The notes under the pieces are model-generated. The model was not told the DNA's origin. It did not search any database and saw only the letters and a list, made by a program, of their open reading frames with translations. Below are positions 1 through 64,000 of a DNA stretch of 64,000 bases, piece after piece. How positions within the stretch are numbered: the first letter of the stretch is position 1; each line of letters starts with the position of its first letter. A program made the position numbers and the translations under genes. The DNA is from Clavelina lepadiformis (taxonomy: Eukaryota > Chordata > Ascidiacea > Aplousobranchia > Clavelinidae): the NCBI RefSeq assembly GCF_947623445.1, contig NC_135248.1, forward strand, positions 2,480,001 through 2,544,000, given 5' to 3'.

Positions 1-2260
1 CGGGTTTCAGTTCATGTTCCGACCGGTTTTGAGCTTAAATTTGAAACAGAGAATGGAACTAGATTCGGTCCCGAATTCAAACTCACAGTCTGGCCTATTG
101 CGTCGTAATTTCAATTTTTTGACACGATTGAGCATGCGTGGGGCGTATTAGAAGCCTCCCCCCCACAAAGAACAAAGCTCAAGTTAGAAAAGATTGCCAG
201 TCAAAGAATGGCCTCAAAAGATGACTTTGATTTATTCAGTAAAATTAACTTACGGTTTTAATTCGGGTTTTAATTAAACTTTTGTGTTCGGAATGAAATT
301 CGGTTATTGGTATAAGGCCCGTTTATAACACTGAGTTTGTTATCACAAACACGCTCTTTCCGTGGTCAGCAGAGTCGACTTTTGTAGTGATACTGAAGCA
401 TCTGTTTTTAATGTGTTCTGAAAACAGTATTCGTTTTGATATGAGCAAATAGTACAACAACAATAATACTGTCCGCTTGGTCGACGTACTGTGATGCTCA
501 ACTATATAATCCAAGCGGTTTAGTGAATGTGCACAGACAAACAACTTGGGAATAAGATTGTTAGATCAACAAACAACCAATTAACCACTACGACCGCACA
601 ACTAAAGTTGTAGCGAATTATAACTTGGCTGGTTGGCAAACACTTTGAGGAACGTTAATTTATGTTATTTCTTTTTTATACTTATTGTTTATTCATCGTA
701 TAATGAGTTACATAGCAATCATTCTTGTAACCAGTGTAACTAGGGTTTATTGCTTGCTCATAAAGTGATCCGTGGTATGAAGAAAATTAGATTAATTAAT
801 TATTTGTTTTAGATCGGACGTTTTTAACTTTTTGGCTCGACGAAGCCGTTTTGGTAAAAGTGAACTACACTTTCTCGTAGTTTGGTAATTGTTAGAAAAT
901 TAACGGCCATTGTGACATTTATGGCCGACATTCTGATTTCATAGAAGAAAATCGCAATGTGTGACGACTTACTAACTTGCTTTGTGTTTGCACTGGAATA
1001 CAAAGGCATAAAAATCAGATTTCACCGAGAAAACATTGACTTGCTGATAAGCAGCGCATTTGCGCATCATAGAAGAAAGTTTTCTTTCGCGAACCCATGA
1101 ACGAAAGTAAAGGACCCTGGCTGATCACAGCCGTATATTCTTATATTTACTATTGGTTAAAAGTTTTACTATGGATTAAGCTATAGAATATCAGTGGCTT
1201 TATAAATGCATAAACTGTACGTACGAGTGTTGAAGGAAATTGTTTCTCCTGCTAAAAATCGTTTCTCCTTCTTGTGACGTAGAAAACATAAAGATAATAG
1301 GGCAAAAAAAGTTTAGGTTGTCACAGAAAAAGCGGTTTAGGAATCCCGATTTTAATTAGACACAATTGAGAAAAGTTCGACGCTTTTGGTCTCATTGTAA
1401 CCATAGCAACAGTAGATTATTACTTAATCTAGGTGCTGAGGACCGTTATCGCATGTTGAATATACAGAATATACAGCATTTACGTCATCCCATACAAATA
1501 TGCCACAAGGAAATGAGAATGTGATGTAATAAACCTGCTTTCTTCGATTAGCTTTAATATTTATCTATGAATATATGAACATACTATAGAGTTTTTCTAC
1601 TGTAAGGTATAAATGTGTTTTAAAACTGAATTCACAGATAAAGGTCAAAAGTGCATCGTCTTCAATTGACATAATCATAGCAAGAAAGCTAACTGCAAAG
1701 CTTTCAAAAAAATTGCATTTTTAAACTTATAGTTTTTAAAAGTATTTTGTAAAAGTAACTGAAAACTTTGCTAGGGACTTATTTTTTTAACAACAGCTCA
1801 ACCTCATTATGAAGACCAAGAAAGAAGCATTGTGAAAGTAGGATTAAAATAGATAGCTTATGGTTGGAAGAGGTTCTATCTAATATATACAAGGTTCTAC
1901 TTAAATTGTACATGTATACATTTATCGTGTAGGCCTACAGCAATTCTAGGATAATGAGCCGCCGCAAACAAAATTTGCATTTAAAGTAAACGTACTATAA
2001 GCTAGTGACAGTAAAAGTTAAACAGAGGTAAAACGTTTCCTTGAAAATGTAGGTTATGTGTAAAGGATTATGGTGGTAAAACTACCACTTGCACTTATGT
2101 CCGAAGAGGCAGGATGTTATAACTGGAATGTGGAAGCTTTTGCAACAGCATTTAATTGAAACTTCAAAACTCTTTATGATACGACCGACAGTGTTCTTTA
2201 TATTTAGCATTGATTTGCAACCAGTGATATTGCCAGTTTATTAGGTCGAAAATGGTTTTT
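1..2260. other. Non-coding stretch
   Basis: AT-rich sequence with frequent stops in all frames and only short open frames, none of which I recognise. No RNA gene or clear transposon ends were seen. Bases 2205-2260 may belong to a weak outward extension of the foldback repeat that follows. Confidence 0.5.
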
Positions 2261-2267
2261 ACATTTT

Positions 2268-3002
2268 CTGAGCTGCATGAACAAAAATGCGCATGATTTA
2301 TGTTAACAAACAAACATTCCTTGGATATATAAAACAGCTTAGAACTATCCTAAGTGAAGTCGAACTCCCGTCGTAGTTAGTATATTTTTAATGGACAAGC
2401 CTCACAAGCCAACACTGGTACTGTCACTGTTAAAACATTTAATGGTTTTATTGCTATTTTCAGTTTAATAATGTTTGCTTAATTGGCTTTGACAAATGTA
2501 GCAAACATTGTTGCTAGTCGTAGCGTATAGGATTCGCAAACAAATGTATTATGAAACCCTTTGACGTTGGAATGTAGTTTGTTCGCTGAATTCAAAAGTT
2601 TGCCAGCTTTGAAAAACTCAAGCGAGCAAACAAAATCAAACGGAAATTGACAATAAAACCAGAAATATTTTTGTCTCTTTAAATTTAATTTTGTTTATGC
2701 ACTTGCAGAAGCTATAGTTCAACTTTTTTAAGGTCGACCACCAATTGAGTCTAGTTTGCGATTTTCTTGCTAAGCATTACACTTACCTCATCATGTAAAA
2801 CATCTTTATAGGATCTCACTTTTAACCAACAGAACCGGTGCATTCCTATCCAATAACAAAATATTTTATGACTACGACGGGAGTTATACTTCACGTACGG
2901 TAGAAACTGTTATATATATCCTTGGTAAAGTCTCTGACCATGATTTTACGGTTAATAAAATCTTCTGTTAGTATTAAATCATGCGCATTCTTGCTCATTT
3001 AG
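2268..3002. repeat. Diverged foldback (inverted-repeat) element
   Basis: The arm at 2268-2376 reappears in reverse complement at 2872-3002. The best-matching blocks are AATGCGCATGATTTA (2286-2300, inverted near 2975-2989), a GGATATATA-AACAG block, and ACTCCCGTCGTAG (2364-2376, inverted at 2872-2884). Between these blocks the arms differ by substitutions and a gap of about 30 bases, so the copy is old. About 495 bp separates the arms. I could not fix terminal bases or a target duplication. It may be a foldback DNA transposon or two inverted copies of a short dispersed repeat. Confidence 0.6.
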
Positions 3003-3009
3003 CTCAGTC

Positions 3010-5930
3010 GAATTAGTGCAAATCCATTGCAATTAAAACGTCACGGTAAAGTAAAATATACAGAATGTTCCACCTGTTGAAATAATTCAGCTTAAATCGA
3101 AATGTTGTATTTGTGAAACTTTGGTTTGACTAACGTACTTTTTGTCACGAAACCTCGGTTGAGCTAACGATCTAGGATTGCAAGTGTCAATTTATGTCGT
3201 CATATTCGGAGTTCGCTTACTATTAGGTTTAACATGAATCCGAAATCAAATCACGTTCATACTTTATTGGGACTTATTGTTATGCATATTTTGTGACGTC
3301 ATGCAAAGTTGCGATTCAGACAAACGTTTGTGGGCCAAGCAAGCTTACTCGGCATGTTAGAAGTGGCCCGCAAACTTGCAGTCAGACCACATTAACCACA
3401 ATGTGGCAAATTTCTGGGCCGGGTTTAGAAGGTAACCCAAGGGGCTCGGGAAGTTACCACTTTTTTCGTCAGCTGCTTGTTGCCACAAATGTGCAAAAAA
3501 TACTGTATGGTTTAATGTAAAAAGGGTATGAAAGTTAAAATTTTGTATATTTTATTTTTATTTTTGTCTTATTTGTTTGTGCTTTATAAGTTTTCCAAGT
3601 GATTAATTTACATTGCGTATTTATTTGGTATGCAATGGAAAATGTCATTTATTAAAATTAATCGAAAACCGCCTGCACACTTCCATGACTGAAATTTTTT
3701 TTACAATAGCATGTTTAGCAAGGGGCCATACTTTTTCTTTCCCCACGAACCAAATGTTTTGTGGGCTATAGGCGTGCCGTCCGGTTGCTTCATTTTGTGG
3801 CTTTGTTTGCACCTTTCTTGCGTTTTTATCCTGATTTATGTGTTTGTTTTTGATCGTCTTTTCGCTTCTAATACGCACTGCTGAAGTCTTTTGGCGCGAT
3901 GATCCACACAGCACAGCGAGTACAATATAGGACGTGTAAGAACGTGTAACACGACCGTGTTTGTCAAAGGAGATTCGTAGGATTCCACGTCGTCGTCTTG
4001 CAGCAGGGGATTTTTTGCTGTACCATTAATTCCTGCACCCTGCCGTGGAGGCAGAGTAGAATCTAGTTCTTTGGTGCTAAACGTTTCCTTGGAGGCAATC
4101 GATTTCGGGTTTTTTGGTTTGCCTAGTTGGCAGTAAATATACTCTTAGCCTACCGAGTAGCACAATTTAGGTTTCCACCATTTCCGTCCTGAACCCTGCT
4201 GTGGACGCAATCAATTCCTGTTTTGGTAGGTTTGTCAAAGCGAATTTGGTTAGATATCAACCCTTGCTTTGTTGGCATTGCAGTTTGCTTTAACTAGGAC
4301 TGACTGAATTGGAAGATAATCGGAATTTTCATCCCGGTGTAGTTGACAGGCTATTCCCGTTTTTGGCTTAATTGGTGGTAGTGGACCTATGGCCCGTTGT
4401 TTGTGACACGTAATTGGCCAAGTGTAAATTGGAATCCAGTTACCGCGGCCCGTCTCGAAGAGACACCGAGTTTGTTTTAAGGCTACGAGGCGGTGAACCC
4501 TCTTTGCGGGCTTAGCGATTGGATAAGTAATTTGCTTCGGAGGCCGTCCTTTTAGGCAGCCCGTCCCGTTTACATTGTCTTTGTTACCTGGTAGGAAGAT
4601 ATTTCAACAGCCACTTTTTACTTTTTTACCTTCGGGCATAAAACACGAACAGTTTTCAATCCAGCTCATAGGACTCGTTTGCTGCGTTGTTGGCAGACGA
4701 TACAAGTTTGAATCTCCACATTGTTTTCCAGCTTTCCTCCATTGTTGGCTGCCGGTCGACAGGATTGGAATTCCGGTTGCCGTTTTAGACGATATACTTT
4801 TTAATGACTGCATCGTTATTCACCCTGTGGTGGAAGTAGAAGAATTTGACTTTCCTGGTTTCCCTTTTTTAATCTTAACCTAACCTAACCCTGCCGAGGA
4901 AGCTGTAGGCTACAATAGCGATGACGGATACTAATGGATATTAATATTCTAATGGATATTAATGTATTGAATCTATCTAAAGCCGCTATCGCTAATTGTT
5001 TCTTCTAGCAAGCACAACATTCATAAAAGTTCAATTTTTATTCTCCCAAATATAGTTTATTTGAAGATAGTTTCCAAAACTAACGGCAAATCACGTGTCT
5101 CTGCCCCAAACCAAAAGTATATTTTTCATCTCATCATCCTGTTCAGCCGATACGACGCACATACTTCATATTATGCCATAACCAATTACAAATCGACACG
5201 ATTGCAACACGTCATATAAATATATTGTTTCTGATCATTAAACTTTTGACAGCAAGCTTGCGTCAGCAGAACAAAATAAACAATAAAACGTACTGTGACT
5301 TTGTGACTGTGTGCGGGAGAAGCCAAGCCTAGTGTAAATAGGGTTAACTTTCTTACCGGAACTATAGACCTGGACCGCACACAAAAACAAACAAACATGA
5401 TTTCACTTTTAAACACAATCGTTTGTTCCACAATTGGTCTGTAAATATTTCAGGAGTATGTAAACTTTCCGCTAATGTTTGACCTACAAAGCACAACGAA
5501 ACTGATCGCAGAAAAGCATGCACCCAAAACTTTATGGAATAGGTGCTATAACGGTCCGAAGTATAGTTTATTACCAGCCATGCAGTACCACGGTTGAAAA
5601 GTAACTTGCCCAGACTTTCTATTGTGTTTTGAGTTTTACATTTACTCAAGATCACCACGTTTCTTCATGTAAATATGTATCCAGGAAAATGGGTTGTTTT
5701 ACTGCTGTTGTAAATTATTTTTCTATCAAATTCTTTACCAGAACGGCGTTCAGACATAATAATCTATACGGCCACAGCGATCTGGCTAACTTTTACAACT
5801 GTGACTAAGCTTTTGAAAGTTTTCAAAAACCTTGGAAAATTTGGCAAATTTTGTGTATATGTTCAATTTTTTTACTTTTTTGAGACAGAGCAATCGCTGG
5901 ATTTTTAAATGGTTTTTAAATCTGTATGAT
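3010..5930. other. Non-coding stretch upstream of the TPR gene
   Basis: No gene recognised. Between about 4020 and 4905 a short phrase resembling CCCTGCCGTGGAGGCAAT returns several times in decayed form (near 4036, 4195, 4829 and 4890), which looks like a very old minisatellite. The open frames on both strands at 4575-4883 run through it and show no domain. The end of the stretch would hold the promoter and 5' UTR of the gene at 5939; I see no obvious TATA box. Confidence 0.45.
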
Positions 5931-5938
5931 AAATTACA

Positions 5939-8900
5939 ATGGAGGATTTAAACGCAGAGGAGGATGAACTTGCAAAAATACTTCGAAATGAGTTGTGTTA
6001 TCCAAACGGGATTGAAAAAAATCCAAAGGAATGTGCTGTGATTTTTCACAAGTTAGGTCTTCTTTACAAAAGACGGTACAACATTGAGCCAGACAAAATA
6101 TTTCTCATACAAAGTGCTGCTCTAATGAATGCAGCACTAGTTCGAAAACCTGACAATGCAAAAACAGTTCAAAACGATATTCAGGAGCTTTATTTATATG
6201 TTCTTCGACAAGCTAATGCACAAACAAAAAATAACAACCATCTTGATATGGTTACAGAACGAGTAAAAACGGAAGTTAATGAAATGAGAGAATGGGTTGA
6301 TAATGAACTTTTTTTACTGAGAATTATTCCTGACAATGCAGAAGGGGACGAGCTCCTTCGATTAGAGAAGGAAAAGATTTCGAAAATAATGATGATACAA
6401 GAGAAAACAACAGATAGCTACAGAACAATTATGAGAAATGTGGATCGATGCTGCTTAGACGTACTTGGTAAGGTTCCCTGCAAATACACACTGTCTGGAA
6501 TGGGATCTCTTTCTCGCAATGAAATTACTCCTTATTCAGATTTTGAAAATATTATTGTCTTAGAGGAAGGTGCACAAGACAGAAAAGATTATGAAGAAAT
6601 CTTGGAGTATTTTCGTTGGTTTGCAGTGATCTTTCAATTAGTACTGATCAGCCTTGGGGAAACAATATTGCCTAGTGTAGCAATTCCAAGTCTAAACAAC
6701 TTTATTATTAAAGGAGGAGATTGGTTTTTTGATGCGTATACCACTCGTGGTATATCGTTTGACGGCTTGATGCCACAAGCATGCAAATCTCCTTTGGGCA
6801 GACAACGCAAAACGGAGGCAAAACCATTTACTACAGAATTAATCAAACCTGTAAGCTTGATGTTGGCTTATCTAGAAAGTAATGAGGATAAAAAAAACGG
6901 TTATCATTTGGCCGAGATTTTGTCTAATGTTTGTTATGTATCAGGTTGCAGAGATGTTTATGACGACTTTGAAAGTCGTTTAGATAAACTTTTGGAATAT
7001 AAAGCGCAAGAAGAAGATTTACGCAAACAAATATATAAACAGGTAAATGAGGACCTTGATAAGTTTGCAACCAATTCCAATTTCCATTATTTATCGGAAG
7101 GTGCTGAAATAAACATGAAATCGATTCTTTACAGAAGTACAACCATTTTTATTTCAGCTTTGGGAAGAGAAAATAATATTCGAGGCTCTTCTTTTAAGAT
7201 CATTAAGGAAGTAAGAAACCGTGGACTGATAAAAGATAGTTTTTCCCACAAGCTGCTATACGCAGTGGCTATAGCTTGTGAGGTCAGGCTGAAACTTTAC
7301 ATGAAAGATCAAAGCCAAAATGACTGGATTGACAATGAAACGGTAATTGAAGATGAAGTTGGAGATCTTGCTGAAACAGTTGGTGACAAATGTTTAGTTG
7401 ATTATTTTCTCATTGCTTACTTTTTACAGTACTATGTGGCAAAACACTTTGGGCTCTCTGTTAATAGATTTTATGACTATCCTCAATTACTGCATGTAAA
7501 GTTGAACTGCTACCTTGATAATCATGAAATGGCTTTGAATTCAGCCAAGTTACTTCTTCAAAATATAAACAAGGGAATCAATGCAACCCATTTTGCTAGT
7601 GAAGAGGGAAAAGTGATTTCTGGTTTAGAGTACTTCAAACTACAAAAGCAACTCTATGGTTTAAAGGCAATTGATCACAACTTGTCCATACCTGACATTG
7701 ATTTCCGAGAAAGTCATTATAATCATTGTCGAAAAACCATTGCCGATGTATTGCATATTGTTGGAATGTGTTTGACAAAACAAAAAAAATTCTACCAAGC
7801 TCTTGTGCAAAGCACACGAGAGTTAATAATCAGAAAACTTATAACTCAAGATAATAGTTGTGACAGAGACATTGCCAGAAGCTACAGTTTAAAAGCAACT
7901 TGCTTGTCAGGTTTGAATAGGCAAAAAGGATCTATTGATATGAAAATAATTTCCATAAATATTTTGGAGAAATTAAACAACAACTCAAACAAGGAAGAAG
8001 ACCTTGCACTTTTGTATTCAAGTATAGCCTTAGACCATATAAGCCTCGGAGAAGTTGATCAAGCAATTAAAATGTTTGACAGATGCCTAGCAATCTTGGG
8101 AAATTTTAACTCAACAGGAATTAGTAAAACCAAAATCAAGTATTGCATTTACCAGGGAAATGCGTTTTACGCTCAGCAAAACTACACTTTTGCTTTGAAA
8201 TACTACAGGCAAGGACTGGAAAATGGAAAACAAATTAGTTTTGCTTCACGTGGAAATCAAATAATAGCTGAATTACATGGTATGACTGCTAAATGTTTGC
8301 AAAGCATTGGCCAGTCTGCTGAAGCTCTTCATCACTCAACTGCCAAAACAGATATTCACATGCAACTATTGTCAAATAAAGTTTTTTTTAAAAACAAACA
8401 AATGCAAAATCAAGAAAAACTACGTCAAACAACTGGAAGGAAAATTAAGAAAAAGAGTATTGTTTTTGATATGAGTAGCGAAAAATTAGACAATTATACA
8501 GCTTTGGTCTATATCAAAAGTGGATTAGAGATTAAAAAAAATCAAATTCCAAATGTTTTGTTGCATAAATCTATAATACTGGAACTGAAAAATCTGAGCA
8601 TTTCCTGCAAAAATATGAAAAAGCACCAAGAATCTATTACACTTTTTAAAAGCACAACAGACAACAGCACTAATGCTCCTACAGCTCTTTACATCAACCA
8701 AATTGGACTGTGTTTGGCGTACCTCGGAGAATACGAGAAAGCTTTGGAAGAACATCAACAAGCATTGGATATAAGAAAGCAAACATCACCAGATGTAAAC
8801 ATCGATACTGATATTGCTGCTTATTTGTATAACGCTGGTATTTGCTTAAGAAAAATGGAAATGTACAAAGAAGCTCTGGAAATGTTTGAAAAGGAACTCG

Positions 8901-11900
8901 AAATACGAAAACGAATTTCAACAGATGAAAGCACTGATGACGATGTAGCTTGCTGTCTCAATCAAATCGGAATGTGTTTGGATAACGACAAAGAACATGA
9001 AAAAGCTTTGGAGAAATATCAACAAGCATTGGATATAAGAAAGCGAATATCACCAGATGTAAACATCGATACTGGTATTGCTGCTTATTTGCTTAACGCT
9101 GGTGATTGCTTAATAAAAATGGAAATGTACAAAAAAGCTCTGGAAATGTTTCAAAACTCACTCGAAATACGAAAACGAGTTTCAACAGATGAAAACATTG
9201 ATGACGACGTAGCTTCTTGTCTCAATCAAATCGGAATGTGTTTGGATAACGACAAAGAACATGAAAAAGCTTTGGAGAAATATCAACAAGCATTGGATAT
9301 AAGAAAGCGAATATCAACAGATGTAAACACCGATACTGATATTGCTGCTTATTTGGTTAACGCTGGTATTTGCTTAAGAAACATGAAGAAGTACAAAGAA
9401 GCTCTGGAAATGTTTGAAAACTCACTTGAAATACACAAACAAATTTCAACAGATGAAAGCACTGATACCAGAGTCGCTTTCTGTCTCAATCAAATCGGAA
9501 TGTGTTTGGATAACGACAAAGAACATGAAAAAGCTTTGGAGAAATATCAACAAGCATTGGATATAAGAAAGCGAATATCACCAGATATAAACATCGATAC
9601 TGATATTGCTGCTTATTTGCGTAATGCTGGTATTTGCTTAAGAAACATGAAAAAGTACAAAGAAGCTCTCGAAATGTTTGAAAACTCACTCGAAATACAA
9701 AAACGAATTTTAACAGATGAAAGCACTGATGACGATGTAGCTTCCTGTCTCAATCAAATTGGAATTTGTTTGGATAACGCCAAAGATCACGAGAAAGCTT
9801 TGGAGAAATATCAACAAGCATTGGATATAAAAAAGCGAATATCACCAGATGTACACATCGATACTGTTATTGCTGATTATTTGTATAACGCTGGTGATTG
9901 CTTAAGAAACATAAAAAAGTTCAAAGAGGCTTTGGAAATGTTTGAAAAGGAACTCGAAATACGAAAACGAACTTCAACATATGAAAGCACTGATGACGAC
10001 GTAGCTTCCTGTCTTAATCAAATCGGAATGTGTTTGGATAACGACAAAGAACATGAAAAAGCTTTGGAGAAATATCAACAAGCATTGGATATAAGAAAAC
10101 GAATATCACCAGATGTAAACATCGATACTGATATTGCTGAATATTTAAATAACGCTGGTGCTTCCTTAAGAAACATGAAAAAATTCAAGGAAGCTTTGGA
10201 AATGTTTGAAAACTCACTCGAAATACGAAAACGAATTTCAACAGATGAAAGCACTGATGGTGATGTAGCTTCCTGTCTCAATCAAATCGGAATATGTTTG
10301 GATAACGACGAAGAACATGAGAAAGCTTTGGAGAAACTTCAACAAGCATTGGATATAAGAAAGCGAATATCACCAGATGTAAACATCGATACTGATATTG
10401 CTGCTTATTTGCTTAATGCTGGTATTTGCTTAAGACATATGAAAAAATACAAAGAAGCTCTGGAAATGTTTGAAAACTCACTCGAAATACGAAAACGAAT
10501 TTCAACAGATGAAAGCACTGATGATGATGTAGCTTCCTGTCTCAATCAAATCGGAATGTGTTTGAATAACGACAAAGAACATGAGAAAGCTTTGGAGAAA
10601 CTTCAACAAGCATTGGATATAAGAAAGCGGATATCACCAGATGTAAACATCGATACTGATATTGCTGCTTATTTGCGTAACGCTGGTGATTGCTTAAGAA
10701 AGATGAAAAAGTACAAAGAAGCTCTGGAAATGTTTGAAAACTCACTCCATACACGAAAACGAATTTCAACAGATGAAAACACTGATGATGACGTAGCTTC
10801 CTGTCTCAATCAAATCGGAATGTGTTTGCATGACGACAAGAAACATGAAAAAGCTTTGGAGAAATATCAACAAGCATTGGATATAAGAAAGCGAATATCA
10901 CCAGATATAAACATCGATACTGATATTGCTGCTTATTTGCGTAATGCTGGTATTTGCTTAAGAAACATGAAAAAGTACAAAGAAGCTCTCGAAATGTTTG
11001 AAAACTCACTCGAAATACAAAAACGAATTTTAACAGATGAAAGCACTGATGACGATGTAGCTTCCTGTCTCAATCAAATTGGAATTTGTTTGGATAACGC
11101 CAAAGATCACGAGAAAGCTTTGGAGAAATATCAACAAGCATTGGATATAAAAAAGCGAATATCACCAGATGTACACATCGATACTGTTATTGCTGATTAT
11201 TTGTATAACGCTGGTGATTGCTTAAGAAACATAAAAAAGTTCAAAGAGGCTTTGGAAATGTTTGAAAAGGAACTCGAAATACGAAAACGAACTTCAACAT
11301 ATGAAAGCACTGATGACGACGTAGCTTCCTGTCTTAATCAAATCGGAATGTGTTTGGATAACGACAAAGAACATGAAAAAGCTTTGGAGAAATATCAACA
11401 AGCATTGGATATAAGAAAACGAATATCACCAGATATAAACATCGATACTGATATTGCTGCTTATTCGCGTAATGCTGGTATTTGCTTAAGAAACATGAAA
11501 AAGTACAAAGAAGCTCTGGAAATGTTTGAAAACTCACTCGAAATACGAAAACGAATTTCAACAGATGAAAGCACTGATGATGATGTAGCTTCCTGTCTCA
11601 ATCAAATCGGAATATGTTTGGATAACGACGAAGAACATGAGAAAGCTTTGGAGAAACTTCAACAAGCATTGGATATAAGAAAGCGGATATCACCAGATGT
11701 AAACATCGATACTGATATTGCTGCTTATTTGCGTAATGCTGGTATTTGCTTAAGAAATATGAAAAAGTACAAAGAAGCTCTGGAAATGTTTGAAAACTCA
11801 CTCGAAATACGAAAACGAATTTCAACAGATGAAAGCACTGATGACGATGTAGCTTCCTGTCTCAATCAAATCGGAATATGTTTGGATAACGACGAAGAAC

Positions 11901-12283
11901 ATGAGAAAGCTTTGGAGAAACTTCAACAAGCATTGGATATAAGAAAGCGGATATCACCAGATGTAAACATCGATACTGATATTGCTGCTTATTTGCGTAA
12001 TGCTGGTTATTCCTTAAGAAACATGAAAAAGTACAAAGAAGCTCTGGAAATGTTTGAAAACTCACTCGAAATACGAAAACGAATTTCAACAGATGAAAGC
12101 ACTGATGATGATGTAGCTTCCTGTCTCAATCAAATCAGTGTCTGTTTGTTTAATCTCAACGAATATAAAAAAGCATTGAAGACATATCAACAAGCCTCGG
12201 AAATAATATTGCAAATGCAACCAACAGTTTCAAACAAATTTTTTAATTTCTGCCTAAATGTTTTTTGTTGGGTTTTGTTTTAG
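5939..12283 (+). CDS. Giant DUF294-like nucleotidyltransferase / TPR repeat protein
   Basis: A single open frame of 2114 codons without introns. Its ATG sits in an AAATTACAATGG context, and an AATAAA lies at 12295, 12 bases after the stop. Residues about 180-260 carry a Pol-beta-type nucleotidyltransferase signature, G189-S190 followed by S200-D201-F202-E203, and about 300-340 (ELIKPVSLML...NGYHL) looks like the helical part that follows the catalytic domain in the DUF294/GlnD-like family. Residues about 550-860 hold degenerate TPR-like helices. From about residue 920 to 2090 there are 13 tandem 88-residue units plus a half, each a pair of 44-residue TPRs of kinesin-light-chain type (key residues: QIG..L....EHEKALE, then NAG.CLR...KY.EALEMFE). 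I see no signal peptide; a short hydrophobic C-terminus ends the protein. It is probably a cytosolic scaffold. The metal-binding position reads D-x-E rather than D-x-D, so catalysis is not certain. Substrate and pathway are unknown. Confidence 0.9.
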   Translation: MEDLNAEEDELAKILRNELCYPNGIEKNPKECAVIFHKLGLLYKRRYNIEPDKIFLIQSAALMNAALVRKPDNAKTVQNDIQELYLYVLRQANAQTKNNNHLDMVTERVKTEVNEMREWVDNELFLLRIIPDNAEGDELLRLEKEKISKIMMIQEKTTDSYRTIMRNVDRCCLDVLGKVPCKYTLSGMGSLSRNEITPYSDFENIIVLEEGAQDRKDYEEILEYFRWFAVIFQLVLISLGETILPSVAIPSLNNFIIKGGDWFFDAYTTRGISFDGLMPQACKSPLGRQRKTEAKPFTTELIKPVSLMLAYLESNEDKKNGYHLAEILSNVCYVSGCRDVYDDFESRLDKLLEYKAQEEDLRKQIYKQVNEDLDKFATNSNFHYLSEGAEINMKSILYRSTTIFISALGRENNIRGSSFKIIKEVRNRGLIKDSFSHKLLYAVAIACEVRLKLYMKDQSQNDWIDNETVIEDEVGDLAETVGDKCLVDYFLIAYFLQYYVAKHFGLSVNRFYDYPQLLHVKLNCYLDNHEMALNSAKLLLQNINKGINATHFASEEGKVISGLEYFKLQKQLYGLKAIDHNLSIPDIDFRESHYNHCRKTIADVLHIVGMCLTKQKKFYQALVQSTRELIIRKLITQDNSCDRDIARSYSLKATCLSGLNRQKGSIDMKIISINILEKLNNNSNKEEDLALLYSSIALDHISLGEVDQAIKMFDRCLAILGNFNSTGISKTKIKYCIYQGNAFYAQQNYTFALKYYRQGLENGKQISFASRGNQIIAELHGMTAKCLQSIGQSAEALHHSTAKTDIHMQLLSNKVFFKNKQMQNQEKLRQTTGRKIKKKSIVFDMSSEKLDNYTALVYIKSGLEIKKNQIPNVLLHKSIILELKNLSISCKNMKKHQESITLFKSTTDNSTNAPTALYINQIGLCLAYLGEYEKALEEHQQALDIRKQTSPDVNIDTDIAAYLYNAGICLRKMEMYKEALEMFEKELEIRKRISTDESTDDDVACCLNQIGMCLDNDKEHEKALEKYQQALDIRKRISPDVNIDTGIAAYLLNAGDCLIKMEMYKKALEMFQNSLEIRKRVSTDENIDDDVASCLNQIGMCLDNDKEHEKALEKYQQALDIRKRISTDVNTDTDIAAYLVNAGICLRNMKKYKEALEMFENSLEIHKQISTDESTDTRVAFCLNQIGMCLDNDKEHEKALEKYQQALDIRKRISPDINIDTDIAAYLRNAGICLRNMKKYKEALEMFENSLEIQKRILTDESTDDDVASCLNQIGICLDNAKDHEKALEKYQQALDIKKRISPDVHIDTVIADYLYNAGDCLRNIKKFKEALEMFEKELEIRKRTSTYESTDDDVASCLNQIGMCLDNDKEHEKALEKYQQALDIRKRISPDVNIDTDIAEYLNNAGASLRNMKKFKEALEMFENSLEIRKRISTDESTDGDVASCLNQIGICLDNDEEHEKALEKLQQALDIRKRISPDVNIDTDIAAYLLNAGICLRHMKKYKEALEMFENSLEIRKRISTDESTDDDVASCLNQIGMCLNNDKEHEKALEKLQQALDIRKRISPDVNIDTDIAAYLRNAGDCLRKMKKYKEALEMFENSLHTRKRISTDENTDDDVASCLNQIGMCLHDDKKHEKALEKYQQALDIRKRISPDINIDTDIAAYLRNAGICLRNMKKYKEALEMFENSLEIQKRILTDESTDDDVASCLNQIGICLDNAKDHEKALEKYQQALDIKKRISPDVHIDTVIADYLYNAGDCLRNIKKFKEALEMFEKELEIRKRTSTYESTDDDVASCLNQIGMCLDNDKEHEKALEKYQQALDIRKRISPDINIDTDIAAYSRNAGICLRNMKKYKEALEMFENSLEIRKRISTDESTDDDVASCLNQIGICLDNDEEHEKALEKLQQALDIRKRISPDVNIDTDIAAYLRNAGICLRNMKKYKEALEMFENSLEIRKRISTDESTDDDVASCLNQIGICLDNDEEHEKALEKLQQALDIRKRISPDVNIDTDIAAYLRNAGYSLRNMKKYKEALEMFENSLEIRKRISTDESTDDDVASCLNQISVCLFNLNEYKKALKTYQQASEIILQMQPTVSNKFFNFCLNVFCWVLF
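8699..12150 (+). repeat. 264-bp coding tandem repeat (13 units plus a half)
   Basis: The QIG/QIS codons recur at exact 264-bp steps from about 8700 to 12132. Each unit encodes two TPRs of 44 residues. Later units are more alike than the first and the last, as expected when unequal crossing-over turns over the middle of an array. A block of about 590 bp (near 9527-10113) recurs at plus 1320 bp, five units on, with no difference that I can see. Confidence 0.93.
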
Positions 12284-12294
12284 GTACTTTGCTA

Positions 12295-12300
12295 AATAAA
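12295..12300 (+). promoter_or_regulatory. Poly(A) signal of the TPR gene
   Basis: AATAAA 12 bases after the stop codon at 12281-12283, in T-rich sequence typical of a 3' UTR end. Confidence 0.6.
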
Positions 12301-14780
12301 TATTTTATCTGAAATTTTTGAAAATGTACTTGTATCACGTGCAAATTTAAAAAACCTTTTTTACAAAATAGAATTTTAATTGTATATGTACCTTTCTTAA
12401 TATCTGCTTACGTTTAACTTAGACCAGCTTAATGTACACTAAACCTAATACTTTTTTTCGTAGTAACCTTTTTTACATTTTAGATAAGAATGCTTTATTG
12501 TACCAAAATTATTCTACGCATATGGCTAACCTGTTGTTGTTAGATAGATAAATTTGAATTTTTTACAAAACTTTTGTGCTTTTTCATGTAACTTTCGTCT
12601 CGAAAGCCACAACAAAAATTTTTGTATTGTTTAGCATTCTAAGCTAATTCACATTCGAAATTTTTGCTATGAAATTCAGCATTAATTTTAGAGCATTAAA
12701 ACAGAAAGAAGCTCTTATGATATTATAGGTTTATTTAAGCTTAGAAAATTAAGACTTAGGTGCTACTCATTGAGACATTGCCATATCTATCTCGTGCATG
12801 CATGCATAAGTATTTATGTTTACCAAATATTTCCTTATTTTCTACAACGTTCTATTCTGAATGTTGCTTTTCAAAGCATTTCAAGCGCTGGCACTTGCAG
12901 CTCTTTATTCCCCATATTGCTACTGCCATACGTCCTGACTTGACTATAGCTAAAGCGTTGAAGATATTTCTTACTCTTCATTCATCATTTACAAAAAATG
13001 TTTTCATGATACTCCGAAGCTCAACAGTTCGAATTTTGGTACTTCTGCTGATTGCTGATTGTTCTATTCAAGATGCCACAGCAGGTCGCTCGTTTTCATA
13101 TGAAAGCATGTTTTCATTACAAGTTTGAAGAGCTCTATATTGTTCCCTAGCTTGCTTCAAACACATCTTTACTGTAAAGTTGACTCTTGTGATTTTTTGT
13201 TTGTTGCTATGCAGCTTTATTGTCCAGTGATTGTTTTCACACATAAAGTCTAAGATGCATTTTGAAGTTATCATCTAGGGTAATTCAAATGTTAATTTGG
13301 CTCAATGTTAATTTGGACTTGAGAATCCATTTTCCAGTCCTTCACGTCGTATAAGTTGATGTTCTTCGGTCTCTGGGACTTGAAGTTGTAGAGGTTGGAG
13401 TCGGGCAACAACTTGATTATGCTGTCATCTCAAACTTGCAAACCATGTTAAGGAAAAAAGAAACAAACGGTTGCTGGAGCCTTGGTTTTATGGTATGTTC
13501 CTAATAACTTTACAATTTCCATATGTAAGAAATTTTTGAAATAAACAAATTACACACTGCGTTGATTTAGATTTTTTGCCGGTTGTTGGGTCGTTATTTT
13601 GTCGAGAACTTTGCAGTTAAGGAGCAATTTTATTTAAGTGCTGCTGTATTGTAATTAGTAACAGAGCAGTTTGTGAACGATTTGATTAACCTGTTTCGTT
13701 TTAAACCATCTTTACTAATTTATGCCATTTTACTTATAGTAAATTATAGATTTAAAAAAACTTTTGTCTTTAGATTTAAACCTGCGCCACCAACCGTAAC
13801 AGCCTGACCAAGACAGGAATTTATTATTGACTGGGAAAATGCTGAGTGTGACATGGCCTACACGAAATAAGCGTAAGCCAGATGAAATAGAAGTCTCAAA
13901 TGCTTAAAGTGCGTACGTGTAATTGACTTTATCAACTGTTATTGATTTTCGATTTCACAGAACTTGTTTTGGATTCTTAAAGTTCCTTTCCTCGCTATTT
14001 GAAAAAGAAGCGGAAAATACTCTGGAAGTACAAGTAATAACAGACTGTTCACCCCAATACAAAGGTCTTATAGTTTTAAATGACTTCATTGCTTCACAGA
14101 CGGCCGAAAATTCAGCGCAAGCAATGAAGACTATGACCTGAGGTTGGTAGGCTATATCATGTAATGAAGTTCGTAATGAAGAAGCTTGGTAAAAATAAGA
14201 TTGTTTGCATTCTCAACTGGCTGTACCTCACAACTGGAAAAGAATCTTTCGCAGGGATATTTTATGAGATTTTTAGTCGCGGATCCTACGAAAACACCGG
14301 AATGAAGATTTGACGAGTTTACATTTTTCGGGCGTTAACTGTTTCTGATCTTTTCGTTGCATAAATATCATGGCTTGAATATTTTTAATGTGTTCTTGAA
14401 AATTTTAAAAACATTGAAATATTCGGTTTTTGTAATTTATAATTTACCTAAAATTTTTGTGTGTGTGTTTGCAGAAATGAATAAAACTGCAACTGAGTGA
14501 TTGAAACGTGAGTAACAATTTTTGCATGTCCCGTTACAGAAGCTTTAACGTCAACAGATTCCGACGTATTTTTGTAAAGATGCCGATAAAAGCTCTTATT
14601 GAAACCAGAATGAGAACTGATCAGCGTTTGCTCAATTTAGATAACTTTGTTGACTGTTTATCTGCAGTAAAATGTCATTCCTTTGGCCATGTTCTGGGGC
14701 GTGCTTAAGGAAAGATTTTTCATGATAATTTGAAAAAATTCTGAAAATTTGGTTTTAGGCAATCGTAAAAAATGGGTTTG
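12301..14780. other. Non-coding stretch
   Basis: AT-rich. The open frames at 12760-13128 and 13923-14141 show no domain or codon pattern that I trust. No RNA gene or transposon ends were seen. Confidence 0.4.
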
Positions 14781-14785
14781 CTGTT

Positions 14786-14993
14786 GCGAGCGCTGATTCA
14801 CTAAGCGTCATATGTTGACAAAATTGCGCTCTGGCAACATCAAGTGGCCAACAGTGTACAGCGCAATGAACTGTGTCACTATAGCTTGGTTATTAGCCAA
14901 TCATGACAACGGAAGGAATTTAGAGAAAAAAAATAGTAAAATTACGTAATAACTCATTGAGTATAAACAAGCAAGTTTGGAATTTTTCGCTCT
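14786..14993 (+). repeat. Dispersed repeat related to 19755-20030 (LTR-like)
   Basis: Shares ordered blocks with 19755-20030: GCGCTGATT, a CAACA(T/C)CAAGTGG phrase, TTGGTTATT.GCCAATCAT, GAATTTAGAGAAAA, and ACGTAAT..CTCATTGAGTATAAA. The second copy lies just upstream of Gypsy-like gag remnants, so this may be a lone LTR fragment of the same old family. The copies are strongly diverged. Confidence 0.5.
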
Positions 14994-15116
14994 CTTGGCT
15001 CACTCTTCGGGCCGTGTTCAATCTCTGTTTTGATGCACTGATTCAATCTTCATTCATTTGAGTTCAAGTCAAGTCGAGTGTGTGTTAATATAAGATATAT
15101 TATGTTGATTATATTT

Positions 15117-15376
15117 TGTTACTGAGGGGTTATTGTTGTGATATATGATTTGCTGATAACTACGAAAGCAATTTTCAAACGCAGAAGTTTGTACAGCAAT
15201 CAATGTTTGAGTCTAATACTAGTATATACCGTTTGCTTCTTGATACGATTTGTGTTGTATAACAGTAATGTGTTTTTCGTAAATTGTGTTGCTTCCTCGG
15301 GCACTTGTGTTCTCTAATAACGTGTACACGCCTCTCTGGTAGAATTTAGCGTCTTTTTCAGTTTGGCATTTTTCCA
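15117..15376 (+). repeat. Direct repeat, copy 1 of a dispersed family
   Basis: About 260 bp that returns at 16032-16290 with roughly 10-15 percent difference by eye. Both copies start TGTTAC and end TTTTCCA, the TG...CA layout of an LTR, and about 655 bp separates them. No matching 4-6 bp target duplication is visible, so reading them as ends of one small element is tentative. A partial third copy lies inverted at about 40525-40625. Confidence 0.7.
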
Positions 15377-16031
15377 TTGCGCAAGCAAGTAGTCAACGTG
15401 TCTGAGTTTGAGTGAAATCGTGATTCATTCAAGTTTTATATTGGTGATCATCAAGTTGTGTAGTTTTTGTACCACTGAAAATACAACAGTTTTGATAAAG
15501 TATTTATAACGGTCAGCTAGTACGGTCTCTTTGCCTAATTACTGAGCAATGAGTCGCAGATACCATTTCTTGGAGCTTTGCAGTTTGCAGATATCAGCCA
15601 CAACTTTGGTCGGATATCGCCCCCATGCCATTATACAATGTTTTTTCATTTAAGGTGAAGGTAGTGTTGCGGTTGATTTGGAATGTTTAAGTTGACACGA
15701 GTGGAGACAAAGGCGTATTTTTCTGTTTTGTTTGATTTAACCCAGCAACCGGTTAGCCTTTTGACTTTGCTTACTTAGATTTCCATGACATCCAATTTTC
15801 TTTATGACCGCAGTATATTGAAGCGCACGTAAAAGAAAACGCTATCAAGCGCATTTGGCCTGCTTTAGGTTTCAAACGATAATTAAATGGCGTTTGATCA
15901 TCGTTAATCGTCTGCGCAATCAAATAACTCCTTTCGTGAGATATCATACAGGTTTGGAAAAAACTTATTTGGTTGACTTAATTGAAGTTGGGTTTGTGAC
16001 AAGAATCCCGGGATTGGAAAACTTTACATTA

Positions 16032-16290
16032 TGTTACTCAGAGGTTATTGTTGTGATGTATCATTAGCTGCTAACTACGAGGGCAATTTTCAAACGCAGA
16101 AGTTTGTACAGCAATCAATACTTGAGTCTAATACTAATATAAACCGTTTGCTTCTAGATACGATTTGTGTTATATAACCGTAATGTGTTTTTGTAAATTG
16201 TGTTGCTTCTTCGGGCACTTGTGTTCTCTAATAGTGTGTACACGCCTCTCTGTTAGAAATTAGCGTCTTTTTCAGTTTTTCTCTTTTCCA
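16032..16290 (+). repeat. Direct repeat, copy 2 of a dispersed family
   Basis: Matches 15117-15376 end to end with scattered substitutions and small gaps. Shared landmarks are CAATTTTCAAACGCAGAAG, the phrase GGGCACTTGTGTTCTCTAAT and ACACGCCTCTCTG. Confidence 0.7.
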
Positions 16291-16299
16291 ATGTGGACA

Positions 16300-17141
16300 C
16301 ATTATCTACTACAAATTGCTTTCTCTGAAAACGTTTTTCTCAAGTTAGTGCGCAGAGTTATTAGTAAGTATATTCCTGATAAAGAACTCTTTAATAAAAG
16401 TTGTGATTAATATGTAATTATTGCCGAAATAGTGTCGCAGAAAATCATCATCTGACGCTAATCATGACGTACGTGGTGGCAATGATGACGAATGTGAAAT
16501 CCATGTGCATGACGCTGGTGTTTGGATGAAGTAAGAAAAGAATATGTTACGTTAGTTATGACTGCCGGTAAGCTAATTTACATTTGGTGTAGTCACACTG
16601 GTAAATATTTAGATGCTAACCCGTTGAGCTAATGGTTGGCTGTTTGCGCTAGCTTGCAATCCAGTACCGGTAATTGCCGAGAGGACGTGAATGTTTCACT
16701 GGTACCTCTACTCTCACCTACTGCGACATTTGTTTGCAGAAAATAAATTTTAACAGCAGCTTATTGCCTTCTTGCCAAGTCGTATTCCATCATACATCTG
16801 TTAGCTAGCTTACCATGACCGCCATACTTCTTTTTCTAACGCTAGTCAACAAAAGTATTGATTTCACAAGGTCAAAATCGCCACCACCTGCGTCAAAAAT
16901 AGCGCCAGGTTTGAAGTAAGTTTACGGCGATAAATGTTTAACCACTGCATAATATTGTAAAGAACTTTCTCCGGGATACTTAGGCTGCTTATAGCTCTTC
17001 TTTTATTTCAAGTTCCCTTCAAGTATTCACATGAAATTAGATGAAGATTATTTTATTTTGCATTCGATTGGTTTTGATAAAACGGCCACATTTTATCACC
17101 AGGCTTCGATAGTATTGATTTCTAACGTTCACCATTCTATG
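16300..17141. other. Non-coding stretch
   Basis: No gene, RNA or repeat recognised. Confidence 0.4.
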
Positions 17142-17149
17142 CCCTAGGT

Positions 17150-17498
17150 CAGCGTGGTCCAACTGCAGGCCCGCGGGCCAAAGTTGGCCCGCGAGCACCG
17201 TTGTTTTTGCCCGCGAACTGATAGTCAGCTTTGATAGTCGCTATATTGTCGAGGAAGAACCTCGACCGCAGATGTCACATTAATCAGCATTTAATAGCTA
17301 AATTTTAAACTATTCTAATTTCAGCTTTAATAAAAAATGAAAACTTTTTTCAGTTCTAATTTCAGTTCTAATCTCAAAGTTACATTGTTTTTCAGTTCTA
17401 ATTTCACATTTCTTCAGTTCTAATTTAAAAACATTGGCCCGCAAGATAAAAAAATTTTCTGATTTCTGCCCGCGATGAAAAGAAGTTGGGCCACGCTG
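17150..17498. mobile_element. hAT-type MITE (349 bp)
   Basis: Terminal inverted repeats CAGCGTGGTCCAACT and, on the other strand at the right end, CAGCGTGGCCCAACT (one mismatch). It is flanked on both sides by the 8-bp target duplication CCCTAGGT (17142-17149 and 17499-17506). The subterminal GGCCCGCGGGCC-rich sequence is usual for non-autonomous hAT elements. It has no transposase; the interior contains repeated TTCAGTTCTAATTTCA phrases. The perfect target duplication suggests a fairly recent insertion. Confidence 0.93.
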
Positions 17499-17509
17499 CC
17501 CTAGGTTAT

Positions 17510-19750
17510 GCCTCTCATATAAAACTCGGTTTTCTAAAACCAAATAAATTTAGTCAACGTAGTTTAGAGAAGAGTTTTGCTTATATATTTATTTAGATAG
17601 ATTTGTTTTATGTATTGATGCAATAAAACTTTATATTTGCGGACATGTAAACTAAACTATATAGCTATATAGGACTTGTAACTACGCTATAAACGCTGAT
17701 TACACTTTTCTTAATTAAAAGGAAGAAAGTATTAGAATTGGCAGACAGCATTTATGGTTTGATTTCAGTCCGTTAACTTCGATCCAAATGGCATTTAAAA
17801 GATTTTTGGAATCAATTTTTTGCAATACAGGTTTACATACAGCAATAAAATAATGTTTTGTAATGCTTGTTGCTCATTGACTTTTTCAAATGTTATCGTT
17901 TTCTTATTCTATAGAACGTTTTATTTTGGACTCCAACGGCCATTTGCACGCTGACAGTTGAAAAAATGGACGATTCTCTGAAAATGCAAACGCGACCAAA
18001 CGAAGCACGCCAATAATTTTTTCAACTTATTACAACTTACAACTTTCACTAACTCACTAGCTCCACACAACGACCAAGCATTCAGCGCTTAAGATAAAGA
18101 CCATTGTTGAAGTTGTACAAACTTTGCAAGCCGTGATAAAGAAGCCATGTTGTAATGGGATTTATATGACTCTAATCGCAATTCGCTAATCAAAGCTGTT
18201 TGAAGAATTGAATTAAAATTTTACTTCTTGTTGCAATGTGGGTAGCGTGTTTGTGTAACCGAATTTTGCCCTACTGTGCTTAGGTTATATCAAATTTGCT
18301 TGGTAAAGTTAAAGTTACGTCAAGCTATGTGTTATTTTATTGTCCTTATCAACAACACTTGTGCACAAAGATAGTTTTAGCATTTGATGTTTTAGGTCAT
18401 GTATCGTGTTTTTTTTTGTGTACACGTTTTAAAGCACTTAATTATGCACTTGCCCTCCTCTAGGCATAAAACACCGCGTCTTTTCACTTGCTGAAGAAAA
18501 TTAAAACGATTGTAAGAAACTTTTAATTTGGGTTTGGTGCCCGACCGACAAGGTCGTTGTATATTGTCGTTTACCAGTCAATAAATTAAATTTAAGTTTG
18601 TGCTTATGTGACTGGATGTAAACGGTATAAGACCTGGGAGAATTTCAAAGTTACATTTGAACGTACTTTTAGCTGGTAACTGGTGACGTATGCCTTGATA
18701 AAACGTATGTAGACACTGAGCATTTGCACCAGGTTGATTATACAAAGAAAATCTTACTTGCAGAATCCTGATTTTGCTACACGCTGTCATCTGGACATCT
18801 TTCGATAGAGGGTAAACATAAAACACATAAAACAACTTTAGAATATTTCAAAAATATTGTAGAAAACGTGCTTCTGGCCTTTCTAAGAAAGCCTGTGTGT
18901 TCATTTTTAAACTCATTGGATTCATGACTGCCTATTGTTGTAGACGTCTTCTACATCGGGATCATCTTCAATGCTTTTCTTTATCTTATTCGGGCAATGG
19001 TTAACCTCAGATAATTAAATTTTCGTTAATCGCGATTTAGTTTGAAACCCTTCTAATCAGCAGAGATATGATCGAGGCGGCTGTTTCTATACCTGAGTGT
19101 TTATAGCTAAACGTTATCAATAAATTTGCTTTGGTTTGAAACTGCGATGTAGGAAGTTGACGTCTTTTAAAAAACATCGTGGAAAGTGGGTCTCAGGCTA
19201 AGGGCTTCCACAAAAATTTGCACTGTATGGCAAAAATTATGGTAATTGTCATTTGCTGTAAGCTATGGAGATCAAAATTATCAGCTATAACCTTGATAGG
19301 CCATATAGAATGAGATACGTCGCTTGCCAGGCAAGCAAATGTATTTGTTCGAGTGCATTGTTTAAGGTGATAGCGTATGAGTGGAGAAAAACGCGAATGT
19401 TTCCGTTTTCTTTCTTCAGAGCTCGGTTCCCGTTGTTATTAATTGTGAGTATAAAAGAACTCGAACACAATCGGCATCTCTGGATGTTGCTTCAATCGAG
19501 CGACAAATGATAAAGCGAATTACCTATAGTCTTGTCGGATTTGCTCGAAATCTTCGCATGGTTTTAAGCAGAGTATCAGTGGAGACGTAGCTTATTGACC
19601 AAAGGACACGTTCTATTATTAAAATTATTATTCATTGACAATCACGATTTTCACCGCCTTTTACGCCGAATATATGCAATTTTTGGAGTCAACCAGGCCC
19701 GAAACGACATGCACGTTTTAAAGCTTAAAAACGAGGTGTAGATACCGCTG
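17510..19750. other. Non-coding stretch
   Basis: No gene recognised. Short frames such as 19265-19510 and 19381-19590 overlap in different frames and show no known motif. Confidence 0.4.
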
Positions 19751-19754
19751 TGTG

Positions 19755-21110
19755 GCAAGCGCTGATTGACCGGGTGTAGAACGCAATCTTAATTGCGCTT
19801 TGTCAACACCAAGTGGTAAAATATGACGTTTTTTGTATTGCTGCTTTGCGTGTCTTTGTAGCGTCATAATGGCCAGGTTGCGGTGCGCAGTGTTTTGCCG
19901 ATTACAATTTGGTTATTTGCCAATCATTACTTTAGCAAGCAATTATCACGTAATATTCTAAAATGAATTTAGAGAAAAGGCTTTTGAATTTACGTAATAT
20001 CTCATTGAGTATAAATTAGTAAGTTATAATATAATATGATAATGTAATTAGTGATCAATATGTCGGACACATTGACAAACCTACAGGAAGAAATACAAAT
20101 TGTCGTGTACTGTTGAAACGCCGTGTAGCCTCGTGTGCCTCGCAAGATAATTAGTCTTTTGTCCTGTTTTATTTCCTTAGTCTTAGTGTGTTAGTACGTT
20201 GCCGTAAGGCGAGTGCATTGTGGTCTGATCTAATTAACGTCTGCTGTTTGTTCTTTATTTTATGTATGTAAGTGTTCGTAACAGTATTATGAGTTCACAG
20301 GGAATAGCCTAATTTGACCTATACTGAGTCCATGTGATAGTGATCCTAACATATTATTAAACTGTACACTACGAAGAATTCTTCCAACCAAAAGATCTTG
20401 ATCTCCGTGATCCTTTTTGTGGAAGCCGTCGAAGATTCTCTTCCAGGCAACCAGATGATAGAAAAGTTAAAGCTTTTGATAAACTACGGCTCCGCTCAAG
20501 TTTAGGTGTTCATCGAAGAATTCACCACGTTCGATGCGTTGTGGAAGCCCTGAAAGCAATGTACATCAAACGAAAGAACAAGATCTTTGCCCGGCAAGTG
20601 CTGGCTACTCGACGGCAACGTTCTGGTGAGTCTCTGGAAAATTTTTTTGCAGTCACTAAACTTCCTTAGTAAAGACGTAACTTAGAAACTGTAAGAGCCG
20701 ATCGACATTGCGGCACGCTAATCTTAGGTGCTTTTGTTCCTGGTGTTTATTCCAGTCATTTACACAACATCTCTTCGAGGACGAAGAAGTGATGTCACCC
20801 GCTTCCGTATTTACGAAATCGCGATCTTTCGACAATCTACAGAACCCAGAAGACCTCCAAAGCTTATCATACTGACTCACTAGCAGCAACGCAAGCAGAT
20901 CCCATCGCCCAAGGACAACCCATCGCCTCCGCAATCACTTCAAACCGAAGTAAGAAAGTTGTTATTTGTAGTAGCTCTTCTTGTCATGCGCACCATAACT
21001 GCCCGACCAAAGGTTACAAATGTCATTACTGCGGAAAGCTTGTTTGTTTTTGCATCTGTGTGTCAGAAGAAACGAAAATAGCTCAAAACCAATACGTCTA
21101 ACAAGCATTT
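19755..21110 (+). mobile_element. Gypsy-like LTR retroelement fossil (LTR-like part and gag remnant)
   Basis: 19755-20030 is an LTR-like segment with a CATTGAGTATAAA promoter-like end, shared with 14786-14993. From about 20380 to 21110 scattered frames recall Gypsy gag: a MYIKRKN-K-FARQVLATRRQ stretch near 20560-20640 and a C-x2-C-type knuckle-like region near 20990-21060. No protease, reverse transcriptase or integrase was seen. It is clearly broken, with many breaks, and old. Confidence 0.6.
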
Positions 21111-21499
21111 TTCTGACGATGATGTAAAACAAATTTGCAAGAGATGTCGCAGAATGTCACAGATGACTCTGTCGCATGTGCGCCGACGTTGAGCTCTTAG
21201 TTTTCAAACCGGAATCATACTGTCTCATTAAAGCAACGCAATCTTTAAAAAGTTAAACGGTCCATTCAATGTTCAACGTGATTAGTAGTGAAAAAGTTTT
21301 TGTCACACCTCCTATCATTCGCTTGCTTCGGTATCATTTTTTTCGAATTGGTTTGTGTTGAAGGCTTGATCTTCGAGCAGCTATAATAAACCCTTCTGTT
21401 TCTGGTTTAAACCAAGCGCTACTGAGCTACTTCCATGACAACGTTTTATCAACCTGAAGTTGCTCAAGTCAAAATGTGAAGTCGAAGCTTCCTTGCCGC

Positions 21500-21755
21500 T
21501 CCTCAAGTAGAGGCATATAGGGCGGCACCTATCCCCGTTTCTCAGCCTTGTGGCCACACAGCCACACGGTGAATGCTACAGCAGGGTCTTGTCCACTGGT
21601 AGCTCTACGTGTTTGACGTCTTGCTACAACTTTACACCGAGGGCTATGCTAGTGATCAGCAAGTAGCAATTGAAAGGTATGTCCCGCCCGGGGGTAAGCT
21701 CTAAACCCACAGCATGCGCGACGGGCGCTCTATCCACAAAGCCATTTCATCTCAA
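21500..21755 (-). mobile_element. tRNA-derived SINE
   Basis: Read on the minus strand, the head has an A-box-like TGGCTTTGTGGATAGAGCGC (about 21724-21743) and a B-box-like GGTTTAGAGCTTACC (about 21693-21708). After these comes a body with GAGAAACGGGGATAGG and TGCCGCCCTATATGCCTCT, of the kind seen in many tRNA-headed SINEs. The family name is not known to me. Confidence 0.65.
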
Positions 21756-21919
21756 AGTCTACCAGTTGTCTTACATTAGGGCTTTTCGAATGATGGGGCT
21801 TGTTCGGATTTCAATGTGTCAGATGATTTTAACTTTGTCATTTTTCGTAACTATTTCGGGTTTGTGCATTCAAATTTTTTGGTAAGCTGAGATGTACTAG
21901 GGTTTGCATTGGTCTGGAT

Positions 21920-22333
21920 CAGACGTGGGCAAACTGCGGCTCGCGAGCCGCATGCGGCTCTCCGGCATGTTTTTTGTGGCTCTTCTAGTCGAATCGTAAA
22001 ATTCCAAAAAAATTGTAAAGGCTACCAAGAGTACCGTTTATGAAATTTTCTGTGTAGTTTTTCTTTATTTAGGCCAGGATTTCGTTTATGACGTAACAGT
22101 AGATATCGATTCCGTCATTGTTTTCACGTATAGATTCTATACTCTATGGCAAAGGTTGTCAAAATGCACCTCACCAACATGTTTTTAAGGGTCTTTTAGT
22201 TAAAAAGTAATATCCCAAAATGACTACTAATAGTATAATAACCAAATTGACAATCATTACTGATTTTGCGGCTCGCTGGTGTTTATATTTTTCCGCAAGT
22301 GACTCTTTCATTGAACAAATTTGCCCACCCTTG
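21920..22333. mobile_element. hAT-type MITE (414 bp)
   Basis: Ends are CAGACGTGGGCAAAC and, inverted at the right end, CAAGGGTGGGCAAAT. Both sides carry the 8-bp duplication GTCTGGAT (21912-21919 and 22334-22341). GCGGCTCGCGAGCCGCATGC lies just inside the left end. No coding capacity. Its ends differ from those of the elements at 17150 and 50648, so it is a separate family. Confidence 0.92.
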
Positions 22334-22341
22334 GTCTGGAT

Positions 22342-23190
22342 GAATGGACGCCGCGATTAGGTCGTGTGGTTTTAGGTACTTAGCGCAAACGATCTTCCGA
22401 CATCCATTGAGAAGCCTGATGAGGTTTCATCCTTCTGCTTACGCGTATTGTTGTTATTGTAACGGATTTGTTTAACAGTTTTTTCTGTTTTTGTCTTTTT
22501 GTCGGGTATTTTTTAAACAGAGTCTCGAAGAACTATACCAGTTCTCTGGGAGCTGTAAGGCTCTTTGGGGAAGATGGGAAACTTGTACTTCCCAGCAGCG
22601 TATGTTTGGAGATGGATATTTTAGAATATAAAGCGCTAAATGCGTTTCTTAACTTCACAAATTTAAACTATTATTGACATAAACCTCGCCATTTAAAGAC
22701 TGACAAGACTTTTAATGAAGTTCTCAAACAAGAACAAAACAACACAAGAAAGTAATTTATTTGAATGTGTGCCGGTATCTATGTTTGATTTGTTTTAATT
22801 TAATTTAGTTAGCATCGAAATCTTATACATTTACATCAAAAATCAAGATTTATTTGCTAAAATTTTTGCAAATACTACATTAATAGCTTAGGTGGTTTGA
22901 AAATCAGAAGTTTGGCGATAATATTTATCGACTTATCGACTTTATAAAACAAACATGGAAAGATAGCTGAATTTTTTAGGAAAAGTCACCAAATTTCACG
23001 TTTCTACAGCAAACAATGCAACTGTACGCCACGTTTTGCTGTGACTATTTGCATGGGAGGCCACAGCTAGTGTAAATAGAGTTAACGGCACTTAACATCC
23101 AAAATGAAAATTTCTACAGCTATACAAATAGTGGAACATTGTCATTCAAATATTCTAGACTCAGAGATAAACATTTGTAGCCATAAAATG
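22342..23190. other. Non-coding stretch
   Basis: No gene recognised. At 23026-23087 there is a short match to 5289-5345 (GCTAGTGTAAATAGAGTTAAC against CCTAGTGTAAATAGGGTTAAC), probably a fragment of a dispersed repeat. Confidence 0.4.
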
Positions 23191-23193
23191 CAA

Positions 23194-24012
23194 TTAGCAG
23201 CAACTGGTTTGCTTGCCGCCATTTGCACAACATGAGTCTTGTTCGTTTATGGATGAATCCTCAGATACGTCTTCTTTCATCTTTATGTCGTTTAATTTCA
23301 CCAGTTCTTGCTGTTGGTGCTCTGTGTTCCGTGTTACTTCCATTTCTTCCGGAACTCCGAAGCGAAAAAAAATGCGGACTTTTTTTGGAAAACATTCGCC
23401 GTCAACGAGGGGAACGAAATATCGAGGATCGCTTTCAGCCGGTTTGTTGCTCCCTAACAAAACCACAAATAATGTTTAGATTACGGTGTCAAATATTTGA
23501 AATTCTCGAAGATTTTATTATTGTTTTATTGGGTTACCTGTTACAAAAGACACTATCAGCCCTGTTAGAAGTGCTGTCAGGAATCCAACGATTCCATAAT
23601 AAAGATTGGAGATGGCCCAAATATTATAGTAGAAGAAAGGCCTTCCGATATAAAAGACCATCAAATTTAAGCAAACTCATAAGAATAAACTTCAGCTACT
23701 TGTTTACACAGGACAAACAACTAATTTAAAGCAACATAATTTCACTCAGTATGCTCGAAATTGTCCCCACTTTGTATTCACAGGTTCGTCATCAACCGTT
23801 AGCGTCGTAGAATTGAATTCCAATTCACTGTAGGAGTAATGAGCTGTGCTGGCTACTGTTGTCGTCCAGTTAGCAAGGGCGGTATCACTCGTACAATTTT
23901 CTGTCGTTGTTGGCAACAAGCTCGACTTCTCTGGAGGTATCCCATAAACCTTCGCACTGAATGCAATCCAGGCGACGAAAGCAGTGCCAAGGGCGTGACC
24001 AATCACCGCTCC
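23194..24012 (-). CDS. SLC5-family sodium/solute cotransporter, C-terminal exons
   Basis: Three consecutive exons on the minus strand encode the end of a sodium-solute symporter. The first (about 23760-24012, acceptor GTAG at 24013) reads GAVIGHALGTAFVAWIAFSA, a membrane helix, then a Thr/Asn-rich extracellular loop with N-x-T/S sites. The second (about 23538-23650) encodes a last helix, SNLYYGIVGFLTALLTGL, with donor GTAACC. The third (23194-23453) reads SNKPAESDPRYFVPL, the DPRY phrase found after the last helix of SLC5A8-like proteins, then an acidic tail ending in TSCC. The join of exons two and three is in phase; the join of one and two is not clear to me. I found no earlier exons in 24-27 kb, so either introns are long or only the 3' end survives. 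It may carry monocarboxylates, iodide or vitamins; substrate unknown. Confidence 0.72.
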
Positions 24013-24019
24013 CTACGTA

Positions 24020-27000
24020 TAAGTAAATGTTACAAAGGAATACTTTAAGTATTCAAGAATACTGTCAGTAGAGTGAACAAACACTGTAATTTAAAATTGA
24101 TATCTGCTATATATATGACTTTCAGCCTATAACACATACATAGAACTTATAACTACGACAATGTTTGCTACGTAGATTTTACCAATGAAGCGATGCTAAA
24201 TGCTTTACTTTAACAAGCAATTATTATCTGTCGTGTCAGCAGTCATGCACGTAAAACTACCACAAAGTTTTTAATAAAGGTATTTAATTTAATAATTTTA
24301 TTGCCTAAAACTGTTTTGAGTCAAATCAACATCAGGCGCAAATAAAGTATCACCTAATAGTTTACAGAGCAAACCATTAAAGTTGTCGTTAAGTAGCAGG
24401 GAGTCGAGAAAATGTTAACGAGCTAAGCTACTGACTCAGCCATGCATTTTCGACAAAACTTTACAAAGTGCTCACGTTATTCCTATATTCATATCGTTGA
24501 CCGCTTATATGTTTCTATCCTTTAGTCTAATGCATTTTAATTCCTGGTTTAATTTAACTGTTGTTTCATCCTGCGTTCTGTAAAGTATCAGTGATACTAA
24601 AATAAATTACGATCGTTATAAAACATACTTTTATGAGAATGAGTTCAAAAACAACTGCAATTAACAAAGAAATGCTTTATTGTCGATTAACAATGATTGC
24701 CGGTTTATACAGTATACTGATTCATTTTCAACAACATGGTAATTAATCATTTACTGTGTATCAACATAACTTAAACAAAAATTTGAAATCACGAGCAGCC
24801 CGCAGTAAAACAATATAAGTCTTGTATGTTTAGTGAAGTGTTCAATATGTAGATAATACAGGTACTGTGCAGGTGAATACTGTGATCAAGAAAAATAAAA
24901 AGTTTTTGTGGCAATGCAGTCATTTAACCGTCCCCGAAAGTATAAGTGCTTTCGAAAGCAATTAATTTCGGTCCATGTAGGCCTACATGACTTGCCAAAA
25001 CGTATGACGTTGCACATCATCACAACTATTATAGGGAATAGAGTTTTTTCGTAGTTGCAAGGACGGAAGGACACGAACTGCTAACTATATTGGAGTCCCA
25101 CGTCAAAGCCTTTACTTGAAATAAAAAAAAACACATTTAAAAAAACAAAAAATATGTGACACTTGCACAAATGCTTGCTCGGTAACCGGGACTTGAGTGA
25201 TGAGGATCATCGTATGGTTTAAGTCGAGCAAAACCTTTCCTCACTCCAAGGAATTTCATCTCAATTAAAAAAACAATTTCTTATAGCCTACAATGTTGGC
25301 CTATATAATCGGAAACACGCACGTTTTTGGCTAATTAATAGCCAACAAACTTCGTATAGTCGCTAAGAACTCTGTTTTGAAAAGTATTTCGGATGGGGGT
25401 ATCTTTGTGTTGTTTTGCTCATAAATGATATATAATTACTTTTAACTAGAGCTGCACGTATGCATGCATGCAAATATTAACGCAGAGGCCGAATCCATAC
25501 AACGGAGTCGAAGGTGGAGTGTCTGCTACCACGTTAGCCCCGCGGAAAATTTGTGAAATTATTTTTGCATATTCATTCGCAAAAATCGCTCCAAAATTCA
25601 AGGTTTGATCGAAATTTCGGAAGTTGGAACATTTCGCACAAAATGCGAACCAAAATTGTTGAGACAGCGCTTCGAGGTTTGTTCGGTTTCACAGATCTAA
25701 TATTTTTCTCAGTGAGAAGACTCGGAGGAAGATAGCTGTGACGTTGTTTTTTAATTTACAGTTTTACAGTAATTAATCTTGCCACGCCTCGCATGTTGCT
25801 GAAATCATTCTACCGATCGACTACTGCTGTGTAGATGTGCCCTGTGTTATTGTTTTCGATACTACAACTGTTGTCAATGCTGAGCAATGCTTTGATTACG
25901 CTTACTCGGTGAGACGTTGAACTGGTTGTAGCCTAATTTGAAGTTTTTGGAAAAGTTAGTGATAATGGCATATTTTTCTATACTGCTCAGATGTCGTATA
26001 TAATTACATATGCTGTGCTATGCTATTGCTCAGTCGTTGTCATATGCGTGTGACAGGATTAAGTCGTAGTGAAAGAGATTGTTTGGTCACAGGACAAAAA
26101 GTGTCTCAAGGAAGAAAGCTGGTCAAAAAGTTCAAGAAGATGACGTCAAATGAGGAAGTTATTTGTTGATTGATATTCATCGTCGTTAGAGAGTGCAATC
26201 GATGAACAGACATTGCTTGCCACTGAAACGCCAGATCCCGGGCATCCACTTAGGAGGTATGTACATTGCTGATAGAAATGGAAACGACTGCTTGGCGATA
26301 GTTTTGCCGTATAAGTTTGCCAACGCGTTGACGTGCTCAGTTGTATTCATTGCACTGACAGAAAGCCAGAGCATGTCTTGGCAACGTAAGCTGTGACAAG
26401 GCAAAGCACAAACGAAATTGCAAGTAAATCCTTCTTTTTCCTATCTACTTATTATGTGTCATTATCTTAACGGTTGGCCCAACCATGATCTACTTTTCTT
26501 GTTTCGACTGATGAATTTTGCATGTTTTAAGTCGTTGTTGCTTTAGGTAGCCTTTTTCTCCTAGTGACCTAGTTGTTTATTTGCAGTGTTTTATTTTTAT
26601 TTTACTATAATAGTAATATTTTTGCCCCTCCATAACGATTAACATAAAAAATAACGCCACAAACAACATTAACGACGAGATGTCAAACTCCTTCACCAGA
26701 TTGATTGTAACCGGAAACAACAGGTTGGGCTGGTTGGATAGATGTGGTACGCTTGAATGATCATCTGCTTAAGCGTAAACAAAAACGGGAACAAATTTTT
26801 GATCAATACCGGCCTGATCTTGCCTGAGTTTGTGTAAGCTTTTAAGCGTGACGCAGCTAATTTACTAGTTTCTGAACTAAACGCCCAATTGATGTGTATG
26901 TTAAGTTTTACGAGCACGAGTTTTAGACAGAGGTATATTGTAGCATGTGACGATGAAGAAAGGCTTTTGGTTTGAGAAAGAGTTGTTTTATAACTGTGCC

Positions 27001-27180
27001 TGAATAGTTTGCGGATTATCACTTACGTAGGGTAATGTACCTTGCAGCATAAACTATTAGTGGCTGTGTCAGTGGAATCTATCAGTGACTTACGTTCAAT
27101 TGTTATGTTATCATATTATTTTATGTTCTTACTTAGTTGTTGATTCGTTAATTTATCCGCCGAAAGGAAGGACAGGTGTA
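24020..27180. other. Non-coding stretch
   Basis: AT-rich, with no supported gene. A palindromic TGCATGCATGCA sits at about 25460. Frames at 25553-25735, 26193-26396 and 26693-27022 lack any recognisable motif. I looked for upstream SLC5 exons on the minus strand and saw none. Confidence 0.4.
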
Positions 27181-27186
27181 GAGAAA

Positions 27187-27871
27187 ATGGCAAAATTGGT
27201 TCTTGGTTACTGTATGGGATCTTAGATGCCGCGGAGAAGCGCTCCGTTGTGTGCTCGAATACCTCGGTGTTGAATACGAAGACAAAAGATACAAATTATC
27301 TGGCAAGCCCCCTAACACTGATGGTAGTTCTTGGTTTGGCGTGAAAGCTCAAATGAATCTAGATTTGCCAAACTTACCTTACATCATTGACGGTGACGTC
27401 AGAATGACGCAGGCTTGGGCGATTTTGAAATATCTGGTTCGGAAACACGCAATTCTTTTCCCGAAGACTGAAGAGGAGATTCGAAATTGTGACATGTTGG
27501 AGGAAGTTGGGAGAGATCTGGCGATGCCTTTCTATACTTTTTGTTACAATCACGACGATTTTGACGAGGCAAAGAAAAAATATTTCGGCGAAACTCTTCC
27601 AAAGTTGCTGGACTAGCTGGAGAAATTCCTCGGCAGTTCTAATTGGATGATCGGAGATAAAATGACCTACGTCGATTTCTACTTTTGCGAGGTGCTTGAC
27701 GTCATCCAATTAATGACGTCAGATTGCTTGGACAAGCACCAAGGCATCAAGAAGTACGTGGAGAGATTCTACGCCCTGGACAAGATTGCAGCTTACAGGC
27801 AGTCCGATCGATTCAAGAAATGGCCCATCGTTGCCCCATTCGCGAAGTGGGGAGGAAAATGCGAAGACTGA
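27187..27871 (+). pseudogene. Mu-class glutathione S-transferase, intronless broken copy
   Basis: The whole enzyme length (about 228 codons; family about 218) can be followed without introns: MAKLVLGY with the usual catalytic Tyr, then W-D-L-R.RGEALRCVLEYL, LDLPNLPYIIDG and TQAWAILKYL in the glutathione site, and WMIGDKMTYVDF with the conserved Asp of the C-terminal domain. Two faults break it: four extra bases near 27211-27219, just after the catalytic Tyr, and a TAG at 27614-27616. An AATAAA lies at 27980. The paralogue at 28588 has a splice donor where this copy reads straight on, so this is probably a retrocopy, and a young one given only two faults. The frame from 27203 starting MVTVWDLRCRG lacks the catalytic Tyr segment. 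An assembly error is the other possibility. Confidence 0.85.
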
Positions 27872-27979
27872 ATCAAATCACCGTGGAACGTTTAACAACT
27901 TGTGCTCGTATACTTCCTGGTATTAGTGATGTGTGACTGTTATCGTGATCATTAACATATTGTATCGCAATAACAATTT

Positions 27980-27985
27980 AATAAA
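27980..27985 (+). promoter_or_regulatory. Poly(A)-like signal after the GST copy
   Basis: AATAAA 109 bases after the GST stop codon. It would fit the 3' end of the parental mRNA carried along with a retrocopy. No long A-tract follows. Confidence 0.35.
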
Positions 27986-28077
27986 ACTAATGACGTAAGT
28001 TGTAATAATTTTGAAACAGAAAACTGCAAAGTCGTTTGAGAATAAATCTACACCCTGGATACTTTCCACAATAAATG

Positions 28078-28099
28078 ACAGACAGACAGACAGACACAA
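28078..28099. repeat. GACA microsatellite
   Basis: About five copies of GACA in a row. Confidence 0.8.
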
Positions 28100-28587
28100 A
28101 CATAAGGGCAGTGGTGGACTAAACGATTCATAGTAACTGATAAGCGTGGAATGTAAATACTGAAGTTATCCTCGCACCTGATATCGGTTGTGTCCTTTTG
28201 GAATTCCGATAAATTGTTGAGTTTTGTTGAAACAGAATGGAGCTTACGAGCTGCAAATACCTTTAATCCTTAGCATGCTGCACAGTAGTAGGCTAGGGTG
28301 TAAGAAAAGTTGAAAAAGTAATACTAGTATATATATACTCCTTATACTCTATCCTTATCAAGTCAGCAGAAGGGATATCTTGTGGTAGAGTCTATAATAC
28401 TCGACCACCGCTTCGGTACAAAGCAAGGAATGCCCATTTCTTTGAGTGTTTGATCGCAAACATTTGCACAAATCCCAACGTAAGCTTTGTGAAGGCGAGG
28501 TATGTTGATTCCGAGAAGTTACTGTAGTTCAGCTGCAATTGCCAGCAAGTACAACTCAGCGTCAGCAGACGCAGAAATACAAAAGAG

Positions 28588-28685
28588 ATGTCAAAGTTTA
28601 TTCTCGGTTATTGGGACGTACGAGGCTTTGGCGAAGCGATACGATACATGCTTGAGTACCTTGAAGTGGACTACAAAGACAGGAG
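28588..28685 (+). CDS. Mu-class GST, first exon of a paralogue
   Basis: ATG at 28588 opens MSKFILGYWDVRGFGEAIRY, followed by MLEYLEVDYKDR, the N-terminal thioredoxin-fold strand, helix and strand of a Mu GST with catalytic Tyr8. The exon ends AG|GTATTA at 28685, matching where family genes carry an intron. I found no second exon within the window, and the intron starts at once with a 75-nt hairpin. It is either a working gene with distant exons or an orphan exon left by rearrangement. The reading frame is clean. Confidence 0.7.
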
Positions 28686-28687
28686 GT

Positions 28688-28762
28688 ATTATGGCGAATA
28701 TATTTTGTTCCTTTGTGTATTACTTGTGTGAAGTATTACACAACAAACATATTCGCCATAAT
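28688..28762. repeat. 75-nt hairpin at the GST exon-1 donor
   Basis: Arms ATTATGGCGAATAT (28688-28701) and ATATTCGCCATAAT (28749-28762) are exact inverted copies. Pairing continues inward with a few mismatches (TGTGTATTACTT against AAGTATTACACA) to a loop of about five bases. It is a pre-miRNA-sized fold, a tiny MITE, or a palindrome made during rearrangement. Confidence 0.75.
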
Positions 28763-28769
28763 GACCACG

Positions 28770-31700
28770 TACACTGGCGATAATTGTTATAATATGATCG
28801 AGGACGATTGTTGGTTTTTTCACCGCATATAATTTGTAATAATTAATCAATCCGAAATGTAGCCTAAACACGGTACGTTAACTTAAAGCATCTCATAGAA
28901 ATTCTAACATTTCTTAGAAGAAATCTATTTTGTTTACGTTTTGCAAAAATCTCTTTAGACTTTTGGCGCCGTCAAGATCCCGATCTTTAACGTGTTGTGG
29001 GGCGCCACCGCACGGTCTGGTGCAAACATGATAATTAAATAGTACAGTAAACAAATAACAAATTCAAACACCTGTTAGGAGCTGCTTGAAGAACAATGCC
29101 TTTTGATTTCTGGCCATGGCATTGTTAATTACATTTTCGAGTAAGACGCCGACACTTATACGCTTTCGCTTGGAATTCACCTTGGAGCAAATTTTGTTGC
29201 AGCTCTGGAATTTACGCGCGATTCTCGAACCTTCGTTGCCAGTGTTCGTTCTTCGTTCATTCATTTGCCTTGTGCAGTCAAAGTGGTTACTTGGCAGTTA
29301 ACAGTAACTGAAGAATAATGAAGGTGACTTACAAATTACAAAGCAGAGTTAACTTCAGTTTAGAGATGTGTTTACCAGGTGCACTGTCAAGTGGAGATTT
29401 ATTGGAAAATTCATTTAATAATAATTAAAGAAATTTCAGTATTTAATTTAAGATTTCCTGAAGGCGTTTGGCTTAATCTTATGGTATAGATTGTCGAGTA
29501 ACAGGTCGTTGCACTCTGCAGAAAACAGAATGATTTAACACTGTCTTGGCTAGCTAGTTCACTAATTCATTAAATTATGATGGTGTTGTCAGGTATGCAA
29601 GTGATGATTTATTAAATGTTGAAATGTCGTTCACTCGTCTGTTCATTGTATTAGACTTGGGCTTAGTATTTGTTGTATGGTCGTTGTTGGCATCTTTTGC
29701 ACCTTTCCATGCCTTTGAATGTTTGGCTTTATGTGGTTGAAGTTTGTTCCTGCTTTATTGCCGCTGAGCTCTTTGCGCGCGCTTTCGCGTCGATTCTTAT
29801 GTCGTTGTTGCTTTTCTGCGCTTTGGCGTTTGTTGCGTTGTTGGAGCCGTTAAGTGCTGGTTTTTAAGCTTGATTTTTTAAGGATGTCATCTCGTTGTCT
29901 TATTCAGTGCTTGCCATGCAGTGAGTTTCATTTTAATGCAAATTGGTGGCCTTTAAATCTGTTGCAGTCAGTTTTATCTGCTTGCTATTTGCAGAATTTG
30001 CGCATGACATACCGATACCAGCATTCATCTGACAAGTCTGGTTTCCAAAAGCCTCCGTAAAGCTGATCTAATATCTGCCAATCTAAAACCTCTCGCTGGA
30101 ACAGAATACTGCAAGATGAGCACAGGACAGCTGTAAGCAGTAGACAGTGTTGGTACAGAAAGCTTCCCCCGGTTTCTTCAGTCCAAGTGTAGTTTAAATA
30201 CCTAAATTTTTTTCCAGTTTATTTTCCTCGTGTGGCGATACGTGGATGGGGAGCAGCGGACTGTTTATTTAGATGTCAATGTCAGAATGAGAAAACAAGT
30301 GTCAAAGGATGGGTTGAGATTTTAAGTTTAGATGGCTAGGTTGAACAGAATAAAAACGGAGACATGAAAATATTACTTTATTTAACTAAATTCCTTTTTT
30401 CAGTGAATTTTTCGAGATTCTTTTTTTCGGGTGACGTCAGCCATGCTTCCAGTTTTCATTTTCATCTATCCCAGTCACGTGCTTCACTTCTGGTAAGTTG
30501 CAATTTAAAATGTATTTTATTGCGATCCATTCTTTTAATCTTAAAATATTTAGCTTAACACTTTCTCCTGCTTGAGATCCTTCAGTTTCCGAAAGTCTTA
30601 AATTGTGAAGTTAACCTGTTTTAAATTATCATCTGCATTTGTTAGCATAAGTTTGCATCACACAGTTGGGTGTTTAAGGTGTTTTCATTTACTGTACTTT
30701 CCTATATGTTTCAGATTCTAAATATTTCAGTTCTACATATTGCACTGCACCTAACGCAAGTATTACTACTGTGGTTATAGTATACTGTGGTTAGCAAATA
30801 AAGTTGAATACTCGTATCTACCATAAATCGTATAAATTTCGCGTTATGCTTTCTGTTGACATTTGACAACTCTTTTTTGCAGACTCCCGTCAAAATGCAA
30901 TCCAAGTCAATCAATGCCTTCACTTCCAGATTTACAGTACTGTTAAGTTTTGTATTTTTGTGCGATTTTTATACTTTCTTCCTTTCCTCTTGCGTTTTTT
31001 GTCGTCTAAACTAAAGAAACTTTGCTGGCATTACATTAAATACAAACAATAATTTTGTAAACGTGCTGGAGTCAGAAGACTTTCTTCTTTATCTTTTGAT
31101 ATTTCTTGAGTTTCTGTTTTTAATGTTTCGTTTGTTTGTTTTCATGTGGTTTGCGAAAGGAACATTTTATTCTTGTGTGTTTACTCTTTACTATATCGAA
31201 GGTGCAGCACCCGATGATTTCGCAAAGTCCAAAGCGACCCCTTTGGTGAGGGTATAGGCTAGTTTAGGGTATCTTAGGTGGGATCAAAGTGTGGGATCAA
31301 AGATTAGCGTAAAGATTTCCGACATTTTGTATGTCTATGGGAAGCGCAAAATGTCAGAGACCTTATTTTGGGTTTTTAGATAGAACAGTGCTCGCTTAGG
31401 TTATCCAGCACTATTTTATTTTATCCTTGCGAGCAAATTTGTCTGTTTTGTTTTTCAACCTTTATTTTCAGGTTTCCAGGTGAAACAAACAAACTTTCAG
31501 GTAGTATTTGGTTTCAACTTTCAGGTAGTATTTGGTTTGTTCCAACTGTCTTTATCCCGCTTCTCTATGCATCAGTATTGCAAAGTGGGGGATCTCCCGT
31601 ACCTAAAGAACCGTTCCGACTCCTGTCACCTTGACTCAGTGGAACGGCTTACTTAAGAGCAGTTGACTGTTTGGCATCATCAGAGGCATTCAGCTTTAAC

Positions 31701-32990
31701 AAGCGTTTTATAAATTAGGTCAAACTCTCGTTCAGAAATCTGGTCTTTCCGCCCACAATTTGGATAGCGGTAAAAACGGGATTTTTAAGTCTCAAACCTC
31801 CTTTCAAACGCCTCGAGATCAAGTGAAATCTCATATTTATACGCATACGCGTTATAGCAATTCTACATGAGCTTTCATCTTATGCTAACTTTATAATTCG
31901 AGATATTTTGGATTTCTTCAGTTAACGTCAGGTCAGGAAACGTTTGTTCATCCTGTACCTAAGACGGAACAACAAATGTTTTTGTAAACGAAAGTACTTT
32001 TGCTATTATTTTGTTTGAATTTTTTACCTGGTTTGTGTGTTAGTTCACATCACGTCACCGCATTGCACGTCACAATGCACTTTGCAAGGTTACAGGTTTC
32101 TTCCAAATCATTCCCAGTGCTATGGTTATGAAGTTGTAATAGGCAGCAATGTGTTGAAATGGTCTAACTCGTAAGAATATTTATTGCTTCCTTGTGATAC
32201 AATTGTATCGAGTAGATAAGTGGCAGCCTGATTTGATAAATAATAGTTGTCAGCTTCTTTCAGCGCACAATTTCGCAGCGAAACAGATTGTGCAAGTCTG
32301 TGTAAGTTCAGTTGTCGACCCTACATAGCTGTGCGGTCAACGACATTTATGCACAAGGTCCGCAAGTCCAACGCTTATGAATACAAGAAGTGTATTCGAC
32401 GTGTTTTGTTTCCAAAAATTCGGCAACTGATGTTGGAAACCACCTCCTTTTATCTTGGGTTCTTAACTTACTCCTTGTTGTCAGCAAGATATTATCATTA
32501 TTCGTGCACGGTCAGTAACGCATGTTTAATGCGAAAACGATTTTCTACACGAGGTTCTGACATAAAAGAAAACGTAAGGGAACGCAATTCGTGTTCAAAA
32601 CATATAAACGATGCTTGTTCACTTTAAATCCTGGAAATATGAAAGCAAAATGTTTGTTATTAAAACAATGCAAACCCCGTCTACAAAGTTTTGGAAATGG
32701 CGCAGTTTATTAAAATTGCATTTAAATTCTTCGGTCGTATTATTTCCAATTTACACCTATTTTTTAGTATTATTACACCTATTGTGTTCCATTGTATCCA
32801 GTCTTACATATACAGTGTTGATTTCTGTGTACTGGGTATTAATTGTATTTATTGTAAACAGCGTTATGGTTTAACTTGTGTGTTTTACTCCAAAACCAAT
32901 AAAGTTTATAATTTCGAATGTTTAAAGAACGAGAGATTTATTGTAAAAACAGGCCCTTGTCACGTATTTCTTAGGAAGCGGTTTCTTAAA
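28770..32990. other. Non-coding stretch
   Basis: No gene recognised. Many short open frames (for example 29670-29867, 31063-31257 and 32247-32627) are T-rich or Ser/Leu-rich without domains. It contains a small tandem duplication at 31492-31538. Confidence 0.4.
31492..31538. repeat. 24-bp tandem duplication
   Basis: A 23-base phrase beginning AACTTTCAGGTAGTATTTG occurs at 31492-31514 and again at 31516-31538, one base apart, without mismatch. Confidence 0.85.
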
Positions 32991-33044
32991 AAGAATGAGT
33001 CATGTCACAAGACTCGAGACTATGACAAAGCAATTCCCAACCGC

Positions 33045-33112
33045 ACCACAATGTAGTGGTAGAAGCATGACAACCTAGCAGCAGTAGGTTTCGGGTTCGA
33101 TTCCCTCCCAGG
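33045..33112 (+). repeat. tRNA-like SINE head
   Basis: A-box-like TGTAGTGGTAGAAGCATGA (33052-33070) and a strong B box GGGTTCGATTCCC (33093-33105) at about tRNA spacing. No complete cloverleaf is apparent. Confidence 0.55.
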
Positions 33113-33184
33113 ATGACTTTTTTATAGACAATTACATCTGATTGTAATAAACTGTAGTTAATGCCTTCATAATATGCCGCTGTA

Positions 33185-33245
33185 GGTAGCTCTGGCGTTT
33201 CACACATCAACTTCGTACTATAGCTCCCATGTTCGGTTCCCTACC
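33185..33245 (+). repeat. tRNA-like SINE head (weak)
   Basis: TAGCTCTGGCGTTTC (33187-33201) resembles an A box, and GTTCGGTTCCC (33231-33241) a B box. Confidence 0.4.
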
Positions 33246-33315
33246 CAGGCATTTGACGCCTGGTTATTTACGGTAATAAACCCAATACTATTCATGCTCT
33301 TTTGAGTTACCACTT

Positions 33316-33362
33316 TGTAGCTCGTTTGCTTCGACGCCGCAAGTTCCAGGTTCGATTTCCAG
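33316..33362 (+). repeat. tRNA-like SINE head
   Basis: TAGCTCGTTTGCTTCG (33318-33333) and GGTTCGATTTCC (33349-33360). The A-box region matches that at 34348, TAGCTCGTGTGCTTCG, so the two belong to one family. Confidence 0.55.
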
Positions 33363-33694
33363 CCATACAGCTGAGTCATGAGTGAATAAAACACAATTTG
33401 GAGAGGTAGATATCTGGTGTTCGGCCGTAAGCCACTGATCAGTTCTTAATACTATGGTGCCTGCCAAGATGAAGGCACGGTTTATGGAGTGGCACAGTAA
33501 TGAGCATTTTTATTTGGATCGTCTCTTCCGAAACATATATATTTGAAACTCAGAGCAAAGCAAAGAAATGGATCTAGCAAGATTGCTCGTATGAATTCTG
33601 CCTCTTAGCATTACTACATAGCAGGTGTGACTATTGCATATGTATACCATTCATTGTCATGATGTTTTTCTGGTACAACTTTGAACTACGCGAC

Positions 33695-33766
33695 GACCCC
33701 GTGGCGCAACGGTAGCGCATCTGACTCCAGATCAGAAGGTTGTGTGTTCAAATCACGTCGGTGTCA
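33695..33766 (+). tRNA. tRNA-Trp (anticodon CCA)
   Basis: Seventy-two bases that follow animal tRNA-Trp closely. The D arm is GGCGCAACGGTAGCGC, the anticodon stem TCTGA/TCAGA closes CTCCAGA with anticodon CCA, and the T loop is TTCAAAT. The A and B boxes are intact, and TTTTT at 33774-33778 can end Pol III transcription. The acceptor stem GACCCCG/CGGTGTC has one C-U mismatch at the fourth pair, and the T stem has two wobble pairs, so a slightly decayed copy is possible. Confidence 0.85.
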
Positions 33767-34049
33767 TTTAAACTTTTTATCTCAAAGTCATGATTCGGAC
33801 GAACGGTTTCAGGTCAATTCAATTTCTGGACAATTCAACTCAAGATAACTAAAACTCAGGATGACCCAATCAACATCTGTGGGTTGAATAATCCTTGTGT
33901 GTTCAATCATTCTTGGTTACATCGCAGGTTGGTTGAGTTGTCCAGAGTTGAAGCGATCGTGGGTTAAATTGACACCCTGACGAACAGAGGACAATGCATA
34001 GCAGGTGGAAGGCGTTGCTTAGATGATCATTGCACGGAGGAGTCACGGA

Positions 34050-34105
34050 AATGATCGCGCACTTTGTCATTGACATCGGTGCAAAGGATGAGGTTTCGAG
34101 TCCTT
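34050..34105 (+). repeat. tRNA-like SINE head (weak)
   Basis: GGTTTCGAGTCC at 34092-34103 is B-box-like, with tRNA-like sequence upstream. Confidence 0.35.
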
Positions 34106-34189
34106 GCAAACTTCAACTTAATTAATTTTTTCCATTTTTTTCCCAAATGATGGTAACTAAGTTGATTAAAAAGGGTTACTCTCAAGACG

Positions 34190-34250
34190 CGTTGTAGCTC
34201 GCGATATATATCACAGAACACGGAGGAAAAGGTCTTGGGTTCAGCTCGGT
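34190..34250 (+). repeat. tRNA-like SINE head (weak)
   Basis: GTTGTAGCTCGCGAT at about 34191-34205 and GGGTTCAGCTCGG at 34237-34249 resemble A and B boxes. Confidence 0.4.
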
Positions 34251-34341
34251 GCTATGTGACTGAATATTTTTCGTTTCAAAATTTAACAACTGATACATCA
34301 TCGTTGGTTATATATGTTGCACCACATGGTATGTGTGTGCA

Positions 34342-34420
34342 GCTTCGTAGCTCGTGTGCTTCGACACTGTATTCGGTGCTGCAGGTCACAGGTTCGATAC
34401 CCGGCCTGGGTATCAGCAGC
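34342..34420 (+). repeat. tRNA-like SINE head
   Basis: TAGCTCGTGTGCTTCG (34348-34363) and a perfect B box GGTTCGATACCC (34391-34402), with CCGGCCTGGGTATC after it. Confidence 0.6.
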
Positions 34421-34569
34421 AGCATGAAAGTCCGTAGCCTACTACACAGAGTAGGAGGCAGCACAGGGGGTCCGGCCGCACCCGGGATTCGTGGTAAGCA
34501 CTGACGATGATAATTATTTTTTATGTTGGTCGGTTAATGGTTAAGATATATATTTGAATTTTTTGGCAA

Positions 34570-34650
34570 AATAGCTCCCTGCGTTTAGCACGATTGGATA
34601 AATTTTGCCTACTGGCATGGGGGTAGCGGGTTCGATACCCAGCTAGGGCA
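34570..34650 (+). repeat. tRNA-like SINE head
   Basis: TAGCTCCCTGCGTTTAGCAC (34572-34591) and GGGTTCGATACCC (34628-34640), at roughly tRNA spacing. Confidence 0.55.
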
Positions 34651-34730
34651 GCAGACGCGTTACAATTTTTTATTCCGCCTATTGTGGTTAGACCTACAAT
34701 GAATTAGGGGGACGCCACATCTCCCCCACC

Positions 34731-34950
34731 CAAGCGATCCCACCAAGGCACCGCTACCTCACCTGCTTGGTTTAGTGGGGCTGGAATAATTTTCGTCATG
34801 GTTGCTGCTAATTTGTGGTTGTGTAGCCCCGAACCTAATCCAAGCGATCCCACCAAGGCATCGCTACCTCACCTGCTTGGTTTAGTAGGGCTGGAATAAT
34901 TTTCGTCATGGTTGCTGCTAATTTGTGGTTGTGTAGCCCCGAACCTAATC
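34731..34950. repeat. 110-bp tandem duplication
   Basis: 34731-34840 and 34841-34950 are direct copies starting CAAGCGATCCCACCAAGGCA, with two base differences that I can see. This is a recent duplication. No coding sense is apparent. Confidence 0.93.
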
Positions 34951-34959
34951 CATGCGGAG

Positions 34960-35980
34960 TAGGCTTAAATAAAGCACGCCTAATTATCTCACATATCTCT
35001 GAACTTATCTCGACTAACAACGTTGCCTCTTCTCTTAAATCTACCACGTAGCTGTATGTTTAAACCCTCACAGCCCGATTTTTGACTGCGTAAAGCCGCA
35101 GAAAATAATTGGTTCAGAGAAAACTTAAATACCTTCCAACCTGCCATCAAAAGCGAGTGTATGGTTAGTATGGTTACCGAAACGATGTTTTTTCCCCATC
35201 TACTGATATTGAGCATTTTGCTTGAACACATCACCCGTTCGTCTGCTTCGTTTTTTTAAATTCTTTTTTTGTCGGTTAAACTTTTATGGGTTTTAAGTTT
35301 TTAACGGCCGTGTTAGTAGTTACAAGCAATTGCTACCTTTACTTTTGAACATGTTTTAAGCCTTTTCGACCGTCATTTTCCCCCTTCATTAGCGCATCCT
35401 TGTCAACAACTGGCTTGATCTTTTCGTCCCCAGTCCCCACCGCGTTATTAGTAAAATTTAAATGATTGAATTGGAAATTGATCATTACAAAAGTTGAACA
35501 TTTACCGTTTGAGCAAGTCGCGCCCTAAAACGATCGTGTAAGGAACATATCTCTGCAACACAGACATCCATCTTTGTTTTGTTATCATTTAACTCAAGAT
35601 GCAGTGCTCGAAAGGAGCTGAAAAATTAGTACGTATTTATCTGACCATATGCAAGTCATTCCGGCCTTTCCGTTTCCGTTTTAACTTCCGAAATGACAGA
35701 AGCTGCAACGCCGGCATGTGACAGAGACGGATGTTACTGTACAACATCGACTGGTGCGGTACACAACCCAATATGTCACCGGCACACAACATAACTGCAC
35801 CTTGACGTTCCGAAAGGGCGAAGTAAATACAAATGTGTGAGCACGGCAAGAAGAAATGCGCAAAAACTGTCATGCTGTTGGGCATAAATAATTTTAATTA
35901 TTGAAATAACCACTGTGATGAAATTCAACAAGAATCGAAAACCAAGAAATTCATGAGTTATGTATCAGAGTCTTAAAAAG
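34960..35980. other. Non-coding stretch
   Basis: No gene recognised; short frames only. Confidence 0.4.
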
Positions 35981-35999
35981 TCATTGGTCTTAAAACAAA

Positions 36000-36254
36000 A
36001 CAGTCAGTCCCCTCCAAGCTGTAGCTGGAACCATAGCAAGCAACACCAAGCAACTGTCAAGATGGGCGGGAAACCCCCAACAGAGACAAACAACGAGGTG
36101 CAAGCCAAAAAGGATTCGAGAGCTTGATAAATTGCCAACGTTCGAAGAACTGAAAAATGCCGTAGCATTAACACCAACTCGAAAAGCCGCTGATTGGAAC
36201 GGCATCCCGGCTCATCTCTATGACCGAAAACGTATTTTTGATTTTATTAAATAA
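36000..36254 (+). mobile_element. LINE fragment (start of reverse transcriptase region)
   Basis: One frame reads VSPLQAVAG, LSRWAGN, then LPTFEELKNAVA and KAADWNGIPAHL. This is the spacing found in LINEs just before the catalytic fingers (RWAEHF ... PT.EEV..A ... KA.G.DGIPAE.). The Pro-Gly of the last motif is changed (ADWNG). No longer ORF surrounds it. It is a short decayed piece; clade not determined. Confidence 0.5.
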
Positions 36255-36259
36255 AACGT

Positions 36260-37430
36260 TAAAACACAAAACTGACTGTTCTACCTCCCACCGAACTCTT
36301 AAATAGGTCACACAGCCCGTTGTTTTAGCTCTTTAAAAGCTAATGGAAAATAGTTTTAGCCTAAAAGGAATATCTAGTACAGTACATGATCATGATGGTT
36401 GATATAATCATGAAGCTTGTCAACAACAAAGCTTCACCCCCACCACCAACCATGGCTACGACGCATCGAGAACAGCGCCCCACAAAGACCAGTCTTGTCC
36501 CTGTTCTGTTGAACGTCCACAACCATGATGTCGTGCCGCTGATACAATGACTGGTGGGCTTGTGCTGCTCCTTCACATAAACGTAACAATGATCTTCGTC
36601 TATGCCATCCATCCATCCATCCGCTCAGACAGACGCAAACATGTCCCTCCCTCTTACAGCTCGACTGGACGCCATGTCATAAACCTGGATGACAATGGAA
36701 TAACAACGTTTATTATGACGTACAATTGATCAATTGTTAATATTTCTATGGATATAATTTCAATTGTTTGACATTAAAAAATAAACTGCACAAAACATTT
36801 GGTGAAGGTGGATTTGAAACATGTAAACCTTCAGCAAAGTACAACACTACCTCTTTGGTTCAGCAAATAATACTACCAGTGGCTTTAGCTAATTGCATAT
36901 TTGGATTCGAAACAACCTTGTTTAGCACAACAATCCTACACTACAATAGTGCACAGCGCACATATACAGACGAAACCGGATAATTGTTCATCAGTGTTTT
37001 GAATAAATCATTAAACTACTTCAGATTCAAAAATTCTAAACCCAGTTCTGTTTAAGGCAACCACTTTGTCATGAACTATATATGTAGGAATGTTAACAAG
37101 ACCAATTATTGCACTGAACATAAACTGATGATGGAAGTTCAGATGTAGATGACTGTATGGGACACAACTCGTTCAAGAGCTCGAAGAAATCAAACTCTTC
37201 AAGGTGTTTGATGCCTTACCACTCTCCACAATCTCAAGTGATCTCCACTTGTGATGAGGTCACGATAATCTGATTTGGGATCAGGAATCCACATCGTTTT
37301 TCTGCACGGATATGGATGGTTAAACATGCTCTTGGCCTTGAACTCTGCCCTTTGCTCATTAAGTTAAAAAATTTGATGAAATTTAACTTGGCCATGAGCC
37401 AACAACAAAATTGATTATGCTTAGAATGGT
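36260..37430. other. Non-coding stretch
   Basis: A CCAT microsatellite of about four copies sits near 36606-36621. Minus-strand frames at 36361-36616 are open in two registers but show no domain. Nothing else recognised. Confidence 0.35.
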
Positions 37431-37439
37431 GTAATTACA

Positions 37440-38731
37440 TTCTTGGTATAAACAATCATCATCATCTTCCATTCGCCTGTTGTTCAGGCCTGGTCTTCAT
37501 CCCGAAACAAATTCACGGTCGACCAGTTGTCTGCAGCGACGCCTCCACTTTCCCCTGTCAATGGCATCCTCGATCTTCAAACCTTTCCTTTTCATATCAT
37601 CCTTCACCGTCTCTTCCCATGTTTTCTTTGCTCTTCCCCTTTTCACCTTTCCTTCAATCATCTTATGTTGTACTCTTCTTATTAAGCTCTCCTCATTCAT
37701 TCGCTCAACGTGCCCCAACCACCTCAGACGATGTCCTCTCAGATGTTCTTCAATATCTTCCACACATGTCCACCTTCTTATCACATCATTGGTAATCCCA
37801 TCTCGTAGTGTCTTACCACACATCATTCGAATCATCCTCATTTCTGTCGTCTGCATTCGCCTGATATCAGCCTTCTTCATCGCCCAGCATTCAGCTCCAT
37901 AACACATCACACTTCTTACATATGCTTTATACAGCCTTCCTTTCAGATTGGTAGAGAGTAGTCTGCCACAGAATGTACCAGATAATTCCTTAAACTTTTC
38001 CAACTAGCGCGTAATCTTGCCGTAACTGCCCTGCCAGTACTGTCATTTTCCCCTATCATATCCCCAAATAACGAAACTCCTTAACAAGCTCGATCTCATC
38101 ACTTCCCAATTTCACATATTTCTCCTCTTTTTCATCACTAATACAACCTTTACATCTGCCACATTCGTAATTCATTCCACCCGTCAGCCTTCCATTGATA
38201 CCTGAACATCTCTTATGCACCCAATACTTGCACTTTCTGCATTGAATGGAATTTCTCCCTACTCTCTTCCCATAAATTGCACATGGATCAACAGTACTGA
38301 CTACTCCCTTCGACGATTTTCTATCAATTCTCATCGCTTTGGTTTTATTGATGTTCACCTTCAAACCTTTGCTTTCCAGTGCGCTTTTCCATCTAACAAA
38401 CTTCTCCTCCACCTCTTTCCAGCTATCTCCTACGAGAACTAAATCGTCAGCATACAAGAACTCTTCCATTGTTGTTTCCAAATCATGTGTCAGAGCATCC
38501 ATAACAATTACGAAAAGCAATGGGCTTAGCACTGAACCCTGGTGGATCCCCACTTCTACCTTAAACCATTCTGACATTTCGCCTTCGATTTTCACAGATG
38601 TCTCAGCTTCCTTATACATCTCCATCACCGCTCTAACTTCTGCTAACTGACAAACTTCTTGCTCTAACTCTAACTAACTTGCTCTAACTTCTTGGTATTG
38701 GTACTTGCTCTAACTTCTTGGTATAAACAAT
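37440..38731 (-). mobile_element. 5'-truncated LINE (RTE-like) with 17-bp target duplication
   Basis: Flanked by a perfect duplication, TTCTTGGTATAAACAAT, at 37440-37456 and 38715-38731. On the minus strand, 38628-38056 encodes the reverse transcriptase core: GIHQGSVLSPLLF, then YADDLVLVGD with the catalytic YADD, then a Cys-rich C-x2-C/H insert (QCRKCKYWVHKRCSG). 38003-37497 encodes the region after it (SVMCYGAECWAM; HRLRWLGHVERMNEE; RGRAKKTWEE). One frameshift near 38003-38060 separates the two frames, so the copy is dead but young. The 3' tail is a short GAT repeat, as in RTE-type LINEs. The 5' end is cut inside the reverse transcriptase at about 38650 and followed by filler made of repeated CTTGCTCTAAC pieces. 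Confidence 0.92.
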
Positions 38732-38739
38732 GACATTTA

Positions 38740-39900
38740 TTAATGTGCTTATCTTGTACCAAGTCTTATGTGTTGATCAGATAAGTTTCTTGTTTAAAGT
38801 GAAAATATTTAAAGTAGATCAGATGAAAGTTGTTAAGACAAAATTTTAAACCAACCAAGAACTCAAGAAAGGGCAACCCACTATACATTGTGGTAGAGTG
38901 CAGGAAAACAAGCTTAATAGGCACAAAATCTTTGACCATCTTTCAATATTCTTTTATACCTGGGCTAGAACTTTTTATCAGCATTAATTGTAAAACAAAC
39001 AAAACACATAATGTACTTTCACCATTTAAGAGAAATGCATAGAATTTACCTAGCTTTGAAAGCTATGTAGGATTGCATAGAAATGACGAATTATTCAAGC
39101 AGGTAGAAATCACTAAGATCGATGAGGCCTTTGAGCTCAATTACTTTCACAACAAGCACAAACTATTGAATAAAATGAATTCAAATTAAGCGAGTATACT
39201 GAATATCTGATCAAAAGCTACAAAACGACAACAACTATATTTAATTTATCAATGTAGAAAAGGTATTATGTACTGTGATGACACCATTTTACACACAGTC
39301 ACAAACTATCTATTAATATGCAGAATATAACACACAATTCCCATTTACCTACACTGTCATCAGGTTGCTGCACAATAAACTCACGCACTTACACTTTGTT
39401 GTTGTATTCCTCGAAACTGCCAATGGTGAGTCGAAACTTGTCGCTACGTATGCTATAGCTTGCGGCATGCACCATTTATGACACGTTGTATTTGTAGATT
39501 TCTTTCAGCTTTGCTATCGAGGATATTTCTGATGATTAAATATAAGTCGGTGATGATTAAATATACATCTCAAATGAAGTGTCAGATGCAATGAATGGGG
39601 TCAGATAGGTTGTAAATCTCGTGCAATTTACAAAAAAAAATTAGAAACATCTCCTATACTGCAAAAAGAAAACAAATTTATTAAGTGAGAAGAGTATTTA
39701 TTAAGGTTGGATTGCTCTGGAGTCCAATTAATAACTTAATAAAGTTGGACATTAAACAAGATGCCACACTCGAATGCAGTCTAATGCTGTAATAACGCAA
39801 CAATGTGTCATGTAACAATCGCCAGGCTCAAAAGCATGCCAGTTTAGCGAAAGCCCGGGGAGTGCAGTTCAGTTAAAATCCGGGTGCATTTTATCTTGTT
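38740..39900. other. Non-coding stretch
   Basis: AT-rich; nothing recognised. Confidence 0.4.
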
Positions 39901-39902
39901 GG

Positions 39903-40075
39903 CTGGGGAGCCGAGTGGTTGCAGTGCTGGCCTTGCAATATTTGAAGCTTGTGTTCCAGGTTCAATACCCAGAGATGTTATTCGGTTGCAATGAACTTGG
40001 GCAAGGCATTAACGACACCTACTGCTGTTCAGTTGACCTGGATGTACAGCCGGACTGCAGAGTATGGCCATTTTC
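39903..40075 (+). mobile_element. tRNA-derived SINE
   Basis: The head has GAGCCGAGTGGTTGCAGTGC (A box) and CCAGGTTCAATACCC (B box, about 39956-39970), followed by TTGGGCAAGGCATTAACGAC, a phrase widespread in animal SINE bodies. The open frame running through it (39915-40190) is incidental. Confidence 0.7.
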
Positions 40076-40524
40076 AGAAAAATCTTGGGAGCGCCAAATA
40101 ACCAAAAAGGACAAATGCGGTGTGCAAAAATGCTCGGACGCCATGGAACTGCAAAATTACACATTAATGTACACAAATCCACTTAGTTAATCTCTAACTC
40201 AATTGAAAATTGAGTGCACAGAACTTCTGTTTAAGTTATTAAGGGCAATACAACGCACCTAAGTGCGGCAGAGAGTCTTATTAAAACCAGTATTGAGTGC
40301 GCCTATGGATATGCCAAACTCTGCAGTGTGTAAATACCTCAAGAAAACCTAGATACACAAAAGCAGCAATTTCATATTTGTTGTATTTTTAGTGATACAG
40401 AAGACTGTAAAATTTTATCATCGCCAACATGTAAAACTGAAAACAAAACTTGAACCAACACATCTCAGACACGTTGACTGTTTGCTTGCGTAAAGGGGAA
40501 AATGTCAAATAGATAAACGCTAAT

Positions 40525-40625
40525 TACTACCAGAGAGGCGTGTACAACTGTACACGTTGTGAGAAAACACAAGTGCCCGAGGGAGCAAACACATTACGGT
40601 TCTACAACACAAATCGTATCGATAT
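40525..40625 (-). repeat. Inverted partial copy of the 15117/16032 repeat
   Basis: On the minus strand it repeats ATACGATTTGTGTTGTA, GTAATGTGTTTGCTC, CGGGCACTTGTGTT and TACACGCCTCTCTGGTAG in the same order as 15117-15376. It shows the family is dispersed rather than local. Confidence 0.7.
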
Positions 40626-40854
40626 CAATGGTTGCTTCACAGCCAACAGTACGAGCTAGCTGCAAGCTGACAAACGAGCATGAGCGACTAAAATCACAAC
40701 GTAATCAAATACGTCATAAATTACGCCAGCGAGTCAAGCAATACGGCTCCCCTAAAACCAGGCGCCTTAAGTTGATTAAGTGTCATAGGCTAGAAAGGAT
40801 GTCTTATTGCTAGAATTCTACACATCTCGTTTTAGTAGGAAATATCATATTGCA

Positions 40855-41000
40855 CGAATATAGAACTGTTCACCAGGTCCATTGAACATGAGCAAGCGTG
40901 CTTTGACTTGGCCAAGGGCATTACAACGGTAATATCAAACACCGGCCGCATTATTGCGAGACTGGAGCTCAGCGCTTTATCTACTCGGTTACTAAGCCGA
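40855..41000 (-). repeat. tRNA-like SINE, decayed
   Basis: Minus-strand TTAGTAACCGAGTAGATAAAGCGC-type A box region near 40970-41000 and a degenerate B box (GTGTTTGATATTACC) near 40930, followed by TGCCCTTGGCCAAGTC, similar to the body at 39998. Confidence 0.45.
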
Positions 41001-41379
41001 AATGTTGGATACAACAAACCACTGAAAATATCACAAAATCATAATTAAAAGTGACGTATACAGTACAATTAAGCTGGAATACCTACTGCAGTCATTGATA
41101 CCTTTGTCTTGTAACACGGGCTTAAACAGAGAACTTTAGGCTTAAAACTTATATTTTTGTCTATCTTTTCGTTGGTAATTAAGCGATGTAATTTTCTATT
41201 TAATAGGTACTAAATGTTTTTCCGGAAGCGTATTTAATTAGTTGTTGGCGCCCTATGTTACGTTCAGCTCTATCCCGCTTTGCTTTCCGGTTCAAAACCT
41301 TGTCTAGACAACTTCTGCTTTTCTTGCTTAAACCAATAAAAACAAGATGCACAGAAACGTTAGGGTGGGTGGGGGGAAC

Positions 41380-41510
41380 TCATGCCGCAGTGGGAAAATC
41401 GGAGGACCTGCATAGACAAGTCGCAGGTTCAAACCAGTCACCCAGCGGAGCGGCAAGCCATCAACCGCTAACCCAGCCCAATCCTAGTGTCTAAATGCCG
41501 CGAAGCGGCG
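41380..41510 (+). repeat. tRNA-like SINE head
   Basis: CGCAGTGGGAAAATCGG (A-box-like) and CGCAGGTTCAAACCAG (B box, about 41420-41435), followed by a GC-rich body that ends in a small GCCGCGAAGCGGC hairpin. Confidence 0.5.
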
Positions 41511-41751
41511 AGTTAATTACCTTTTATTCAAAAAACTAGAACTGGGACACAAACAAAGTATAGCTGCTATGTTTTCGCATGTTGCTACCCGCCTACCTCA
41601 GTTTTTCGTAATGAACACTACTAGTTTTAGTTGGCACCTGCTAATTTATCCTAATGAACAGTGGACAAGTGGGATCAAGCGAGTGAAGCTCTCCACACAG
41701 TAAGAGTGGAGACGATTCTGAGTGCAATTGGTCGAGCAGTGATTAACATAG

Positions 41752-42276
41752 TGTAACCGGCAAATTTACAGAAGCCGATCACCTAGTCTCTTGGGCCAAC
41801 AAGGCCTGAATTCCACCCTTATTCAAAATAGAAATGCACACGTAATCTTGAAGCTGTTATATTGACCAGGTATAACGGTATAGTATATGGTAACGTGCAT
41901 GTGATTTCTACAAATACCGAACCCAGGTGGTTACTTAGCATCTGAAAGTACAGTACAAACAATAATCGTAGATACCAATAAAGTAGGTCTCAATCACATG
42001 GTTACTCAGTTTACGCATTACAACATGTACACTGACCACTACTCAAACGTACTGCATGCAACCCTCACTAAACAGGTTAGGCTAGCACAATACTGGGCCT
42101 AACAACACGGCCTCGGCTATAATTATAGCAATTTAAGACAAGAACGCGAGGCCAAACACACAATCATCAAGTTGTCCGGAATTTTGATTACCAAGCCAAT
42201 TGGAATTTTAGGTCATATAAGTCCTTATCACAAATCGTATAATTGGGAGGAACAACAGGTTAATTTGTACGTTACA
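41752..42276 (-). repeat. BEL/Pao LTR (3' LTR in element direction)
   Basis: 525 bp, TG...CA ends, apparently identical to 45988-46512. Confidence 0.93.
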
Positions 42277-42870
42277 TACCGGCCCCAGAATAACGCAGTG
42301 GAATGAAGTTATTCTCAAAGGCACGGACAAATTCGACGGCAGCGCGCAAGGCGTAACGGGTACCCAAAAAGAGGTCATTGACATAACACCACGTCTTCAC
42401 AACACTTATTAAATAAAGATCAAACACGATCACACTACAATGGTTAATAAGCTACATATGAGTAAGTGAAGAAGAAACATCTTACAAATGATCACAGCCG
42501 ATGCCAGGTTCAAGTACATTCAAATCAACAATTCAAGAGGTAATTATGTGGGTACCGTATTAACATCGGCCGTCAGTCAGTAAATCCATGGCAGGCAATA
42601 TGAATCAATAGTATCAAACTGGCAAGATAATACTAAGCATGCAAGCAACAGTGAAAATGATATAAATGGCTAGAGTAAGGCAACTAATACAGTTAACATG
42701 TGTATGTAAAATTAAAGGTGTTTTGTCCTGTGAATGGCTAAGGTATATCTAGCATTGTAATTCCGTATGTTTGCAAATAGCTGCTGGCCACCTTAGGCTC
42801 AGCTCGATTTCATGCTGCCTCCAACAGGCAGAGCTTGCGTATGTCACGCATTAATCTATTGTCCGCAGTT

Positions 42871-45800
42871 TTAACTTGGACTCTCCTTACCATCCCATCC
42901 TTGTCTGGATACGCCTCCTCGACGCGCGCTTTTGGCCAATTTCCACGTTTGTGGCTCAACAATGTTCTTTTTGCGAAAGTGCTTCCACATGGCGTAACGC
43001 CGTAGCTTGTAATTTGCAGCACAATCATAAACAACTCGGAATTTCCCTCCAGTACAACAGTGATGAGGGATGTACCATGTTCTCTTTGCATGGCAAAACT
43101 GTCCTTCTGGAACTTTCTTGGCATAGCCAGATTGCAGCAGTTCATTGATCTTCTTTTTGTACTGATCAAACAAACTTGAGTCCTTCTCAAGCTTGCGTTT
43201 CAAATATGACAACCGCTTCACAGCCAGAAAACGATTGTATGGCAAGGTGACATTGTCGGTTTTCCATAGAAGTCCCAACTGGTATCGTCCATCTTTTTCC
43301 TGAACTGATGACTTCAGTTTATGCATGGCGCGAATATCGTCAACGGAGTAAGAAAGATCTTCTGAGTCTTCATCCTCCACAAAGTCATGATCAAACATCC
43401 TTTGCATTTGGTCATGCAAGATGCGATTGTCGCAACGAACGTGGTTGACATGGCAAACGGCTCTGTGTTCGGTTGCAGGTTCTGGTCCAACCAGTGTCCA
43501 TCCCAACCCAGTTCTGACTGCTGTTGGCTGATTGGCACCTCCTTCCCTGACCGCATGAATGACATGTGCTTTCCTTGCACCGGCCCCAATGAGCAACTCC
43601 ACTCCACCAGCAGGTATGGCAGGAAATTGCAGGCCTTCAAGATAAGGATATCGTGTCACGTCCTTGTTGGTAGGTATGCTTCCCTTTAGTTTGGGCAAGC
43701 ATGAAAGTGTCATGACTTCTTCTAAATCAATGACGGCCGTTTCACTCAGACCCTGAATGCTAAGTGAAACCATCTTACTTTGTTGTGACCCCTCACCGTT
43801 TATGCATGAGATATGCAACTGAACCTTGGGTCCTTGTAACCCAAGTTGCTTGGAAAGACGATCGCCGCAGAATGAAGTGTCTGATCCTTCATCCAGGAAT
43901 GCATAGCACTCAACAGGCTTACGCATGTTGTGGCCCCATGCTCTGACAGGGACCACTTTCAGTCTCACGTTGTTTGCACCATGATGGTTGGTGTCGATCC
44001 CAAAGGATTCCACAGGCTTAACTGGTTCAGTAGAATCCTTTTCTTCTTTAGGCTTCTCCCATTCAGATGTTGACTGCATATACACATGCAGCAATGAGTG
44101 GTGCGACTTATTGCATGTCTTGCACTTCTTCGTCATTTTACAATCAGTGCTACGATGCCCTGCTCCAAGACAGTTGAAGCAGAGTCCACTATTTCTAACA
44201 AGACGGCGTCTGTCTTGAATAGATTTCTTCTGGAACTGGTCACACCTCCAAATGGGATGTTCTCCCTGGCAAACAATGCAATTCTTGTTCGACCTTCTGG
44301 TGGAGATTTCTAGGTTATCCACCCTCCTCTCGCTTCTTTCAACAGCTGCTTGAGAGGTATACGACCTAGATGTCTTCAGATTCCGTGTCTTGGGCACACG
44401 GTTGGTTTTTTCTTCTTCCTTGGCTCTGGCCATGGTTCGTCCATATATGTTGTTACAGGCGTGCATCTTCTCTTCAATGAATCCAAGCAGATGAGCAAAG
44501 GTCGGTCTTTTGCCCATCTTTATTTGTCTGTTTGTTTCATGGGTAATGCTTTCCTGCATTTTATATGGCAGCCGCTTGAAGATCTGCTTCAATGTGGAGT
44601 AGCTATCAAGCTCAGCCGCATAATCCCATGCTTCAAGCACTCTCCTGCAATTGGACATGTCATTATACAGTTTGCGGAGATCTTTCTCATCTCCCTTCAG
44701 CTGTGGTCCTTGAAACAATGACTGGAGGTGCGCCGCAACAACATCTTCGCGCCTACCAAACAAATCCTCCAATACTGTAAAGGCCTGACGCAAACCTTCT
44801 TCAGGCGGGTCAACCCAAATGCATCCCTTAATGCTTTCATGTGCTTCTCCGATGCACATGTCAATAAGATACCGTAGCTGTTGAGCAGCATCAGCAATAT
44901 GGCTTTGAATTGTCTCCTTGAAACCTTTTATGAACATGAAATAATGCAAGGGGTTGCCCTCGAACTTCTCCAACTCCCTCCTTGGCAAGGTCGATCTTCG
45001 CATCATCGATCGATTTTCTTCGATCATGCCAACCAACATCATCATGTCACGTTGATGGTCCGATGGTGCAGACTGAGATATGGGCCCCTCCTGGAACACG
45101 TCAAGTGGTCTGGAACGAGCATGCAGTTTATTTTGGCCTGCGGCTATCTTTGTTGGTGCCACAGGTATATCCTTCCTCCAGGAATGCATATCATAGGTGT
45201 TTCCCTTATCTAGTTCGTTGTATCCTGTGGGAGTAAAGGCGTTGGCAGTCGGTCTTAAAAGTGACATCCTGCCTGCTTCATCTGCTCTTGTGGCTTCTTC
45301 TGCATGGGGGACTTCATGTATCGTCAGTTCATTTGAAGTAACTTGAAATGGGTTTCCGTACGACGTGCTAGGCTTCGCCAGTCTTGCTGGAACATCTGCA
45401 AACTTCTCTGCTCCAGTATTGGATCTGGCACTTCCCACACTCGAGGCATTTAGCAGGTCGTCGTCATATTCAGCTTCCAGGGCTGCCCTTTTTACACTTG
45501 CCTCAGCCCGAGACATTGCAATTTTCAAGCTGATTTGGTTCTTCTGGATCCTTTGTTTTGCCTCAAGTCTTTTAGCTTCGGCCTTTGCTTCGGCCTCGAG
45601 TCTTTTGGCTTCGGCCTCGGCCTCGAGTCTTTTGGCTTCGGCCTTTGCTTCAGCCTCAAGTCTTTCTTCTTCGGCCTTGGCTTCAACCATATCCTGCTCA
45701 AATGTCAGCTGCGCCTCCAATCTTGCTTCTTCTGCCTCAATTTGAGCCTGTAGCAGTCTCTTCCTTCTAGCGCTTGAGCAAGCGCTAGACCTGGAAGACC

Positions 45801-45906
45801 TAGCCGACACCGAAGAACGCCGAGTTGAAGCGTCCATGTTGCACTGCCGAGTGTATACCGTATACTCCTCATCAGCTTCCCGCTGCCTTTGGCTTGGTAC
45901 CCGCAA
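42871..45906 (-). CDS. Gag-protease coding part of the BEL/Pao element
   Basis: An open frame of 1011 codons inside the LTR element. By position on the minus strand: a charged repeat RLEAEAKAEAK coiled coil at about 45540-45760, DUF1759-like gag at about 44450-45000, CCHC-type knuckles at about 44090-44290, and an aspartic protease with D-E-G-S-D-T at about 43880-43900. Short pol parts follow. BEL elements commonly express gag and pol as one polyprotein. Confidence 0.85.
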   Translation of the reverse strand: MRVPSQRQREADEEYTVYTRQCNMDASTRRSSVSARSSRSSACSSARRKRLLQAQIEAEEARLEAQLTFEQDMVEAKAEEERLEAEAKAEAKRLEAEAEAKRLEAEAKAEAKRLEAKQRIQKNQISLKIAMSRAEASVKRAALEAEYDDDLLNASSVGSARSNTGAEKFADVPARLAKPSTSYGNPFQVTSNELTIHEVPHAEEATRADEAGRMSLLRPTANAFTPTGYNELDKGNTYDMHSWRKDIPVAPTKIAAGQNKLHARSRPLDVFQEGPISQSAPSDHQRDMMMLVGMIEENRSMMRRSTLPRRELEKFEGNPLHYFMFIKGFKETIQSHIADAAQQLRYLIDMCIGEAHESIKGCIWVDPPEEGLRQAFTVLEDLFGRREDVVAAHLQSLFQGPQLKGDEKDLRKLYNDMSNCRRVLEAWDYAAELDSYSTLKQIFKRLPYKMQESITHETNRQIKMGKRPTFAHLLGFIEEKMHACNNIYGRTMARAKEEEKTNRVPKTRNLKTSRSYTSQAAVERSERRVDNLEISTRRSNKNCIVCQGEHPIWRCDQFQKKSIQDRRRLVRNSGLCFNCLGAGHRSTDCKMTKKCKTCNKSHHSLLHVYMQSTSEWEKPKEEKDSTEPVKPVESFGIDTNHHGANNVRLKVVPVRAWGHNMRKPVECYAFLDEGSDTSFCGDRLSKQLGLQGPKVQLHISCINGEGSQQSKMVSLSIQGLSETAVIDLEEVMTLSCLPKLKGSIPTNKDVTRYPYLEGLQFPAIPAGGVELLIGAGARKAHVIHAVREGGANQPTAVRTGLGWTLVGPEPATEHRAVCHVNHVRCDNRILHDQMQRMFDHDFVEDEDSEDLSYSVDDIRAMHKLKSSVQEKDGRYQLGLLWKTDNVTLPYNRFLAVKRLSYLKRKLEKDSSLFDQYKKKINELLQSGYAKKVPEGQFCHAKRTWYIPHHCCTGGKFRVVYDCAANYKLRRYAMWKHFRKKNIVEPQTWKLAKSARRGGVSRQGWDGKESPS

Positions 45907-45987
45907 GGGTTCTTTTACAACTGATCTTCTACACCTAAAGTTCTTGGTAGAAGTGACTTAAACCCGCAAGGGCTCTTGTAGAAATTA

Positions 45988-46512
45988 TGTAACCGGCAAA
46001 TTTACAGAAGCCGATCACCTAGTCTCTTGGGCCAACAAGGCCTGAATTCCACCCTTATTCAAAATAGAAATGCACACGTAATCTTGAAGCTGTTATATTG
46101 ACCAGGTATAACGGTATAGTATATGGTAACGTGCATGTGATTTCTACAAATACCGAACCCAGGTGGTTACTTAGCATCTGAAAGTACAGTACAAACAATA
46201 ATCGTAGATACCAATAAAGTAGGTCTCAATCACATGGTTACTCAGTTTACGCATTACAACATGTACACTGACCACTACTCAAACGTACTGCATGCAACCC
46301 TCACTAAACAGGTTAGGCTAGCACAATACTGGGCCTAACAACACGGCCTCGGCTATAATTATAGCAATTTAAGACAAGAACGCGAGGCCAAACACACAAT
46401 CATCAAGTTGTCCGGAATTTTGATTACCAAGCCAATTGGAATTTTAGGTCATATAAGTCCTTATCACAAATCGTATAATTGGGAGGAACAACAGGTTAAT
46501 TTGTACGTTACA
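45988..46512 (-). repeat. BEL/Pao LTR (5' LTR in element direction)
   Basis: 525 bp, the partner of 41752-42276. The 5-bp duplication CATAG follows at 46513-46517. Confidence 0.93.
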
Positions 46513-46616
46513 CATAGAGTTGGACTTTTATGAAGGAGTTAGTGAATGAAAGCAAATTAATTAGGAAGTAGCTGCTATGATCCTGGATCTTGGAGAAACT
46601 TTCACGAAACAAGCGC

Positions 46617-46692
46617 GAATTGAAGTTGGAATCGAACCCGGAACCTCTGCCTCTGCCGCAGGCGCTTTAGCGAGCTGCGCTATTAACATTAG
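46617..46692 (-). repeat. tRNA-like SINE head
   Basis: On the minus strand TAGCGCAGCTCGCTAAAGCGC (A box) and GGTTCCGGGTTCGATTCC (B box) at tRNA spacing, about 100 bp from the BEL insertion. Confidence 0.6.
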
Positions 46693-46699
46693 TGAAAGT

Positions 46700-48130
46700 T
46701 GTGTGGATAATTTGCAATATGTTCTGGCAAAAGAAAGCAAAAAACAAAACCTAAAGTTTTGATACTTACGAACAAATTATCTCGAAATTATTGAGAAGTC
46801 GTGCAATAATGAAATATCGACAACAGCTTCTGCGGCACCCGCTCCGTCTCCCAAAGCAAGCGGGTTCAAAACCTTACCCAGCCTCTTCTTGCGAGATGTC
46901 TATTCGTATGTAGGTAAATATATCAACAATATGTTTTAAACCGAGCAAAAGCCGTTTTATTTTGCTTTTTACATTTAGCTTATAGTGCAGCTTGCTGACC
47001 CAGGGTTGCTACAAACGTTTATTCATTTTGCTGAACTTTTCACTACATTTTCTTGCAACATGCAATGCTTCTGTACTTTTTAAAATCCTGCAGAAAAGGC
47101 TGTTTACATATATCCTGTGTTAAATTTTTACTTATAGCCTATAATTTTATCCCAACTACGGCGGACTGGTTTAACTTTTCAAAACACACTTGGGTCCCTT
47201 GTTTGATAAGATCATCATCATCCGTGCAAGGTAATATTTATGACAAAACCAGTTAAAAAGAGTTCTTCTCCCTTTTCATAAGCACAGTACCGTGAACTAA
47301 CTTTACAGGTCTTCACGTTGTTTTGGATCAGGCCATCGCGTACATTATATTATCTGTAACATATTCGGCCATTGGGCGGAATTTGATTGAAACTAGACGG
47401 TAGATCCGCGTTTAGCTGATGGCCCGCAAAGCATGCTAAAATGTTCCAATACAAAAAGTGAATACTGGTAAGTGGAGCCATTGTGAATCACCCATTTAAA
47501 GGAAAGATTGTATTTAGCTGGACTTGTTCGTTTTATATGTGGCAAAAAAAAACATTGTCGCAATAAGATTTAGTCACCGAACGGTCTTGCAGTACATTCA
47601 AAATTGAAGTAAGAGAAACAGCTTGGCAGAAATACGTAATGTACACAAAACAGCTAATTTTTTCCAACAGAAAAAATGCGTCAGAGAAATAAAAACACAG
47701 TACTTGCATAAATACTGCATTGACAGTCTGCGGTTGTATTGTATGTATATCACTGCGGTGTATACACACAGCGTGCGTGAACAGCATTAAACCAATGCAC
47801 ACGCGAAATTGTTCGTTTCAGCTACGGGAGGTAACAAAACAACGGCAAGAATATAGTAACAGTGGACAGGCGGATACATGTAGCGCTACAAAGTCTATAC
47901 AGCACCAGATTCCCAAGATAGTTGAATGTCTCTTTTCCAAGTAATTGTAGCGGCCACCATAACGTAAATGAAGAAAGCAAATGAGAAACAAAAGTGTCAC
48001 GAGGCTTCCAACGATGCAAAGTGGGGACAGGAACGCATCAAACAGTCTCTCTACGCGTGTACGATACGATGCGACTTACGCTGAACATAGCGAAAAGTCA
48101 TACACGAACTGTTATAGAATTCACCACCAG
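46700..48130. other. Non-coding stretch
   Basis: A further B-box-like GCGGGTTCAAAACC sits near 46860. Otherwise nothing recognised. The stretch nearest 48130 is the 3' flank of the kelch gene. Confidence 0.4.
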
Positions 48131-48134
48131 ACCA

Positions 48135-51100
48135 TTACTCCACTGTCACCAGTGAATGTTGCAAGAGGGGCGTGTCAATTTCACCGACGACTGTCCACTC
48201 AGTCTCCGGGTGGTAACATTCGATTTGCATAACGCGATTGTTGTCGTTGTCTCGCCTACACATAAGTTCATTTGGCACCGACTTGTGAATCCAAGCAAAT
48301 TACAGTCACAAATCACAATACTGTGCCAACGTTAAGCAAAAAGTACGTGTACAACTCACCCTCCCACCACGTATATCTTTCCCTGCATGACACAAGCCGA
48401 GTGTTCCCATCGCTTGTATTGCATTGCATTCACTCTTGACCATTGATTTGCCACAACATCGTATTTTTCCACACTATTTTGAGCAATTTCGTACGATTGA
48501 CCACCTGTTAATGAAAGTGGCTGTGATGAAGGCAGCACACAGCGTACTGTGTAATCTTGTGTTGTGCAGCAAAACAAAAGACACTGCTTTGAATTAAGAC
48601 TTTAAGCAACAATACAACAAAATCAGCGAGTATGATAACCAGCTAGGGATCAGCAGGTTGTTAAAATTATGCTGAATAAAACGCATGACCTACTAGTGTT
48701 GCCGCAAATGAACTAATTCGTTGGTAAAACAAAAAGTTTTAAACTTTTGTGGTTTCGAACCATATCAAGTCCTAAACTTGAAATGGACCCTGACCCTGCA
48801 TAATTCAAAGTTTAAGGTAAACTTGCAAGCAAACGTTTATGTTAATCACATAAGCTTCAGATCAGCATCAACTGAAAGTTTAAAGACCTCTTTAACTGCT
48901 ACTGTAATAACTAATAACAGATATGAAATTGTCAATGCTTTAGTTCAAAATATCTGACCAAACCACTCAGATTCAAACTGAAAATAATGAATAATGCTAT
49001 ATCAACATATGGAAATACATCGACAGAATTGCATCGGAATAAACAGTGGAAAATATTTGGGTTCCATGTTTTTGTAAAAGTAAATCAGTATCACCCGGGA
49101 TTTAATTTTCATCAATCAGAGTTCTTATTCGTAACTAGCTTAAGCAACTGTAGCTAATGATGAAAGTCATATGCTAAACATACTGAAATGTTCATCAATT
49201 GAACAATCAAAGCTAAGCATAAAGCAACAAAGAGATTGACATTTTTAGCAAAAGTCATATCATAACTAGCTTTTTATACCAACGGCATAAATGACATCAT
49301 TGATGGTCACTGCAGCAAAACTTTCCCTTCCAATGGTCATGGGAGCTCCTTCCGTCCATACATTAGCATGTGGTTCGTATCTCTCAACAGAAGTCAAACA
49401 ACAATTTCTACCATACCCACCAACTGCATATAAGGAGCCTAAATAATATATTAAAACATTAAAAGTTGTTGAATAAAGTTAACACTCTTGCTAGCAGCTA
49501 TGAATGAAAAAATACTTCACCCTACAACCTTTGCACGCCACAAGGCTATGTCCAAATCGTGCCACTTTCATTGCAGTCATTGTCGACCATTTATTAACAC
49601 CCGGCACATAATATTCACTTGATCTGCCGCACATACGTCCACCCACAACAAATATGATATCTATGAGAGAACACAAAAACACTGCCTCAGAACTATAACC
49701 ACTAATTTCTGATCAAATGTATCACATAGCAGAAGTCAAAAAAACTGTTCTACCGGATAGAACAGCTGCAGCTGCCAAGTATCTCTTTTTCTTCATCGGT
49801 GCAACCTCCTCCCATTTCAAAGGCTCTTCGCTTAAATTCAAGCGATGAACTCGATTGGTTATTGATTGAATTGGATTGTTTAGACTGGTAGATCCACCGA
49901 ACACGTAAATATAATTTTGCATCTTTACACAACAGTGGCCCACACACGTTCGATCCAAAGCCTTGACATGTGAAATCATAAGCTGATATTTTTACCAAGG
50001 GTTAACAGAAAGCATCATAACAAGTTACCAATTAATAACAAAATCTCATACAGTAAAAATATTAGAACTTTAAGTTATAACACAAAGGTCTATTAGATAC
50101 AAACCAACCTTTTCTTGTACACATATTGTATCTATAACTTTTTGAAATATCTCGAAACTAATGCCAATTAATCTTACTCCAGTTCACAAATACCAACTTC
50201 AATTACTCATGCATTACATGATTAGAATTGTGGTTTAAAACACAATACTCCGCATCTAGTTTTATAGCCAAATTATCACGTAACAGGGACCATGTCAGTG
50301 CCACACAAACACCTGCCAACTAAAAGCCAAAGTAACTCATGCAAACACATCATGCCGTTAACATACCGCTCTTAACTAGAAAGCACCAGGCCAAAACGAT
50401 GCAGACAACTGTACATACTGGATGCTATGGTTAAAGCCATTATCACACGACATGGTGCTACATTTAGAAATCTCAATCTTCATGTTGAAGAGAATCCATG
50501 GAAACATGGCATAATTGGAGGCTAACCTATCATTGCCATCCAGGCATGTTTTTATTATAAATAGATACTAATTTCATCAAATCAAGATAACTTGAAATAA
50601 TCTATTCAGTTTCTTAACCCAGTTACAAGATGTATGTTGCCTTAAACCAGGGGTGTCAAACTCAGTCGCACGAAGGGCCAAAACGCAAAACTTATTTAAC
50701 GCCGCGGGCCGTAAGGATAAAAATTGATTGAACGTTTCCTGACACCAATACATGAATTGGAACAGGCAGCGAAACAAAACTAAAATTTTTGATTTTTTTG
50801 ACGATTTTTGACTGGGCTGTTTTTGATTATTCTTATCTTAGATCATTATGTTTCATTCATCTCCTTGCAAAAGCATTAAAGAATTAACAGACAATAAAGA
50901 AAAAAGCGGCGAAACAAATTCACCGGTGACAATTGGTCGTGGTCAACTGACCGGCAACAAATTGGCCGGCGACACAAATCAAACGCTACGCATTTTATTT
51001 TTATTTTTACGCAAATTAGCATTGTTGTTTATTCAAATTATATGATTTAAGTGATAATATGATTTAAGGTTAGTTGGTTCTAGGTAAATTTACGTTACGG

Positions 51101-54072
51101 TCAGTTGTCCCTCGGTCAGTTGTCCTCGGTGAGTTTGTTCGCGGTCAATTTCCCATGGTTAATTGTCGTGGAACCGAAAAAAGCAGCCCAGACTACAAGC
51201 GTTGGAATAAATCGATTTATAATCTTGTTTCTTGCTTGCAAAAAGTAAGTTGTATTGTACAATGATCTCGCGGGCCGGAAATAGGTCAATGTATAAAATA
51301 ACATTGCGGGCCAAGTTTTATTGTGAAGCGGGCCGGATGTGGCCCGCGGGCCGGGAGTTTGACACGTATGCCTTAAACTATGGACAGTGTCAGAGTCTGG
51401 GTGATGAACCAGCCAGCAAACCCTGTACTAGAAGAGTCTAGAACACTTAAGATAGAAGCATGCAAAATAGCGTGCTAATAGTATATTTAATACAAACCGG
51501 AAATGATCTATCTATAGATTTGTCCAATGCAGGAAAAACTTTCTTCACACTTGTAGGAGTTCCACCAATGCTTAGTACAACCTCTGAAAAAGCGAAAAGT
51601 TATCTGATCTGAAAAATAACTTACAGGCACTATGTTTGTATATTATTGCTCTATATTCAAGTCAAAATAGTAATGACGTAAAAAGACCACAGGAAAAGTT
51701 AATAATATAGTTGATCAGCCTTCATTAAATTTTCAGTGGTGGTTGTCATCCTTTTTTGCTGCGATCAGAAATATTACTCAAGTTTTGATTTACATGAAAG
51801 TAAGTTAGTTATCTAACTTTTTACTGTGTGTAAAAGCCTAATATCGTATTATAGCTACAACGCAATAATCGTAGTAGTAATCATGCACCTTTAAGTCGAA
51901 TTTTCTTGGATTGAGAAAGCATCTTTCCAAGCAAAGTTCTCAAGCACTTGTTATTTTCTTGAACGAAGGGCTACGATAAAAATAACCATTCAGTGCAAAG
52001 ATTTGAAATATTAATGCTGCACCTTGTGAATGAGTTTCTTTGCGTCTGGGAATATAGAAAAAGCTATAAAAAAGTTTCTACCTGAGATGCAAGAACATTT
52101 TCCAAATAATCTCTCGGAAGAAGTTCAAGATCGATTTCATCAAGCAAATCACCGAATGCATCAGGCTGGTTGGCCAGGTTATGCTCACACCATTTTACGT
52201 ATGATTTACATTTCGAGGTTTCACAAATCTATTGTAAAAATACATGAGGTGAAAAAACATAATCACAAACATATGTACTTTATGCAATATTGCTTAACTT
52301 TATCTAATGCAAACTAGTGTCCATTTTCACAAATGGACAACATATTAAAAGTGAAATCACTTGATTCATTTACACTCACAGTGCTTCACAACTGCTTTGT
52401 TTTAACCCAAAAACTGCTGTCTTTTGCTTGTCATTATTGCTATGTTCGTGAAATCTCATATGGCTAACACAAATTTTTGTTCCCATAACTTATTGCAGAA
52501 AATAAAACGAATGAGTTTACTCTCAAACACATCAAACGCAGAAGTATACCAACACATTGTTGGTTTTCGGAAAACTGTAGTTAGAAAACAATGTTTTCTT
52601 CTACAGTAAATATGCCGTAATGACAACTTGTTTAACAAATGTTGAGACGAGATGTAGCGCTAAGACGTGTTCTGCCTAAAATTTGGGTCCCAGTTCAGCT
52701 TGAAAAGCACTGATTGTTGTGTACAATGGCACACTTGCATTGTATCAAGTAGATTGAGGATGTATTTATATCCATTCTGCAGCATTGTCTGATAAAAAAC
52801 AATTTCTATATCCAACCTCAGATTCTCTCTTCCTCTTTCCACAATTGCGTCCCCCACTCGTACAGTTTTGGGAGGTTTCCTTGAAGAGAACATGAAGCTC
52901 ATCTTTGGAGAGGTTTTTGAAATCATTCAATTCGATGATGCTTTCAATATTTCTTGCAATAAAAAGCTTTATTTGTTCTTGGGAATGGTCGCTTCCGTAG
53001 AGACGAAAAAGGTACGAGATGGCGAGGCAGGTGTCAACAGATAATGAATTTTCCAGGAACTCCAAGCAAAAAGTTTTAATTTCTGCAAAACAACATTTAG
53101 ATATATTTTTTTAATAACCGTGGAAAAACAAGTGGAATGCAAATGAGAATATGACTATCCACAGTTATGCAGTAACATGTAGTCAGTGGTGGTCAGTAAC
53201 GAAAGGTAGTCTTTAAATTTCTTCTACTTTGGCTAGTTTTAAACAGCATACTTCTGATGCTCATAGTGGTTACTTTGACCACCATTATTGCAGCGCTCTC
53301 AACTGGTGAGCTGTGAAGCCAGTTCAGGAGTCATGAAGCATGCCAAAAAATACAGGGCAAGCGCTGTGAAGTGATGTTATTCAGAACGTAGGGACTATTG
53401 TGCACACATTTGTAATAAAGATAAAGGCAAAGATAGGAAGTTCCTGGGCAAACCTTACCTTAAAATATGTTAAGAATTAGGCCTACCATCAATTTGCATC
53501 AGATTGGATGCAGAGAGCAAATCATAAACATTCTCTTTGACTATCTCAATGCTTCCCATGTACAAAAAGTCTAAAATCAACTTCATAGCATTTGGCGTAA
53601 CTCCATGAATGTGTACAATGTCTTCATGCTTTTCCCTCATCTGTAAATTCAAAGATGCCAATGCTTTAAATATCACTAGCAAAGTTGAAAAAATTGCCAA
53701 CTTGTGTTTTATTGTCTGTAATGTTGCATGAATGTAAGCTATATGAATTTTTCCTCCAGCGGCATTATTAGTATCTCGAGCATGTCAAGATGATTTTATT
53801 TAACATGCACACAAATTTCTTCACAGAGTTAATCTTACCTCCGTCTCAAACATAGCTTCGAAATACTTGCACAAACAGGACAAAACCATTCTGTGCGCCG
53901 GAAATGAAACGTCGTCAACTTTAATTGTGACGTCATTAAACTTCCCATTGAACCTGCCACTATCAAAGAACACCCATTTATCATTATCAAAAAATACCCA
54001 ACTTTGTACATAACGCCTGTGGCACATGACACAAATACTTAACCTAGATACCAACATCACTACATGCAACAT
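48135..54072 (-). CDS. BTB-BACK-kelch (KLHL-type) protein
   Basis: At least 11 exons on the minus strand, joined in phase by GT-AG sites: 53839-~53970 and 53487-53640 (BTB: FNDVTIKVDDVSFPAHRMVL, then FLYMGSIEI); 52892-53082, 52082-52228 and 51889-51970 (BACK: LSKDELH, YVKWCEH, LELLPRDYLENV); 51498-51583, 49754-49982, 49529-49660, 49280-49438, 48360-48504 and 48135-48255 (kelch). Six blades show the GG pair: LSIGG, YVFGG, FVVGG, YAVGG, YAVGG and YVVGG. The stop is at 48135-48137 after HSLVTVE. Such proteins are usually substrate adaptors of cullin-3 ubiquitin ligases: BTB binds the cullin and the propeller binds the target. The start is unsure; the BTB frame is open up to an ATG at 54072, but an earlier exon may exist. 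The join between the first two BACK exons is doubtful, with about 12 residues fewer than family members. A hAT MITE lies in one intron. Confidence 0.9.
50648..51370. mobile_element. hAT-type MITE (723 bp) in a kelch intron
   Basis: Ends are CAGGGGTGTCAAACTC and, inverted at the right end, CATACGTGTCAAACTC. The 8-bp duplication CCTTAAAC lies at 50640-50647 and 51371-51378. The interior has GGGCCGGATGTGGCCCGCGG, typical of hAT ends, and stretches with repeated GGTCAGTTGTCC-like phrases. No transposase. It sits between the exons at 49754-49982 and 51498-51583. Confidence 0.92.
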
Positions 54073-54074
54073 AG

Positions 54075-57000
54075 TTATAAAACTAACAGACTAGAAATGT
54101 ACCAGAAGATTTATAATGTTAGTACACAAATATATTTTGTGAGTATAAATCAGCTCACTCTGCTAATTCCACATAACAGTAAACTTTTTGATTTAAAATC
54201 TCATTTTCCAATACACAAATGTTTATGCTATGACATTTATTCTTGTGATCATTTAATTGTCTTTACGATCAATCAGTCATACTGATGTTCTACTTTCTGC
54301 AAAAAGAGTACATGACCCATATCTGCAAGTAAGATTCAGCATGATGAGGATAACGCAACAGGTCAATATTTTTGCACAATAATTGGATTAGTGTTAAATT
54401 TTGCACATTAATAGTTGAAAACTGAAACTCCAAACTCAGTTCTTCCCTACCTGTTAGCATATTCCAGCACATTTGTTGCATTACTTGAACGTTCACACAC
54501 AATTTTTTCGGTGGTGATTTGTTGATTCAGTCTTTTGATCATTTCAATATGCATTGTTGAAGGTTAAAATTCAAGATAGCACAACAACAAACTTATTTTT
54601 AAGTCTACTACAGATCAAAAACTTTGTCCAAAAGTGGTAAAACCAGCTAAAAATTTTCTAAAACCTACCAAAAAATCAGAACGTTATGGTTTTATAAGTA
54701 ACATAGGCTAAAGGGCAACAAAAAAACATTACGCTACACGTATGTTGAGCTGTTTCTGGTCCATGACTAAGGCTAACTTGATTTTATTGGCAACAAACAA
54801 GTGACGAAGCACAAGCATTACCTGAAGTGGAGAGGTGAGCGTTTGTGTGCCTCCTTGTCTAAAAGACGACTGGCTCAAAATAATTGCAAGTTAGAAATAA
54901 CTTATATACTGTCGTCTGTCAGTCACAACGTCTTTAAGTTATTTTAATCATTTTGTTAAAAAAGCTACAACTAGTACAGAAAAACGTTTCAAAGCGAAGG
55001 GCATCAGTACAATTGTGTAAGCTGTGCAAACGAGATTGAAGGAAAACATGACCACTTTGCAAACGTGAAAGACATTTAATCACTGTTTACGGGTATGATT
55101 TGTAATCATGTTTTCCATAATATTAAAACATTGGAAATCAGTTATGAATTGAAGATAGTTAAGAAACATTGCTTTTCACATTTTAGTTGTAATTATGGGC
55201 CTGTGAGAGAGAAAGTTTGCATAACTTTTTCGTTTCTTGGTTTTTAAAGCTGTTGCTCCAGAAATGTTAAAAATAGTTACTGAAAACCAGAGTTTAAAGG
55301 TTAATAAGTCAAAAATAAAATTATTACGCTAAAAACAACAGTACAACTTAAATTTGAATTTGAATTAAGGGCCACCGATTTGTTACTTTATATTTTACGG
55401 ATAAATTTCTAGACATCACTGTAACTCATACAAATATAGAAGCTGACCTAGAATAGATGAGAACAGAAATATTGACTTACATTGGGCTTGTTATCACTGC
55501 TGATCACTTGAAGCAGAACCACTTGTGACAGGGTGATTTGTGGGACAAAAATATGGACCTCCAATATTCAGAGCTACAATGCCGCATTATCGGTTCATCG
55601 CCTTGACACGATTCCACCTATATACTACACACCAAGTACCTTTCCGAGGTCATTGTCCTTACCTCCAATGCATTCAAAGTAAGCCAGACAAATATGGAAA
55701 ATATCACAACTTTTAGTTCTTGGACAAAACACGCTAAATTTCGGTAACATTACATCTCATCTTCATTGCTTTGTATCCCTGGTAAAATGTGTTTATATCA
55801 CGAAGTTATTACCGCACTGCAGTAGTTGTTCAATGCAAATTTTTTCATTTAACCACAATTGTTTGATATTGACATAGATGTAGGCCTATCTTTCTGTAAT
55901 TAATTATAGGCAAGTTTGGTCTAAGATTATGTTCTTAAAACGAATGAAGCTGAAATAATAATGAACTGAAATACGATTGACTGGGCTTGGCTTAGTATCG
56001 GGCCTCTTAGGTTGGTAATCGCTGTTTGTGTCATAGAACAGCGTAAGCGTTAACAAGGCAAGGTACCTTCTTACCTACATGTGGCGATATCGCAACATAA
56101 GTTTCATGGTTTGCACATAATAATGCAAGAATGAAACAAAGTAATGTCAAAAAGTTCTGAGTTCTGTAGCCTACATCATGATGAAGGAAAAAATCCACAA
56201 ATCGGCAATTTTTGCCATTTCTGAACAAAAAATTTGAAATTATCTCAAAAACTAGAGCCAATAGGAAAAAACAACCTTATTTTCGGATTCAGCACCCCAA
56301 AATCAATGAAACATCTCCGGCACAAAACATTGTGTTGACCAGTGTGGTTATTGAGAAGTTGGGGGGACATGTACCTCCTTGAAATGAGGTCCCTGATTAG
56401 CAAGCACAACAACATATCCGAAAAGACACAATGAAATCTTTTGGAAAATTGATGTGTCTTGCCAGTATCTGGAGAACAGGGTAGTGAATGCTACATTTAC
56501 TCACAAGACACATAGGACAAATACGTGATAGCTGCTGCAGCAAATGATATTGCGCTGAAGATATTTCCAAGCAAACAAGTTACTAACACAAATTGCTGCC
56601 TAAATAGGGCTAATATTACTTAAAATCGTCAAGTTTTTACGCTGATGATAAATCTTTCTTTCTTTAATACCTGTAACATGTAAGATCAAAATTGAAATCA
56701 GCACACTTATATTGTGCAATGACAGGTGTAGTATTAATACAACAAAATTGCGTTCTCCAGTGATGAGTAGGCTGCACAGTTTGAAAGCCATTCTCGAACA
56801 TAATTGTTTGAAAATAGTTTCTTATGATCGGCTGCTAGGATGCCATAGCCTACCTTTATGCAAAAAGAACATGAAAACTTATCGCCTTTTAAAAGGATAG
56901 GGTATTCCCCCAACTGGATGTCGTGGAAGCAGGTGAAACTTTCATTTCCAAACATCTCACAGCAAAGTTTCAGAATTAATACAGACGTGAGGAAATGAAG

Positions 57001-57125
57001 AGGTTCTGATTATGTGACGTGTTTCATGCTGAACCAGGTATTGCCAACTGTTAAAACTAGGCTAGCATCACAAACTTCAAAAACAAGTTTACATTTTTAC
57101 TCTAGTCGTCTAGTGCTCTAGTGCT
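54075..57125. other. Non-coding stretch upstream of the kelch gene
   Basis: AT-rich with no supported gene on either strand. It should contain the kelch promoter and possibly a first exon, which I cannot place. Short frames such as 54290-54502 and 56031-56261 lack motifs. Confidence 0.4.
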
Positions 57126-57133
57126 ACACAATC

Positions 57134-57253
57134 GCCTACGACCATACCACGTTGAGTACACCGCATCTCGTCCGATCTAGGAAGTTAAGCAACGTCGGGC
57201 CCGGTTGGTACTTGGATGGGTGACCGCCTGGGAATACTGGGTATTGTAGGCTT
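57134..57253 (+). rRNA. 5S ribosomal RNA
   Basis: About 120 bases with the full animal 5S layout: terminal stem GCCTACGAC.../...GTAGGC, ACCATACCACGTTGA, CGTCCGATCT, and the internal Pol III control region AAGTTAAGCAACG to TGGATGGGTGACCGCCTGGG. A TTTT terminator follows directly. Only one copy is seen, so this is either a dispersed 5S gene or the edge of a cluster. No obvious damage. Confidence 0.95.
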
Positions 57254-57424
57254 TTCGTTATTTTTTAATTTTCCAACGTTTTTTTCTGCATTTTTATTTT
57301 CCAGATGAGCTTTTCAAAATTCAAACTATTTGTTAATTTCTAATCAATATCATTTTTGAACATGTTTTATTTTAGATATGTTTATTTTGTAAATACAGTA
57401 TTATCAGCGCACAGTATCGTAGCC

Positions 57425-57497
57425 GCCTCTATAGCTCAGGGATTAGAGCAACGGTCTTGTAAACCAGGGGTCGTGAGTTCAATTCTCACTGGAGGCT
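57425..57497 (+). tRNA. tRNA-Thr-like gene (anticodon TGT)
   Basis: Seventy-three bases closely following animal tRNA-Thr(UGU). The acceptor stem GCCTCTA/TGGAGGC pairs fully with one G-T wobble, the D arm is GCTC/GAGC, the loop CTTGTAA has anticodon TGT, and the T stem GTGAG/CTCAC is perfect with loop TTCAATT. The A and B boxes are good. Two oddities: the top two pairs of the anticodon stem (A-G and C-A) do not match, and no T-run follows; satellite begins 14 bp downstream. It could be a working gene, or a copy kept only as a Pol III promoter. Confidence 0.85.
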
Positions 57498-57511
57498 ATT
57501 CTACTTACACC

Positions 57512-57740
57512 GGGTACTAGGGTACTAGGGTACTAGGGTACTAGGGTACTAGGGTACTAGGGTACTAGGGTACTAGGGTACTAGGGTACTAGGGTACTAG
57601 GGTACTAGGGTACTAGGGTACTAGGGTACTAGGGTACTAGGGTACTAGGGTACTAGGGTACTAGGGTACTAGGGTACTAGGGTACTAGGGTACTAGGGTA
57701 CTAGGGTACTAGGGTACTAGGGTACTAGGGTACTAGGGTT
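57512..57740 (+). repeat. GGGTACTA satellite, short array
   Basis: About 28 uninterrupted 8-bp units starting 14 bp after the tRNA-Thr. The array breaks down into GGGTTGGGTAGGGTC at its right end, just before the second tRNA fragment. Confidence 0.95.
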
Positions 57741-57751
57741 GGGTAGGGTCT

Positions 57752-57811
57752 AGGGATTAGAGCAACGGTCTTGTAAACCAGGGGTCGTGAGTTCAATTCT
57801 CACTGGAGGCT
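57752..57811 (+). pseudogene. tRNA-Thr 3' fragment inside the satellite
   Basis: Sixty bases identical to the tRNA-Thr at 57425 from the D loop to the 3' end, with the 5' acceptor strand and A-box start missing. The same short linker follows, ATTCTACTTACACC, before the satellite resumes. It keeps a B box but lacks most of the A box, so it is probably not transcribed on its own. Confidence 0.9.
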
Positions 57812-57825
57812 ATTCTACTTACACC

Positions 57826-60800
57826 GGGTACTAGGGTACTAGGGTACTAGGGTACTAGGGTACTAGGGTACTAGGGTACTAGGGTACTAGGGTACTAGGG
57901 TACTAGGGTACTAGGGTACTAGGGTACTAGGGTACTAGGGTACTAGGGTACTAGGGTACTAGGGTACTAGGGTACTAGGGTACTAGGGTACTAGGGTACT
58001 AGGGTACTAGGGTACTAGGGTACTAGGGTACTAGGGTACTAGGGTACTAGGGTACTAGGGTACTAGGGTACTAGGGTACTAGGGTACTAGGGTACTAGGG
58101 TACTAGGGTACTAGGGTACTAGGGTACTAGGGTACTAGGGTACTAGGGTACTAGGGTACTAGGGTACTAGGGTACTAGGGTACTAGGGTACTAGGGTACT
58201 AGGGTACTAGGGTACTAGGGTACTAGGGTACTAGGGTACTAGGGTACTAGGGTACTAGGGTACTAGGGTACTAGGGTACTAGGGTACTAGGGTACTAGGG
58301 TACTAGGGTACTAGGGTACTAGGGTACTAGGGTACTAGGGTACTAGGGTACTAGGGTACTAGGGTACTAGGGTACTAGGGTACTAGGGTACTAGGGTACT
58401 AGGGTACTAGGGTACTAGGGTACTAGGGTACTAGGGTACTAGGGTACTAGGGTACTAGGGTACTAGGGTACTAGGGTACTAGGGTACTAGGGTACTAGGG
58501 TACTAGGGTACTAGGGTACTAGGGTACTAGGGTACTAGGGTACTAGGGTACTAGGGTACTAGGGTACTAGGGTACTAGGGTACTAGGGTACTAGGGTACT
58601 AGGGTACTAGGGTACTAGGGTACTAGGGTACTAGGGTACTAGGGTACTAGGGTACTAGGGTACTAGGGTACTAGGGTACTAGGGTACTAGGGTACTAGGG
58701 TACTAGGGTACTAGGGTACTAGGGTACTAGGGTACTAGGGTACTAGGGTACTAGGGTACTAGGGTACTAGGGTACTAGGGTACTAGGGTACTAGGGTACT
58801 AGGGTACTAGGGTACTAGGGTACTAGGGTACTAGGGTACTAGGGTACTAGGGTACTAGGGTACTAGGGTACTAGGGTACTAGGGTACTAGGGTACTAGGG
58901 TACTAGGGTACTAGGGTACTAGGGTACTAGGGTACTAGGGTACTAGGGTACTAGGGTACTAGGGTACTAGGGTACTAGGGTACTAGGGTACTAGGGTACT
59001 AGGGTACTAGGGTACTAGGGTACTAGGGTACTAGGGTACTAGGGTACTAGGGTACTAGGGTACTAGGGTACTAGGGTACTAGGGTACTAGGGTACTAGGG
59101 TACTAGGGTACTAGGGTACTAGGGTACTAGGGTACTAGGGTACTAGGGTACTAGGGTACTAGGGTACTAGGGTACTAGGGTACTAGGGTACTAGGGTACT
59201 AGGGTACTAGGGTACTAGGGTACTAGGGTACTAGGGTACTAGGGTACTAGGGTACTAGGGTACTAGGGTACTAGGGTACTAGGGTACTAGGGTACTAGGG
59301 TACTAGGGTACTAGGGTACTAGGGTACTAGGGTACTAGGGTACTAGGGTACTAGGGTACTAGGGTACTAGGGTACTAGGGTACTAGGGTACTAGGGTACT
59401 AGGGTACTAGGGTACTAGGGTACTAGGGTACTAGGGTACTAGGGTACTAGGGTACTAGGGTACTAGGGTACTAGGGTACTAGGGTACTAGGGTACTAGGG
59501 TACTAGGGTACTAGGGTACTAGGGTACTAGGGTACTAGGGTACTAGGGTACTAGGGTACTAGGGTACTAGGGTACTAGGGTACTAGGGTACTAGGGTACT
59601 AGGGTACTAGGGTACTAGGGTACTAGGGTACTAGGGTACTAGGGTACTAGGGTACTAGGGTACTAGGGTACTAGGGTACTAGGGTACTAGGGTACTAGGG
59701 TACTAGGGTACTAGGGTACTAGGGTACTAGGGTACTAGGGTACTAGGGTACTAGGGTACTAGGGTACTAGGGTACTAGGGTACTAGGGTACTAGGGTACT
59801 AGGGTACTAGGGTACTAGGGTACTAGGGTACTAGGGTACTAGGGTACTAGGGTACTAGGGTACTAGGGTACTAGGGTACTAGGGTACTAGGGTACTAGGG
59901 TACTAGGGTACTAGGGTACTAGGGTACTAGGGTACTAGGGTACTAGGGTACTAGGGTACTAGGGTACTAGGGTACTAGGGTACTAGGGTACTAGGGTACT
60001 AGGGTACTAGGGTACTAGGGTACTAGGGTACTAGGGTACTAGGGTACTAGGGTACTAGGGTACTAGGGTACTAGGGTACTAGGGTACTAGGGTACTAGGG
60101 TACTAGGGTACTAGGGTACTAGGGTACTAGGGTACTAGGGTACTAGGGTACTAGGGTACTAGGGTACTAGGGTACTAGGGTACTAGGGTACTAGGGTACT
60201 AGGGTACTAGGGTACTAGGGTACTAGGGTACTAGGGTACTAGGGTACTAGGGTACTAGGGTACTAGGGTACTAGGGTACTAGGGTACTAGGGTACTAGGG
60301 TACTAGGGTACTAGGGTACTAGGGTACTAGGGTACTAGGGTACTAGGGTACTAGGGTACTAGGGTACTAGGGTACTAGGGTACTAGGGTACTAGGGTACT
60401 AGGGTACTAGGGTACTAGGGTACTAGGGTACTAGGGTACTAGGGTACTAGGGTACTAGGGTACTAGGGTACTAGGGTACTAGGGTACTAGGGTACTAGGG
60501 TACTAGGGTACTAGGGTACTAGGGTACTAGGGTACTAGGGTACTAGGGTACTAGGGTACTAGGGTACTAGGGTACTAGGGTACTAGGGTACTAGGGTACT
60601 AGGGTACTAGGGTACTAGGGTACTAGGGTACTAGGGTACTAGGGTACTAGGGTACTAGGGTACTAGGGTACTAGGGTACTAGGGTACTAGGGTACTAGGG
60701 TACTAGGGTACTAGGGTACTAGGGTACTAGGGTACTAGGGTACTAGGGTACTAGGGTACTAGGGTACTAGGGTACTAGGGTACTAGGGTACTAGGGTACT

Positions 60801-62552
60801 AGGGTACTAGGGTACTAGGGTACTAGGGTACTAGGGTACTAGGGTACTAGGGTACTAGGGTACTAGGGTACTAGGGTACTAGGGTACTAGGGTACTAGGG
60901 TACTAGGGTACTAGGGTACTAGGGTACTAGGGTACTAGGGTACTAGGGTACTAGGGTACTAGGGTACTAGGGTACTAGGGTACTAGGGTACTAGGGTACT
61001 AGGGTACTAGGGTACTAGGGTACTAGGGTACTAGGGTACTAGGGTACTAGGGTACTAGGGTACTAGGGTACTAGGGTACTAGGGTACTAGGGTACTAGGG
61101 TACTAGGGTACTAGGGTACTAGGGTACTAGGGTACTAGGGTACTAGGGTACTAGGGTACTAGGGTACTAGGGTACTAGGGTACTAGGGTACTAGGGTACT
61201 AGGGTACTAGGGTACTAGGGTACTAGGGTACTAGGGTACTAGGGTACTAGGGTACTAGGGTACTAGGGTACTAGGGTACTAGGGTACTAGGGTACTAGGG
61301 TACTAGGGTACTAGGGTACTAGGGTACTAGGGTACTAGGGTACTAGGGTACTAGGGTACTAGGGTACTAGGGTACTAGGGTACTAGGGTACTAGGGTACT
61401 AGGGTACTAGGGTACTAGGGTACTAGGGTACTAGGGTACTAGGGTACTAGGGTACTAGGGTACTAGGGTACTAGGGTACTAGGGTACTAGGGTACTAGGG
61501 TACTAGGGTACTAGGGTACTAGGGTACTAGGGTACTAGGGTACTAGGGTACTAGGGTACTAGGGTACTAGGGTACTAGGGTACTAGGGTACTAGGGTACT
61601 AGGGTACTAGGGTACTAGGGTACTAGGGTACTAGGGTACTAGGGTACTAGGGTACTAGGGTACTAGGGTACTAGGGTACTAGGGTACTAGGGTACTAGGG
61701 TACTAGGGTACTAGGGTACTAGGGTACTAGGGTACTAGGGTACTAGGGTACTAGGGTACTAGGGTACTAGGGTACTAGGGTACTAGGGTACTAGGGTACT
61801 AGGGTACTAGGGTACTAGGGTACTAGGGTACTAGGGTACTAGGGTACTAGGGTACTAGGGTACTAGGGTACTAGGGTACTAGGGTACTAGGGTACTAGGG
61901 TACTAGGGTACTAGGGTACTAGGGTACTAGGGTACTAGGGTACTAGGGTACTAGGGTACTAGGGTACTAGGGTACTAGGGTACTAGGGTACTAGGGTACT
62001 AGGGTACTAGGGTACTAGGGTACTAGGGTACTAGGGTACTAGGGTACTAGGGTACTAGGGTACTAGGGTACTAGGGTACTAGGGTACTAGGGTACTAGGG
62101 TACTAGGGTACTAGGGTACTAGGGTACTAGGGTACTAGGGTACTAGGGTACTAGGGTACTAGGGTACTAGGGTACTAGGGTACTAGGGTACTAGGGTACT
62201 AGGGTACTAGGGTACTAGGGTACTAGGGTACTAGGGTACTAGGGTACTAGGGTACTAGGGTACTAGGGTACTAGGGTACTAGGGTACTAGGGTACTAGGG
62301 TACTAGGGTACTAGGGTACTAGGGTACTAGGGTACTAGGGTACTAGGGTACTAGGGTACTAGGGTACTAGGGTACTAGGGTACTAGGGTACTAGGGTACT
62401 AGGGTACTAGGGTACTAGGGTACTAGGGTACTAGGGTACTAGGGTACTAGGGTACTAGGGTACTAGGGTACTAGGGTACTAGGGTACTAGGGTACTAGGG
62501 TACTAGGGTACTAGGGTACTAGGGTACTAGGGTACTAGGGTACTAGGGTACT
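57826..62552 (+). repeat. GGGTACTA satellite, long array
   Basis: About 4.73 kb, close to 591 units of GGGTACTA, with no variant unit that I can find. The unit holds two 4-bp palindromes (GTAC and CTAG) and a GGG every eight bases, so one strand fits a G3-N5 quadruplex pattern throughout. It ends abruptly at GGGTACT|TTGCAGG. True length in the genome may differ, because assemblers collapse or trim such arrays. Confidence 0.98.
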
Positions 62553-62559
62553 TTGCAGG

Positions 62560-64000
62560 CTATGTTAACCATACATATAGGAAGTACCAGCCTATTATTG
62601 CGAATTTGTCCATTGATTTCGTGTTGCAGCACTGTAGCCTACTATTCTTGAATCCGCATTGCGTCACATAAAACAAATCCGTAAACTTCATGTGGAAAAT
62701 ATCGAGGTTATGTGAAAATGAATGAATGAAAATATCAAAAATGCAGACCATTTACAGTATCCAATGCCATATTTTTCTCTTTAGTAAGCACGCTAATTTT
62801 TCCGGAACGTTCTTCAATAAAATCCATATCTAAAGTATATGTTTGAAAATGGCTTGTAGCCTACTTGGCATGTCAGCAGGAGAAACTACAACCAATGTTT
62901 AGGTTCTGATGGTGATTGTCTTTGTTAATGTGACATATATCATATAAGCCTGCTTTGCTGTGAAACTACCTTTGCTGCTTAGCTGAACACAATAATGGAA
63001 GAGATATGATTAAGATGAGACTCGTCATGAGAGTATTTTCCTGAACAATGACACCCTTTTATCTACAAGCTGCTTTGCTACAAATGTGTTGTGTTACCAA
63101 ACCTGTTAGAGAGTCCTTTGAACATAGATATCTGTACTTAGTTGTAGGCTCCCGGGCTGCTCCGTCAGTATTTTTCCTTTTGCATGCATTGACGTATTTT
63201 CCTTGCCTTTCTTGGTTGGTACAGCCAAAAGCCGCACAACTTATTGACATTGTAATAAGTCGATGCACAAGCCTAAATATAGTCTTTTGATTACAATTTC
63301 ATCAATGCAAAGACTACCTGAAGAATGACTCACTAGTAGAAATGTATAATTTGCAATATAACTTATGCTCATAGCAGCCGTATGAAACCGTTAATCTTAT
63401 GCAAGTAAGCTTCCCACATACCAGTATAATAAAACCACAAACATTAAACCTTGCTACATTTTGTTTTAACGTTATATAAGACAAAATTATCGTTAGTTTT
63501 CCATTCATCAGATACTTATTTATACGGACAGTTGTAAATTGCACGCAAACAATTTTGCCAACCTTTCTTCATTTAAAAAATATGATAATGCAGAAACATG
63601 CTGAAATGAACCACTATTTCTCTTAGCGTAACTAAATTAGCGCTGGAGCTCTGCTAAATAATTTGTGTTTAACCTGTTGTATCAAAGATATAAATAAAAC
63701 GAAAGTTAAACAAGATCGTTTTCTAAAGAAATGCAAATTTCTCGAAACCACATTAGCGTCACATTTTTCTGACCTTCATGCCCCCATTTGTTATGAGATT
63801 TTTATTCCGAAAGCTTTTCGGCTGTGGTTTTGATCGCTCTCATTGAAAATCTCTTTTCATTCTTTGAATTTTGACAAAATTCGCATGTACAGGAGCTAAA
63901 AGTGACGTGATTGAAAAAATTGACATCAACCGCTCACAATTGCTTCGGTTCATTGCGTGACAGCGTTTTTCATCAAACCGAATTTTGTGGTGTTTCACAT
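62560..64000. other. Non-coding stretch after the satellite
   Basis: No supported gene. A minus-strand frame at 63059-63268 (MSISCAAFGCTNQERQGKY near its start) faintly recalls the first Cys pair of a THAP finger, but the Trp and C-x2-H parts are not seen. Confidence 0.35.

What the first reader, a model, noticed from the sequence alone, without database searches (positions are those of the whole stretch)
57826..62552. A 4.7-kb, apparently flawless 8-bp satellite (GGGTACTA)n
About 591 units with no visible variant. Arrays this uniform need very recent expansion or constant homogenisation. The unit is telomere-like in having G3 every eight bases, so it could form G-quadruplexes or R-loops, and its GTAC and CTAG palindromes permit strand self-pairing. 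An 8-bp unit is unusual for a kilobase-scale satellite. Fork stalling or chromatin effects on the neighbouring 5S, tRNA and kelch genes are possible but are inference.
Basis: partly seen in the sequence, partly recalled or inferred. Interest (0 to 1): 0.7.

Follow-up and report, generated by a model that had tools for sequence, protein, structure and literature searches.

The report
tRNA-linked 8-base satellite in sea squirt
A sea-squirt chromosome carries nearly five thousand bases of one eight-letter DNA word repeated without a spelling error just behind a tRNA gene copy, and close variants of that word form long arrays downstream of tRNA genes on three other chromosomes, which suggests that the ends of tRNA genes are places where such repeats take hold and grow.

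Summary
The array is real and exact: 57826-62552 is 591 units of GGGTACTA with no mismatch. The genome is Clavelina lepadiformis kaClaLepa1.1. Seven of 13 chromosome ends fetched are TTAGGG, none shows GGGTACTA. The left flank is a 3.9%-diverged relic of a 5S/tRNA cluster unit, against zero changes in the array, so the array was homogenised far more recently. It is not alone. Arrays of GAGTACTA and GGGTACCA occur on C1, C2 and C4. All four long loci found lie 3' of tRNA genes on the same strand: 14 bp (C9), 52 bp (C1), 0 bp (C2), and about 0.76 kb, unread, on C4. Two C1 copies with no substitution in 2.58 kb of flank differ 2.5-fold in array length. Best reading: a young, fast-changing satellite family growing at tRNA-gene ends by fork stalling and slippage or template switching. 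The mechanism is inferred; no function is shown. Closest known: tRNA-linked repeats of Entamoeba.

The parts
57128..57400 (+). Relic of a 5S/tRNA cluster unit: 5S rRNA copy (57134-57252) with 148 bp of its downstream spacer
   Evidence: 263 of 273 bases identical to the best C3 cluster copy read; 5S 96.3 bits here against 115.5 (12 of 13 cluster copies; one has 113.9); 5 of 119 positions differ from the 5S shared by one C3 and one C1 copy compared
57399..57511 (+). Second piece of the same kind of unit, joined after loss of about 572 bp relative to a C3 unit: tRNA-Thr(TGT) 57425-57497 with about 24 bp upstream and 14 bp downstream
   Evidence: 5 mismatches of 113 to the best copy; two of three changes in the tRNA fall at the start of the anticodon stem; 54.8 bits against 70.3 for the best cluster tRNA-Thr
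57512..57739 (+). Array 1: (GGGTACTA)28.5, perfect
57740..57751 (+). Irregular G-rich 12 bp at the duplication junction; the join lies in AGGG, shared by the array and the tRNA D-loop
   Evidence: sequence; the junction reading is inference
57752..57826 (+). Exact 75-bp duplicate of 57438-57512: 5'-truncated tRNA-Thr plus its 14-bp downstream sequence (its last base is the first of array 2)
   Evidence: 75 of 75 identical
57826..62552 (+). Array 2: (GGGTACTA)591, perfect; no TTTT or AAAA from 57498 to 62552
62553..64000 (.). Right flank, no tRNA or 5S found; pieces 80-91% similar to one place on C2

Best explanation
This is a young member of a small family of 8-bp satellites in Clavelina lepadiformis that sit 3' of tRNA genes. 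Shown: a piece of a 5S/tRNA cluster lies on chromosome 9, diverged by about 4% from the best cluster copies read; a GGGTACTA repeat starts 14 bp past its tRNA-Thr; the tRNA end is present twice, each time followed by an array; the repeats are perfect, so their last homogenisation is much younger than the relic. Shown elsewhere: arrays of the one-base-different unit GAGTACTA follow tRNA-Ser(TGA) genes on C1 and C2, and tRNA-Ser-like hits lie upstream of the C4 array, all on the same strand. One C1 array passes from GAGTACTA to GGGTACCA within itself. Inferred: the doubled tRNA end came from a tandem duplication joined in AGGG; tRNA genes are fork barriers, and replication stalled there restarts by slippage, template switching or break-induced copying on the adjacent short repeat, adding or removing many units at once and sweeping one unit variant through the array. 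Also inferred: by displacing the T-run Pol III terminator the array may let Pol III read into it, which could reinforce stalling. No benefit to the animal is shown; it is most likely a mutational by-product.
For: Perfect arrays. Relic flank 15 mismatches in 386 bp against 0 in 4,719: a 95% upper bound of 6.4e-4, about 1.6% of the relic's divergence. tRNA-to-array distances read at base level on C9, C1 and C2; 13 tRNA-Ser hits at C4:6604387-6606332 (+) upstream of array edges at about 6607090, 6608072 and 6609551; a tRNA gene there had been predicted (note). C1a and C1b flanks have 0 substitutions in 1,030 + 1,550 bp but arrays of 1,126 and 2,862 bp. Unit switch inside C1c. First TTTT is at +5274, +1325 and +3053 after the tRNAs beside the C9, C1a and C1b arrays, against 7-207 bp at 47 tRNA genes not next to an array. 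tRNA genes as fork barriers and recombination hot spots: passages of PMC5368702 and section 'Origins' of PMC2652664.
Against: C1, C2 and C4 all involve tRNA-Ser and may go back to one event, so independent cases may be only two. Related arrays were found by searching for units like this one, so the unit similarity is partly ascertained. The C4 gap of about 0.76 kb was not read, and whether its last tRNA-Ser hit (88% identity) is still a gene was not tested. Six other tRNA-Ser places have no detected GTAC array. The C9 tRNA-Thr is diverged, so its transcription is doubtful. At C1c a TTTT does lie between the last tRNA and the array (+85). No replication, transcription or population data.
Confidence: 0.55

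Rival explanations
1. Passenger model: the repeat arose once beside a tRNA-Ser gene and was carried around when tRNA/5S cluster pieces were copied to new places; tRNA transcription plays no causal part and length changes are ordinary slippage and unequal exchange.
For: tRNA-Ser at C1, C2 and C4; the sequence just right of the C1 arrays and the C9 left flank both resemble 5S/tRNA cluster units.
Against: The tRNA-array joins differ (0, 14, 52 bp) and C9 carries tRNA-Thr, with no tRNA-Ser found in the window.
Confidence: 0.27
2. Mobile-element origin: the 8-bp repeat is the tail or target product of a retroelement that inserts next to tRNA genes, and later expanded.
For: tRNA-targeting retroelements exist in yeast and Dictyostelium (section of PMC2652664); an array of about 40 bp of GAGTACTA on C6 abuts sequence that I read as a non-LTR reverse transcriptase (my reading, no family search was run on it).
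Against: No element body lies between tRNA and array at C9, C1a, C1b or C2; the tRNA copies keep genomic flanks or end without CCA, so they do not look like retrocopies.
Confidence: 0.08
3. Assembly or sequencing artefact: the array length or its perfection is produced by the assembler.
For: Very uniform; raw reads could not be examined; read correction might remove rare unit variants (general knowledge).
Against: HiFi at 117-fold, fragments of 12-20 kb on average that can span 5 kb, QV 67.4 (PMC10884593); arrays of the same family at four loci with different lengths and units.
Confidence: 0.04
4. Maintained functional satellite, for example a chromatin boundary or source of a repeat RNA.
For: Recurrent position and orientation 3' of tRNA genes.
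Against: Only four long loci found; large length difference between otherwise near-identical copies; diverged flanking genes at C9.
Confidence: 0.04

Closest known systems
tRNA-linked short tandem repeats of Entamoeba tRNA/5S gene arrays (PMC2652664; abstract, passages and section 'Origins' seen)
   Same: Short units (generally 7-12 bp, several of exactly 8) beside tRNA genes, tRNA arrays some of which encode 5S, one-base unit variants, copy-number variation, proposed fork pausing and slippage
   Different: In E. histolytica the repeats lie in the intergenic regions of all arrayed tRNA genes, and the blocks in the passages seen have few copies (such as 3-7 or 3-19); here four long loci in an animal, about 28 to over 1,000 units, perfect over kilobases
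Simple-sequence satellites of animals, such as 5-12 bp satellites of Drosophila (recalled, not searched)
   Same: Short unit, kilobase arrays, related unit variants
   Different: As recalled, those are mostly very large heterochromatic blocks; these are short dispersed loci tied to tRNA genes
Interstitial telomeric repeats (recalled)
   Same: G3-containing short repeat inside a chromosome
   Different: Telomere repeats here are TTAGGG (7 of 13 ends fetched); unit differs

Membership tests
Entamoeba-type tRNA-linked STR | Tandem repeat of 7-12 bp beside tRNA genes | tested here: met
   Read on C9, C1 and C2; C4 by coordinates only
Entamoeba-type tRNA-linked STR | Repeats present in the intergenic regions of tRNA array units generally | tested here: not met
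   In the four 9.9-kb stretches of C1 and C3 5S/tRNA clusters read, the only short-unit arrays TRF found are of 4 bp; six other tRNA-Ser places lack a detected GTAC array
Satellite DNA | Kilobase tandem array, homogenised | tested here: met
Satellite DNA | Heterochromatic or centromeric location | not testable with these tools
   No chromatin data; array at 2.54 of 15.73 Mb of C9
Telomeric repeat | Unit equals the species' telomere unit | tested here: not met
   7 of 13 ends fetched are TTAGGG/CCCTAA, 5 read N, 1 has no telomere repeat; 0 GGGTACTA in the 8 readable
tRNA-derived SINE with tandem tail | Many dispersed copies of tRNA head, body and tail without genomic tRNA flanks | tested here: not met
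   tRNA-Thr keeps about 24 bp upstream and 14 bp downstream of cluster sequence; no body; no other locus with this exact unit in three copies

The most novel reading that the evidence does not exclude
tRNA-gene 3' ends are cradles of satellite birth in this animal: a short repeat that displaces the Pol III terminator turns a tRNA gene into a kilobase read-through unit whose purine-rich RNA forms R-loops, stalls forks and makes the repeat grow further, a self-reinforcing expansion that sweeps new unit variants through arrays. This fits the position and strand at all four long loci found and the missing terminators at C9, C1a, C1b and, over the 26 bp read, C2.
Probability: 0.15. Interest if true: 0.75.

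Novelty: new variant of a known kind. Interest (0 to 1): 0.5.

Why it matters
How satellites are born, and why at some places and not others, is an old question. Here are several young arrays of related units in one genome, lying downstream of tRNA genes, with natural duplicates that share flanks but differ in length. That makes the link between Pol III genes, fork stalling and repeat growth directly testable with existing long reads and RNA. It also warns that tRNA genes beside such arrays may lack terminators.

Tried and rejected
Telomere origin: rejected, unit is not the telomere repeat seen. Strand self-pairing: DNA and RNA folds no better than shuffles. Array as a dispersed repeat of this exact unit: rejected, 614 of 614 exact 24-mers are here. 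Retrocopied tRNA or SINE: rejected on flanks. Empty site at the C2 place similar to the right flank: blastn of the window against about 28 kb of C2 gave six matches, none within 54-62.7 kb, so no empty site was found. Variant units at positions 5 and 6: 9 scattered matches against 29 in the reversed-pattern control, nothing. In one search, of 600 forward matches I at first took all for the GGGTACCA family; a check shows that (CATGGTTA)n matches that pattern, its control, and the reverse control with 3 mismatches, so about 530 of them and most of the high controls (565, 736) are probably the unrelated C4 array.

Literature. The literal string GGGTACTA: 249 papers hold it, the 20 listed are unrelated, primers and the like as far as titles show (listing only). 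tRNA-linked or 8-bp satellites and tunicate satellites: searches (0 papers; 6; 1; 22, 8 listed; 1) gave, in the listings, nothing on point except Entamoeba. That is a statement about this open-access library and these words alone.

Not done. A genome-wide search for a tRNA B box followed within 38 bp by a GTAC array was sent eight times and never answered, so enrichment at tRNA ends was not measured. The mitochondrial COI search did not complete; the species was settled by scaffold lengths instead.
Full report
Identity of the genome. The window is G000:C9:2480001-2544000 of a 209-Mb, 95-contig assembly. C4 is 25,070,715 bp and C8 19,509,797 bp, exactly the scaffold N50 and N90 of Clavelina lepadiformis kaClaLepa1.1 in PMC10884593, and C1, C2, C3 and C9 agree with its chromosome table to within about 0.01 Mb (I read parts 1 and 2 of 3 of the text). 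The assembly is PacBio HiFi at 117-fold with DNA sheared to 12-20 kb on average and QV 67.4, so single reads can span this locus; I could not see reads.

The observation. 57826-62552 is 4,727 bp of perfect GGGTACTA. A second perfect array of 228 bp lies at 57512-57739, and the 86 bp between them hold 12 bp of irregular G-rich sequence and then a 75-bp exact copy of 57438-57512, which is the tRNA-Thr gene from its D-loop to 14 bp beyond its end. The join lies in AGGG, which is present in the array and in the tRNA D-loop. The simplest account is a tandem duplication of tRNA end plus array, joined at that short homology (inference). The two arrays differ 20-fold in length although the duplicated 75 bp are identical.

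The left flank. 57128-57400 and 57399-57511 match two pieces of the 5S/tRNA gene clusters on C3 and C1. In a C3 unit the two pieces are about 572 bp apart; here they are joined. Against the best copies read there are 10 mismatches in 273 bp and 5 in 113 bp, 3.9% together, the two pieces overlapping by 2 bases. The 5S differs at 5 of 119 positions from the 5S shared by the one C3 and one C1 copy compared, and the tRNA has 3 changes from one C3 copy, two of them in the anticodon stem. Infernal scores are 96.3 against 115.5 for 12 of 13 cluster 5S copies, and 54.8 against up to 70.3 for the tRNA. Homology to the cluster stops where the array begins. The array shows 0 changes in 4,719 comparable positions, so at 95% its divergence is below 6.4e-4, about 1.6% of that of the relic. 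The array was therefore made or made uniform long after the relic diverged.

Not alone. The exact unit in three copies occurs only here. Allowing 2 mismatches in 16 bases gave 3,250 + strand and 28 - strand matches in the genome (reversed-pattern control 23 and 13), against 617 in the window. Exclusion patterns then led to (GAGTACTA)n and (GGGTACCA)n on C1; their controls were high (565 and 7; 227 and 736), mostly explained afterwards by an unrelated (CATGGTTA)n array. An edge pattern, four GTAC units followed by a broken fifth, listed all its 73 places, 59 of them in the C2 array (control 24); two variants listed 83 and 48 places (controls 11 and 24). Long arrays are at four loci. C1 has 1,126, 2,862 and 554 bp, read in full within a 17-kb stretch. 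C2:22905688-22921831 is about 16.1 kb, with no break detected from 22905694 to 22916284 and many after that (a random break escapes all three patterns in about 2% of cases). C4 runs from about 6607090 to 6609551 with at least one internal break. C9 is the given one. The other places are short or irregular: C2:1372854, C2:19421661, C6:1580523, C6:18372930, C4:4854297 and C5:2232386. Apart from C2, the number of edges is thus no larger than in the control; the CATG counterpart, listed (24 places), has one long array (C4:3117291-3121777), several short ones and 14 places of a repeated element on C9.

Position. On C1 each array follows a tRNA-Ser(TGA) cluster: 52 bp past the last tRNA for the first two, and past a further stretch with a tRNA-like 5' fragment for the third. 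On C2 the array begins directly after the tRNA-Ser 3' end. On C4 I predicted a tRNA gene at the left end (note). A tRNA-Ser query then gave 13 hits at C4:6604387-6606332 on the + strand, the last with 88% identity, and the leftmost array edge found is about 6607090, so about 0.76 kb remain unread. The same note predicted tRNA genes at two C6 arrays; they turned out to be about 40 and 64 bp long, the predicted ends were not read, and the opposite flanks (L071, L072) hold no tRNA. On C9 the distance is 14 bp. Thus at 4 of 4 long loci tRNA genes or tRNA-like hits lie upstream on the strand that carries GRGTACYA, three of them read at base level. The right-hand flanks read on C2 and C4 (L073, L070) hold no tRNA. 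Six other tRNA-Ser places lack a detected GTAC array (C2 near 2.00-2.04, 2.68 and 24.25 Mb; C3 near 22.4 and 23.7 Mb; C8 near 17.4 Mb), so the arrays are not an obligate part of tRNA-Ser clusters. One search scored 40 of 359 candidates, so the list of tRNA-Ser places is incomplete.

Instability. The first two C1 copies have 0 substitutions in 1,030 bp before and in 1,550 bp after the array (16 gap columns), yet arrays of 1,126 and 2,862 bp. The third C1 array begins with about 2.5 units of GAGTACTA and continues as (GGGTACCA)69: a two-base unit variant has been amplified on the spot. Length and unit identity thus change much faster than single bases mutate.

Terminators. I measured the distance from each of 52 predicted tRNA genes to the next TTTT. 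At 47 genes not next to an array it is 7-207 bp; many are copies of the same cluster units, so not independent. Next to the arrays it is 5,274 bp (C9), 1,325 and 3,053 bp (C1), not reached in the 26 bp read (C2), and 85 bp at the third C1 array. The units contain no T-run, so if these tRNA promoters work, Pol III would run into the array. That is inference; the C9 tRNA is diverged and no RNA data were available.

Mechanism. tRNA genes are replication fork barriers and, under some conditions, recombination hot spots in yeasts (passages of PMC5368702), and for Entamoeba tRNA-linked repeats fork pausing plus strand slippage has been proposed (PMC2652664, section 'Origins'). The same explanation fits here: a short chance repeat at a tRNA end grows when stalled forks slip, switch template or restart by copying. 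The AGGG join at C9 and the length jumps at C1 fit template switching or unequal exchange. Quadruplex potential is formal only; hairpin folding is not better than in shuffles. The main rival is that one array born beside tRNA-Ser was carried around with tRNA/5S fragments. The different joins and the tRNA-Thr at C9 speak against a single event but do not exclude it. The unit similarity is partly ascertained, because I searched for similar units: 384 of 65,536 8-mers (0.6%) lie within one mismatch of GAGTACTA in any rotation or strand. The (CATGGTTA)n array shows that long 8-bp arrays here need not be of this family; its flanks were not read.

Verdict. The finding is confirmed and extended. It is a new variant of a known kind: tRNA-linked short repeats, here in a chordate, at four long loci and at satellite size. 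The most telling missing test is a strand-aware, genome-wide enrichment of short-unit arrays at tRNA 3' ends.

Noticed in passing
C3:4876994-4985501 and C1:17708421-17815845 (loci L033-L036): Large 5S/tRNA clusters with repeating 5S, tRNA-Asn, tRNA-Val and tRNA-Thr genes, units often about 2.5 kb on C3 and 3.6 kb on C1.
   Followed up: partly
L034:2168-2240 and L034:4717-4789: In two cluster units the tRNA-Thr copy carries anticodon TAT instead of TGT by one base, so ARAGORN calls it tRNA-Ile on an otherwise Thr-like body: a possible identity switch or pseudogene.
   Followed up: no
C4:3117291-3121777: A further kilobase-scale 8-bp array with an unrelated unit, (CATGGTTA)n; flanks not read.
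   Followed up: partly
C2:22916284-22920857: The distal part of the C2 GAGTACTA array is broken at spacings such as 59, 67 and 75 bp, as if a higher-order repeat were forming, while the 10.6 kb next to the tRNA gene shows no detected break.
   Followed up: partly
window 5933-12283 and L038:949-2866: A TPR-repeat open frame with about thirteen 264-bp repeats (91% matches), and a second block of a 264-bp repeat just upstream of the window.
   Followed up: no
window 38056-38673 and 42871-45957, - strand: Reverse-transcriptase fragment followed by a PHD-like finger below the curated cut-off, and a 1,028-codon open frame that looks like a BEL/Pao-type retroelement (my reading; Pfam gave only a flotillin match below its cut-off).
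   Followed up: no
window 48356-54090, - strand: BTB-kelch gene in several exons about 3 kb left of the 5S relic.
   Followed up: partly
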